Below are positions 1 to 39,881 of a stretch of 39,881 nt of DNA, piece by piece. The notes beneath the pieces were generated by a model. That model had not been told where the DNA came from. It saw nothing but the letters and a program-made list of their open reading frames with translations, and ran no database searches. Source of the DNA: Bacteriovoracaceae bacterium (GTDB taxonomy: Bacteria; Bdellovibrionota; Bacteriovoracia; Bacteriovoracales; Bacteriovoracaceae). Within the stretch, counting starts at the first letter, position 1; each line of letters opens with the position of its first letter. The stretch spans positions 1 to 39,881 of the forward strand of contig JAGLPP010000077.1 in NCBI GenBank assembly GCA_023137315.1. The letters are read 5' to 3'. Position numbers and translations under genes: made by a program.

Positions 1-425
<425 letters not shown>

Positions 426-599
426 TTTATATATTTTTTTGTTTTTAAGAAATTTTTTAGGTTCGAATTTTCTGTTTAATTCTGTTTTGTGATTGTTAAA
501 GATAGCTCTTTAAAATGTTTTGTAGATAGCAACGTTTTGAGATACGAGAGGTGTTTAGTTACATTGGTTGTAGATAAAGACCTATCGTATTTTAAAATT
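426..599 (+). other. 23S-5S internal transcribed spacer
   Basis: This AT-rich spacer between the two rRNAs holds no tRNA that I can fold. It contains a boxA-like element (see 505-515) and a T-rich stretch straight after 23S. A short open frame runs from 489 through the 5S gene, but it overlaps rRNA and is not coding. Confidence 0.75.
505..515 (+). promoter_or_regulatory. boxA-like antitermination element
   Basis: GCTCTTTAAAA closely resembles the rrn boxA consensus (TGCTCTTTAACA in E. coli), which binds NusB/NusE and keeps polymerase resistant to Rho. Its position between 23S and 5S is less usual than the leader or 16S-23S spacer. The match is by eye. Confidence 0.5.
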
Positions 600-713
600 G
601 GTGTGTCGATAGCGGAGGGGAAACACCTGAACTCATCCCGAACTCAGCAGTTAAGCCCTCCAGCGGCAAACATAGTGCCAGGGAAACTTGGTGTGAAAAT
701 AGCACGATGCACC
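600..713 (+). rRNA. rrf: 5S ribosomal RNA
   Basis: A 114-base segment with typical 5S landmarks: the AGCGGAGGGGAAACACCTG block, CCGAACTCAGCAGTTAAG, and a closing helix. The first nine bases (GGTGTGTCG) pair with the last nine (CGATGCACC), allowing G-U wobbles, which sets both ends. It lies about 175 bases after 23S and ends just before a strong terminator. Confidence 0.93.
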
Positions 714-724
714 TACTTTTAAAT

Positions 725-754
725 AAAAAGCCAGTCGAAAGACTGGCTTTTTTT
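725..754 (+). terminator. Rho-independent terminator of the rRNA operon
   Basis: A perfect 12-bp stem (AAAAAGCCAGTC / GACTGGCTTTTT) closed by a GAAA tetraloop and followed by a T tract. It starts 12 bases after the 5S 3' end, so it terminates the rRNA operon. Confidence 0.93.
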
Positions 755-759
755 ATTTT

Positions 760-782
760 AAAATGTCCCGGTGGGACATTTT
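760..782 (+). other. Second perfect hairpin after the rRNA terminator
   Basis: A perfect 10-bp inverted repeat (AAAATGTCCC / GGGACATTTT) with a 3-base loop, six bases after the terminator. A-tracts on one arm and T-tracts on the other could give a back-up or bidirectional terminator. The G+C part of the stem is short. Confidence 0.6.
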
Positions 783-838
783 GAAGACGATACTGGCAAG
801 TAAAACACAGAATTGTGATTTAAGAGTTCAGCGCAGGC

Positions 839-852
839 GCACGATGCACCTA
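839..852 (+). repeat. 14-base copy of the 5S rRNA 3' end
   Basis: GCACGATGCACCTA here is identical to 702-715, which spans the 5S 3' strand plus two flanking bases. The bases before it do not resemble the rest of 5S. It may be a remnant of a lost second 5S gene, a recombination scar, or chance. Confidence 0.6.
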
Positions 853-899
853 TATTATGTTGCTAGACACAAAACATTTGAAATTATAGAATTGGAGGT

Positions 900-3191
900 A
901 TGATTTCACGAATATTAAAACTACAGCTACTAATGCTGTTTATTGTAACTGTTGTTGTTTGTACTGCATATTGTTTTCAAGATACCCTGCCTGATAATTA
1001 TCTGGTAATCACTTCGAGTAGTGATTTTTTTAGCTACATTTCATATTATTTAACGTCATTTGTTGTGCTCATGGAATATTATTCCGGGCCATGGGTTTTT
1101 CTGCCATTTTTTATTTTTGCAATTTCCTATGCATTTTTATTTTCACGACGGACATATAAGCTGGATCTAATTAGCGTTATCTGTTTGTGTGGGGCCAGTT
1201 TTTGCGCATTTTATTTATACTATCCTGGCTTTTTAGGGAATGGAATTTATATTGGTTTTAAAAATAACTTTTCTGATTTTATGGCGTGGTTGATTATATA
1301 TGTATGTGCGTTGTCATATTTAATTCTCTGTTTCAGAAAATCATTTTTTAGTTTTATCTACCAGTCATTAAGAAATATTTTTAATATTAGTATTCTTGTA
1401 AGAAAGCTTCTAGAGGAAAGACAAATTCCAAAGATATTGAATAAAATTACAACAAAAAAAGAAAAGTATAAATTAGGATTCAAAGTAAAGCTTATTTCGT
1501 TGTTAAGAGGAAATGAGTCGCATATCGAAGAAAATGATGTATCGGATGAGGAATCGGTCACTTCATTTTCTGAAAAGAATGAAGCTACAAAAGAACCTTT
1601 TATTGAGGCAGTATCTAAATCAAAAATTGTAAAAAAACAAAAAAAAGCTGAAATAAAAAAACAGGCAGGACAAGTTGGTAGAAATAATAATCAATATTAT
1701 CAAATAGTTAAGACGCTTGAAAAATCACAAGTTTCGAATCGAAATCAGGGACCGGATGATAAATATTTTGAAGATATTATTATACGTATAGAGGACAAGT
1801 TAAAGGATTTCAATATTGATGGACACATTATTAATATACTCAAAGGCCCGGTTGTTGATACTTTTGAATTGGAATTGGGAAACGGGGTAAGAGTTTCAAA
1901 AGTAACTGGAAGTGCAGAAGATTTAAGTATGGCACTTTATGGTGCTCCGATCAGAATTGTTTATCCAATGCGTGGAAAAACAACTGTTGGTATTGAAGTT
2001 CCGAGAAATCCAAGAGAGATTATTTATCTTGACGAAATTTTAGGTTCAAAAGAATTTAATGATGTGAAATATTCGCTTCCTTTAGCTATGGGAAAGGATG
2101 CCTTTGGACAACCATTCATAGTTGATTTGGTATCCATGCCACATATGCTGGTTGCTGGAGCAACAGGTTCGGGAAAGTCAGTTTTTATAAATACAATATT
2201 GGTTTCTCTTTTGATGAAAAAATCACCAGATCAGATGAAATTAATTTTGATTGATCCAAAACAATTGGAGCTTTCACTTTATTCACATTTACCTCATCTT
2301 CTTCTCCCAGTTGTCACTGAGGCAAAGATGGCCTCACTTTCACTTGCGTGGGTTGTAAGAGAGATGGAAAGACGTTATTCGATATTGAAGGAGTTCAAGG
2401 TAAGAAATCTTTCCGGCTTTAATGAAAAATTAAAATATGCAACTCCAGAGATGTTGACCAGGATACATCCGTACTACGAGAACCAATCTAATAATGATGG
2501 ATACAATCTTCCTTTTCTTGTGGTTATTGTTGATGAATTTGCTGATTTAATCCTGACTCGTGCAGGTAAGGAAATTGAAAATAATATCTGTCGTCTGGCC
2601 GGCAAGGCAAGGGCAGCGGGAATACATTTAATTATTGCAACGCAAAGGCCTTCTGTTGATGTTATTACAGGTCTCATAAAATCCAATTTTCCAACCAGGG
2701 TTTCTTTTCGTGTAACAACCAGTATTGATTCCAGAACAATTCTAAGTGCCATGGGAGCAGAAAAGTTGCTTGGGAAAGGTGATATGCTCTATAAGGACGG
2801 AGTCGAGACAATTAGAGTTCACTCCTCATATGTTGATGAGGATGAAATTGAAATTCTTACAAACAAGCTTTCTGAATTTAAACACGAATTTTGCAATGAA
2901 GTAATTGATTTTATTGAAAATGGTGGAGAAGATACAGAAGATCATTATTCTTTTGGTTCACATATTTCTACAACCAAAGGGGATGATGGAATGGATAGTC
3001 TATTTAATTCAGCCGTAGATATTGTTGTTGAATACAGAACTGCAAGTGCTTCGATGCTTCAACGAAGATTAAAGATTGGATATAATCGTGCAGCAAACCT
3101 GATAGAAATGATGGAGGCTAAAGGTGTTGTTGGGCCGGCACAGGGTTCGAAACCAAGAAAGGTTCTTATTGGCCATGAGCAGCAGGTTTAA
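900..3191 (+). CDS. ftsK: DNA translocase FtsK
   Basis: A membrane-anchored DNA pump that moves sister chromosomes at the division septum and activates XerCD recombination at dif. Four predicted membrane segments (about residues 6-26, 60-81, 88-108 and 127-146) are followed by a charged Lys/Glu-rich linker to about residue 270. The RecA-like motor has Walker A GATGSGKS at 420-427 and a Walker B Asp-Glu at 545-546. A winged-helix gamma domain (about 698-763), which reads KOPS in relatives, ends the protein. At 763 residues it is a short-linker FtsK/SpoIIIE. It is a single gene between the rRNA operon and rpsB. The start is a little doubtful: GGAGG (894-898) is only one base from the ATG, and the next in-frame ATG (933) has no obvious ribosome site. 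Confidence 0.95.
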   Translation: MISRILKLQLLMLFIVTVVVCTAYCFQDTLPDNYLVITSSSDFFSYISYYLTSFVVLMEYYSGPWVFLPFFIFAISYAFLFSRRTYKLDLISVICLCGASFCAFYLYYPGFLGNGIYIGFKNNFSDFMAWLIIYVCALSYLILCFRKSFFSFIYQSLRNIFNISILVRKLLEERQIPKILNKITTKKEKYKLGFKVKLISLLRGNESHIEENDVSDEESVTSFSEKNEATKEPFIEAVSKSKIVKKQKKAEIKKQAGQVGRNNNQYYQIVKTLEKSQVSNRNQGPDDKYFEDIIIRIEDKLKDFNIDGHIINILKGPVVDTFELELGNGVRVSKVTGSAEDLSMALYGAPIRIVYPMRGKTTVGIEVPRNPREIIYLDEILGSKEFNDVKYSLPLAMGKDAFGQPFIVDLVSMPHMLVAGATGSGKSVFINTILVSLLMKKSPDQMKLILIDPKQLELSLYSHLPHLLLPVVTEAKMASLSLAWVVREMERRYSILKEFKVRNLSGFNEKLKYATPEMLTRIHPYYENQSNNDGYNLPFLVVIVDEFADLILTRAGKEIENNICRLAGKARAAGIHLIIATQRPSVDVITGLIKSNFPTRVSFRVTTSIDSRTILSAMGAEKLLGKGDMLYKDGVETIRVHSSYVDEDEIEILTNKLSEFKHEFCNEVIDFIENGGEDTEDHYSFGSHISTTKGDDGMDSLFNSAVDIVVEYRTASASMLQRRLKIGYNRAANLIEMMEAKGVVGPAQGSKPRKVLIGHEQQV

Positions 3192-3230
3192 TTCATTTTA
3201 GATTTGAAAGTTGGTTGCCTAATATATCCG

Positions 3231-3244
3231 TGGATGGTCGATTG
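3231..3244 (+). repeat. Upstream copy of a 14-base direct repeat in the rpsB leader region
   Basis: TGGATGGTCGATTG here matches TGGATGGTCTATTG at 3360-3373 in 13 of 14 positions. The downstream copy is part of the structured rpsB leader, and its first eight bases can pair with 3403-3410. Confidence 0.6.
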
Positions 3245-3319
3245 TTTTTTGAGCCAATCTGCAAAAATTTGAAAATCATATGAAATTGTCACTTGCTCCT
3301 TTTTCACCACTATGTTAAC

Positions 3320-3325
3320 TATAAT
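3320..3325 (+). promoter_or_regulatory. Probable -10 element of the rpsB operon promoter
   Basis: A perfect TATAAT lies about 100 bases before rpsB, in the ftsK-rpsB gap. No good -35 box sits at 16-18 bases. TTGTCA at 3286-3291 could instead pair with TATGTT at 3311-3316, with a long 19-base spacer. A start near 3332 would give a leader of about 93 bases. Confidence 0.45.
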
Positions 3326-3350
3326 CGTCAATATAAACTGGTAAATTCAG

Positions 3351-3410
3351 TCACTTATATGGATGGTCTATTGGTAACCAATAGCGATAAGTGATTCGAT
3401 AAACCATCTA
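3351..3410 (+). promoter_or_regulatory. Structured 5' leader of rpsB, possible S2 autoregulatory RNA
   Basis: Three nested or interlocked pairings are visible. An outer stem joins TCACTTAT (3351-3358) and ATAAGTGA (3387-3394). An inner hairpin is CTATTGGT (3368-3375) with ACCAATAG (3377-3384), whose innermost pairs must open. TGGATGGT (3360-3367) can pair with ACCATCTA (3403-3410) across the outer stem, which would be a pseudoknot ending five bases before the ribosome-binding site. rpsB-tsf operons are known to be repressed by S2 in other bacteria. That this leader is the S2 target is inference. Confidence 0.5.
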
Positions 3411-3425
3411 CCCTGAGGAGAAATT

Positions 3426-4223
3426 ATGGGACGTGAATTAGAACTTGAAAAACTATTGGAAGCCGGTGCTCATTTTGGTCATCAAACACACAAATGGAAT
3501 CCAAAGATGAAGCCATATGTTTATGGCGAAAGAAATGGCATCTACATTATTGATCTGCAAAAAACTCTTGATCAGGCAAAAAAAGCGTACGAATTTTTGA
3601 GAAAAACTGCTTCTGAGGGAAAACTGATTCTTTTTGTTGGAACAAAAAGACAGGCATCAGAATCAGTAAGAAAAGCTGCAGAACGATGTGGTGCTTTTTT
3701 TGTAACTTACAGGTGGCTTGGCGGTATGTTGACAAATTATAAAACGATTTTTCTTTCGATAGATAAGCTTAGAAAAGTTGAAAAGATGAAAGAAACCGGC
3801 GACTTTGGCTTGCTTACCAAAAAAGAGAGATCAAAAATTGATAAGGAAGTTATCAAGCTCGAAAAAAACCTTGGTGGTATAAAAAATATGCGTAAACTTC
3901 CTGGAGCTGTTTTTATTGTTGATCCTGATTGCGAAAGAATAGCTGTAAAAGAATCCAATAATCTCAATATTCCAGTGATCGCGATTACCGATACCAACTG
4001 TGATCCCACAGGTATTGATTATGTGGTACCTGGTAACGATGATGCGATAAAATCCATAAGCCTGTTTGCGGAGTATTTTGCTGATTCTGTATCCGAAGGT
4101 TTAGGTAATATCAAAGTACAACGTAAAGAGGATATTACGAAAGATGTGAATCTGGAGAAAGAAATAATTTCAAAATATGACAATGATATTGATCTTAAAG
4201 GAAGTGGCGAAACTGAAAGTTAA
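3426..4223 (+). CDS. rpsB: 30S ribosomal protein S2
   Basis: S2 is a primary small-subunit protein that bridges head and body of the 30S particle and helps S1 bind. The N-terminus (LLEAGAHFGHQTHKWNPKM) and the GTKRQA and RWLGGMLTN segments are S2 hallmarks. The length of 265 residues is slightly above the E. coli 241, the excess being a charged C-terminal tail. The start is clear: GAGGAG at 3415-3420 lies five bases before the ATG. It heads the rpsB-tsf-pyrH-frr order found in many bacteria and follows a structured leader that may mediate autoregulation. Confidence 0.98.
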   Translation: MGRELELEKLLEAGAHFGHQTHKWNPKMKPYVYGERNGIYIIDLQKTLDQAKKAYEFLRKTASEGKLILFVGTKRQASESVRKAAERCGAFFVTYRWLGGMLTNYKTIFLSIDKLRKVEKMKETGDFGLLTKKERSKIDKEVIKLEKNLGGIKNMRKLPGAVFIVDPDCERIAVKESNNLNIPVIAITDTNCDPTGIDYVVPGNDDAIKSISLFAEYFADSVSEGLGNIKVQRKEDITKDVNLEKEIISKYDNDIDLKGSGETES

Positions 4224-4290
4224 TATCAAAGAATATGAATTACTACAGATTTAAAAAATATAAATAATTTAAAATAAAAAAGGAAATGAA

Positions 4291-4941
4291 ATGGGTATCA
4301 GTGCAAAGGAAGTAAAAGAGTTAAGAGAAAAAACCGGAGCCGGGATGATGGATTGCAAGAAGGCCCTTCAAGAGTGTGATGGTGTTTTTGAGAAAGCTGT
4401 TGATTATCTTCGTACAAAAGGTCTTGCAGCCGCACAAAAGAAGCAGGGAAGAATTGCAGCTGAAGGAGTGATTGGTTCCTATATTCATATGAATAATAAA
4501 ATAGGTGTTCTTGTAGAAGTCAATTGTGAAACTGATTTTGTGGCAAAGAATCCTGATTTTAAAGAATTTGCCCACGATCTTGCCATGCATGTTGCTGCAG
4601 CTGATCCTAAATTTGTTAAGGCTGATGAAATGGATCAAAATTTCAGAAACAAGGAAGCTGAAATTTATGCTGCTCAACTTAAGGAACAGGGAAAACCTGA
4701 TAACATTATTCCTAAAATTGTGGAAGGTAAATTGAATAAGCTGGCAGAAGAAGTTTGTCTGTATAATCAGAAATTTGTAAAGAATCCAGATCAAAAAATC
4801 AGTGATCTTGTCAATGAGCTTACACTGAAAATAGGTGAAAAAATATCCATTCGTCGTTTTATGAAATTCACTGTAGGGGAAGGGATGGAAAAAAGGCAGG
4901 ATAATTTAGCTGATGAAATTGCCCAGATGACTAAAAAGTAA
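4291..4941 (+). CDS. tsf: Elongation factor Ts (short form)
   Basis: Guanine-nucleotide exchange factor for EF-Tu. The N-terminal UBA-like domain carries TGAGMMDCKKAL. The core has the exchange motif TDFVAKN at residues 81-87, whose Asp-Phe pushes into the EF-Tu nucleotide pocket. At 216 residues it is much shorter than E. coli EF-Ts (283). It resembles the short Thermus-type form and probably lacks one core subdomain or the coiled-coil extension. AAGGAA at 4280-4285 sets the start. It follows rpsB by 67 bases in the standard order. Confidence 0.96.
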   Translation: MGISAKEVKELREKTGAGMMDCKKALQECDGVFEKAVDYLRTKGLAAAQKKQGRIAAEGVIGSYIHMNNKIGVLVEVNCETDFVAKNPDFKEFAHDLAMHVAAADPKFVKADEMDQNFRNKEAEIYAAQLKEQGKPDNIIPKIVEGKLNKLAEEVCLYNQKFVKNPDQKISDLVNELTLKIGEKISIRRFMKFTVGEGMEKRQDNLADEIAQMTKK

Positions 4942-4987
4942 TTTCCATTTTTTCACAAGATGCAGTGGTTCGTAACAGGAGAAGCCA

Positions 4988-5701
4988 ATGAAGTACAAAA
5001 GGGTGTTGCTGAAGTTGTCTGGAGAGGCATTGGCCGGAAAACAAAAAGTTGGAATTGATGGCGAAATTTTAGAAAGATTCACCCAGGAAATAAAGGTACT
5101 TTATAATATGGGTGTTGAAATAGCTATTGTTATTGGGGCAGGTAACATACATCGTGGAGTTGCAGGAACCGGTAACGGAATGGATAGAACAACATCAGAT
5201 CATATGGGAATGCTTGGTACGATGATAAATTCATTGGCACTCCAGGATAGTCTTGAAAGGAATAATATTTATACGAGAGTTCTTTCTGCCATACAGATTA
5301 GTCGAATTGCAGAACCCTATATCAGAAGAAGGGCAATAAGACATTTGGAGAAAAGAAGGGTTGTGATTTTTGCTGCAGGAACCGGGAATCCGTATTTTAC
5401 AACAGACACAGCTGCTGCGTTGCGCGCCAATGAAATTGATGCGGACGTCGTACTGAAGGCCACAAAGGTTAATGGTGTATATGACAAGGATCCAGTGGAG
5501 CATTCTGATGCCAAGATGTTTCAAACTATTGAGTATATTGATGTTATAAAAAAAGGCCTTAGGGTTATGGATATGACAGCAGTTTCTCTTTGTATGGACA
5601 ACGATCTTGAGATTATTGTTTTTAATGTTTTTGAATCGGGGAATATGCAGAAAGTTGTTATGGGTGAGAAAATTGGAACTCGTGTAGCAAAATTTGTGTA
5701 A
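4988..5701 (+). CDS. pyrH: UMP kinase
   Basis: Phosphorylates UMP to UDP with ATP in pyrimidine nucleotide synthesis. It is an amino-acid-kinase-fold enzyme unrelated to the usual nucleoside monophosphate kinases. The N-terminal [12 protein letters not shown] phosphate-binding motif, the GAGNIHRG glycine loop, the DHMGMLGT segment and [17 protein letters not shown] are all characteristic. The 237-residue length is normal for bacterial PyrH. AGGAG at 4978-4982 precedes the ATG. It sits between tsf and frr, as in most bacteria. Confidence 0.98.
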
Positions 5702-5748
5702 TAAAAGATAATTAATAATAGTATTTTCTATTTATTGTGAGGTTTAGG

Positions 5749-6306
5749 ATGTGGGAAGAAATTGAATCCGATCTTAGTGATTCCATGAATAAGGCAATTG
5801 ATTCATTAAAATATCAGTTAACAAGAGTTAGGACAGGACGTGCTTCAGAAAGTGTTCTTGATGGTATTACTGTTGATTATTATGGAACTCTTTCTCCAAT
5901 CAATCAAGTTGGACAGGTAAGTACGCCAGAAGCAAGGCTTCTTCAAATACAACCATATGATAAGACAATGATTGCAAGTATTGAAAAGGCCATAATGGCC
6001 GCAAATATAGGAGCAACACCATCTAATGACGGTAACATCGTAAGAATTCCTTTTCCTGCGTTAACAGAAGAGAAGAGAAAACAACAAGTAAAAGAAATTA
6101 AAAAACTTGGCGAAGATGCAAAAATCGGAATAAGGAACATTCGTCGTGAGCAAAATGAAGCTATAAAAAAGGCTGAAAAAGACAAGAAAATTTCTGAAGA
6201 TGAATTGAAGAAGTATCAAAATAATATTCAAGAGATTACGGATAAGTTTGTTAAAGAAACGGACCAAATTATTTTGGCAAAAGAGAAAGAAATTTTCACT
6301 ATTTAA
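5749..6306 (+). CDS. frr: Ribosome recycling factor
   Basis: With EF-G it splits the post-termination ribosome. The helical domain carries TRVRTGRAS and a C-terminal IRNIRREQNEAIKKAEKD stretch. I place the start at ATG 5749, not the GTG at 5737. GAGG (5739-5742) then lies six bases upstream, and the product is 185 residues, the same length as E. coli RRF with a matching N-terminus. Its stop overlaps the next ATG by one base (TAATG), suggesting translational coupling to uppS. Confidence 0.97.
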   Translation: MWEEIESDLSDSMNKAIDSLKYQLTRVRTGRASESVLDGITVDYYGTLSPINQVGQVSTPEARLLQIQPYDKTMIASIEKAIMAANIGATPSNDGNIVRIPFPALTEEKRKQQVKEIKKLGEDAKIGIRNIRREQNEAIKKAEKDKKISEDELKKYQNNIQEITDKFVKETDQIILAKEKEIFTI

Positions 6307-7088
6307 TGACGTCACATAATCATTCAAAATCCTCAATTAAGCATGTGGCCATTATTATGGACGGGAATGGTCGTTGGGCCGGAAAAAGGGGACGATCAAG
6401 AGTCTGGGGACATATTCGAGGCTCAAGAAACGTAACGAACATTGTGGAGGATGCTGTTCAATTGGGTTTAAAGTCATTAACCCTGTACACTTTTTCCACT
6501 GAAAACTGGTCAAGACCCCTGACGGAAGTAAATACCATATTCAAACTTTTGAAAAAATTTCTTGTTGGAGAAAGGAAAAGAATATTAAAAAACCATATCA
6601 GGTTTAGAATTATTGGAGATATTTCAAGTTTGTCAGAAAAAACAAGAAAGATAATAACTGATTTGGAAAGTGAAACAAAAAAATCTGAAGGACTGAATCT
6701 GACTCTTGCTTTTGGCTATGGTGGAAGAAGTGAGATTGTAAAATCCGTAAACAAGTTTATTGAAAAAAATCCATGCAAGCACATTAGCGAGGAAGAACTT
6801 GCCAGTTATTTAATGACCCCGGATTGTGGGGATGTGGATTTAATGATTCGAACAGGCGGGGATCGAAGAATATCAAATTTTCTATTATGGCAGATGGCCT
6901 ATGCTGAACTTTTTTTTACGTCCACAATGTGGCCGGATTTCACGTCAACAGAGTTTAGAAATATTATTGAATCAGTTTCTCAAAGAGAAAGAAGATTTGG
7001 CTTTATTGGTTCGACTGAAAATCTTCAAAAATCCGCAGATCAAGCCGTATTAAACAAGAGAAAGTTTGTCGAAAAAGCAGGAGAATAA
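6306..7088 (+). CDS. uppS: Undecaprenyl diphosphate synthase (cis-prenyltransferase)
   Basis: Builds the C55 undecaprenyl diphosphate carrier for peptidoglycan and surface polysaccharides by cis-condensation of isopentenyl diphosphate. The signature HVAIIMDGNGRWA contains the catalytic Asp19. The second signature, DLMIRTGGDRRISNFLLWQ, follows in the C-terminal half. It has Asp where E. coli has Glu (RTGGE), a conservative change at a position linked to magnesium and substrate binding. The length of 260 is normal. It overlaps the frr stop by one base and is followed two bases later by cdsA, the usual frr-uppS-cdsA order. Confidence 0.97.
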   Translation: MTSHNHSKSSIKHVAIIMDGNGRWAGKRGRSRVWGHIRGSRNVTNIVEDAVQLGLKSLTLYTFSTENWSRPLTEVNTIFKLLKKFLVGERKRILKNHIRFRIIGDISSLSEKTRKIITDLESETKKSEGLNLTLAFGYGGRSEIVKSVNKFIEKNPCKHISEEELASYLMTPDCGDVDLMIRTGGDRRISNFLLWQMAYAELFFTSTMWPDFTSTEFRNIIESVSQRERRFGFIGSTENLQKSADQAVLNKRKFVEKAGE

Positions 7089-7090
7089 AA

Positions 7091-7909
7091 ATGAACAGTT
7101 CTGTTGTTCGAATAATTGCTGCAGCAGTAATGATCATATTGGTGATAGTACTGGCATTGATGGGGAAATGGGCCCTGCTTCTTTTAACTGCATTGGTAGG
7201 ATTATTACTGGTTGATGAAGTTATTTGCAATTTCATGAGAGAAAAAAGGTTTGCAATAAAACATGTCATCAACATATTAGTGTTTATTATTCCTTTCATA
7301 CTATTTAATTTTTTTTACAAAACGTTCGCCATTCATATCCTGTTTGTATATTTCGCTTTTTTTATTAATTTGGGAATTATTTATTATTTATTTGCCATTC
7401 CAATGCAAAATGAAAGAGGGCCAAAAGTTTTACGAAAAGTGTCATTTTTGATTGGGATATTTTTTTTAATTCAGATGATGAGTATTTCAACAATTTTTCA
7501 TATGACTGAAAATTGGGGGAAATTATTGGCGTTGTTTTTTCTTGTAAATTTTGGAATGGATTCAGGTGGTTGGATATTTGGAAAACTTTTTGGGAAACAC
7601 AAATTGTGGCCGGCAGTTAGTCCTAACAAAACGATAGAGGGAGTAATCGGAGGAGGATTATTGTCAGGTATTTTAGGTAATCTGTTTTGGATCCAATTTA
7701 TTGGAACGCCAAGACTTTCACTGTTTGTTCTGCTACCGTTTTTAGGATTGGTTTCTCATTTGGGTGATCTTTTTCAATCGAAGATTAAAAGACAGGTTGG
7801 TATTAAAAATAGTTCCTTATTGATTCCTGGTCATGGTGGAGTGTATGATAGGGTTGATAGTCTCTTAATGCTTGGCCCGTTTTTCGTTTTAATCATGCGG
7901 GTTTTTTAA
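7091..7909 (+). CDS. cdsA: Phosphatidate cytidylyltransferase (CDP-diglyceride synthase)
   Basis: Makes CDP-diacylglycerol from phosphatidic acid and CTP, the branch point to all phospholipids. It is a 272-residue inner-membrane protein with several hydrophobic segments. The conserved SPNKTIEG motif and the C-terminal CDS signature (HLGDLFQSKIKR, then IPGHGGVYDRVDSL, with Asp226) are intact. CAGGAG inside the end of uppS (7078-7083) serves the ATG. The dxr gene that commonly separates cdsA from rseP is missing here. Confidence 0.96.
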   Translation: MNSSVVRIIAAAVMIILVIVLALMGKWALLLLTALVGLLLVDEVICNFMREKRFAIKHVINILVFIIPFILFNFFYKTFAIHILFVYFAFFINLGIIYYLFAIPMQNERGPKVLRKVSFLIGIFFLIQMMSISTIFHMTENWGKLLALFFLVNFGMDSGGWIFGKLFGKHKLWPAVSPNKTIEGVIGGGLLSGILGNLFWIQFIGTPRLSLFVLLPFLGLVSHLGDLFQSKIKRQVGIKNSSLLIPGHGGVYDRVDSLLMLGPFFVLIMRVF

Positions 7910-7923
7910 TACAAGGAAAACCG

Positions 7924-9510
7924 ATGATACAGATGATCATTTTTAAAGTTCTTGTTTTTATTTTGTTCCTTGGAACGTTGATATTTTTTCACGAATTGGG
8001 ACATTTCATTTTTGCACGTTTATTCGGTGTAAGGGTTGAGGTTTTTTCCCTTGGATTCGGCCCTAAATTGTTAAAATATAAAAAACGGCGTACCGAGTAT
8101 GCTCTTTCGCTTATTCCACTTGGTGGATATATCAAAATGTTTGGGGATGATCCCCTGGATAAGGATAGCATTCCTGAAGATCAGAGAAAGTACAGCTTCA
8201 ATTACAAGAGTAAATGGGCAAGGTTTTGGATTATTTTTGGTGGTCCATTAGCCAATTTTATATTGGCTTACATTATCTTTTTTAGTCTTGTCTTGGTTGG
8301 AGAAACCGTTCCTGAAAATCGTTTTGGTTATATTCCTGAAAATAAGGTTTTCTATTCGTATGGAATTCGTTCTGGAGACGTTTTAAAGAAGATAAATGGC
8401 CAGGTGGTTCAATCTCCAACAGATATGATGGTTGAGGGCAGGGATAGAATTGAAACCATTACTGTGTCGAGATTGGGTGAATTAACGACATTGAAAATAG
8501 GCGTTGACCAGGATGATTTTCTGAAGGAATTTGGTGAATATGTTCCGATGCTTAGAGAACCTGTTGTAGTAAATCAAAATGGTGAAATATTCGCCCTTTC
8601 ATTTGACGATAACAAGGTAAATTGGAAAGTTTCCCTTGAAACAATTCTTCAAACCAGAAATAAGTCCAGAATTTCTTTTTATCCAGTCGGAAAAGATGGT
8701 GAAGGGGACAAGGAGAGAATAATTGGTCCTGTTAAATTCTCTAAAAATTTTCAATGGAGTGGGATAAGGTCTTTTTTTGATAAATTCGCACGTATGGGAT
8801 ATCGAACGCTGGATATGCGTGTAAGGGAAGTTGAGCCGAATAGCCCGGCAGACAAAGCAAATATAAAAAAGGGGGATGTGATTGTTTCCCTTAACGAAGA
8901 ACCGATTTACAACTTTGAATATCTTCGCAAGGTCTTGCAGGAATCAAGCAGGGAAAGCAAAAAAAGTGGAGATGGTGCTGTAAAAATTATAGTTTGGAGC
9001 AATGGACAGATTAAAAGCGTAAATATTGTACCTGAACTCAAAAAAGAGTCGTTCATTATAGGTATTTACAGTCATGGTGCCTACGTGAGACCAAATTTGG
9101 TAAAAGTAAAACCAAAGGGTTTTTTGACGGCTGTTGGTCAGGGTTTCAGGAAAACGTGGGGAAGTATTGCCATGATAGCAATAGGTTTTAAAAAACTTGC
9201 AAGCCGTGAAGTATCATTGGATAATCTGAGGGGACCTTTTTCAATAGCCCAATTTGCCTCAGATTCACTGAAAATCAGTTTGTCATATTTTTTTCAATTA
9301 ATGGCACTGATATCTGTTAATCTTGGTTTTATCAATCTTTTACCTGTGCCGATCCTGGATGGTGGTCATCTGATGTTTATCGCCATAGAGACGGTAAACA
9401 GAGGTCCTGTTTCCAGGAGAAAGCTTGAAATAGCCCAGCAGTTCGGACTCTCGATATTGATATTGTTAATGGTTTTTGCAATTTATAATGATGTAATACA
9501 CTTTTTTTAA
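7924..9510 (+). CDS. rseP: RIP metalloprotease RseP (site-2 protease)
   Basis: Intramembrane zinc protease that cuts anti-sigma factors and remnant signal peptides. HELGH at residues 23-27 in the first membrane helix supplies two zinc ligands and the catalytic Glu24. The second motif LPVPILDGGH near the C-terminus provides Asp479. Two PDZ-like regions lie between, the clearer one around residues 300-380 (VREVEPNSPADKANIKKGD). At 528 residues it exceeds the E. coli protein (450), the excess being periplasmic. AAGGA at 7913-7917 supports ATG 7924. It lies 14 bases after cdsA. Confidence 0.96.
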   Translation: MIQMIIFKVLVFILFLGTLIFFHELGHFIFARLFGVRVEVFSLGFGPKLLKYKKRRTEYALSLIPLGGYIKMFGDDPLDKDSIPEDQRKYSFNYKSKWARFWIIFGGPLANFILAYIIFFSLVLVGETVPENRFGYIPENKVFYSYGIRSGDVLKKINGQVVQSPTDMMVEGRDRIETITVSRLGELTTLKIGVDQDDFLKEFGEYVPMLREPVVVNQNGEIFALSFDDNKVNWKVSLETILQTRNKSRISFYPVGKDGEGDKERIIGPVKFSKNFQWSGIRSFFDKFARMGYRTLDMRVREVEPNSPADKANIKKGDVIVSLNEEPIYNFEYLRKVLQESSRESKKSGDGAVKIIVWSNGQIKSVNIVPELKKESFIIGIYSHGAYVRPNLVKVKPKGFLTAVGQGFRKTWGSIAMIAIGFKKLASREVSLDNLRGPFSIAQFASDSLKISLSYFFQLMALISVNLGFINLLPVPILDGGHLMFIAIETVNRGPVSRRKLEIAQQFGLSILILLMVFAIYNDVIHFF

Positions 9511-9511
9511 A

Positions 9512-10144
9512 ATGTACCTTTATACAGATACAACGGATCATATAATAGTTGGCCTGCTTTCCGATGAATTTCAATGGTTGGAATATCATGAGGAGAAGTC
9601 AATAAAAAGAAGTTCGAATGAACTTCATCATACAATATATAAAATTCTGGAAAAGCATGAGTTGAAATTTTCAAAATTGCGTGGGTTTCTTTTTGCGGCT
9701 GGTCCTGGATCTTATACTGGAATGAGGCTCTCGGAAGGGATTGCCCAGATCTGCGAATGGCAGGGAATAAGGGTAAATTCATTTTATCATGTGGATGTTC
9801 CACATCTGTTAAAATCGGAAGAAGGAGTATGGTTTTCGAAGGCATTCAAAGGGGAATATTTTTTTTATGAATGGAAAAGGGCATCTGAAAACAAGAGCAG
9901 GCTTTTAAACGAAGAGGATTTTATACAGGAACTTAAAAAGTTTGACGTAGCAAATATTTATACCAACTTTGAGGATAAAAAACTTCTACAGAATCTGGAT
10001 ATCGATATTGAAATTACTTCAACAGCACATGATATCCGGAAATTTCCCAGGAAAATTTTTCAGGAGGTTGTTGATGGAAATTTGCGTTTTCCGCCGCTTT
10101 ATTATCGTTCAGAAGAGAGTGAGTTTAAAATACCTGCGAAATGA
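9512..10144 (+). CDS. tsaB: tRNA threonylcarbamoyladenosine biosynthesis protein TsaB
   Basis: TsaB is the non-catalytic partner of TsaD in making t6A37 on ANN-reading tRNAs. It has the ASKHA-fold N-terminal strand (MYLYTDTT) and the family motif GPGSYTGMRL around residues 68-77. The C-terminal half is poorly conserved, as is usual. The length of 210 is normal. Its ATG begins two bases after the rseP stop and has no clear ribosome site, so translation probably depends on coupling. Confidence 0.88.
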   Translation: MYLYTDTTDHIIVGLLSDEFQWLEYHEEKSIKRSSNELHHTIYKILEKHELKFSKLRGFLFAAGPGSYTGMRLSEGIAQICEWQGIRVNSFYHVDVPHLLKSEEGVWFSKAFKGEYFFYEWKRASENKSRLLNEEDFIQELKKFDVANIYTNFEDKKLLQNLDIDIEITSTAHDIRKFPRKIFQEVVDGNLRFPPLYYRSEESEFKIPAK

Positions 10145-10201
10145 CTTTTATTCTGATTTCTGTTACTCTTAAAAAGAGATAAGATTTTACAAGAATATCC
10201 A

Positions 10202-10801
10202 ATGGCAAATACCTATCTTTCATCGTCGTTCCATATTATTTTCGTGTTGACAGGATTCTTTTTGATAAAATTCGTGGATTTTTATTTGGGGTCATCAATC
10301 CTGTTTTTATATATATTGCTGGCCTGGTTATTTAGAAGAACAGGTTTTGATAATATCTCAAAGGATGTAATCGTATCACCCAAGTCTGGAAGAGTATTAT
10401 CAATAAAAAGTGGATATTCACATCATCTTATTGGGGATGATTTATTGGAAGTGGAGGTAGGATATAATTTCATTGGAGGTTATGGTTTATATTTTCCATG
10501 TTGTGGAGAGGTCTGTGATTTTTATGATGAACATGGGAATAAAAAAATTCTTGTATTATTTCAGAGTGATGATGGATATAAAATTGGAATATCAATAAGA
10601 AAAAATATTTTTGGGTTCTATCCACGCATATGGTTGAGTGTTGGAGATCGTGGAAGTTGTGGGGCAAACTTTGGATATTTTCCGTTCGGCGGTAAAATTT
10701 TGTTGTATATACCGAAGGATTTTGATGTTGCTGTAGATATAGGTAGCCGTCTTTGCGGCGGAAAGAGTATAATTGCTGTAATAGCAGGGGCCAAAGATTG
10801 A
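10202..10801 (+). CDS. Phosphatidylserine decarboxylase family protein, catalytic residues replaced
   Basis: Resembles the short, archaeal-type phosphatidylserine decarboxylase. It has an N-terminal membrane hairpin (about residues 10-45), a substrate-domain strand ending SPKSG (59-63), and a C-terminal GDRGSCGANFGYFPFGGK then LLYIPKD pattern. That pattern matches the family's GDRV..G...G.IRFGSR.D.YLP. The residues that make Psd work seem to be gone. The Asp of SPADG is Ser62, the His of the HVNR segment aligns with Tyr94, and the self-cleaving Gly-Ser of FGSR is Gly163-Gly164. Without that Ser no pyruvoyl group can form. It overlaps pssA by four bases, in the normal psd-pssA setting. It is probably a non-catalytic homologue. 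GS at 181-182 is a weak alternative cleavage site. Confidence 0.75.
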   Translation: MANTYLSSSFHIIFVLTGFFLIKFVDFYLGSSILFLYILLAWLFRRTGFDNISKDVIVSPKSGRVLSIKSGYSHHLIGDDLLEVEVGYNFIGGYGLYFPCCGEVCDFYDEHGNKKILVLFQSDDGYKIGISIRKNIFGFYPRIWLSVGDRGSCGANFGYFPFGGKILLYIPKDFDVAVDIGSRLCGGKSIIAVIAGAKD

Positions 10802-11574
10802 AAAAATTAAAAAAGTTGAGAACCAGTATTGGCAAGAATGTGATTCATGACTCCAGGAAGCTTGCATTCTTTCTTCCAAATATTTTTACGGCCCTGAATC
10901 TTGCTTGTGGCTTTATTTCCATAGTTTTTATTTGGAATGAAAAATACTATGTTGCGTGCATGATACTCATGTTAGGTGTTATTTTTGACATGGTGGATGG
11001 ACGGATAGCCAGATTAACGGGGACACAAAGTGATTTTGGTGAACAATTTGATTCGATGAGTGATATTGTTACGTTTGGGGTTGCTCCATCAATGCTGGTC
11101 TATAATCGTTTTTTTGTGGATTTGGGACGTTTGGGGTTGGTGGTATCATTCCTGTTTTTGCTTTGTGGTGCTCTTCGATTGGCACGTTTTAATGCAAATG
11201 TTGAAAAAGTTCACCCTAATTTTTTCCAAGGTCTTCCCATTCCTGCGGCGGCAGTTGCTTTGGTTGGATACGTATTATTATCGACTGAATTTGATGTTTT
11301 GGCACAGTGGTCACCAATAGCTGTAGTATACGTGATTTTTTATGGTGTACTCATGATTTCAAATGTTCCTTTTTGTTCTTTTAAAAAATCGGAGTGGATG
11401 AGGGCATACAAAAAAAGGGCATTGATAGTTATTTTTCTTATACTTGCGGCTACCTGTGTTTATGAGCAATTTATGATACCATTGGTTATCAGTATTTATG
11501 TTGTTACTTCCTTGATTTATTTTTTATTTCACATGGGTGAGTTAAGGGGAGTATTTGATTGGAAAAATGAGTAG
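10798..11574 (+). CDS. pssA: CDP-diacylglycerol-serine O-phosphatidyltransferase
   Basis: Transfers the phosphatidyl group from CDP-diacylglycerol to serine, giving phosphatidylserine at the inner membrane. The complete CDP-alcohol phosphotransferase signature (DG..AR........G...D...D) spans residues 67-89. The FLPNIFTALNLACGF opening is typical of type II (Bacillus-like) PssA, and several hydrophobic helices follow. I chose TTG at 10798: AGGGG (about 10785-10790) lies seven bases upstream and the codon overlaps the previous stop (TTGA). A longer frame from TTG 10753 would extend into the Psd-like gene. The length is 258. It uses the CdsA product made in the same operon. Confidence 0.93.
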   Translation: MKKLKKLRTSIGKNVIHDSRKLAFFLPNIFTALNLACGFISIVFIWNEKYYVACMILMLGVIFDMVDGRIARLTGTQSDFGEQFDSMSDIVTFGVAPSMLVYNRFFVDLGRLGLVVSFLFLLCGALRLARFNANVEKVHPNFFQGLPIPAAAVALVGYVLLSTEFDVLAQWSPIAVVYVIFYGVLMISNVPFCSFKKSEWMRAYKKRALIVIFLILAATCVYEQFMIPLVISIYVVTSLIYFLFHMGELRGVFDWKNE

Positions 11575-12559
11575 TTGGTCAATGAGATTAATATTTGTTC
11601 TTTTATGCATCTTATTCAGTTTCAGTAGTATTCTTCTTGCAGAAGATTTTGGCCAGAAGATCGTTGTGGAGTCCAGTGGTTTGCTGGATGACGATATGGA
11701 TAAAACCTATAAGGACATTAAGGGGACCAGTGAATTTCTTCCAGGTTTGGAAGGAGATGAATATATTGGACCAAAGACAAAAGAAACAACAAGCTTTTCA
11801 TTGCCAGGAATGCATGGCAATCCAATGGATGTTGATAAGAAAAAATACATAAAGGATGTGGATCATACATCTCTTGGTTCAATGGACGACAAGAATTATT
11901 TTCTGGAATATAAAATTGGTGAGCTGATTGGAGAGATTGAAAATAAAGGAAGATCGGCCATGACATTTAATTATTTCAAAGATACGTATGATTATGAGGA
12001 TTCCGAATCTGTTTTTAACAGGACTTATCGACAGGATTCACGTTCTCATAATATTGGGACTATACAATTGGGATATGACTGGTTTATTAGTCGAAAATAT
12101 GGAGATTTCTCAACAGGATTAAATTTGGGATATGGTTATAATAGCGGGCATGGAATTTTTCAAACAACAAAAGTGAGAAGCAAAGCTGAGTTCAAGCTTA
12201 TTACATTACCTCTTGATGTATCAGTGAAATATGCCAGTGTTATCGGAAGATGGTTCAAAATTGAGCTTTCTGCCGGGCCATCCGTAATGGGCCTGTATCA
12301 GACAAGAAGTGATCGGGATTCTGGAGAAAGAGGGAAGAGAAGAAGACAGATTGGAACTGGATATTTTGGACAGGGGGCACTGAAGTTTAGTTTAAGTGAT
12401 TTATCCCCGAGAGATTTTTACAAGTTGTTTGACAGTTTTTCGATAACGAAGGTTTGGTTTGGGGTTCTGGCAAGATATCAGTATTTTTCAAATTTTCAGG
12501 ACGATATAACGATTTCCGGAAATTCTCTTGGCATTGGCCTTTCTTTTGAGTATCTCTAG
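11567..12559 (+). CDS. Outer-membrane beta-barrel protein, function unknown
   Basis: An exported protein with a signal peptide (hydrophobic stretch ending ILLAED). An acidic, Gly/Pro-containing linker of roughly 90 residues carries two similar segments (FLPGLEGDEYIGPKTK and FSLPGMHGNPMDVDKK). The C-terminal part has alternating, aromatic-ended strands (GTIQLGYDWFISRKYG, FSTGLNLGYGYNSG, LGIGLSFEYL) as in a small outer-membrane barrel. Two starts are possible: TTG 11555, with AAGGGGAG three bases upstream, or ATG 11567, whose signal peptide begins more normally. I use the ATG. It overlaps the end of pssA and precedes truA by five bases, so it is co-transcribed with lipid genes. No specific family was recognised. 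Confidence 0.72.
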   Translation: MSSWSMRLIFVLLCILFSFSSILLAEDFGQKIVVESSGLLDDDMDKTYKDIKGTSEFLPGLEGDEYIGPKTKETTSFSLPGMHGNPMDVDKKKYIKDVDHTSLGSMDDKNYFLEYKIGELIGEIENKGRSAMTFNYFKDTYDYEDSESVFNRTYRQDSRSHNIGTIQLGYDWFISRKYGDFSTGLNLGYGYNSGHGIFQTTKVRSKAEFKLITLPLDVSVKYASVIGRWFKIELSAGPSVMGLYQTRSDRDSGERGKRRRQIGTGYFGQGALKFSLSDLSPRDFYKLFDSFSITKVWFGVLARYQYFSNFQDDITISGNSLGIGLSFEYL

Positions 12560-12564
12560 GTTCA

Positions 12565-13359
12565 ATGACTCAACTTTATACTTATAAAATAAAAGTTTCC
12601 TACAGGGGTACCGGTTATTTTGGCTGGCAGGTACAAAGCTCGCAGGAAGGAAAAACAATTCAAGGTGAAATAAACAAGGCCTTAAAGATAATTACAAAAT
12701 CAGAGCAGATTAAAACGTTGGGGGCCGGAAGGACTGATGCTGGAGTGCATGCATTAGGTCAGGTTTTTCGCGCAGAGATTCCCTTGAATATACAGGATGA
12801 TGCTCTGGTCAGGGCATTAAATAGTTTATTATGTGAGGATATCAGGATTCTCAAGGCCCGGCGTTGTTATGAAAAATTTAATCCGATTTCGGATTCTCTC
12901 TGGAAGGAATATGTCTATCTTTTTACAAATTGTCGTGAAGTTTCCCCGTTTGGATATCAATATGTAACGGATTACGGTTTTCCTCTTGAATTTGAACTTA
13001 TGCAGGATGCTTGTAAATTATTTCAAGGGAAGAAGGATTTTTGCAATTATCAATGTACCGGGACTGAAGTTCCAGATACGACAAGAGAAATTTTTGAATG
13101 TGATCTTACGGAGCAAAAATGCCAAGGGCATTTTGAGATAATTACTCCAGATTATTATATTTTTCGCGTAAGAGGGGGCGGGTTTTTAAAACAGATGGTC
13201 AGGCTGATGGTTGGAACTTTGTGGAATATAGGAAGGAAAAAGATCACTGTCGATGCACTGCAAAACTCTTTCGATAAAAAACTTCCGCACAAGCTTGGTG
13301 CTGTCGCACCGCCGCAGGGGTTATATCTTCGCAAAATTCGCTATTCAGACGGTTTTTAA
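12565..13359 (+). CDS. truA: tRNA pseudouridine synthase A
   Basis: Converts uridines 38-40 in the anticodon arm to pseudouridine. The catalytic motif GAGRTDAGVHALGQV has Asp58. The N-terminal VSYRGTGYFGWQ and the C-terminal FLKQMVRLMVGTLWNIG segments are typical. The length of 264 matches E. coli TruA (270). It begins five bases after the barrel gene and is the last gene of the long plus-strand cluster before the tig promoter. Confidence 0.96.
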   Translation: MTQLYTYKIKVSYRGTGYFGWQVQSSQEGKTIQGEINKALKIITKSEQIKTLGAGRTDAGVHALGQVFRAEIPLNIQDDALVRALNSLLCEDIRILKARRCYEKFNPISDSLWKEYVYLFTNCREVSPFGYQYVTDYGFPLEFELMQDACKLFQGKKDFCNYQCTGTEVPDTTREIFECDLTEQKCQGHFEIITPDYYIFRVRGGGFLKQMVRLMVGTLWNIGRKKITVDALQNSFDKKLPHKLGAVAPPQGLYLRKIRYSDGF

Positions 13360-13364
13360 CAAAA

Positions 13365-13393
13365 TTGACTTTTTTATTCGCTGTGGCTATGTT
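13365..13393 (+). promoter_or_regulatory. Sigma-70-type promoter of tig
   Basis: TTGACT (13365-13370) and TATGTT (13388-13393) are separated by exactly 17 bases. Each differs from consensus at one or two positions. The predicted start is near 13400, about 54 bases before the tig ATG. Confidence 0.7.
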
Positions 13394-13453
13394 GTGCCAA
13401 GCTAAATTTGGTTTAGTAAAGAGAAAAACAACATTTTTATATGAGGGTAAGTT

Positions 13454-14740
13454 ATGTCCTACGTAATTGAAGAAGTTAATGGTTGCATGAAGAAGATTAT
13501 TTTTAATTTTGAAAATCTTGATCTAAGTAAACAGATAGACAATTCTGTTTTGGAAAAACGGGAATCAGTAAATTTGAAGGGATTTCGAAAAGGTAAGGCA
13601 CCACTGGATATGGTAAAAAAAGCGTACGGTACTGAAATCGAATCTGATGCAATTAATAATTATATTCAACAAGAATTTTTTAATGTTGTTAATGAAGAGA
13701 AACTAAGAATTATAGGTTATCCGTCGTTTGAAAATTTAAAGTATGTTGCTGGAGAGAAAATAAGTTTTGATGCGAAAGTTGAAGTTTTTCCTGAATTTGA
13801 GTTAAAGGAAATGAGTGGTCTTAGTTTTTCCATGGCCGAGACCGTAGTGGAGGAAGATGATCTTCAGAAGGTAAGGCAAAATTATCTAAATTCAAAAGCG
13901 GAAATGGTTGTTATAGAAGCGGATGAAACGGTCTTAGGCAAAGGACATTTCGCCGTGATGAATTTCGAAGGTGTTAAGGATAATGGAGAACGTCCTGAAA
14001 ATATGAAAGGAAAAGAATTTCTTCTAGAGATTGGTTCTGGGAACTTTATTCCAGGTTTCGAAGAAGGTATGAATGGAATGAAAAAGAGCGAGAAGAGAAA
14101 TATCGATGTTGTATTTCCTGCAGAATATCATGCCCAGGAACTTCAAAATTCCAATGTAACTTTTGAAGTTGAACTTCTCGAAATTAAAGAGAAAATTTAT
14201 CCAGAATTCACCGATGAATTGGCCAAGGAATTGAAATATGAATCCGTTGAGGATTTTGAGACAAAGACCCAAAAGAATTTGTATTTTCAGAAACAAAGAC
14301 AGGTTAAGGAGAAGTTGCATCAGGAAGTTTTGGAAAAACTTGTTAAGGAAAATGAGTTTGATATTCCCAAGGCCATGGTGGAACAGCAATTGAATTATCT
14401 CAAGGAAGATTTGAGAAAAAATTTAAAACAACAGGGATTTGATGATCAGATGATGGAAGATTATATGGGGAAATTGAGTGGTGATTTTGATAAAAAAGCT
14501 GAATTTCAGGTAAGAAGTGGTCTTATACTCGATAAGCTTGCCAGGAACTATAATATTGAGACAACAGAAGATGACTTTGATAAGAAAATTGAAGAGACTG
14601 TAGAGAATTCCGGTATGGAGAAAGAACAGGTGATGAAACACTACTCGGATGAAAATATCAAAAAGAATCTGATGTTTGCTATTCGTGAAGAAAAGACGTT
14701 TGAAGTATTAATAGATAATTTAAAAGTTGTTACAGTATAA
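13454..14740 (+). CDS. tig: Trigger factor
   Basis: Ribosome-bound chaperone that receives nascent chains. The ribosome-binding signature GFRKGKAP is at residues 43-50. An FKBP-type peptidyl-prolyl isomerase domain follows (about 155-240; GHFAVMNFEG, IPGFEEGMNGM). The helical C-terminal domain has the usual Glu/Lys-rich arms. The 428 residues match E. coli (432). GAGGG at 13442-13446 precedes the ATG. It has its own promoter. The clpP-clpX genes that commonly follow tig are absent; a convergent gene follows instead. Confidence 0.96.
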   Translation: MSYVIEEVNGCMKKIIFNFENLDLSKQIDNSVLEKRESVNLKGFRKGKAPLDMVKKAYGTEIESDAINNYIQQEFFNVVNEEKLRIIGYPSFENLKYVAGEKISFDAKVEVFPEFELKEMSGLSFSMAETVVEEDDLQKVRQNYLNSKAEMVVIEADETVLGKGHFAVMNFEGVKDNGERPENMKGKEFLLEIGSGNFIPGFEEGMNGMKKSEKRNIDVVFPAEYHAQELQNSNVTFEVELLEIKEKIYPEFTDELAKELKYESVEDFETKTQKNLYFQKQRQVKEKLHQEVLEKLVKENEFDIPKAMVEQQLNYLKEDLRKNLKQQGFDDQMMEDYMGKLSGDFDKKAEFQVRSGLILDKLARNYNIETTEDDFDKKIEETVENSGMEKEQVMKHYSDENIKKNLMFAIREEKTFEVLIDNLKVVTV

Positions 14741-14758
14741 CATTGTCTAGCGCCACGG

Positions 14759-14784
14759 CGATTCACTCTTTAAAGAGTGAATCG
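14759..14784. terminator. Perfect 26-base palindrome between convergent genes
   Basis: CGATTCACTCTTT and its exact reverse complement meet without a spacer between the tig stop and the end of the minus-strand lyase gene. As RNA it gives a stem of about 11 bp on either strand. There is no T tract directly beside it, so it may be a weak bidirectional terminator or an RNA-stabilising hairpin. Confidence 0.55.
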
Positions 14785-14801
14785 CGATCGGCATGGTTAC
14801 C

Positions 14802-16181
14802 TTATTTTTTTGAAAATCTTGCTTGAAAGAATCTTAGATATTCCGGCTCATATTCAAATTTTAGTCCCGTGATCTTGTCACGATTTTTATATACTTCAAC
14901 AATTGCTTCTGTCGTAACGTCCATGTGCGCCTGTGTATAAACCCTTCGTGGAAGAGTAAGTCTTACGAGTTCAAGAGGTGGTCTTCTGTTTTTTCCGGTT
15001 TCAGGATCTCTTCCGGCAGATACGTTACCACGCTCCATTGCTCTGATTCCTGATTCCAAATATAATTCGGCGGCAAGAGTTTGAGCAGGAAAATCATCCT
15101 GGTCCAGGTGTGGAAGAAATGCTTTTGCATCTAAAAAGATTGCGTGTCCTCCGCATGGAACAACAATTGGAATACCTTCTGCGAGTAAGTTCTGGCCAAG
15201 ATATTTAGTCTGGCCGATTCTTGCCTTTTGATGCTCATCCATTACGCTTTCTTTGATCCCCTGGGCAAGTGCTTCCATGTCACGTCCGGCCATACCACCA
15301 TATGTGTGGAGTCCCTCAAAAATAACACACATGTTCTGTGCTTTTTTGTAAAGCTCTTCATCATTACAGGCAAAAAAGCCACCAATATTGACCAAGGAAT
15401 CTTTTTTGGCGGACATTGTACAGCCATCAGTGTACGAACAAATTTCATACAGAATCTCTTTGACTGATTTGTTCTCGTATCCTTTTTCTTTTTCCTTGAT
15501 AAAATATGCATTTTCCGCGCAACGGGTGGCATCCAACATAATTGCAATATCATGTTTGTCACAAACCTTGCGCAACTCCTTGATATTTTCCATGGAGAAT
15601 GGTTGTCCTCCGCACATATTTACACATCCCTCATAGGAAATGTAAGGAACCTTGTCGGCACCAACCTTGTTAATCAGTTTTTCCAGCTTCGAGATATTAA
15701 CGTTTCCCTTCCAGGGAAATTCGCTTGAAGGGTCATGTGCTTCATCAACAATTACATCGACAAAGTTTCCACCTGCCTTTTCCTGGTGCAATCTTGTTGT
15801 TGTAAAATACATATTTCCTGGAATATAGTCGCCTTCCTTGATCATAAGCTGTGACAATATGTGTTCTGCTCCGCGACCCTGGTGTGTGGGAACCAGATAT
15901 TTATAACTATAGTATTCCTGAATGGTCTTTTCCAGGCTGTAGAAGTTTTTACTGCCGGCGTATGCTTCATCTCCAAGCATCATTGAAGACCATTGCACGT
16001 CACTCATGGCAGATGTTCCACTGTCAGTTAAAAGATCGATATAAACATCATCACTTTTTAGTAGAAAGGTGTTGAACCCAGCCTCTTTTATGGCCTTTTC
16101 TCTTTCTTCTCTGGTGGTGGTTTTTAATAATTCCACAACTTTGATTTTAAAAGGTTCTGCCCAGGATCTTTTTTTTCTCAT
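14802..16181 (-). CDS. tpl: Tyrosine phenol-lyase-type beta-eliminating lyase (TPL/tryptophanase family)
   Basis: A PLP enzyme that splits an aromatic amino acid to pyruvate, ammonia and a phenol or indole. The family blocks IDLLTDSGTSAMSD, GDEAYAGS, PTHQGRGAE and the PLP-lysine motif SAKKD (Lys259/260) are intact. Two residues favour tyrosine over tryptophan. Arg384 in AMERG matches Arg381 of Citrobacter TPL, which contacts the phenol hydroxyl; E. coli tryptophanase has a hydrophobic residue there. Phe451 in RFFQARF matches Phe448, which is His in tryptophanase. TTTRLHQE also matches TPL. I place the start at ATG 16181, six bases after GGAG, not at the upstream TTG. The length is 459. It is often annotated as tryptophanase. 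Confidence 0.9.
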   Translation of the reverse strand: MRKKRSWAEPFKIKVVELLKTTTREEREKAIKEAGFNTFLLKSDDVYIDLLTDSGTSAMSDVQWSSMMLGDEAYAGSKNFYSLEKTIQEYYSYKYLVPTHQGRGAEHILSQLMIKEGDYIPGNMYFTTTRLHQEKAGGNFVDVIVDEAHDPSSEFPWKGNVNISKLEKLINKVGADKVPYISYEGCVNMCGGQPFSMENIKELRKVCDKHDIAIMLDATRCAENAYFIKEKEKGYENKSVKEILYEICSYTDGCTMSAKKDSLVNIGGFFACNDEELYKKAQNMCVIFEGLHTYGGMAGRDMEALAQGIKESVMDEHQKARIGQTKYLGQNLLAEGIPIVVPCGGHAIFLDAKAFLPHLDQDDFPAQTLAAELYLESGIRAMERGNVSAGRDPETGKNRRPPLELVRLTLPRRVYTQAHMDVTTEAIVEVYKNRDKITGLKFEYEPEYLRFFQARFSKK

Positions 16182-16229
16182 GATATACTCCAAAGTATTG
16201 TATGGATAAAATGTACTATTGCTATGAGA

Positions 16230-16258
16230 TTTATAGCGTAAAAGGTGACAGATTTCAA
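16230..16258 (-). promoter_or_regulatory. Sigma-70-type promoter of the tyrosine phenol-lyase gene
   Basis: On the minus strand, TTGAAA (16258-16253) and TATAAA (16235-16230) are separated by 17 bases. Transcription would start near 16223, leaving a leader of about 42 bases before ATG 16181. No operator or tna-type leader peptide is evident. Confidence 0.6.
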
Positions 16259-16364
16259 TCCCACAGATGAAATTCCAAATTCTTTGGTGTATATTATAAA
16301 TCTTATGAAAGGGTGCGCAATGTGAAGTGCGGTTGGTATGGTCGAATAGTTTTAAGGTGTTCTG

Positions 16365-17345
16365 ATGATTAAGATTCTTGTTCGAGCCCCGGCAAAAGAT
16401 GAAGAGCTTGTGTTGAGCTTTCCTTTTTTACATGCTCTGAATGAACAATATGGGGCGGAAAAGGTGAGTATAATACTCAATGAAGGGCAGAAAAATCTAT
16501 ATAAATTCCTCCCATTTCCGGTGGAAGTACATTATTTTCCTGCAGGACAAAACAGTCTGTCAGGGATTCATCATTTTTGCGTCAATAAGCTGGATATTTT
16601 TAATATCGATTATTATTTTGATCTGGAAAACTCGTTAAAGTCTGCATTTATGGGATTTGCCTTTCGGTCAAAGGAACGTATTGGTTATAAAAGAGGATTA
16701 AATCGTCTGTTTCTGACGAAAAAACTTGAAAATGAGGAGTTTCAGACCATTACTGAAAATGATGAAAGATACCTGAGGCTTTTGTCGCAATTTTCAGGGA
16801 AAGATTTTTCCAACCTTAAAGTTATTGGTGAAGAAACATCATTTGCAAGTCTGGAATCAAGGACTCATGTTCTTGTGTGTTTTGAAGATTTTTTAAAGTG
16901 TTCATTTAAAAGGGAGTTGACTGAATTTTTTAAAGGATTTGAGGAGCAAAAATTTGTATTTGCCTGTCAATGTGATGATGAATCAGGTGTGGAAAATCAA
17001 GTAGAAAAAGAATTTCAAAGTTTTATTTCCGAGATAGGTGGTAGCAACACTTATGATATTGAAAAATTTAAAAATTCAAGTCAGCTAATTCAATTAATGA
17101 CTTCTTCCAAGGTGATATTCACAAATATCGAATGGCAGGGGGAAATGGCATCATATTTTGCGATTGATGCGTTTGTTTTTTCGGACACAGATGCAATTAT
17201 GCCGGTGTGCAAATACTTCAAATCATCTCCAATGAGGATCGTTTTTAATGACAAGGATATTTCCCTGAATATGGAGGGAGGAACGAGAAAAATCGAGAAT
17301 ATTCAGTCACTGTTGGATTTTGTTCATCAATTTATAGTTATCTGA
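16365..17345 (+). CDS. Divergent glycosyltransferase family 9 (heptosyltransferase-like) protein
   Basis: The N-terminus (KILVRAPAKDEELVLSFPFLHALNEQYG) matches GT9 enzymes such as WaaC/WaaF, as does the FDLENSLKSAFMGFAFRSKERIGYKR block. These enzymes add heptose to the lipopolysaccharide core. The C-terminal donor-site motif normally reads GPDSGPMHLAAALG.P. Here the matching stretch is TNIEWQGEMASYFAIDAF, lacking the Asp/Ser and His. So it may be inactive or use another donor. AAGGTG lies about ten bases before ATG 16365. Single gene, divergent from the lyase and convergent with the acyltransferase, whose stop lies 14 bases away. Confidence 0.68.
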   Translation: MIKILVRAPAKDEELVLSFPFLHALNEQYGAEKVSIILNEGQKNLYKFLPFPVEVHYFPAGQNSLSGIHHFCVNKLDIFNIDYYFDLENSLKSAFMGFAFRSKERIGYKRGLNRLFLTKKLENEEFQTITENDERYLRLLSQFSGKDFSNLKVIGEETSFASLESRTHVLVCFEDFLKCSFKRELTEFFKGFEEQKFVFACQCDDESGVENQVEKEFQSFISEIGGSNTYDIEKFKNSSQLIQLMTSSKVIFTNIEWQGEMASYFAIDAFVFSDTDAIMPVCKYFKSSPMRIVFNDKDISLNMEGGTRKIENIQSLLDFVHQFIVI

Positions 17346-17358
17346 CGATTGAGAAAGT

Positions 17359-17982
17359 TCAAGTGGGTGGCAATTTGATTGAATTTATTTCTTTCGATAG
17401 CTCTTCTCTGGAATAAAATCCTGGTTTTCCGCATACAATAAATATTTTGCTGAAAGGAAGTGGGAGACGCGGTTTGTTCCATGCCTTTTTAAACATGAAG
17501 TACTTTTCAGGAAAGGCCCGAAGGGGATATATTTGTCGTTGTGACTTTTCTGAGAGTTTTATTACTCCCTCCTTTGCTTCGAATATTGGACCACGCGGTC
17601 CGTCAACTGCAATGGCAAAACTTGCTCCACGTTTCAATTTTTTGAGTGCTTCGATGAAGACTGCAATGCTTCTTCTGGAAGAAGAACCTGATATAACCTT
17701 GTATCCAAAAATTCGAAGAGCAGTTGCCAGAATCCTTCCATCTTTTGAGAGTGATACCATAATCATAATTTTCTTGAATGCGAAGTATGGAATTGCGGCG
17801 AGATCATCCTGATGCCAAAAAGCAATGAGTATCCCACTTCCAGGGAGATCCCCCTTTTTTTTCATGTCATTTATAATGTCTGGATGAAGGAAAACCCTGT
17901 AGCGAAAAGTAAACGAATACACCATGTAAATGATTGCGGCCATAAAACCAATAATGTGTTCTTTTGTGATTTTAAACATCAT
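17359..17982 (-). CDS. DUF374-type lysophospholipid acyltransferase
   Basis: A member of the PlsC/LPLAT superfamily, probably acylating a lipid intermediate such as a lipid A precursor or lysophospholipid. The family pattern is complete. It has FWHQDD (His57), SLSKDGRILA, then the phosphate-binding ISGSSSRRS and VDGPRGPIFEAKEGVIKLS. An N-terminal hydrophobic segment (residues 9-26) anchors it. The length of 207 is usual. Its ATG overlaps the valS stop (ATGA), so it is translated with valS; a second ATG at 17979 is equally possible. Substrate unknown. Confidence 0.85.
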   Translation of the reverse strand: MMFKITKEHIIGFMAAIIYMVYSFTFRYRVFLHPDIINDMKKKGDLPGSGILIAFWHQDDLAAIPYFAFKKIMIMVSLSKDGRILATALRIFGYKVISGSSSRRSIAVFIEALKKLKRGASFAIAVDGPRGPIFEAKEGVIKLSEKSQRQIYPLRAFPEKYFMFKKAWNKPRLPLPFSKIFIVCGKPGFYSREELSKEINSIKLPPT

Positions 17983-20651
17983 TTAAAGCTTTTTACATTT
18001 TCCTCGAGTGAAATAATTTTTTGTTTTAGATCGGACACTTTTTTCTTTACGCCTTCAATAACATCTTTTGGTGCATTTTCTGCAAATTTTTTGTTTTTAA
18101 GTTTTTTGTCATTTTGATTAAATTCTTTTTTTGTTTTCTCCAGATTTTTTTCAAGACGTTTAATATGTTCGTTAATATCAACGACTCCCTCAAGTGGCAT
18201 GAATATTTCGGTATTGGTTGTTGCGGACATTATTGATTTTGGAGGACGGACTCCGTTTTTGTTCGCAGTAACAATGGTTTTGACTCTTGCCAGTTCGTGG
18301 AAATAAACCTTGTTTTTTTCAAAATATTTAAGAAGTTCCTTGTCACCAGAGAAGAGTTCTATTGAAATTTCATCCTTGGGTTTTATATTGAGGGCAGATC
18401 GCATGTTTCTTATAAGTGTGATTGTTTCGATAAAGTGATTCATGTCACTTTGATCCTTGTCAAAAACAAGTTTTTCGTCAAATTCAGGATATTCCTGTGC
18501 GATTAACAGGTCTTCACCGTCATTTTTCAGATATTGCCAAAATTCCTCGGTAACGAAAGGGGATATGGGGTGAAGGAGCGCGACTATTTCCCTGAAACAA
18601 TATTTTAATACACTTGTTCTTTGTATTTTGCTTTTTTCGTTATCACCGTAAAGAACATTCTTGGAAAGTTCAATAAACCACGAACAATATTTATCGTAGA
18701 CAAATTGATAGATGGCATTACATGCATCATCAAAACGAAATTCCTCAATTGATTCATTCATTTTCAGAGTGACGCTGTTTAGTTCACCAAGAATCCATTT
18801 TTCATGATTATCCAGTGTTTGAATATCAGGTAGTTTGGATTTTGTGTTGGAAATAAACGGATGTATGAACCTGAAAGCATTCCATATCTTGTTCATAAAG
18901 TTTCTATATCCACTGATTCTTTCGGGATCAAGATTAAGCCCGCGGTTATATCCGGAACCTGCGGCAAGAGCGAAACGAAAAGCATCGGAGCCATATTTGT
19001 CAATCATATCGATTGGATCAATTCCGTTTCCAAGTGATTTACTCATCTTGCGACCAAGTTTGTCCCTGACTATGGCGTGTATGTAAATTTTTTCAAATGG
19101 AATTTCACCAAGTACCTTCAAGGTCATCATCATCATTCTTGCCACCCAGAAAAAGATGATGTCGTAGCCTGTTACCAGCGTGGAGGTTGGGAAAAAATCA
19201 TTGAAGCTCTTTTCTTTCATTCTTTTCTTGTCCGGCCATCCAAGGGTTGAAAATGCCCAAAGTCCGGAACTAAACCATGTATCCAAAACATCGGGATCCT
19301 GGCTGAAGTGTTTGCTGTCACATTTCGTACAGCATTCGGGTTTATGTTCAGCGGCCCACTTGTTTTCACATTGCTTGCAATAATAGACAGGTATTTGGTG
19401 TCCCCACCAAAGTTGTCTGGAAATACACCAGTTTCGTGGTTCTCTCAGCCATGAAAAATATGTGTTTTCCCACCCCTTTGGATAAAATCGTGTTTTGTTA
19501 TCTTCAATGGCCTTGACCGCGGTTGATGCCATTTCTTGAACGTTCAGGAACCATTGTTTTGAAACAATCGGTTCGATGGGGACATGAGAGCGTTGCCCGT
19601 GACCTACCTGATGGATGTGATCGTGTTGCTTGATGAATAATCCAAGTTCCTTTAATTTTTCAACAATCAATTTCCTGGCCTTTTTGCAACTCATTGACTT
19701 CCATTCAAGTCCGTATTCATTCAGTGTGCCATCAGAATTGAGAATATTTATAGTTTCAAGCTTGTGGCGCTTTCCTATTTCAAAGTCGTTGAAGTCGTGT
19801 CCAGGTGTGACTTTCAGACAACCTGTACCAAGTTCCATATCAACATGTTCGTCACCGATTATTGGAATCTCACGATTACAAAGTGGTACGATGGCCGTTT
19901 TTCCAATAAGATGTTTAAAACGGTCATCGTTTGGATTGACGGCCACAGCAGTATCGCCGAGCATTGTTTCCGGTCTTGTCGTGGCGATTTCAAGTTTTGT
20001 GTCATGGTCCTTTACGGAATAGAGAACATGGTAAAATGCCCCCTTGACTTCCTTATGTTCGACTTCAGCATCAGAAATTGCAGATTGAAGCAACGGGTCC
20101 CAGTTGACAATATAGTTTGATTGATAAATCAGTCCCTCATTATATAAATCGCAAAAAACCTTGTTAACTGCTTCATGTGGGCCCTGGTCCATTGTAAAAA
20201 CAAAATAATCCCAGTCACAGCTAACACCAATGTGACGTGCCTGTTTTGTGATAAAATCACCATATTCATCTTTCCATTTCCAGATACGTTCTAAAAATTC
20301 TTCACGTGTCATGTCTTTACGACTTTTTCCCTCATCCTCTAGTATTTTTTTTTCCACGACGGACTGGGTGGCAATACCGGCGTGATCCATGCTTGGAAGA
20401 TACAGGGTTTTAAATCCTTTCATTCTTTTAAAACGGATGATGGTATCCTGCGTGGTCATATCAAGGGCATGTCCTGCATGTAGTTTTCCAGTTACATTCG
20501 GTGGAGGCATGATTATGCAGTAGGATTTTTTTTGTTTTCCCATTTTGGGAGCGAAGTATTTGTTATCTTCCCAATGGTTATACCACTTGGATTCAAATTG
20601 TTTTGGATCAAGTGTTTTGGAGAGTTCGTTGTTTTCTGTCTCAAATTTCAT
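17979..20651 (-). CDS. valS: Valyl-tRNA synthetase
   Basis: Class I synthetase that charges tRNA-Val and edits threonine. PPPNVTGKLHAGHAL holds the HIGH-equivalent at residues 58-61, and KMSKS is at 535-539. The editing (CP1) domain contains ATTRPETMLGDTAVAVNP. A cysteine-rich knuckle (CKQC...CCTKC) is a likely zinc site. The tRNA-binding C-terminus ends in a Lys/Glu coiled coil (about 825-890). The length of 890 is normal. Its ATG overlaps the end of hisS by 11 bases. Confidence 0.98.
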   Translation of the reverse strand: MKFETENNELSKTLDPKQFESKWYNHWEDNKYFAPKMGKQKKSYCIIMPPPNVTGKLHAGHALDMTTQDTIIRFKRMKGFKTLYLPSMDHAGIATQSVVEKKILEDEGKSRKDMTREEFLERIWKWKDEYGDFITKQARHIGVSCDWDYFVFTMDQGPHEAVNKVFCDLYNEGLIYQSNYIVNWDPLLQSAISDAEVEHKEVKGAFYHVLYSVKDHDTKLEIATTRPETMLGDTAVAVNPNDDRFKHLIGKTAIVPLCNREIPIIGDEHVDMELGTGCLKVTPGHDFNDFEIGKRHKLETINILNSDGTLNEYGLEWKSMSCKKARKLIVEKLKELGLFIKQHDHIHQVGHGQRSHVPIEPIVSKQWFLNVQEMASTAVKAIEDNKTRFYPKGWENTYFSWLREPRNWCISRQLWWGHQIPVYYCKQCENKWAAEHKPECCTKCDSKHFSQDPDVLDTWFSSGLWAFSTLGWPDKKRMKEKSFNDFFPTSTLVTGYDIIFFWVARMMMMTLKVLGEIPFEKIYIHAIVRDKLGRKMSKSLGNGIDPIDMIDKYGSDAFRFALAAGSGYNRGLNLDPERISGYRNFMNKIWNAFRFIHPFISNTKSKLPDIQTLDNHEKWILGELNSVTLKMNESIEEFRFDDACNAIYQFVYDKYCSWFIELSKNVLYGDNEKSKIQRTSVLKYCFREIVALLHPISPFVTEEFWQYLKNDGEDLLIAQEYPEFDEKLVFDKDQSDMNHFIETITLIRNMRSALNIKPKDEISIELFSGDKELLKYFEKNKVYFHELARVKTIVTANKNGVRPPKSIMSATTNTEIFMPLEGVVDINEHIKRLEKNLEKTKKEFNQNDKKLKNKKFAENAPKDVIEGVKKKVSDLKQKIISLEENVKSFK

Positions 20652-21954
20652 GTATTACCTTCACAATTTCATCAATTTCATCGATGCAGATGTCATATTG
20701 TTTTTTTGTTTTCATATTTTTGATTTGTACACGATTGGTGGACAACTCCTTGCTGCCGATCATTCCGACAAAACCGGCACCTTTCTTTTCGGCAAGTGGA
20801 AATATTTTTTTTAATTTTAGAGACTCAAGATGAGTGATAACACGCATGTTTTTTCTTCTTAATTCTGTTGCGAGATTCATGCATACGGACACGGCATTTT
20901 CATCCTGAAAGGTTAGAAGAAGGTCATTGCATGGTTTGGTGAAGTCCGGTAAAAGCTGATGGGTTTTGAGAAAATCGGTAAGAGTGACATCACCAAGACC
21001 GAATCCAACACCGGGTACGGATGGTTCATTGAAGATTGTTAGAAGATCAGCGTAGGAACCACCTCCGCAGATTGCCCTTCTGTTCTCCGGATGTTTGTCG
21101 AAAATTTCAAAGACAATGCCCGTATAATAATCGAGCCCTCTGACAATGGTTGGGTCATAGTGTAAAAAATTTTTCAAGTTTGAGTTGTTTACCAAATTTA
21201 GAAAATCGTACAGGTCTTTTACGCAATCCGCCTGTCCTTCATCTTCAAAAAAGGAAAGAACATCCTCAAAACTTGAGAAGGCCAGATATTTGTGTAGTTT
21301 TTCCTTTGCCTCCTCGGAGATTCCTGTAGCATCAATCATTTCCTTCAGGTCTTTTGGACTTACTTTTTTGCTTTTATCAACAATTTTGTAAAGCTTGTGG
21401 ACTTTTTTATCATCAAGGCCCATTATTTTTTTGAAGATGGTTTCCACAATGGTGCGATCATTAATTAAAATTTCAAACATTTTGTTTGTGGCACCAAGCT
21501 CTTCCATCAGGGCAACAGCAATTTGAAGTATTTCAAATTCACCTTGTCTTTTAGGTGCCCCGAAAATATCAACATTGAACTGCCAATGTTCCCGGAGTCT
21601 GCCTTTTTGTGGCTTTTCATACCTCATAAGGTTTGGAATGGAATAGAAACGAATTGGTTTTGGGGTTTCACGGTGAATCTGTGCTATCATGCGTGCAAGT
21701 GTCGGGGTCATTTCCGGTCTGATGGCAACAAAACGATCACCCCTGTCGGTAAAGGAATAAATTTGTTCATTAATGAGTTCTTCTCCGGATTTTGCCTTGT
21801 ATAGCTCAACCTCTTCCAAGAGCGGGCCATCATAAGGTTCATATCCGAATAATTCGGCTGTCTTGCTCATGTGTGAGAAAATATATTTTCTTAATCTTTC
21901 CTGAACAGGGAAAAAATCTCTTGTACCCTTATATGGTCTTTTACTAAGCGACAT
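20641..21954 (-). CDS. hisS: Histidyl-tRNA synthetase
   Basis: Class II synthetase that charges tRNA-His. Motif 2 is RYEKPQKGRLREHWQFN. The histidine-specific loops are VRGLDYYTGIVFEIF and CGGGSYADLL. A C-terminal anticodon-binding domain follows. The length of 437 is normal. TAGGAT lies upstream of the ATG, 47 bases after the exported-protein gene. No convincing promoter was found in that gap, so hisS and valS may be read through from the three upstream genes or from a weak local promoter. Confidence 0.98.
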   Translation of the reverse strand: MSLSKRPYKGTRDFFPVQERLRKYIFSHMSKTAELFGYEPYDGPLLEEVELYKAKSGEELINEQIYSFTDRGDRFVAIRPEMTPTLARMIAQIHRETPKPIRFYSIPNLMRYEKPQKGRLREHWQFNVDIFGAPKRQGEFEILQIAVALMEELGATNKMFEILINDRTIVETIFKKIMGLDDKKVHKLYKIVDKSKKVSPKDLKEMIDATGISEEAKEKLHKYLAFSSFEDVLSFFEDEGQADCVKDLYDFLNLVNNSNLKNFLHYDPTIVRGLDYYTGIVFEIFDKHPENRRAICGGGSYADLLTIFNEPSVPGVGFGLGDVTLTDFLKTHQLLPDFTKPCNDLLLTFQDENAVSVCMNLATELRRKNMRVITHLESLKLKKIFPLAEKKGAGFVGMIGSKELSTNRVQIKNMKTKKQYDICIDEIDEIVKVIHEI

Positions 21955-22001
21955 TGTTCTTAATCCTATTTAAGTGTTAATAAGTCATCCTATATCATGC
22001 G

Positions 22002-22955
22002 TTATTCGATATCAATATTCCAGTCGTTGACAGGTACAGGCAGCGTTTTTGGATAAATATACGATGGGTCGGGGGTTGGGATAATATCAGGAATTGGAGC
22101 TCTTTCTTTCGGTTCATCCTTTGGTGTCCATTTAAGTAAATTGTTTTTGGACCTGGTTTCTCTGACATCCAGCTTTTCCAGATCGAGAATAGTATATATT
22201 TTTTTGATGGTATCCTCTTCTGTTTGGCCCTTTGTTTTGTGCACGGCAAAAAAGTAAAATTGCCCAGGTCTTTTTTCAGAGACTTTCTTATTTCTTAATT
22301 GCGAAAATGCAGAACAATATATTTTCAAACGATTCAGTGTTTCAAACATGATTGGAAATAACAGGTCTTCAAGCTCATCCGGTTCTTTGGAAACAAAGAT
22401 ATGTGCCCAGGGCAGTATCAGCTTAAATCGGCTTTTAAGCTGTAAAAAATTTTTATTAAAATTTATTTTTCCATCCTTCAGGTATTTTAGAATGTTTTTA
22501 TAAAGTTTGTGATTAATAAGTTCATGTAAATCACTTTTTAGGATTTCGGCCATCCAGAGTGAGTATGGAGTAAGCTTTTCCCTGTTGTTTTGAATGTATT
22601 TATCAAGTTTTTCCAGAATAATCTTTTCGTAATGGCTTTTTCTTAAATTCAGTTGTGGTTTTTTCTTCATTAATAATTTATAAATTTCAGTTTTAAAAAG
22701 AAACATAAGTTCCAATCTGTCCATATTTCTTGAACAATTATCAAGAATAATGATTGATTTCTCAAAGTCGGCATATTGATTTTTATCAAGCACATTCTTT
22801 TGCATTGAGGTGACGAGATATTGGAACTCAAGTGGGTAGTACGATTTGGGCGTGTATATAATGTCTGCCCCAAACGTCGAATTCATTAAAATATAAAAAA
22901 TAATAATGTTAGCCACAATCGTTAAATACTGTTTTTTCGTGTATTTCCTGCTCAA
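22002..22955 (-). CDS. Exported protein of unknown function (third gene of exported trio)
   Basis: 317 residues with a basic start (MSRKYTKKQ), a hydrophobic stretch and a likely cleavage site after STFGA, hence a periplasmic or surface protein. The body is rich in Lys, Leu and Ile and mostly helical by eye. The tail is Pro-rich with two similar PIPDIIPTPDP / PKTLPVPVND segments. I do not recognise a family. It overlaps the upstream gene by four bases (ATGA) and ends 47 bases before hisS, so it is translated together with its upstream partner. Confidence 0.75.
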   Translation of the reverse strand: MSRKYTKKQYLTIVANIIIFYILMNSTFGADIIYTPKSYYPLEFQYLVTSMQKNVLDKNQYADFEKSIIILDNCSRNMDRLELMFLFKTEIYKLLMKKKPQLNLRKSHYEKIILEKLDKYIQNNREKLTPYSLWMAEILKSDLHELINHKLYKNILKYLKDGKINFNKNFLQLKSRFKLILPWAHIFVSKEPDELEDLLFPIMFETLNRLKIYCSAFSQLRNKKVSEKRPGQFYFFAVHKTKGQTEEDTIKKIYTILDLEKLDVRETRSKNNLLKWTPKDEPKERAPIPDIIPTPDPSYIYPKTLPVPVNDWNIDIE

Positions 22956-24022
22956 AATGTACTGCCTGGAATTTTATCATTTTCCATATTATTTTTTCCA
23001 ATTACCAGATAATATTTTCCTCTGAACGGACAAATTAATCTGCCATCAATATTGATTACCTGTGATGCATATTTAAGATCCGTTAATATTGAAATTTTAC
23101 CTGATACGGGTTCAATCGATACAATTTCATTATTTATTTTTCCAGAGGATGTTTTCAGGGATTTTACAAAATATAGATTGTTGTCTGCCATTGAGCAGAT
23201 GATATTTCCGATATCGTTCAGGTCGGAATGATATATTTTGCGGGAATTTTTCATAGTGATATTTGTGATTTTATCAATGACCTGTATGGTGCTGCTTTGG
23301 TTCCTCTTCCCAATGCCAAAATGACCAACGTATAATTTATTATTGTCCAGACAAAGTTCAATCTTTGCCATATGAGTTTTTCCCTTGAGGATTAGATCAA
23401 ATTTTTTGTTATTTATGGAAAAGCGCATAATCCCAGGCAGGCCCTTTTCGTCCAAATCCGTATATATAACGGTTTTATTATCAGGCATGACAACACTTGG
23501 AACAAAATAATGATTTATTTTGTTTGCAAGGGATATTTCGAATTGCAGTTCCTTATGGCCCAGATTCTGAAAATGTATTTTTCTGTTGTAAGGGTTGAAA
23601 TATGAAATCCAGGAATCATTCAGATGCAGGGTTGGGTTTGTTCCCATGCCAAGTAATTCAGCTTCATTTTTTCCAAATTCGACCTGGTAAAGTTTATTAA
23701 GTTGTCTGATATTGTAATAATAATGATAGTCCCCGGAAACGGAGATGATGATTTTTTTTCGCCACTTTGATCCATAAACCTTGTATTGTGTTAATTTTTG
23801 TCCCTTGAGAACACTACGGATATTGTAATTTGAAGAGAGAATCAAGTCACCTGAAGATCGTTGGTAATAAGTATATTTTCCGTCGGAGGAAATAAAGCGA
23901 ATGTTATGAATATCCTGTTTTGTAGCCAGTATTGGTAACTTGCTTTTGGCAAAGGTAAATTTGGAAAGTAACAGGCAGATTAATAATATTAAAAAACGAA
24001 TTATATTATTTTCTGATTCCAT
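22952..24022 (-). CDS. Exported beta-propeller-like (TolB/DPP-IV-like) protein
   Basis: 356 residues with a signal peptide ending FTFAKS. The mature part is built of repeated blade-like segments such as SSDGKYTYYQRSSGDLILSS and MPDNKTVIYTDLDEKGLPGI. They follow the pattern of TolB or dipeptidyl-peptidase-type propellers. No catalytic serine-protease motif is visible, so it is more likely a binding scaffold. Its start overlaps the preceding gene by 17 bases and its end overlaps the next by four. The propeller call is from repeat pattern only. Confidence 0.7.
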   Translation of the reverse strand: MESENNIIRFLILLICLLLSKFTFAKSKLPILATKQDIHNIRFISSDGKYTYYQRSSGDLILSSNYNIRSVLKGQKLTQYKVYGSKWRKKIIISVSGDYHYYYNIRQLNKLYQVEFGKNEAELLGMGTNPTLHLNDSWISYFNPYNRKIHFQNLGHKELQFEISLANKINHYFVPSVVMPDNKTVIYTDLDEKGLPGIMRFSINNKKFDLILKGKTHMAKIELCLDNNKLYVGHFGIGKRNQSSTIQVIDKITNITMKNSRKIYHSDLNDIGNIICSMADNNLYFVKSLKTSSGKINNEIVSIEPVSGKISILTDLKYASQVINIDGRLICPFRGKYYLVIGKNNMENDKIPGSTF

Positions 24023-25958
24023 ATAGCATCCATGTATTGAGTGGGTGAATCCTCTGAAAACCGGTTATTGCAGCAAAAATTTTATTCCACATGATTAATC
24101 TTGGTGTATGCACGTCATCCATTGGTGTTCGAACGGATAGTAGTAATTCATTTGTGTTATCGAAAACCCCGTCGATAATAAAGGGGGTTGGAGAACAGTC
24201 ACTGAGAGTATGTGAACGAAAAAATCGTGGCAAAAGATTCTCGGCGCATCCCACCCCGTGAATAATTGCGTTTGGATTATTTTTCAGGAAATTTGTCAGT
24301 ATGGTCAAATTTGGTATCCGATTGCTTTTTAGTGCGAATTTTTGACGGATAATATGATCCATCGAATTTTTTTCATGCATATACGAATTGGGAAAATACT
24401 CGAAACGTAACTTTCCCTCGTATTTAATTCCGGTAATTATTTTTCCACGGAAATAGATATTTTTTGGACAGTTAAAACCGGTACATTTCATTTTGTCCAC
24501 GACGATAAAGCATCCGTTTTTATATTGAAGAAGGAATGGATTATATTGTGTTTTGTCTATGATTTTACAATCTTCCTTGTAACTGGAACCTTTTATTCGA
24601 TTCAGGATTTTTGCCATTACTTTTTGCTCTGCCAGACTACTGGATGGATGCTGGCCCGGGATGTATGATTCGCACTTGTTTTTGTTGTCAACCGGATTTA
24701 TGTAGCATATTTTTAAAGGCCAGATGAGATTGTTGGTGGCACTGATGACAACGTTGGCAAAATCCTCCATGGTTTCATAAACACATGCTGAAGGATTGGT
24801 TGATTTTTTATCATCGCTGAAATGTTCCAGTATCCTGTTAATATTTACAATATTTTCATAATCAATTCTTCCAGGACAGTCTTGATATGAAGTTTTTAGA
24901 CGTGAAACAGAAAGGGCCTTCTCCATGGTCTTACAATCCGGCTTTGGGAAAAACGATGGATATTGTGTAATACCGAGTGTCGTACATCTGTTAATATCGT
25001 CATTCATGAGTTTGATACATTGACGTAATTTGTTTGTGTCAAGCTTGTTGTTCCTCAGTAACAATTTACATCTGTGTTGCATATAATAAAGGGGCTTTTC
25101 TCCACGTACAATTTCCTCCCAGAAACCGGGACTTAAATATGTGTTACAGAATTTATCAGGTGATTCAATATGTCTGCACAGATTTTCCATATATGTTTGT
25201 TGGAACAATGGAATTTGTTTTTCATAACGTCTTCCTGACGAAGTTATCGCTCTTTGCAGCGCACTGAGGGTTGTTTGATAATTCCTGTTCCTCTTTATTT
25301 TTTCACGAATTTTTCGACTCAGGGAAATGCTTTCAGGGAATTTACAGATATATGGCAAATAAAGGTGGGTTTTCCATTCATCGAAAATTTTCTGACATTC
25401 ATTGCGATTTTTTGGAATTTTAAATTTTATTGAATTTATTGTTTTGAGATAGTTTGTTGAATTAAAAATTGTTGAGACTGATTTATTTTTAAAACATCTG
25501 GTCTTGTAAATGTGCTCCAGAAGAATCTTTTTGGAGACAAGTACTGTTTTTTTTATCTTATTTTTCGTAATAATATCGATTAATACATCATTTATAAGAC
25601 CATTGGTCGTCTTAAGAAGATTGTTTTCCATTAGTGCATAAAAATTGCACAGACCATTATTTCCGGAAATCATGTTAATGTATTTTGAATCGGAGTTAAA
25701 AAGGATGGTTTTTATAAACGGAGTGGATATTGCAATTTCCTTTATTTCTTTCAGATCATTCCGTTTAATTCGGTATGCATTAGCTGATTTCATGGCCTTG
25801 GTGAAGTGTTCCCTGTTGATGTGGACAAAGTTATTTATTGATTCAAGTATACCGGGAGGGCCATCTTCAGGAGTTTTTTTGGTGTTCGCCAGGATGTTGT
25901 TTCCTGTAACGCAACTGATGAAAATCAAAAATTTCAGTGTCAAAAGGAACTTTGACAT
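24006..25958 (-). CDS. Large cysteine-rich exported protein of unknown function
   Basis: 650 residues with an N-terminal hydrophobic signal. It could be cut after NNILA by signal peptidase I, or be a lipoprotein at Cys16 (FISC, an imperfect lipobox). About 20 further cysteines are spread along the chain, often in short motifs such as CTGFNCPK, suggesting several disulfides in the periplasm or at the surface. I recognise no family. It is the first gene of the minus-strand run that continues through two more exported proteins into hisS-valS, so its promoter should lie in 25959-26049, where I see no strong one. Confidence 0.75.
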   Translation of the reverse strand: MSKFLLTLKFLIFISCVTGNNILANTKKTPEDGPPGILESINNFVHINREHFTKAMKSANAYRIKRNDLKEIKEIAISTPFIKTILFNSDSKYINMISGNNGLCNFYALMENNLLKTTNGLINDVLIDIITKNKIKKTVLVSKKILLEHIYKTRCFKNKSVSTIFNSTNYLKTINSIKFKIPKNRNECQKIFDEWKTHLYLPYICKFPESISLSRKIREKIKRNRNYQTTLSALQRAITSSGRRYEKQIPLFQQTYMENLCRHIESPDKFCNTYLSPGFWEEIVRGEKPLYYMQHRCKLLLRNNKLDTNKLRQCIKLMNDDINRCTTLGITQYPSFFPKPDCKTMEKALSVSRLKTSYQDCPGRIDYENIVNINRILEHFSDDKKSTNPSACVYETMEDFANVVISATNNLIWPLKICYINPVDNKNKCESYIPGQHPSSSLAEQKVMAKILNRIKGSSYKEDCKIIDKTQYNPFLLQYKNGCFIVVDKMKCTGFNCPKNIYFRGKIITGIKYEGKLRFEYFPNSYMHEKNSMDHIIRQKFALKSNRIPNLTILTNFLKNNPNAIIHGVGCAENLLPRFFRSHTLSDCSPTPFIIDGVFDNTNELLLSVRTPMDDVHTPRLIMWNKIFAAITGFQRIHPLNTWMLYGIRK

Positions 25959-26049
25959 AAAATTACACTCATTGGTTAAATTTACTCCATTATTACGTTA
26001 GTATATACCCTGGTATTTTGATAGGATAGGGGAATTCTGGGAAGTTGTT

Positions 26050-26712
26050 GTGGATATAATATTTGGGATATTTTCGCTTGTTCTATTAATTGTTTTCGTG
26101 TGTTACTACGAATGGGGTACTGCGAAAAAACATAAGGCGATTTTGTTGCCTGAATTCAGGATATACTGGATATGTTTTTTATTGATTGTTCTTATGGGAA
26201 TTGCTGGAAATTTAGCCTCCCATGGTTTGTCGGCCCTTGATTTGGTGACAAGGATGGGAATATTTGAAGCTTCCCTGTTTGGAATCTCGGGATTTTTACT
26301 TATTAACATATTGTTAAAACTTGGAAATCATGTTTCAGAATTTTCGGAAAATATATTGAAGGTTCAAAAAAGGATTTTAATAAAGATACCAATTTTAGGT
26401 GGGGTGACATTTTATACATTGGCCAGTTTTGTTGGTTTTGAATGGGTGCTTGCAGGACATATTTTATTAAATGTGGTTTTTGTTGCAGGCCTTATCAAAA
26501 TATTTAAGATAAAAGTTTTTTCAATTGGAAATGGGATCTATTTGCTATTGATCATTTTTAGTGATCTTGCAAGAATATTTATTGGAGCATCCGAAGAACT
26601 ATTGGTTCCGATTGCCAATTTGCTTCTTGTGGTGTCACTGGTTTTTGGTCTTAAAATGGTGAATAAAACTGGATTTTACGATGACAAAAAAAATCACGCT
26701 GTTGGCTATTAG
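26050..26712 (+). CDS. Seven-helix integral membrane protein, function unknown
   Basis: 220 residues with about seven membrane segments (roughly 3-22, 36-56, 69-91, 115-132, 133-151, 157-178 and 183-203) and no soluble domain. The start is GTG at 26050 with GGGAAG (26039-26044) five bases upstream. Its 3' end overlaps the following lipoprotein gene by 32 bases in another frame, so the two are probably co-translated. No family recognised. Confidence 0.75.
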   Translation: MDIIFGIFSLVLLIVFVCYYEWGTAKKHKAILLPEFRIYWICFLLIVLMGIAGNLASHGLSALDLVTRMGIFEASLFGISGFLLINILLKLGNHVSEFSENILKVQKRILIKIPILGGVTFYTLASFVGFEWVLAGHILLNVVFVAGLIKIFKIKVFSIGNGIYLLLIIFSDLARIFIGASEELLVPIANLLLVVSLVFGLKMVNKTGFYDDKKNHAVGY

Positions 26713-27700
26713 TTTTTTATTGATTACTTCATGTTCCCACATGGGTACCCTGAACAGAAAAAAGCATGTTTATGGGAAACAGCCTAAAAAAATAATCTGG
26801 ATACAGATAGCAGGATTGGATGAAGAGCATGTTGCGATGCTTAGATTTAATTATCCGGATGAAAATACAAGAACATCCTTTGAAGAAAGTACCTGTATTG
26901 GAAAAATATGGAACTATAATTTATATAATTTAAGACCGGCACCTTATCAGGGATTTATTTCCCAGATTGTTGGAAGGGAAAATATAAAGAATAGTTGCGC
27001 GGACTATGGTCACAGACCGATATGGAGCTATTTACATGAGTTGGGATACGATACCGGGATTTTTGAGTCAGTAAGTGCACCATGCGAATCACTTGATCGT
27101 GCATGGAATTGTGGAAAAGAAGGGAAAATATTTTACGAGAATATTTATTTTTGGAAAATGGGCAGAGCTTCCATGGAAGAAAAATTATTTCACTTTCAGG
27201 ATAAACATCCCTTCGTGGAAAAGGGAATTTATTATGATAAAACATGCCAGAGTGGTACATGCTTTGCCAGTATTTCCAGTAATGTAGGGTCAATATTCAA
27301 GCGATTTTCCGTCGGGAAAACCAGATATTTATTTATCATAAGGGATTTTTCATATTTTAATGCCCTGAAAAATAAAAAAATCGGAGAGGCAAGATCAATT
27401 CTGGGTGAGTTGGATAAAATGATTGCCATATTTCAGGAAAAAACCAAACAGCATGATGATATTCTGATTCTGGTGACATCATCCGGTACGAAAAACTTTG
27501 AATTTCCGGAAAAAGGAAGAGAGTGGGCCGAGTTTGAAAGCAAGGGTGAGCATGTTCTATACAGAAAAAGTTCACTTCTTTCTCCTGTTTTTTCCACCGG
27601 GGCCGGATCAGAAAATTTTTGTGGTTTTTATAAGGAAGTAGAGATCTTTAAAAGATTATTATTCATTGAAAAAAGAAAGAGGATTATTGATTGGTTCTAG
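26681..27700 (+). CDS. Lipoprotein with degenerate alkaline-phosphatase/sulfatase-superfamily-like fold
   Basis: 339 residues; lipobox ITSC with Cys18, so lipid-anchored. The layout recalls the alkaline phosphatase superfamily. It runs KKIIWIQIAGLDEE (where an Asp-Gly metal site would be), APYQGFISQIVGREN (nucleophile loop and GR), SYLHELGYDTGIF, and ELDKMIAIFQEKTKQHDDILILVTSSG (where Ser-Asp-His-Gly would be). The metal-binding Asp/His and the nucleophile Thr/Ser appear to be missing, so I expect no hydrolase activity. It overlaps the upstream membrane-protein gene by 32 bases and, tail to tail, the minus-strand Hsp33-like gene by 42. The family call is tentative; the lipoprotein call is firm. 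Confidence 0.72.
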   Translation: MTKKITLLAISFLLITSCSHMGTLNRKKHVYGKQPKKIIWIQIAGLDEEHVAMLRFNYPDENTRTSFEESTCIGKIWNYNLYNLRPAPYQGFISQIVGRENIKNSCADYGHRPIWSYLHELGYDTGIFESVSAPCESLDRAWNCGKEGKIFYENIYFWKMGRASMEEKLFHFQDKHPFVEKGIYYDKTCQSGTCFASISSNVGSIFKRFSVGKTRYLFIIRDFSYFNALKNKKIGEARSILGELDKMIAIFQEKTKQHDDILILVTSSGTKNFEFPEKGREWAEFESKGEHVLYRKSSLLSPVFSTGAGSENFCGFYKEVEIFKRLLFIEKRKRIIDWF

Positions 27701-28354
27701 TTCGATTGCGCGACGATTTCTTATTTTAAAATCAAGTTCCTTCATAAGTATTACCAGATCGTATTCCTGTGAAATATCATGATTTAAAATTTCAATTAGA
27801 TTGGTGTTAATTTTTGAAATGAATTCCGTTATGCTTTCCGGAGGTTTTTCGCTAATACTGGTATGATTGGGGGAATCAGGCAATTTGGTGATTAGGATAC
27901 TTGAATTCTGGTCGGACGATGTGATGATACGTCCATTCGTTGAATAAATCTTTTTTAAAATAGTGGTAATTAACAAATTTGTATCTATGTTTTGAAGGTG
28001 TGTACGAAATATCTCGGATTTTTTTGCCGGTGAAATAATTCTGGAAACCATGCAGTTTGCAGAAAATAATTCCGGACATTCAGCTAAATCTTTCGGAGAA
28101 AAAAGCGTTCTGGTGTGGCCCTTGTAATTACTTTCAATTTTAAAATTAAAATTTTTGGAATCAAGGTATAGTCCGATTCCTTCGTTTGGTCTGGTCTGGA
28201 CATTTAAAAGTATTGTGCCAAGTAATAATTTGATGAAAATTGTACTTTGGTCTTTTTTAAGACGATGAAATTTCAGTGTTTCATTGATAAATTTTGTTCC
28301 ATCGAAATAATGGATGGAAAATTGTTTTGATTGATGAATGAAAGAATAAATCAT
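27659..28354 (-). CDS. Hsp33-like protein lacking the zinc redox switch
   Basis: 231 residues. Segments line up in order with the redox chaperone Hsp33. FSIHYFDGTKFINETLKFH matches its N-terminal strand and helix. IKLLLGTILLNVQTRPNEGIGLYL matches the core helix and strand, and ESNYKGHTRTLFSP matches the GVAR-like turn. SSILITKLP matches GMLLQVMP. DFKIRNRR (208-215) lies where E. coli has EFKCTCSR. The protein stops about 16 residues later, so all four zinc cysteines are absent. If the alignment holds it is an oxidation-insensitive Hsp33 relative. Single gene; its 3' end overlaps the facing lipoprotein gene by 42 bases. Confidence 0.6.
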   Translation of the reverse strand: MIYSFIHQSKQFSIHYFDGTKFINETLKFHRLKKDQSTIFIKLLLGTILLNVQTRPNEGIGLYLDSKNFNFKIESNYKGHTRTLFSPKDLAECPELFSANCMVSRIISPAKKSEIFRTHLQNIDTNLLITTILKKIYSTNGRIITSSDQNSSILITKLPDSPNHTSISEKPPESITEFISKINTNLIEILNHDISQEYDLVILMKELDFKIRNRRAIELEPINNPLSFFNE

Positions 28355-28442
28355 GATTTATTATAGGGTATTCGGTTCGAAATTGCTAACCAGTGTATAT
28401 TCCTAATATGATGAAAAAATCCGGGCGAGGTATGTTGATTTA

Positions 28443-28514
28443 ATGAGTGGCATGGGTGGTTTTTATGATAGTATGTTTTTCAAAAAGGAACATGGCACCA
28501 AGGCCATTAAATGA
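28443..28514 (+). CDS. Possible 23-residue small protein or leader peptide upstream of addB
   Basis: An ATG-started frame encodes a 23-residue peptide opening MSGMGGFYDS and ending GTKAIK. Its TGA stop (28512-28514) lies three bases before the addB GTG and in the same frame. GAGG at 28427-28430 lies about a dozen bases upstream, which is far. It could be a leader that couples translation to addB, a small protein, or chance. Codon use looks ordinary. Confidence 0.3.
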   Translation: MSGMGGFYDSMFFKKEHGTKAIK

Positions 28515-28517
28515 GTT

Positions 28518-30998
28518 GTGCTGAGTATAATATTATTTGATAGAATACATGATTTGTACAAATTTGAGTGGATTAAGAACGAAGAAACCACAACCACTGT
28601 TATATGTCCAAATCCCCGTGCGGCAGATGATTTTAGAAATCGTATTCTGGGTGTGAACACCGCTGTGTCGGCGATTAATGATACAAAAAATTTTACAGTT
28701 ATCACTATTTCCAAATTTGTTGCAGACGAGTTGAAAAAAGGTTTTGGAAATCAGCTGGATTCCCTGCGGAAAAATAAATCTGATTTGATGATTTATCTTG
28801 GAACGGTTTGGAAAAAATATTTTCCAGAACTTTCCTTTGAGGTTTTTGACCAGGTATTCAATCTGTTTACAACATTTAGAAGTTATACATTGGAATTTTC
28901 ACTAATAGAGGAGATTCTGAAGGAATATGATAAAACTGTTGCGGATGGGATTTGTATCTTCTGGCAAGTATTGGACAGTCTTGCGATTGTCGATGAACAC
29001 AAGAGTTATTCAATTTTATCTGAAGCCTATAGGATTAACGATCATCAGGTTTATCGTGACAAGTATTTTTCCGGTGAAGGATTTAATAATATTGTTTTTT
29101 GGGGTTTTACGCAATTGACTGCAATCCAGGTTGATTTTCTCAAGGCATTGGGGATCAGACATAATGTATTTATTCCATTTCAGGAATCAGTATACAGGGA
29201 AAGCATGAATTCGGACTGGATAAACTGGTTGGATGCTGTTGAGGTGAATGTTGCAGGTAAAAAGGAAGTTGAAAAGGTTCTGGATATGACGGTGTTCCCA
29301 GCGGGACGTATGAACGAGTATATTGATAGAACTGTAGATTTTTCGCTTACATCCACCATAGTGGATGTGTATCTTGCAGAGAGATGTCCGTCTGTGGAGC
29401 AGATTAATGAGTTTCCGCTGGACGGACTTTTTTTTAAAGCAAAAAATAATTTTTTTCATGGTCAGTTGAACATGATTATGGAATTTTTTTCTGAAAAATA
29501 TTATTTCTCAGGGGAATCGGTTGTCGAAACAGAGCAACTTTACAGTGATCTGGATAAAATAATAAAGGATGAACTTGAAAAAAAGGATTATCGAAAAATT
29601 AAAATTTGTCTTTTGTTCAAGCAGACAATTGATAAATGGGAGAATATTTCGGATGAAAACAGGATGGTGGATTATTTTTGTCTAAAACTCCTGGCAAATG
29701 TTTGTGAGCTTGATCTTCCGAGAGTATTTTCCTCGCCTCTTTTGCAGAAAAAACCCGGGGGGAGAATCAGCGGTATTGAGGAGTTGGAAAGATTTGATCA
29801 AAACGCGCTGAATATTGTTTGTGTGACGAGCAGATATTCCACACTAAAAAGTACAGTTGAAAAGCATGAACCCAAAGTAATGGAATTTTTAAAGTCGATT
29901 GGGCCTTTGCATAGAAGTGAGTTTGAATTTCTGATATTGAAAAACAGGCTGACGGATATTTTGCAAAGTGATGGGGCGATTCTTTTTATTGAGAATGGCC
30001 TTGTTGACTTTGATGTCGGATGGAATCAGGTGATTGGAGATTTTGAGCGAGTGAACATTTCGGAAATTTCTTCCGTGGAAAAAACAAAGGCCGTGGATTT
30101 ACTGGCAGAAGATCCTGTGGTTGATGGAAATACGGTAAAAAGGATATCTGCATCAAGATTGCAGGCGTATATGGATTGTCCAAGGAAATATTATTTTAGT
30201 TATGTGGATTCGCTTGGAGGAAAAATCTCTCTCCATAATTCCCTGATGCCTGATCAGCTTGGCATACTGGAACACTTGACTGTTGAGGATTATATCAAGG
30301 AATATGATTTATTGGACAGGCGTTCAGTCAGGAAAATTGCACAAAAAAATCTTGAAAGGTATCTGGGTGACAATGGAATAATTCTGGATAACTACCGCAA
30401 GGAATCATATCTTCGGGAAATAGTGGATTATTCATCGAATGGTATTTTGCCGTTGTTGCAGATAAAGGCCGCAGATGGGAATACTGAATTGAAGTTTGAG
30501 AAGGAATTTTCAGATAAAAAAAACAGTGACATGTTTTTTGGAAGACTGGACTGTCTGATTGAGAATACGAATATGATGGGCATTGTCGATTTTAAGCGGT
30601 CTGCCGCAAGTATCCCCAGAGTGGGGGATTTGATGAATATGGAGAAGATTCAACTTTGGTTTTATCTGAATCATAATTCGCAATACCTGGACAGGATATC
30701 CTTTTACGGTTTTTGTTGTCTTTCCGATGTCGAAAAATCAGTTATTTTTTGCAGCAGTGAGAGCGTATACAATCGATTGAAGGAGATAAAATTTATGGGA
30801 GAAAAGAGAATTATAAAAAGAATTCTTGAACCAAAAGAATTTATTGCCGGATATTCGCTGCATGAAGAGAAAATTGTTGAGAGGATGAAAAAAGAAAATA
30901 ATTATGATCCAATTCCCGCGACATCGGATGTGTGTAAATACTGCCAGGTAAAAAACCTCTGCTCAAGGTCAGTGATACAGGACGAAAAAGATGTCTGA
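28518..30998 (+). CDS. addB: AddB-like subunit of the AddAB helicase-nuclease
   Basis: Non-motor partner of AddA in double-strand-break end resection for RecA loading. The N-terminal two thirds resembles an inactivated helicase: it starts with VICPNPRAADDFR-type sequence and has no Walker A. The C-terminal PD-(D/E)XK nuclease has GRLDCLI, GIVDFKRS and QLWFYL. Cys554 (in DCPRKYYF) with Cys806, Cys809 and Cys815 (C-x2-C-x5-C) forms the iron-staple pattern typical of AddB and Cas4. The length of 826 is shorter than Bacillus AddB (about 1166). The start is GTG 28518 with no clear ribosome site. It overlaps addA by eight bases. Confidence 0.85.
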   Translation: MLSIILFDRIHDLYKFEWIKNEETTTTVICPNPRAADDFRNRILGVNTAVSAINDTKNFTVITISKFVADELKKGFGNQLDSLRKNKSDLMIYLGTVWKKYFPELSFEVFDQVFNLFTTFRSYTLEFSLIEEILKEYDKTVADGICIFWQVLDSLAIVDEHKSYSILSEAYRINDHQVYRDKYFSGEGFNNIVFWGFTQLTAIQVDFLKALGIRHNVFIPFQESVYRESMNSDWINWLDAVEVNVAGKKEVEKVLDMTVFPAGRMNEYIDRTVDFSLTSTIVDVYLAERCPSVEQINEFPLDGLFFKAKNNFFHGQLNMIMEFFSEKYYFSGESVVETEQLYSDLDKIIKDELEKKDYRKIKICLLFKQTIDKWENISDENRMVDYFCLKLLANVCELDLPRVFSSPLLQKKPGGRISGIEELERFDQNALNIVCVTSRYSTLKSTVEKHEPKVMEFLKSIGPLHRSEFEFLILKNRLTDILQSDGAILFIENGLVDFDVGWNQVIGDFERVNISEISSVEKTKAVDLLAEDPVVDGNTVKRISASRLQAYMDCPRKYYFSYVDSLGGKISLHNSLMPDQLGILEHLTVEDYIKEYDLLDRRSVRKIAQKNLERYLGDNGIILDNYRKESYLREIVDYSSNGILPLLQIKAADGNTELKFEKEFSDKKNSDMFFGRLDCLIENTNMMGIVDFKRSAASIPRVGDLMNMEKIQLWFYLNHNSQYLDRISFYGFCCLSDVEKSVIFCSSESVYNRLKEIKFMGEKRIIKRILEPKEFIAGYSLHEEKIVERMKKENNYDPIPATSDVCKYCQVKNLCSRSVIQDEKDV

Positions 30999-33900
30999 AC
31001 GAACTCCAAATCCTGAACAACTAAAGGCAATCAAGCACACGGGTGGAGTGATTTTGAGTGCAGGGGCCGGTTCAGGTAAAACATTCGTAATTATTGAGCA
31101 TCTGATACATCTTATTAATGAATTTGATAAAAAGATCAAATCATCAGGAGAGGATGAATACAGAAGAAGGATGACGGAGTATCTGACATCAATAGTGGTA
31201 ATGACTTTTACGAGAAAAGCGGCCGGTGAATTGAAAATAAGACTGCAAAACAGAATCTCCGGCATTAATGGTGCCAGGTGGGAAATTACAAAAGACATCG
31301 TTGACAAAATAACAGTGACCACCATTCACGGGTTTTGCCATAAGCTGCTTTCTTCGGGTTATATAACGGATTGTTCTGCGAAATTTGAAATTATCGGCGA
31401 TCTGGAACTTCGTGGGAAGATTGGAAAATTTTTCAAGCTATGGTGTCTTGGAAAAAAAGATGAACGCAATCCGGCGGTCCTGAATGTGTTGAATCATCAT
31501 GTCCAGGTGGGAAATGCGATAAATGATATTTTCCTGTCTTCTGAATTGCGGTTGATGTGGAGGGATATTGATCCACAAATGGAAAAAACGTGGGGCGTTG
31601 AAGATTATTTTGTGGAATTACTGTCTGCGCTTAATCTGTTGGATATTTTCAAGAATGGTTTTTCTCTCGAGGATTGCGGGGAATATTCAGCAAAGAAATG
31701 GTATCAATTTATTGAAAAATTCAACAAGACAAGGATGGAACTTCTTGATCTGAGACCCGAGACAATGCATCAATTGGCTGAATATTTTGCAACCAACAAG
31801 TATCGAATGCCGGCGGCCAAGGATGCTCCTGATTCGGCGAGGGAGTTTTTTAAAAGATTAAATATTTTAAAAAAATTTATAAAGGACAATCAGGAACATT
31901 ATTTGAATTATTCCAAAGGGCACGACGGAGCATTCAGAGAATGGCTTTGTGTTTTCAAGGAGATTTTTGATTTTGTTGATGATTTGTATGACAGCGAAAA
32001 TGGGAAAACATTTTCCGATCTGGAATTTTATGTATTAAACGGGTTGAAAAATAATGGAAATGATTGCGAGAGGATTGGAAAAAATTTCCGTTATTTTATT
32101 GTGGACGAATTTCAGGATACTTCAAATATTCAATGGGAAATTATTCAATTATTGATTGGAGAAAAATACGATCGTCTTTTCGCGGTGGGTGATATAAAGC
32201 AGGCAATATACGGATTTCGAGGCGGAGAGTTGGGTGTTTTCAAGAAATGTCTTTCGGAAATGTCGAATGATGGAAGGCTTACGTTGAGGAATAATTATCG
32301 TTCTTCAAAATCAGTTATAACATTTAATAACAAGCTGTTTGATTATGTATTTCCACTTGGAGAGGGATATACGGGATTTGATTATCAGACTGTTCCGGGA
32401 GAACCGCAGGAATATCCGGGATCATCGGGTGATGACAATAATGGGGAAGTTGTCAGTCTTGATTTTCAACTTATTCCTTCCAGTATTGAAAAAAACAAGT
32501 TGTCCGCAGATGAAATAAATTATTATGAGGCCTTGAGTATACGTGAGAAAATACGGGAAATTTCGACAAGGAGACCAGGGGAAAGTATTTGTATCTTATA
32601 TCGAAAAATGAATCCGGCACTTTTTCTTGTGTCACTTTTGCTGGATGATGGTGAATCATTTGTTTCGCAAATCAAGATACCAATGAATGAAGATCCCGTA
32701 TGGGGTATGTTTCAGGTGCTGCTTGAGTGTAGAGTTGGATTCAGGGAAGTTAAAAATCAAAAACAGGCAATCGACAAGTATGGAAATTTTATTCTGGGTA
32801 AATATCTTGAATCCATGAAAATTTCAACTTGTCTTCAGGATGCGATTGATCAGTTTCAAAATGATATTCTATTCATGGGCCTGTTTGAGTCTTTCAGGAA
32901 ATTTTTATTTGTTCTGGGGATTTCCAATTCAAATTATTCAAACAATATGAAAAATATACAATCAGTGTGTCAGATTTCAAAAGATGATCCTGAAGAAGCA
33001 TTGTATTTGATGAATGAAAAAATGGATCAAAAATATACAACGGAATTTCAAACAGGTAGTGGAGACAGGAATATACATATCATGTCATGTCACGCATCGA
33101 AGGGTCTGGAGTTTGATCATGTGATATTGGGTGGAATCCTTACAAACGGGGCAACTGCTGCCGATCGAAGTTTTATCGGAAAATATCCGGCAAGCATCAG
33201 GTGGAAATTGGATGAGAATTCCGAAAAACCGGCAAAATCACCAAACCTGATTCTTGAAAATATTGCTCGAAAGAAAAAGGAGTTTTCTGAATCCAAACGT
33301 CTGTTTTATGTGGCCTGTACCAGGGCAAAGAATTCTTTAAGCTGGGTGGACATATCCTTAAACAGTGAACCATCCATCTCGAATAAAAATAGCTGGATTC
33401 TTGCCGTGCGTAATTGGAGTGAGCTACAGCGACTGGATGGAGCAAATGATATTATCTCAAATATTTCCAGGCAGGAAAAATATGAATGTGATTCACAACT
33501 TTTGAACCGGATTTTAAACAACCCTCCATTTTTCCACAGGGATAAACTTGGAATGCAGAAGAAGGCCAAGGATGATTTTAACAGGAAGGATGAACTGGCA
33601 ATAATGTCAGAGCTATCCGTAACCAGGCTTGCCACAATCGCAGATTGTCCCAGGAAATTTTTTCTTTTGAATGTTTGCAAATTATCACAGGAGGATGTTA
33701 AGGCCGTAACAGGAAAAGGAGAGGATTTTTCATATGAGGTAAATATTGAAGATGAGACGATTGATGATATGGAGGAGGTTAATCAGAAAATTCGTTCGTC
33801 CAGTGAGCGTGGAACAAAAATTCACTATATGATTTCCGAGGTGATAAGGAATTCATGGAAAATACCTGATGCAATGGTTGCCAACAAGGAAGAAATACAG

Positions 33901-34350
33901 ATTTTGGATTGGATTAAAAGTAAATTGAAAATTTTTGACAGTTCACATGACTTTATTTCAGAAGAGGTTATCAAGTTTCCTCTTTTCGGATATATGTTGT
34001 CAGGTATTCCAGACTTGGTTCTCAAACCAAAAGAAACAGCAGGAGAATATATTATCTGGGATTTTAAAACCGGAAGTAGAAAAAAACATGAAAAATCATA
34101 TTGGTTTCAACTTTTCTCTTATGCCAGGGCAATGTTCGATCTTAATTCTTATCCGGAAGAAAATGTTGTTGAGCTGGTATTATGCTATCTTGATGAAAAA
34201 AAATTAATTACAAAAAAAGTCAACTACAAGGATATTGATGAATACCTTGCATCTGAATGGAAAAAGTTGGCACGGTTTGATCTTTTTAATTCGGAGCACT
34301 GCGCCATCTGTAACTATGGGAAGTTATGTTTGCTTTCTTGCACGCCTTAA
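30991..34350 (+). CDS. addA: AddA-like UvrD-family helicase-nuclease
   Basis: Motor and nuclease subunit for double-strand-break repair. The N-terminus has a Q-motif Gln10 and Walker A AGAGSGKT (24-31). It continues with TFTRKAAGELK, Walker B VDEFQDT (371-377), GDIKQAIYGFRGG and MSCHASKGLEFDHV. The RecB-type nuclease has His945, Asp1008, Asp1024-Phe-Lys1026 and QLFSYARAM. Unusually for AddA it also carries iron-staple cysteines: Cys886 (DCPRKFF) and Cys1104-x2-Cys1107-x5-Cys1113. The length is 1119. Its ATG lies inside the end of addB, so the two are co-translated and should form one complex. Confidence 0.93.
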   Translation: MSERTPNPEQLKAIKHTGGVILSAGAGSGKTFVIIEHLIHLINEFDKKIKSSGEDEYRRRMTEYLTSIVVMTFTRKAAGELKIRLQNRISGINGARWEITKDIVDKITVTTIHGFCHKLLSSGYITDCSAKFEIIGDLELRGKIGKFFKLWCLGKKDERNPAVLNVLNHHVQVGNAINDIFLSSELRLMWRDIDPQMEKTWGVEDYFVELLSALNLLDIFKNGFSLEDCGEYSAKKWYQFIEKFNKTRMELLDLRPETMHQLAEYFATNKYRMPAAKDAPDSAREFFKRLNILKKFIKDNQEHYLNYSKGHDGAFREWLCVFKEIFDFVDDLYDSENGKTFSDLEFYVLNGLKNNGNDCERIGKNFRYFIVDEFQDTSNIQWEIIQLLIGEKYDRLFAVGDIKQAIYGFRGGELGVFKKCLSEMSNDGRLTLRNNYRSSKSVITFNNKLFDYVFPLGEGYTGFDYQTVPGEPQEYPGSSGDDNNGEVVSLDFQLIPSSIEKNKLSADEINYYEALSIREKIREISTRRPGESICILYRKMNPALFLVSLLLDDGESFVSQIKIPMNEDPVWGMFQVLLECRVGFREVKNQKQAIDKYGNFILGKYLESMKISTCLQDAIDQFQNDILFMGLFESFRKFLFVLGISNSNYSNNMKNIQSVCQISKDDPEEALYLMNEKMDQKYTTEFQTGSGDRNIHIMSCHASKGLEFDHVILGGILTNGATAADRSFIGKYPASIRWKLDENSEKPAKSPNLILENIARKKKEFSESKRLFYVACTRAKNSLSWVDISLNSEPSISNKNSWILAVRNWSELQRLDGANDIISNISRQEKYECDSQLLNRILNNPPFFHRDKLGMQKKAKDDFNRKDELAIMSELSVTRLATIADCPRKFFLLNVCKLSQEDVKAVTGKGEDFSYEVNIEDETIDDMEEVNQKIRSSSERGTKIHYMISEVIRNSWKIPDAMVANKEEIQILDWIKSKLKIFDSSHDFISEEVIKFPLFGYMLSGIPDLVLKPKETAGEYIIWDFKTGSRKKHEKSYWFQLFSYARAMFDLNSYPEENVVELVLCYLDEKKLITKKVNYKDIDEYLASEWKKLARFDLFNSEHCAICNYGKLCLLSCTP

Positions 34351-34365
34351 GTCCTGTGTTAGAAT
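34338..34365 (+). promoter_or_regulatory. Sigma-70-type promoter of the barrel/TPR operon
   Basis: TTGCAC (34338-34343) and TAGAAT (34360-34365) are separated by 16 bases, with the -35 box inside the last codons of addA. Transcription would start near 34372 and leave a leader of about 53 bases. It would let the downstream envelope genes be expressed independently of addAB. Confidence 0.5.
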
Positions 34366-34424
34366 ATATCTGTAGGGGATAGTCCACTAATAAACGGATT
34401 TTTAAAAATAGCAGGACGCAAATT

Positions 34425-35153
34425 ATGACGATTAAGTTTTCTTTATGCTTTTTTGTAGTTTCATTTTTATTTCTATCTGTAGTTCAGTCCATCAGGGCGG
34501 ATGAAGGATCAATTTATAATTTCTCATGGCTCGATCCTGATAAGGAGGTTTATGTACTTCAAAATAGAAAGTATCGAAAGGTTTCAAGAGCACATATAAA
34601 TTTAGGTTATGCTCACACACTTTCCGGTGCCTTTATTGATGCACACGGGTTGCAGGGGCGTGCAGGTTTTTTCTTCACAGAAAACTGGGGATTTGAAGGA
34701 ATTTACTCCAAACAAAGTGGGAAGGAAAACGAAACTGCTGCATCTGTAAGGAATGTTGGTGGGACTGGTTCTGTTCCCTTCAGGAGAATTACAGAGAGCT
34801 ACATGGGGGCCATGCTTCTTTGGTCACCGTTTTATGCAAAAATAAATACTTTCAATAAAATTGTTTATATGGATTGGATCATAGGAATTGGCTATGCCAC
34901 GTTAGAGGAAAAAAATAATCGAGAGGAACTTGATCGTACTGTTATTAATTATGTTCCCAAATCGGAGACTCATGGTTCCATCATGTGGGACATGGCATTT
35001 AAATTTTATTTTTCGGAGAATTGGCATACCAGAATTGATTTGACGGCAATCCATTACAAGGCCCAGAAGGCAACTACGACTTCAACTGCGGCCGATCAGA
35101 CGTGGTTTTCAAATTTTGATTTAGTGGTATCTCTTGGTTTGAATATTTTTTAA
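34425..35153 (+). CDS. Outer-membrane beta-barrel domain protein
   Basis: 242 residues with a signal peptide (ending SIRADE) and alternating amphipathic strands. These include INLGYAHTLSGAFIDAHG, GRAGFFFTENWGFEGIYS, WIIGIGYAT and DMAFKFYFSENWHTRIDLTAIHY, with a terminal strand VVSLGLNIF ending in Phe, as BAM-inserted barrels do. It resembles the small outer-membrane barrels that accompany TPR proteins in Deltaproteobacteria and Bdellovibrionota. CAGGA at 34412-34416 precedes the ATG by eight bases. It is first in a tight cluster with two exported TPR proteins and a TPR lipoprotein, so it is probably the outer-membrane part of that assembly. Confidence 0.8.
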   Translation: MTIKFSLCFFVVSFLFLSVVQSIRADEGSIYNFSWLDPDKEVYVLQNRKYRKVSRAHINLGYAHTLSGAFIDAHGLQGRAGFFFTENWGFEGIYSKQSGKENETAASVRNVGGTGSVPFRRITESYMGAMLLWSPFYAKINTFNKIVYMDWIIGIGYATLEEKNNREELDRTVINYVPKSETHGSIMWDMAFKFYFSENWHTRIDLTAIHYKAQKATTTSTAADQTWFSNFDLVVSLGLNIF

Positions 35154-35168
35154 TGAAGGATGGACAGG

Positions 35169-36560
35169 ATGTTCAGAATTTCAACTTTTTTTTCAATGCT
35201 GCTTATATTATTCACCACCTTTACGCTGGCACGTGCTGGAAATTCATATGTGGAAACAGCCAGTGAACTTGTGGATAACAATCTTTATTTTACAGCGGTT
35301 CCGTACATGAAGGAGTATCTCGCCGTTGGAGGTGTTGCATCAAATAGCAGGGTGGAGGATTTGATTGATGAAATTATTACAAATACTGGAGTAAGACAGT
35401 TCGAGGTTTTTCCAATAAGGATACTTGAAAGATCCAATGCTCCGATTATCAGATATATTCTGGCCAAAAAATATTTCAGACGTGGAAAGTATGACAGGGC
35501 GCTTGGAAATTTAAGAAAAAAAATCTCCACCAGGCATTCTGTAAAACCGTTTGCACTTTTACTTGAAGCGAGTATTCATGCTATTCAAAAACGCTATGCG
35601 AGCGCCGTAAAGGTGTATAAGCAATGTATTAATGTTTCCAATATGCACATCAAAAGAGAAGGTGATCCCAACAGAAGCAGACAATTATCTGTGAATCGCG
35701 ATAATTGTATAGTTGGAATACCACGGGCACAGTTTGCAGCAAAAAAACACAACGTGGCCAATCTGTCATATTTGGATCTTTCCAAAGAATCATATATCTG
35801 GCCCGAAATTCTTTTTGAAGAGGCATGGAATAGTTTTTATATGGAGGACTATAACAGGACTCTCGGTAAGCTGGTAACGTACAAGGCCCCGGTATTTGAC
35901 TATATATTTAATCCGGAAGTGGATGTTTTAAGGGCCCTTTCGTACCTTCATCTGTGCCTATATAAGGATGTGAAAAAAACAATTGATGAATATTATTCGA
36001 GATATGAAAAGGAAACGGATCGTCTTCATGGTTCACTTCGTAGATATGGAAAAAATTACAAGTTGTTCTTTTCCCTGGCAGACAAGGCAAGGACAGGAAA
36101 ATTGGGGGCAAAAAACAGGATACTTGGGAGAATGTTAAAAGCGATATTAAGGGATCCGGCGTATATAGAACAGAGGGCGGCATATTCAAAAGGATTGAAG
36201 GAAATAGAGGCATTGTCGAATTTGGATGGAAGGAGAAAAAAAAGGGAGTTTTTACGAAATCTAAAAACATCATTGGAATTGCAGCGTGATTTAATAGGTT
36301 CTTATGTCAGGAAAAATCTTTACATGTTTATAAGTCAGCTTAACAAGGGCTTCGAGGGTATGAGTAGTATCGGCCTTGAGATAAATTATCGCAGGAAGGA
36401 AAGAATCTACAGGGGACTTGGTGATTTTGACAGGACAAGAGGTGATGTAAAATATCTCAAAAGAAATGATAAGCAGTATTATTGGTCTTTTAATGGTGAG
36501 TTTTGGGCAGACGAGCTTGGTGATTATGTGTTTGCCCTGCGGTCGGAGTGTTCCAAATGA
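35169..36560 (+). CDS. Exported TPR-like protein, function unknown
   Basis: 463 residues from the ATG at 35169. AAGGA (35156-35160) lies eight bases before it; the ATG at 35160 would overlap that site. A signal peptide ends TLARAG. The mature protein is helical with TPR-like pairs (RYILAKKYFRRGKYDRALGN, LLEASIHAIQKRYASAVKVY, LFEEAWNSFYMEDYNRTLGK). Many basic residues follow in a long helical C-terminal half. It is probably periplasmic and a protein-binding scaffold. It starts 15 bases after the barrel gene and its stop overlaps the next ATG (ATGA). Confidence 0.8.
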   Translation: MFRISTFFSMLLILFTTFTLARAGNSYVETASELVDNNLYFTAVPYMKEYLAVGGVASNSRVEDLIDEIITNTGVRQFEVFPIRILERSNAPIIRYILAKKYFRRGKYDRALGNLRKKISTRHSVKPFALLLEASIHAIQKRYASAVKVYKQCINVSNMHIKREGDPNRSRQLSVNRDNCIVGIPRAQFAAKKHNVANLSYLDLSKESYIWPEILFEEAWNSFYMEDYNRTLGKLVTYKAPVFDYIFNPEVDVLRALSYLHLCLYKDVKKTIDEYYSRYEKETDRLHGSLRRYGKNYKLFFSLADKARTGKLGAKNRILGRMLKAILRDPAYIEQRAAYSKGLKEIEALSNLDGRRKKREFLRNLKTSLELQRDLIGSYVRKNLYMFISQLNKGFEGMSSIGLEINYRRKERIYRGLGDFDRTRGDVKYLKRNDKQYYWSFNGEFWADELGDYVFALRSECSK

Positions 36561-39430
36561 AACTGAAACTATTTTGGATAATCCTCATTCTAACGATTAT
36601 AAGTTTAACAAGTGTCATGGTTCATGCTGTAAGTAATGACAGCAGAAGGCAGCAGTTGATTTCAGTTATTGATGATGAGCTAAGAGAGGTTACGAGGCTC
36701 AATAAAAGAACGAGAGGGCGCAAGCCGTTGTTGTTTCTCAGAATGGCAGAACTTCTTCTTGAAAAGGCCAGACTTGTCAAGGAGGGGGAAAATAACAAGT
36801 ATATGGCCATGAGTGCCGATAAAAGGCGAAGGGCAAACAAGAAAAACCACTTTAAAAATTCAAGAGGATATTTCAAACAGGCACAAAAAGTTTGTTATCA
36901 TATCTTTAAAAAATTTCCACATATAAAACAGAAGGCGGAGGTTTACTACATTCTTGGTTCGAATGCGGCGGAGTTTCAGGATTTCAAGCGTGCAAAAAAG
37001 TATTACAAGATGGCAATAAAAGGTTCCACCAGAAATCGAAATCTAATGCTTAGAACGAAACTTGCCTTGGCGGAGATGCATTATAATGATGGCGAGTTTC
37101 GCCAGGCAATAAGTTTGTATGAGGATGCATTAAAAAAACATCGTGATAAATGGTGGACAAAAGATGCTTATAATCTGGCCTGGAGCTATTTTAAAGAGCG
37201 TAAATACAACAAGGCAATATCCAGAATGAAACAGGTTTACAAGATGAGCAAGGGAGCCAGATTTGTAGATGTTTCAGAGCGTGCCAGACGTGATTTGAGT
37301 TATTTTTCCGCAATGGCCGGCAAACCACAGACAGTGGGACCTCCACAAACAGGTGAAGAGCTTGTTAAAGTTGCAAAATATCTGTTGAGCTACGGTAAGT
37401 ATTTGCAGGCAAGAAAGACTTTTATAAGCGCATTGAATAAACTTACAAGTGACAAAGACAAGGTTGAAGTTCATGTGAATCTTTTGCAACTGTATGAACG
37501 CTCGAGGTCTTATCAAAAACATCTGCAAACCTCACAGACACTGGCAGGCTATTACAGAAAAAACATACTTAATGATGAGCAGAAGGAGATTTATAAATTA
37601 CAATTGAAAAAGATGGCATCCATTCTTCAAAATCAAGTGGTCGGAAAGACCTATCTTCATGAAAAGAAAAAAAGAACAAGAAAAACTCGTCAAGCGGTGG
37701 GCTATTTTGATGTGTTGACAGGGGTAGATCACAAGAACGCTTATATGTATCACTTCGCAGCAGCGGAGACTCTTTATGCTGTGGGAAATTTTAATCACGC
37801 TATTGATTATTATGACAGGGCCTATGAGCTTTCAAAAGTTGCCAGGAATAAAAAGATTGAAAAGGAGGCACAGAAAGGCCTTATTGTTTGCATTCAGCAA
37901 AAAGGTGTGTCGAGTGCCAAGAAGAGAAAATATACAGTGCAGGTGTATAATGATTATTTAAAAAATCATCCGAGATCGCAAAGAGCTTCAGCGATTTATC
38001 AGAGGCTTTTTTTGGAATATATGAGAAAAAACCTGGTGGACAAGGCAGAAGATGTATTGGTTCGTTTTAAGCGTTATTTTCCAAGAGAGCATCAAAAACA
38101 GGAAACCATGCTTGCGAAAATCATGGATTATTACAAAAAACGCCAGGACAAGGCCAATTTTTCAAAATGGGTTAAAAAGATCAAAAGAAGGGAGTTTATT
38201 GTAAATCCAAAATACGCAAAGCAGTTGGGCAGAATTCTTCTTGCCATGCAATTTGAGAGTGTACAGGGTTTTGTTACAAAAGGTGATAAAAAGAAGGCAC
38301 TCAGGGCTTATGTGGATATATACAAGGATCCCGAAACATCAACTGCTGCAAGAAGAAATGCAACATATAATATTATGTTGTTGTTTCATGAATTACGTGA
38401 TGCTAGAAGAACTGTTGGCTGGGCAAAAAGAGCATTAAAGTTGATGAATCCAAAAGAGATTCTAAGATTTGAAACCAGTTTCCTGACGATTGCTGCGGAA
38501 TTATTCAGTAGAAGAAAATTTGAAGATTCAGTTTTAATATACGAAAAGACATTGAAAAAACTTTGTAATACAAAATCAAAAAACAAGAAGACATTTTTTA
38601 AGAATGCTTACGTCATCCATCTTTCAGAAAAGAAAGTGGAGGAAGCCAAATATCTTATCCAGCAAACCGCAAATTGCCACATTCCTGAAAATGTTGTGAA
38701 CGAGGCTCGCTTGGAAATACTTAAATCACTAAAAGAACTCGGGAGATGGAATTCCGTTGAGAATCAGATTGCCAAATTGGAAAAAAAACGCAGGATGTGG
38801 CCGGAGTTGATAGGGCCAATTTACCATTTAAAAAATGCGTTGGAGAGAAACGGTAAATTTGATCTGGCACGTGGAATGAAAAGTAAAATCATGCGTTTTT
38901 ATAAATATTCCAGGAAGAGGAAAATGAAAATTCCACTTAGTGGTCTTGATGTTGTTGCCCATTACAAGGTTCAGGAACTGGGAGTAGTTGTTCAGGAGTT
39001 TAACAAGTTAAAACTTGCGTTTCCTGAAAAAAACTATAATTCTCTTTTGAAGAAAAAATTTGCAAAACTTGACCGACTGACGGCCAAGGCACTTGAGATT
39101 CTTTCTGTTGGATCCGGGAAAGGTCTTGTTAGAGTCTATAAGGTGCTGATTGAAAGTTATGAATCCATTGTAAGAGAGATGAGGGAGTTTACTCCTCCCG
39201 GTAAGGGACCGGAATATACGAAATCGTTTCGAAAAAGCATGATACAAATTTCCTTGCCAATTTTGAAAAAGGTTGGTGAATTCAAAAGTGAGGCAAAAAG
39301 ACAGATCTCGGGTAATAATATTTTATCGAACGAAAATTATCTGTTTATGTCTTCAGCAAAGCTACCCATAAAGATTGAATATCAGTATTCGCCGGGAGCG
39401 GTCTTGATGGACAGGGGAGGCCGCAGATGA
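36557..39430 (+). CDS. Large exported tetratricopeptide-repeat protein
   Basis: 957 residues from ATG 36557, preceded by GGAG (36545-36548); an upstream GTG at 36548 is less likely. A signal peptide (ILILTIISLTSVMVHA) leads to an array of TPR-like helix pairs, for example YYILGSNAAEFQDFKRAKKYYKMA, AYNLAWSYFKERKYNKAISR and YHFAAAETLYAVGNFNHAIDYY. Together they form a long, very basic solenoid. It suits a periplasmic scaffold. By size and setting it recalls the TPR proteins of the Myxococcus Agl/Glt gliding complex, but this is analogy only. The stop overlaps the next ATG (ATGA). Confidence 0.85.
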   Translation: MKLKLFWIILILTIISLTSVMVHAVSNDSRRQQLISVIDDELREVTRLNKRTRGRKPLLFLRMAELLLEKARLVKEGENNKYMAMSADKRRRANKKNHFKNSRGYFKQAQKVCYHIFKKFPHIKQKAEVYYILGSNAAEFQDFKRAKKYYKMAIKGSTRNRNLMLRTKLALAEMHYNDGEFRQAISLYEDALKKHRDKWWTKDAYNLAWSYFKERKYNKAISRMKQVYKMSKGARFVDVSERARRDLSYFSAMAGKPQTVGPPQTGEELVKVAKYLLSYGKYLQARKTFISALNKLTSDKDKVEVHVNLLQLYERSRSYQKHLQTSQTLAGYYRKNILNDEQKEIYKLQLKKMASILQNQVVGKTYLHEKKKRTRKTRQAVGYFDVLTGVDHKNAYMYHFAAAETLYAVGNFNHAIDYYDRAYELSKVARNKKIEKEAQKGLIVCIQQKGVSSAKKRKYTVQVYNDYLKNHPRSQRASAIYQRLFLEYMRKNLVDKAEDVLVRFKRYFPREHQKQETMLAKIMDYYKKRQDKANFSKWVKKIKRREFIVNPKYAKQLGRILLAMQFESVQGFVTKGDKKKALRAYVDIYKDPETSTAARRNATYNIMLLFHELRDARRTVGWAKRALKLMNPKEILRFETSFLTIAAELFSRRKFEDSVLIYEKTLKKLCNTKSKNKKTFFKNAYVIHLSEKKVEEAKYLIQQTANCHIPENVVNEARLEILKSLKELGRWNSVENQIAKLEKKRRMWPELIGPIYHLKNALERNGKFDLARGMKSKIMRFYKYSRKRKMKIPLSGLDVVAHYKVQELGVVVQEFNKLKLAFPEKNYNSLLKKKFAKLDRLTAKALEILSVGSGKGLVRVYKVLIESYESIVREMREFTPPGKGPEYTKSFRKSMIQISLPILKKVGEFKSEAKRQISGNNILSNENYLFMSSAKLPIKIEYQYSPGAVLMDRGGRR

Positions 39431-39881
39431 TTAAGATGTTAATTCTGATTTTTATTGCAGTTGTTATTTCGGGATGTGGAACCACGGGAAAAAAAGGTGT
39501 TAAACTTGATGGTGATTTTGATGAGATAGAAAACAAGGATTTTAAGGCGATCCCGGAAATCGAATATATTGAGCATGAAGATTTATTTGTGGATGAGGTT
39601 TCACAGACAGATGCTCTTTCAAAAGAGTCTTTGGCGAGACTTCCTGAACCAAAATTGCAAAGGGCCGGAAAAGTGGATAATCCCATCTCCAAGGGAATAA
39701 GTCTTTGTTACCAGAGACGGTTTACAGAGGCCTTCAAACTTCTGGATGCAGCTTATTTTAAATACAAGGGACATCCGAGTTACTGGAATCAGGTTGGCAC
39801 ATGTTATTTCCTTCAAGGATGGAACAGAAAAGCATTTCTTTTTTATAACAAGGCACGTGATTTAAATCAAAAATATGCTCC
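39427..39881 (+). CDS. TPR lipoprotein, 3' end cut by window
   Basis: The first 151 codons are present and the frame is open to the window edge. Lipobox VISGC gives lipidated Cys17. A Glu/Asp-rich linker is followed by TPR-like pairs (ISLCYQRRFTEAFKLLDAAY, WNQVGTCYFLQGWNRKAFLFYNKA). GGGGAGG at 39414-39420 lies six bases before the ATG, which overlaps the previous stop. With the barrel and two soluble TPR proteins it would tether the assembly to a membrane. Confidence 0.85.
   Translation, partial: MIKMLILIFIAVVISGCGTTGKKGVKLDGDFDEIENKDFKAIPEIEYIEHEDLFVDEVSQTDALSKESLARLPEPKLQRAGKVDNPISKGISLCYQRRFTEAFKLLDAAYFKYKGHPSYWNQVGTCYFLQGWNRKAFLFYNKARDLNQKYA

Follow-up and report, generated by a model that had tools for sequence, protein, structure and literature searches.

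The conversion of phosphatidylserine into phosphatidylethanolamine is carried out by phosphatidylserine decarboxylase (Psd), the phosphatidylserine being supplied by PssA. In the Psd of Escherichia coli, decarboxylation has been shown to need His-144, while Asp-90 and Asp-142 back each other up and the S254A variant remains uncleaved (PMC7952604). Among pyruvoyl-dependent decarboxylases a dead homologue with a function is also on record, namely the AdoMetDC prozyme of trypanosomatids, a dead paralogue that pairs with and activates the live one (PMC5201418). For Psd itself, no relevant paper on a pseudoenzyme or an inactive paralogue was found among the open-licence papers searched. Live relatives of the protein described here are the short-type Psds read from seven other families of the same phylum, in which the catalytic His and the FGS motif (Gly-Ser) are kept in 22 of 22 sequences, with Asn in place of the Asp in a single case (G363). 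In all nine examined for adjacency, pssA lies directly downstream.

The locus lies in a stretch of 39,881 nucleotides, referred to here as the window, from a member of the Bacteriovoracaceae, a family which includes predatory bacteria. It holds an intact open reading frame of 199 codons, named PsdX here, running from an ATG at 10202 to a TGA at 10799-10801, and is followed by a pssA gene whose product keeps the motif DxxDGxxARx8GxxxDxxxD (Table 1). The probable start of pssA, an in-frame TTG at 10798, overlaps the PsdX stop codon, so that the initial annotation of an intact gene at the psd-pssA position overlapping pssA holds with this start as its inferred element. The window and the three longer relatives that were read share the gene order cdsA-rseP-tsaB-psdX-pssA-(unknown protein)-truA-tig. 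The protein between pssA and truA (11555-12559), found at the same position in the relatives read, has no Pfam match (best E 0.19) and carries a signal-like N-terminus, and is possibly an envelope protein.

Table 1. Features of the psdX-pssA region, in positions of the window.
Feature	Position	Strand	Evidence
tsaB-like gene, upstream of psdX	9512..10144	+	PF00814 E 5.9e-5 (just below cut-off); same place in relatives (synteny)
PsdX (name given here), short-type Psd homologue, almost certainly catalytically dead, 199 aa	10202..10801	+	Matches Psd family; Ser62, Tyr94 and Gly164 at the Asp, His and Ser places
Predicted pair of N-terminal membrane helices (residues 8-25, 27-43)	10223..10330	+	AlphaFold, hydropathy; same layout in canonical short Psd model
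Ser62, replaces triad Asp	10385..10387	+	Asp in 9/9 canonical; the 119 family rows include N 49, S 19, H 17, D 6
Tyr94, replaces catalytic His	10481..10483	+	Canonical His 9/9; relatives variable (K, M, F, Y, W, L; H in 6)
Glu103, newly conserved in dead clade	10508..10510	+	81% by genus
Gly-Asp-Arg-Gly 148-151, conserved in dead clade	10643..10654	+	G 100%, D 100%, R 71%, G 83% by genus
Pro161-Phe-Gly-Gly164, former Gly-Ser cleavage loop; Gly164 for pyruvoyl-forming Ser	10682..10693	+	Gly in 114/117 rows with a residue; canonical Ser 9/9
pssA, CDP-diacylglycerol--serine O-phosphatidyltransferase	10798..11574	+	TIGR00473 144.8 bits, cut-off 107; active-site motif intact; TTG start inferred

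The assignment of PsdX to the Psd family, made in the initial annotation, has been upheld by profile searches. The protein is matched by PF02666 (23.5 bits, E 4.9e-5, cut-off 22) and by the NCBIfam model for short Psds, NF003678 (E 2.9e-11). It lies below every equivalog cut-off for functional Psd, with a best score of 43.1 bits against a required 225, on a model which G040, a canonical short Psd belonging to a different family of the phylum, passes with 239 bits. A profile-profile comparison of 28 PsdX relatives with nine canonical short Psds gave a probability of 99.7% and an E of 2.2e-25 over 211 columns, a match that at the level of sequence profiles is far beyond chance, and placed residue 62 opposite the Asp and Gly163-Gly164 opposite the Gly-Ser pair.

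The replacement of all three catalytic residues had been proposed from the window alone and is borne out by comparison with the nine canonical short Psds, as their invariant Asp, His and Ser fall on residues 62, 94 and 164 when aligned with hmmalign, and residues 62, 94, 163 and 164 of PsdX are Ser, Tyr, Gly and Gly. Across 119 rows from the family, Gly occupies position 164 in 114, with Ser in two, Ala in one and a gap in two; position 62 is Asp in six (G104 among them), position 94 is His in six, and no row has all three catalytic residues together. Loss of the Ser at 164 would by itself leave PsdX unable to form a pyruvoyl group, and residue 165 is Lys, leaving no shifted Ser or Thr in the window protein. 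Two substitutes for the lost site were considered and set aside. Residue 165 is Thr in 72 of the 119 rows but Lys in the window protein and varied elsewhere, and Gly181-Ser182, which the initial annotation had named as an alternative cleavage site, occupies columns that align with the C-terminal GDKV-like turn, outside the cleavage loop. PsdX is almost certainly a conserved pseudoenzyme rather than a Psd.

A search was made with a profile of 28 genus representatives across the Bacteriovoracaceae, taken in the broad GTDB sense (129 genomes). Matches were obtained in 120 of these, one of them through a different, canonical Psd. Of the 119 sequences read, the one from G104 is a canonical Psd encoded at a different locus, leaving 118 PsdX loci, and the frames are open in nearly all copies. 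The pssA motif occurs at the expected distance downstream in 113 of the 118; among the remaining rows, two end at a contig edge, three gave no motif detection and one is G104. The psdX stop and the pssA start overlap or are closely spaced, and identity to the window PsdX between genera is 20-34%. In named records, close relatives come mostly from Bacteriovoracaceae, Bacteriovorax and other Bdellovibrionota, including Bacteriovorax sp. DB6_IX, and tblastn gave no match on plasmids. In five genomes (G019, G024, G104, G027 and G028) PsdX is missing and pssA comes straight after tsaB, with PssA and Psd both kept, which indicates that PsdX is accessory and inessential to the pathway; in four others (G003, G001, G029 and G140) very diverged versions stand at its place. 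Psd-family matches in G019 (C11:112490-113155) and G024 (C11:16936-17439) lie within open frames of 517 and 552 aa and are possibly fusions. Another Psd type, with the motifs ADGQ, FDVHYNRMP and MGSQVD, is found elsewhere in the G104 genome, which has no pssA-adjacent PsdX (L176, G104:C394, 162-923).

A tree was built from 32 dead and 15 live sequences, and in it a single branch of length 2.3 separates the two groups with a support of 100/100. The tree was read without a root and its branches are long, so that the order inside the dead group is unsure. The simplest reading of these sequences is that the catalytic residues were lost once, in the ancestor of the Bacteriovoracaceae.

Selection on the gene was estimated by pairwise NG86 dN/dS on the closest species pairs, synonymous sites being near saturation in many of them. 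In the best-sampled genus (g15) the closest pairs gave 0.047-0.081, and values near 0.05 in such pairs indicate that the dead gene is functional. Values of 0.035 and 0.063 were obtained in g5 and g8; pairs in g24 gave 0.070, 0.086, 0.109 and 0.112 as well as higher values of 0.21-0.24; g13 and g60 are looser, at 0.3-0.6 with dS near saturation. Within the dead clade, Pro60, Gly148, Asp149, Gly158 and Gly164 are 98-100% conserved when weighted by genus, and Glu103 (81%), Gly151 (83%) and Pro161 (90%) are conserved where live forms have other residues. The newly conserved sites of the clade are Glu103, Asp149, Gly151, Pro161 and Gly164, a pattern which, in these alignments, is one of renewed constraint around the old active site and not of decay. 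It is very unlikely that PsdX is decaying and persists only because its translation is coupled to that of pssA. Such a relic would fit the clean losses in several lineages, the spacing of the psdX stop and pssA start and the high divergence, but is opposed by dN/dS of about 0.05-0.1 in close pairs, the near-invariant Gly-Gly, the newly conserved sites, the open frames and a confident predicted fold. Purifying selection and clade-specific residues would also be expected if the Psd fold had acquired a new enzyme activity independent of a pyruvoyl group. This appears highly improbable, given that the only polar residues widely conserved in PsdX are Arg45, Glu103, Asp149 and Arg150, of which Arg45 adjoins the membrane helices and Asp149 sits in a turn common to the Psd family. 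With so few conserved polar residues, binding is favoured over new chemistry.

Structure prediction with AlphaFold from the 28-sequence alignment gave a confident model (pLDDT 93.8, pTM 0.87) of an uncleaved Psd-like barrel with two N-terminal helices. A canonical short Psd modelled as a control (pLDDT 87.5) agrees with it in the order of its elements, the feature on which the two were compared. In Foldseek searches of the PDB, both models matched PsiD, a Psd-like decarboxylase, with a modest TM-score. It was the first match of the control; for the PsdX model (probability 1.00, TM about 0.4) it followed 3our_B (E 4e-6), whose length points to the EIIA chain of that complex, and M23 peptidases. 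These matches are read as a common barrel fold and not as a sign of function. When the family profile was searched against the sequences of solved structures, just weak biotinyl/lipoyl-type matches came up. The predicted retention of the barrel, the two putative membrane helices and the new conservation of the former active-site region would suit a protein that binds, transfers or senses phosphatidylserine or another anionic lipid with a target other than PssA; this is not very likely, since the tight linkage to pssA is less well explained by it.

The possible presence of another psd in the genome had also been raised, and one has been located. Besides PsdX, PF02666 matches a long Psd of the PRK00723 type (NF001941) that is split over two contig ends, its C-terminal part ending C34 and its N-terminal part starting C36, with about 25 residues missing between them. 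The catalytic motifs DYHRFH and FGGSTV are kept, and the two parts probably belong to one active gene. A strong Psd match occurs in 124 of the 129 family genomes, being absent from G030, G146, G077, G108 and G138. The earlier suggestion that phosphatidylserine might be kept as an end lipid is accordingly unlikely, because a long Psd with the needed motifs is present; nothing usable was found in the lipid literature on Bacteriovorax, Bdellovibrio stolpii or Halobacteriovorax. The long Psds of the family (G000:C36:1-600; L005-L030) carry Glu, in a SEAR-like motif, at the column of E. coli Asp-90 and keep the equivalents of Asp-142, His-144 and His-147. Two long-type copies each were seen in G035, G011, G008, G096, G098, G099 and G100.

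Judged from the genes, PsdX and the long Psd place a dead homologue of a pyruvoyl decarboxylase and a live one in the same cell. This recalls the dead AdoMetDC paralogue of trypanosomes (PMC5201418), and PsdX might likewise pair with the long Psd and activate the enzyme or its self-cleavage. Such a role is unlikely: the live Psd belongs to another subtype and its gene is located away from psdX, whose coupling is to pssA, and in the representatives of families f7 and f12 this long type occurs without any match to PsdX.

The claim of a preserved pseudoenzyme in a phospholipid operon, as first put forward, is strongly supported by conservation across the family, by purifying selection, by the predicted fold and by a pyruvoyl Ser that is lost almost without exception, and it is very likely that PsdX has taken on a new non-catalytic job in the Bacteriovoracaceae. 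PsdX would be the former short-type Psd of an ancestral psd-pssA pair, from which the long PRK00723-type Psd would have taken over decarboxylation; the displaced protein may then have lost its catalytic residues once, in the family ancestor, and been retained as a membrane-anchored, uncleaved and non-catalytic protein, most likely serving PssA, its gene neighbour, as an accessory. With its two N-terminal helices holding it at the membrane, the barrel may bind PssA or CDP-diacylglycerol/phosphatidylserine through the remodelled former active site, tuning or channelling the supply of phosphatidylserine to the long Psd. There is about an even chance that the displaced Psd has survived as a non-catalytic protein bound to the membrane, acting as a partner or regulator in a role linked to PssA. 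That PsdX regulates PssA or binds phosphatidylserine, as had been proposed, is plausible from the gene coupling and the conserved, remodelled active-site region, and it can be put forward tentatively that a dedicated pseudoenzyme of the Psd fold has phosphatidylserine or CDP-diacylglycerol as its ligand and controls the output of PssA. Against a PssA-linked role stand the five genomes that do without PsdX yet keep PssA and Psd, the high divergence between genera and the looser dN/dS of g13 and g60; moreover, the adjacency could be an inheritance from the ancestral psd-pssA pair rather than a functional retention. If the reading of PssA control is true, a displaced biosynthetic enzyme became a regulator of the preceding step. 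A pseudoenzyme of the next step beside pssA in nearly a whole family is a defined candidate for controlling how phosphatidylserine is made, and it offers a clear example of an enzyme that a distant relative displaced and that was afterwards put to new use. The annotation 'Psd family protein' in these genomes need not imply decarboxylase activity.

When compared to the short-type Psds (the PRK05305 group, with TIGR00164 archaetidylserine decarboxylase and PF02666), PsdX shares their family and length, the predicted fold with two N-terminal helices and, with those of the sister families, the position of the gene before pssA. It differs in that the Asp, the His and the pyruvoyl Ser are all replaced and in scoring far under the equivalog cut-offs. 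The long-type PRK00723 Psds (NF001941) have PF02666 in common with PsdX, whereas they keep DYHRxH and GGST, are encoded elsewhere in the genome and are about 300 aa long. Like PsdX, the AdoMetDC prozyme is a dead homologue of a pyruvoyl-dependent decarboxylase found beside a live one, but it belongs to a different protein family, and pairing and activation are features of the prozyme.

Follow-up and report, generated by a model that had tools for sequence, protein, structure and literature searches.

Three adjacent genes of a Bacteriovoracaceae bacterium, here called A, B and C, form a strongly conserved unit that is specific to one family among those sampled. The genes lie in the 39,881-nt stretch of DNA that was analyzed, the window, which comprises positions 1 to 39,881 of the forward strand of contig JAGLPP010000077.1 (assembly GCA_023137315.1). 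We lean toward a reading in which the products of the coupled trio are exported and work jointly beyond the cytoplasmic membrane, where they would form a binding complex rather than an enzyme. The initial annotation had described three overlapping genes placed shortly before hisS on the same strand, and the ORF coordinates bear this out (Table 1).

Table 1. Features of the A-B-C locus, numbered from the first nucleotide of the window
Feature	Positions	Strand	Description	Basis
gene A	24006-25958	minus	650 aa, ATG start, exported-type	ORF, orthologues, structure model
gene A, subdivision			N-terminal part mainly helical; predicted C-terminal papain-like fold at about residues 343-650, without recognizable catalytic triad	
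gene B	22952-24022	minus	356 aa, ATG start, exported-type predicted beta-propeller	ORF, orthologues, structure model
gene C	22002-22955	minus	317 aa, TTG start, exported-type, fast-evolving, Pro-rich tail	ORF, orthologues
A/B overlap	24006-24022	minus	17 bases	
B/C overlap	22952-22955	minus	4 bases	
hisS	20641-21954	minus	neighbor, not counted in the A-B-C unit	Pfam
valS	17979-20651	minus	neighbor, not counted in the A-B-C unit	Pfam
C-hisS gap	21955-22001	minus	47 bases	
divergent intergenic region	25959-26049	none	91 bases between A and the gene at 26050-26712	

In a search of a genome sample of the phylum, A was found in 95 of the 97 same-family genomes and B in 93, and neither was found in any of the 193 other-family genomes, which were sorted by numbered, not named, families. 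C was found in 90 of the 97 and gave one marginal match (E 6e-4) among the 193. The two genomes without A are assemblies estimated to be 81% and 85% complete, and in two of the genomes missed for C (G086 and G157) a divergent C is present in the expected place. A and B mostly give a single match per genome, and the relatives that carry names are Bacteriovoracales. A scan of genome contigs with the window's A alone yielded eight pattern matches and no relative. From 24 relative loci, profile A1 takes 22, A2 takes 23 and A3 takes 21, each with the window added, while from 43 loci A5 and A6 take 41 each and A7 takes 39.

The neighborhoods were compared in 97 genomes, all of which were picked for having A (the 95 search matches together with G001 and G013). 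B lies directly after A in 94/94 informative loci and C lies directly after B in 90/94; in G019, C sits beside hisS on a different contig, apart from A-B. The overlaps also recur, with 14 or 17 bases shared between A and B in 79/94 loci and 4, 8 or 11 bases between B and C in 72/90, counts that are biased toward the expected overlap because, of the possible in-frame starts, the one closest to where a start was expected was taken. The recurrence of order, lengths and overlaps in relatives indicates that the trio arrangement is beyond chance, and conserved linkage, which had been set beforehand as a test of the initial annotation, was thus confirmed. On separate promoters, the other part of that test, the count was 25 promoter-like sites, compared with 23.6 expected.

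That annotation in its full form also tied the trio to translation through co-expression with hisS-valS. The gap between C and hisS holds no terminator-like site in the window (none was found within 20500-26800), and same-strand hisS directly follows C in 52 of 89 loci. However, the next gene is on the opposite strand in 27 of the 89, valS without hisS follows in five and another same-strand gene in five, and hisS lies about 45-50 kb from the trio in two g42 genomes searched. With hisS directly after C in only these 52 loci, the tie does not stand as a rule, we regard it as highly improbable, and the apparent hisS-valS link should not be taken as biology. Another possibility is that the three exported proteins form a loose cluster, kept together through operon inertia without any physical complex. 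Such inertia would be in keeping with the fact that w24, X (described below), hisS and valS also remain near in many genomes, but the A-B and B-C adjacencies exceed that of C with hisS in the counts given above. Moreover, the adjacency of the trio outlasts rearranged surroundings, X-A-B-C being intact where hisS does not adjoin (G086, L149), and the overlaps recur. A loose cluster is, in our judgment, unlikely.

A steadier neighbor of the trio than hisS is gene X, which is directly upstream of A in 86/91 informative loci and overlaps it in most. From its CCG and 4Fe-4S domains and its relationship to a solved EtfD-type reductase (9ojn_A, E 3.4e-87), X is an EtfD-like Fe-S reductase by sequence. 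X had also been considered as a tandem paralogue of A, to which it is equal in length, and this was ruled out (hhalign probability 0.9%). The close placement of X would fit an X-A-B-C unit in which a membrane Fe-S reductase works with an exported Cys-rich redox partner, the A cysteines serving as an electron-transfer or thiol-redox store. The task of EtfD, however, faces the cytoplasm. In addition, A-B-C stays whole at loci that have lost X. In the window's clade X no longer adjoins A, and in the window's own genome it is found on contig 52. X is on another contig in G000, G017 and G204, and in G101 an unrelated membrane protein occupies its place with no X within the locus stretch. X also evolves more slowly than A and correlates with it less than B and C do, the partial distance correlations after HisS and ValS being 0.61 for A-B, 0.54 for A-C, 0.39 for B-C and 0.37 for A-X (44 genomes). 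The rate evidence is weak, since A and B also track HisS closely (0.76 once X and ValS are accounted for); for ValS, one of the controls, all raw correlations are low (0.33-0.37), which probably reflects replaced genes. According to PMC13083937, mycobacterial EtfD connects ETF with the menaquinone pool. We find a redox unit including X quite improbable.

The products of A, B and C all look exported, as the initial annotation had proposed. Under a crude hydrophobicity rule, which 13 of 88 A proteins fail, signal-like N-termini are present in 75/88 A, 85/94 B and 83/89 C proteins, compared with 1/66 HisS and 0/64 ValS. A crude lipobox-like pattern matched 2/88 A, 0/94 B and 1/89 C proteins, and so does not mark the trio as lipoproteins. 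The earlier remark that none of the three is recognized also holds. Pfam gave no match for the window's B or C and, for its A, one match far under the cut-off (12.8 vs 23.5 bits); among 42 members each, no family was matched by A at E <= 0.01 and two families were matched by B, each in one member. NCBIfam gave no match, the best PHROGs hits reached only E 0.02-0.03, and profile searches of PDB sequences (A1, A2 and A3) found nothing better than E 0.1. The trio genes are not named in the literature searched, including the accessible parts of PMC13083937, PMC12827227 and PMC8277102, a search made without their locus tags. Bacteriovoracales include predators of bacteria, among them Halobacteriovorax and Bacteriovorax; a literature search for Halobacteriovorax together with beta-propeller found nothing.

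A is cysteine-rich, as first described: its 21 cysteines (3.23%) give it the top share in a count over 30 ORFs of the window, in which the second-highest value is 3.03%. Conservation was counted over 88 of 102 A ORFs, those of at least 550 aa, and 20 cysteines are near-invariant. Eighteen of these are present in 88/88 sequences, while C205 and C261 are both missing in the same six, which belong to two separate clades in the A, B and X trees. This joint loss in two clades points to a C205-C261 disulfide pair. In six genomes searched, VKOR, a disulfide-forming oxidase family, was found in all six and DsbB in three.

The structure model of A (pLDDT 87.8, pTM 0.72) gave no Foldseek match at E <= 0.001 against either PDB or BFVD. 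In the VIA comparison, A aligned with phytochelatin synthase Alr0975 (2bu3; Z 11.7, rmsd 3.7, 180 residues), the PeiR pseudomurein endoisopeptidase (8z4h; Z 11.6, rmsd 3.1, 145 residues), staphopain C (8oig; Z 10.8, rmsd 3.3, 153 residues) and a C39-like peptidase (3erv; Z 10.0, rmsd 5.5, 168 residues); in the calibration of this comparison, the best Z of models without a clear Foldseek match is typically 7-8, and 14 for mostly helical models. By title, nearly all of the 50 matches listed are papain-type proteases or relatives, and they lie over about residues 343-650, to which the comparison applies; the N-terminal part, about residues 30-340, is barely covered. Thus, the last ~300 residues of A model as a papain-like fold.

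The presumed active site of this fold appears degenerate. The alignment with PeiR starts at the residue pair 77:355, and an offset of 13 residues from there places PeiR C90 (the 8z4n title reads 'C90A') near A368; a helix of the A model, 368-380, begins at this presumed catalytic position. Around this offset-based position no candidate clan CA nucleophile is seen, as residues 362-391 contain a cysteine in 0/88 A sequences. Nor is there a universal catalytic histidine of the clan CA kind, the best columns being 567 (77/88, with tyrosine instead in G017 and G204, which are close relatives) and 638 (75/88). An H567 and D596 dyad was ruled out, as neither residue is universal (77/88 and 71/88). 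The lack of a cysteine near the presumed catalytic position and of a universal histidine suggests that the C-terminal domain is probably a dead peptidase, one that binds and does not cut.

A could instead be an active, noncanonical papain-fold hydrolase or transpeptidase whose substrate would be peptidoglycan or peptides of prey. It might use C361 of a conserved D-C-P motif, for example, and B and C would then be its accessory subunits. Indeed, D360 (87/88), C361 (88/88), P362 (86/88) and R375 (88/88) are conserved beside the presumed active-site helix, and an endoisopeptidase, PeiR, is among the nearest folds. However, C361 lies about 7 residues ahead of the helix start mapped to PeiR C90, the histidine columns vary as noted, and the conserved cysteines are even in number (20, or 18 where the pair is lost), leaving no odd free cysteine. 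These points make an active A distinctly unlikely.

The B model is confident (pLDDT 90.8) and aligns with 5l8s over 283 residues (Z 17.9, rmsd 4.5); the structural matches listed are, as far as recognizable by title, propeller proteins. The proposal that B is propeller-like is therefore upheld at the level of the predicted fold.

In the window's C, a PVPVNDW sequence starts 12 residues before the end. The corresponding PxPx[ND]DW tail motif is present in about half of C proteins and missing in 44/89, and so cannot be a universal holder of the complex. A role of the PxPxNDW tail as a genome-wide sorting signal was not borne out: 11 of 14 motif matches in the DNA of nine genomes lie inside gene C, and a reversed-pattern control gave three matches. 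Of the three matches outside C, two fall in ORFs that are 27 and 42 codons long and the third within a longer protein. Confined mostly to gene C, the motif does not look like a genome-wide sorting tag.

On the favored reading, that of a binding complex, the A, B and C proteins would touch one another, as the genomic evidence suggests, in the periplasm or at the cell surface. The degenerate papain-like groove of A and the propeller of B would provide binding faces, and C may act as an adaptor, docking on the A or B face through the PxPx[ND]DW tail in those C proteins that have it. The ligand would come from envelope biology, from either the cell's own envelope or prey. A bolder version, which we hold to be rather unlikely, is that Bacteriovoracales possess an extracytoplasmic machine of their own. 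A propeller and a papain-like protein, the latter dead and stapled by disulfides, would offer a surface that binds envelope or prey peptides, and the C tail would be a built-in docking peptide in about half of the lineages; if so, the machine would be a lineage-defining part of the (predatory) envelope, absent from the other sampled families. The family-wide trio, which carries no annotated domain, ranks as a strong candidate for an envelope function that is both core and lineage-specific in Bacteriovoracales. It offers a compact testable target of three genes, with one disulfide pair that evolutionary co-loss points to, a protease groove predicted to be dead, and a short motif in the C tail.

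Comparison with known systems reveals both likenesses and differences. The propeller domains of S9 peptidases (5l8s, 8wt1) have the propeller fold in common with B, with sequence identities of 7-15% in the matches listed; at 356 aa overall, however, B has no room for the hydrolase domain of these enzymes. The iron-sulfur-binding reductase 9ojn, of EtfD type, is a relative of the usual upstream neighbor X, which is not at the window locus. Alr0975 (2bu3), PeiR (8z4h), staphopain C (8oig) and 3erv resemble the C-terminal ~300 residues of A in predicted fold, but no sequence similarity to A was found, and A differs in its long cysteine-rich N-terminal part and in the absence of a cysteine at the presumed catalytic place and of a universal histidine. 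In how it might work, A can be compared with the C39-like domain (CLD) of HlyB-type exporters, which is cytoplasmic. As described in PMC8277102, the CLD forms the N-terminal part of an ABC exporter and has a papain-type fold, with tyrosine in place of the catalytic cysteine in HlyB. A would share with such domains a papain-type fold devoid of the catalytic cysteine, but A is exported-type, cysteine-rich and encoded outside any transporter.

The three overlapping genes A, B and C, whose products are of exported type, are best read as encoding a predicted exported, lineage-specific binding complex. Their coordinates and overlaps (17 bases for A/B and 4 bases for B/C) proved correct on re-check of the initial annotation. 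The trio ends 47 bases ahead of hisS, which valS follows. As that annotation had it, none of the three was recognised: searches of all libraries used returned no family assignment for A, B or C, and profile searches against PDB sequences gave a best E no lower than 0.1.

Genes of the window discussed in the text
Feature	Coordinates	Strand	Description
A	24006-25958	-	650 aa
B	22952-24022	-	356 aa
C	22002-22955	-	317 aa, TTG start
w23	26050-26712	+	no family match over cut-off
w24	26681-27700	+	no Pfam match
Tyrosine phenol-lyase	14802-16193	-	NCBIfam TIGR02618 over cut-off
Nuclease/helicase pair	28518-34350	+	PD-(D/E)XK nuclease protein, then UvrD helicase with PD-(D/E)XK domain

Of 39 genomes searched first, 24 had a match to A and 24 to B, every one from the window's family. 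Profile searches were then run on a 290-genome phylum sample, made up of 97 genomes of the same family and 193 of other families. A was detected in 95 of the 97 and none of the 193, B in 93 and none, and C in 90, with one marginal match (E 6e-4) among the 193 others. The two same-family genomes without an A match are assemblies of estimated completeness 81% and 85%. The sole search reaching beyond the phylum was a scan of 84,980 named species, limited to sequences that carry two short conserved patterns; of the 67 stretches it hit, 43 encode a relative. The record titles of these 43 read Halobacteriovorax, Bacteriovorax, Halobacteriovoraceae or Bacteriovoracaceae, together with looser labels (Bdellovibrionales, one Bdellovibrio sp., Bacteriovoracia, Oligoflexia, Proteobacteria, one Epsilonproteobacteria and bacterium); NCBI assigns the two families, Bacteriovoracaceae as well as Halobacteriovoraceae, to the order Bacteriovoracales.

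Gene order was compared at 102 loci from 97 genomes, all having A, with each count limited to loci where the contig permits. B follows A on the same strand at 94 of 94 informative loci, and C follows B at 90 of 94. A same-strand unlabelled ORF fills the place of C in G113, G233 (genus g42) and G001, and in G019 C adjoins hisS on a separate contig. With the in-frame start closest to the expected position chosen, A and B overlap by 14 or 17 bases at 79 of 94 loci and B and C by 4, 8 or 11 bases at 72 of 90. Because this order is kept while hisS directly follows C at just 52 of 89 loci, the A-B-C unit is independent of hisS-valS, and the tie to these genes proposed in the initial annotation is not supported as a rule. 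The next gene is otherwise on the opposite strand (27 loci), valS without hisS (5) or another same-strand gene (5). Since valS without hisS is found after C in several genera (L056, L065, L071 and others), including five further loci where it lies beyond an opposite-strand gene, hisS has left the cluster, probably more than once. The valS of G020 (L057:1378-4017) shares 26% identity with that of the window, compared with 52-69% for the others, which suggests gene replacement.

On the other side of the unit, w24 is divergent at 20 of 24 relative loci and may share a control region with A-B-C; among the 82 collected copies that reach 280 aa or more, 35 have a lipobox-like N terminus. Elsewhere in the window, a weakly heptosyltransferase-like gene adjoins the tyrosine phenol-lyase gene, and the nuclease/helicase pair is AddB/AddA-like.

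X, an EtfD-like Fe-S reductase gene, directly precedes A at 86 of 91 loci, an arrangement relevant to a rival reading in which the trio forms a redox unit with X. At the remaining five loci, A is split (G131) or X is missing there (the window, G017, G204 and G101). X is on another contig in G017, G204 and the window's genome, which form one clade in the A and B trees; in the window's genome it lies on contig 52 (L152, L164), away from A. In G101 an unrelated membrane protein occupies the usual place of X, which other sampled members of its genus keep. Across 44 genomes, distance-matrix correlations after removal of HisS and ValS were 0.61 for A-B, 0.54 for A-C and 0.39 for B-C, and A-X, at 0.37, fell below all three. 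A and B are also strongly correlated with HisS (0.76 after removal of X and ValS), so these values lend weak support to co-evolution of A, B and C. Another rival reading is a gene cluster without a physical complex.

A hydrophobic 11-mer close to the start, a crude rule for export, was found in 75 of 88 sequences of A, 85 of 94 of B and 83 of 89 of C, compared with 1 of 66 HisS and 0 of 64 ValS controls. Lipobox-like matches are rare among the three. In the 88 of 102 A ORFs that are at least 550 aa, 18 cysteines are present in every sequence. The other two, C205 and C261, are missing as a pair from one set of six genomes (G113, G086, G233, G157, G242 and G047). Five of these form one clade in trees of A (built with both columns masked), B and X, and G047 stands apart, implying at least two joint changes of the pair, which is evidence from evolution for a disulfide between the two residues. 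A gene of the VKOR family, which can supply disulfides, was present in six of six genomes searched and DsbB in three; DsbB was not found in the window's genome, which has two VKOR-family genes (contigs 144 and 218).

The description of B as propeller-like is supported by its predicted model, a beta-propeller (pLDDT 90.8) with 5l8s as best structural match (Z 17.9, rmsd 4.5, 283 aligned); the matches listed are propeller proteins, as far as their titles are recognisable. B, at 356 aa, carries no hydrolase domain in addition. C is the fastest-changing of the three (44 genomes). A tail motif, P-x-P-x-x-[NDE] then W within two more residues, has one to three matches in 45 of 89 C sequences, the last mostly starting 7-13 residues before the C terminus, and is missing from 44. 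A DNA pattern for PxPx[ND]DW gave 14 matches in nine genomes (reversed control, 3), of which 11 fall in C and three elsewhere, in ORFs 27 and 42 codons long and in the interior of one longer protein. This distribution makes a sorting signal common to many proteins appear unlikely; a docking peptide is possible.

The A model is confident (pLDDT 87.8, pTM 0.72) but had no Foldseek match at E <= 0.001. A second aligner consistently listed papain-type folds over residues ~343-650, mixed alpha/beta in the model, among them phytochelatin synthase Alr0975 (2bu3; Z 11.7, rmsd 3.7, 180 aligned), the pseudomurein endoisopeptidase PeiR (8z4h; Z 11.6, rmsd 3.1, 145 aligned), staphopain C (8oig; Z 10.8, rmsd 3.3, 153 aligned) and a C39-like peptidase (3erv; Z 10.0, rmsd 5.5, 168 aligned). 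According to the aligner's own guide, a best Z of 7-8 is typical for models that have no clear Foldseek match, and 14 for mostly helical ones. Because the list is coherent, we find a papain-like fold persuasive for this predicted region; the remainder of A, for the most part helical in the model, was barely covered by the comparison. By residue offset, the PeiR catalytic Cys (C90, per the 8z4n title) maps near residue 368, at the start of helix 368-380. Cys is absent from positions 362-391 in all 88 sequences, and His is universal in no column (best 77/88), from which we conclude that the modeled domain is probably a dead peptidase. A was not filed as a peptidase, the two defining features tested being absent. 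R375, W413 and W624 are present in all 88 sequences. A rival reading is that A is an unusual active enzyme. For the putative binding complex, candidate ligands would be the cell's own envelope, prey material or the tail of C. A dead papain-like domain in A would resemble the C39-like domain of HlyB, in which a Tyr is described in place of the catalytic Cys (PMC8277102): in both, the papain fold would be kept and the nucleophile lost.

Follow-up and report, generated by a model that had tools for sequence, protein, structure and literature searches.

The window analysed here, an entire contig (C199) of 39,881 bp, ends in four consecutive genes for envelope proteins, and this locus raises the question of whether they encode an envelope-spanning machine and whether such a machine would be of a new kind. 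The earlier note had called it a possible undescribed machine, none of whose components could be named from the sequence. Our analysis indicates that the four genes are almost certainly homologous to the Glt machinery. The locus as a whole is probably the outer-membrane and periplasmic part of a Glt/Agl-type trans-envelope machine in a predator of the family Bacteriovoracaceae, for which MglA-controlled gliding and prey contact would be the most likely use. Proton-driven machines of this type are known from Myxococcus and Bdellovibrio. The positions of the genes are given in Table 1.

Table 1. Genes at the end of the window.
Feature	Coordinates	Strand	Remarks
addA, AddA-type UvrD helicase/PD-(D/E)XK nuclease gene	30991..34350	+	UvrD-helicase and PDDEXK_1 domains
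gene 1, GltA/GltB-type barrel (TIGR04565 OMP_myx_plus)	34425..35153	+	242 aa
gene 2, GltC-like exported TPR protein	35160..36560	+	466 aa; 463 aa from next ATG
gene 3, GltD-like exported TPR solenoid	36557..39430	+	957 aa; GTG alternative start 36548
gene 4, GltE-like TPR lipoprotein, 5' half only	39427..39881 (codons to 39879)	+	151 aa visible

The four genes are separated by a 6-bp gap and then by two 4-bp ATGA overlaps, which agrees with the tight packing described earlier. As the window is the whole contig, the locus runs off the end of the DNA, which cuts gene 4; it thus continues past the window, as had been stated. The addA gene lies 74 bp upstream of the barrel gene and is thought to be a conserved neighbour outside the machine proper. 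The very basic nature of the two solenoids was borne out (pI 9.7 for gene 2 and 10.1 for gene 3; gene 1, with 7.8, is not very basic), and so was the length given for gene 3, while the 463 residues given for gene 2 apply only if translation starts at the next ATG. Meanwhile, the claim that the four genes have their own promoter did not hold up: no promoter-like site was found ahead of the barrel gene, and the upstream regions of 78 loci scored like their shuffles (mean best match of 8.3 vs 8.0 of 12).

The product of gene 1 carries a signal sequence and scored above the cutoff of the barrel family TIGR04565 (88.6 bits, cutoff 60). Its AlphaFold model has eight strands (mean pLDDT 83) and in a structure comparison resembled OmpA/OmpW-type folds. 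The profile of gene 1 matched the second barrel of the Bd0828-0838 locus of Bdellovibrio bacteriovorus HD100 (E 1e-26). The protein can be named a GltA/GltB-type barrel, a single one standing here against the pair of GltA and GltB.

TPRs were detected in genes 2, 3, and 4 by the domain search. The gene 2 product matched the curated model NF033756 (gliding_GltC) with 112.6 bits and an E value of 2e-32, a score below the equivalog cutoff of 450, which none of the 59 relatives reached either. The alignment of relatives revealed a conserved FWADELGDY motif at its C-terminus, and its structure model is a helical TPR solenoid (mean pLDDT 86). Among PDB structures, the relatives of gene 2 were generic or designed TPR proteins, and a search of phage protein families with genes 1 and 2 gave no match. 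A profile alignment matched the gene 3 product over its full length with the GltD family from loci of the Bd0828-0838 type (E 8e-60 across 936 columns). The gene 4 product has a signal sequence with the lipobox ISGC; its visible part shares 41% identity with the first sequence row among the full-length relatives, in which GltE has about 300 residues. The profile of the GltE family matched the GltE of HD100 over 282 columns (E 3e-34). The predicted set of a barrel, two exported TPR solenoids, and a TPR lipoprotein was thus found as described, and genes 2–4 can be called GltC-, GltD-, and GltE-like on the basis of profile matches and synteny.

TPR repeats alone could in principle account for the likeness to Glt, in which case the locus would be an unrelated assembly of a barrel and TPR proteins. 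The similarity of the GltE type is indeed generic, since the same profile also matched a 630-residue TPR protein of HD100 besides the GltE of the locus, and the GltE assignment rests on synteny for this reason. However, the alignment of the GltC model to gene 2 spans about 350 residues and takes in columns outside the TPRs, and the matches of the GltD profile across the whole HD100 genome were confined to proteins of glt clusters, the best being the GltD of Bd0828-0838. The conserved gene order with GltG and the motor also speaks against a chance likeness, and we consider this explanation extremely improbable.

The order addA–barrel–GltC–GltD–GltE is that of 80 named loci of the Bacteriovoracaceae. 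The addA gene and, directly downstream of it, the barrel gene precede GltC in all 77 relatives that could be checked, and GltD follows GltC in 68 of 69; the operon is therefore no chance array. In most of the 80 loci, GltE is followed by a GltF-sized protein, a GltG with FHA and TonB parts, and a convergent AglS-Q-R proton-channel operon. The downstream FHA/TonB gene that the earlier note had proposed to look for, as well as the motor partner, are thus found next door in relatives. Of the refuting conditions set out in that note, a lack of synteny in relatives and of a motor partner nearby were checked, and neither applied. GltG is present in 49 of the 59 relatives with enough sequence. That of relative G002 matched NF033760 with an E value of 5e-38, and the relatives' GltG proteins, which have an FHA/AgmX architecture and a TonB-like C-terminus, also scored above the cutoff of NF033768 and below the equivalog cutoff of NF033760. 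As both GltC and GltG fall below the NCBI equivalog cutoffs, their one-to-one equivalence with the Myxococcus xanthus proteins is unproven. Nevertheless, the NF033756 match, the GltG of the relatives, and the AglRQS-type motor sharpen the Glt/Agl parallel drawn earlier into homology.

In the genome studied here, the AglS-AglQ-AglR genes lie at the edge of another contig (C113, L067), with the same downstream genes as in relatives. This motor is 78% identical to that of a relative, and the membrane Asp is conserved in AglQ and AglS. We infer that it is the cognate motor of the window locus, which would lie across the unassembled gap between the two contigs. The search for GltG in this assembly found only the copy on contig C160, and the copy belonging to the window locus is expected in the assembly gap. 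The FHA proteins on contig C205 were rejected as the missing continuation: these are FHA/TPR proteins with a phosphatase-like gene as neighbour, and their similarity to GltG is confined to its FHA part.

The motor proteins also match TolQ/ExbB/ExbD models. Together with the TonB-like C-terminus of GltG and the first reading of the Bdellovibrio operons as TonB-like systems (PMC2797640), this would fit a Tol/TonB-like system in which AglRQS and GltG power uptake, secretion, or outer-membrane maintenance instead of surface movement. However, the GltC- and GltD-specific profiles and the FHA/AgmX architecture of GltG are hallmarks of gliding sets and not of Tol-Pal or TonB, which makes such a function improbable.

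The locus was compared with Bd0828-0838, the long-proposed gliding apparatus of HD100, to which all nine proteins gave profile matches. Both have the order barrel–GltC–GltD–GltE–GltF–GltG with AglR/Q/S adjacent. Because of this, the machine appears to be real and envelope-spanning, yet of a known kind. It cannot be called undescribed, since Bd0828-0838 and three other homologous operons of B. bacteriovorus, the four tonB/agl operons of HD100, have been described since 2010–2011 (PMC2797640, PMC3169522). The two loci differ in that HD100 has two barrels before GltC, while the window type has one barrel and addA upstream; the motor is co-directional after GltG in HD100 and convergent in relatives of the window type; and the GltC and AglR sequences form separate clades. 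In M. xanthus, the counterparts of like kind are GltC (673 aa, TPR), GltD (1191 aa, TPR), GltE (TPR lipoprotein), GltF (89 aa, exported), GltG (FHA and TonB), and AglRQS, but their genes are scattered over three clusters (PMC3169522), whereas those of the window type stand together. GltC, GltD, and GltE are shorter in the window than in M. xanthus. One of GltA/GltB and GltH, GltI, GltJ, and GltK have no recognised counterparts in the syntenic loci, where weak GltJ matches turned out to be GltG proteins; the absence of GltH–GltK has also been reported for HD100 (PMC3169522).

The same genome contains a second, paralogous set on contig C160 (type B), which comprises a barrel, GltC, a GltF-like protein, AglRQS, GltD, GltE, and GltG. 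In type B, unlike in the window locus (type A), the motor genes sit inside the set, after GltC and before GltD; all genes are on one strand, and there is no addA neighbour. A gene for a MIDAS/CglD-like VWA adhesin lies upstream of it, whereas a VWA/MIDAS gene adjoins type A in none of the 80 loci. The GltC and AglR trees show the same A/B split, type B having a long stem branch in the former. Judged by these trees, the two sets, motors included, are split within the Bacteriovoracaceae. The addA-linked type A, which has no adhesin gene, is the copy common to other families of Bacteriovoracia, and it is the vertically inherited one, while type B, which brings its own motor and an adhesin gene, is a duplicate confined to this family. 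Among culturable relatives, Halobacteriovorax marinus and Bacteriovorax sp. BSW11_IV have type A. What is new is the detail, namely the second complete set with a MIDAS adhesin gene, the A/B split, and the joint loss of GltG and the motor described below.

The gene order and the missing adhesin gene bring type A close to the Nfs spore-coat complex of M. xanthus, whose single operon nfsA-H is collinear with and paralogous to gltA-H and works with the AglRQS motor (PMC3858216). Type A, with the barrel and GltC to GltG in one operon, could likewise move or organise a polymer or protein layer on the surface and not the cell. In contrast to type A, however, Nfs has no motor of its own: it shares that of Glt, of which it is a recent duplicate used for spore-coat assembly, and as this duplication has been placed in a terminal deltaproteobacterial lineage (PMC3858216), type A is probably no Nfs orthologue. 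Moreover, Bd0828-0838, which has the same gene order, was judged the HD100 set closest to aglRQS (PMC3169522), and an insertion in its aglS gene (Bd0838) impaired prey attachment, killing, and rounding (PMC6561027). An Nfs-like role is rather unlikely in our opinion.

By analogy with these systems, a gliding or prey-contact role of the type A machine is somewhat favoured. M. xanthus gltA-H mutants do not glide (PMC3169522). No report of gliding in Bacteriovoracaceae was found in the literature searched. If the machine works as in Myxococcus, proton flow through AglRQS would move GltG, a protein that spans the inner membrane, and GltG would pull the periplasmic TPR proteins GltC, GltD, and GltE. 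These would couple to the outer-membrane barrel and to adhesins or polymers on the surface, and the outer layer would thereby be dragged along the cell. The likeliest use would be surface gliding under the control of MglA and the prey-contact step of predation. An MglA GTPase is encoded in the same genome, on contig C101 (L168:1294-1884), and it matched the MglA of M. xanthus with an E value of 4e-87.

A recent review names the gliding machinery of Bdellovibrionota, still lacking identification, as a major open challenge (2026; PMC13104615). With this locus, a predator family apart from Bdellovibrio gains a fully itemised candidate consisting of a barrel, three periplasmic TPR proteins, a GltF-like protein, GltG, and a dedicated proton motor, for which the paralogous adhesin-linked set offers an internal comparison. 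It may tentatively be proposed that duplication of the whole module gave two complete, separately motorised Glt machines, of which the ancestral addA-linked copy does a different job, such as the handling of polymers or prey surfaces, and the adhesin-linked copy glides. The roles of the two motors are predicted to be separable by deletion. In one genus, both GltG and AglR(QS) are missing and genes 1–4 are kept, which by gene content is a joint loss. Use of these four genes independently of the motor is therefore possible; under the same tentative proposal, the outer complex would run on another motor or serve as a static scaffold. This genus provides a natural test of whether GltG and AglRQS act as one unit.

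The last 5.5 kb of the window are filled by four plus-strand genes, which are separated by a 6-bp gap and then by two ATGA overlaps. The window is the entire contig C199 of a 3.15-Mb draft assembly in 223 contigs. Its closest named relatives are Bacteriovoracaceae and Halobacteriovorax species, which places the organism in the family Bacteriovoracaceae (Bdellovibrionota).

Genes of the glt locus at the 3' end of the window
Gene	Position	Strand	Features of the product
Gene 1	34425-35153	+	signal sequence; TIGR04565 barrel
Gene 2	35160-36560	+	signal sequence; GltC model match
Gene 3	36557-39430	+	signal sequence; GltD family profile alignment
Gene 4	39427 to contig end	+	signal sequence, lipobox ISGC; GltE-like, first half

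The barrel match of gene 1 scored 88.6 bits against a cutoff of 60, and its predicted model (eight strands, mean pLDDT 83) was nearest to the solved folds of OmpA, OmpW and OprG. For gene 2, whose product is predicted to be a TPR solenoid, 350 residues aligned with the curated model for GltC (E 2e-32). The score fell short of the equivalog cutoff, as did those of all 59 relatives compared. The C-terminal motif FWADELGDY is common to nearly all aligned GltC members. Gene 3 gave only generic database matches. Its profile aligned with the GltD family of loci of the Bd0828-0838 type over 936 columns (E 8e-60) and, in the whole genome of Bdellovibrio bacteriovorus HD100, found glt-cluster proteins only, with GltD of Bd0828-0838 at the top. 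Gene 4 encodes the first half of a TPR lipoprotein with a full size of 300 residues. Its family profile aligned with HD100 GltE over 282 columns (E 3e-34); since TPR similarity is generic, the name GltE-like rests on synteny. The proposed equivalence of the components to Glt proteins thus rests on curated models and the HD100 comparison.

For gene order, 20 loci from relatives and 80 named loci were annotated, each count being limited to loci with enough sequence. GltC was preceded by addA and the barrel gene in 77 of 77 loci and followed by GltD in 68 of 69; GltE came next in 65 of 66. Further on, a GltF-sized protein of ~85 residues was present in 52 of 59 loci and an FHA/TonB GltG in 49 of 59. 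The GltG of relatives matches NF033760, and its AgmX/PglI tail (NF033768) scores above the cutoff. A convergent AglS-AglQ-AglR operon lay downstream in 38 of the 45 loci having GltG and nearly 10 kb of downstream sequence. GltD in loci L154, L155, L156 and L166, which belong to other families, is a longer protein of 1154-1247 aa; no separate GltE was found there, and GltE may be fused to the GltD end. In one Bdellovibrio-labelled MAG (L114, from about 10001), GltC and the next GltD frame are apparently fused in a 1443-aa ORF; this may be genuine or an artefact of assembly.

In the window's genome, the motor genes that correspond to this set are on contig C113, where AglR is 78% identical to that of a relative and AglQ and AglS occupy the extreme edge. 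After the motor come sugar-isomerase, RDD and polA genes, arranged as in the near-complete relative G002, which indicates an unassembled gap between C199 and C113. The missing stretch would be expected to contain the remainder of GltE together with GltF and GltG; a type A GltG (that of the addA-linked set) was not found elsewhere in the assembly. AglQ has its proton-carrying Asp, and AglS has the counterpart residue. Contig C101 encodes MglA, which serves as the polarity switch in gliding (E 4e-87 against the M. xanthus protein). In the same stretch (L168:782-1884), the gene directly before mglA encodes a 169-aa protein, by eye possibly roadblock/MglB-like, and a recR-like gene lies upstream.

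GltG and the motor are also absent together: none of nine GltG-less loci with nearly 10 kb downstream had an adjoining motor. In the GltG-less genus, four of seven genomes tested had no AglR match at 1e-8 anywhere, and the remaining three had distant matches only. Their joint absence is a further sign that the two function as one unit; the nine loci are closely related and so count as one or few events. The genus-level clade (L045:8324-10903, L070, L075, L077, L078, L079, L081, L083, L084, L094, L096) keeps barrel-GltC-D-E-F and lacks GltG and AglRQS at this locus. In L045 the position of GltG is taken by a protein of 234 aa that weakly matches SPOR; at the type B locus of the same genome (L046), TolQ is very divergent, there is one ExbD and the GltG-like protein is short.

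Luciano et al. 2011 (PMC3169522) singled out Bd0828-0838 as the strongest candidate for a gliding apparatus in Bdellovibrio. Insertional disruption of Bd0838 (aglS) causes defects in attachment to prey, killing and rounding (PMC6561027), and four such operons with differing expression were reported in 2010 (PMC2797640). Given its likeness to Bd0828-0838 and to these operons, the window locus is of an already known kind. Like HD100, it is without GltH, I, J and K of M. xanthus, and it also lacks one of the M. xanthus barrels. The window type differs from Bd0828-0838, which has two barrels, in having only one, in lying next to addA and in the convergent motor of the relatives. Genome G109, which we take to be HD100, carries at 0.78 Mb the order barrel, barrel, GltC, GltD, GltE, GltF, GltG, AglR, AglQ, AglS, which fits Bd0828-0838.

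A full paralogous set, type B, is present on contig C160 (L004, 2390-13713): a MIDAS/CglD-like VWA adhesin, barrel, GltC, small protein, TolQ, two ExbD, GltD, GltE and GltG. The adhesin gene, directly upstream, matches NF052240 and NF033765, both below cutoff. Most relatives examined have both types. In the GltC tree, A and B form one clade of Bacteriovoracaceae (support 100/99), whose sister group is made up of loci present once per genome in other families of this phylum; by our own reading, these families belong to the class Bacteriovoracia. The sister copies adjoin addA in three of five loci. The AglR tree gave the same split with lower support (90/100). On the simplest reading of these trees, the whole machine was duplicated in the ancestor of Bacteriovoracaceae, type A stayed at its original site beside addA and type B diverged faster; we only infer the direction of duplication, because the roots were set at midpoint.

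Across this genome and its relatives, the parts of the machine are present and linked. By homology, proton flow through AglRQS would move GltG, which would act on the chain of periplasmic TPR proteins GltC/GltD/GltE; by way of this chain it would reach the barrel in the outer membrane and the adhesins or polymers of the surface. Such force transmission, movement and role are suggested by M. xanthus and B. bacteriovorus. As no report of gliding in Bacteriovoracaceae was found in the literature searched, type A may instead have an Nfs-like or prey-handling role.

Elsewhere in the window, three consecutive exported ORFs (317, 356 and 650 aa) lie downstream of hisS on the minus strand (22002-25958), and a further outer-membrane barrel ahead of truA (11555-12559) weakly resembles the Bd0486 and MXAN_2562 families, with both scores below cutoff. 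On contig C205 (L008, 211-4152), two FHA-TPR membrane proteins are followed by what by eye is a PP2C-like phosphatase, possibly forming a separate phosphosignalling operon.
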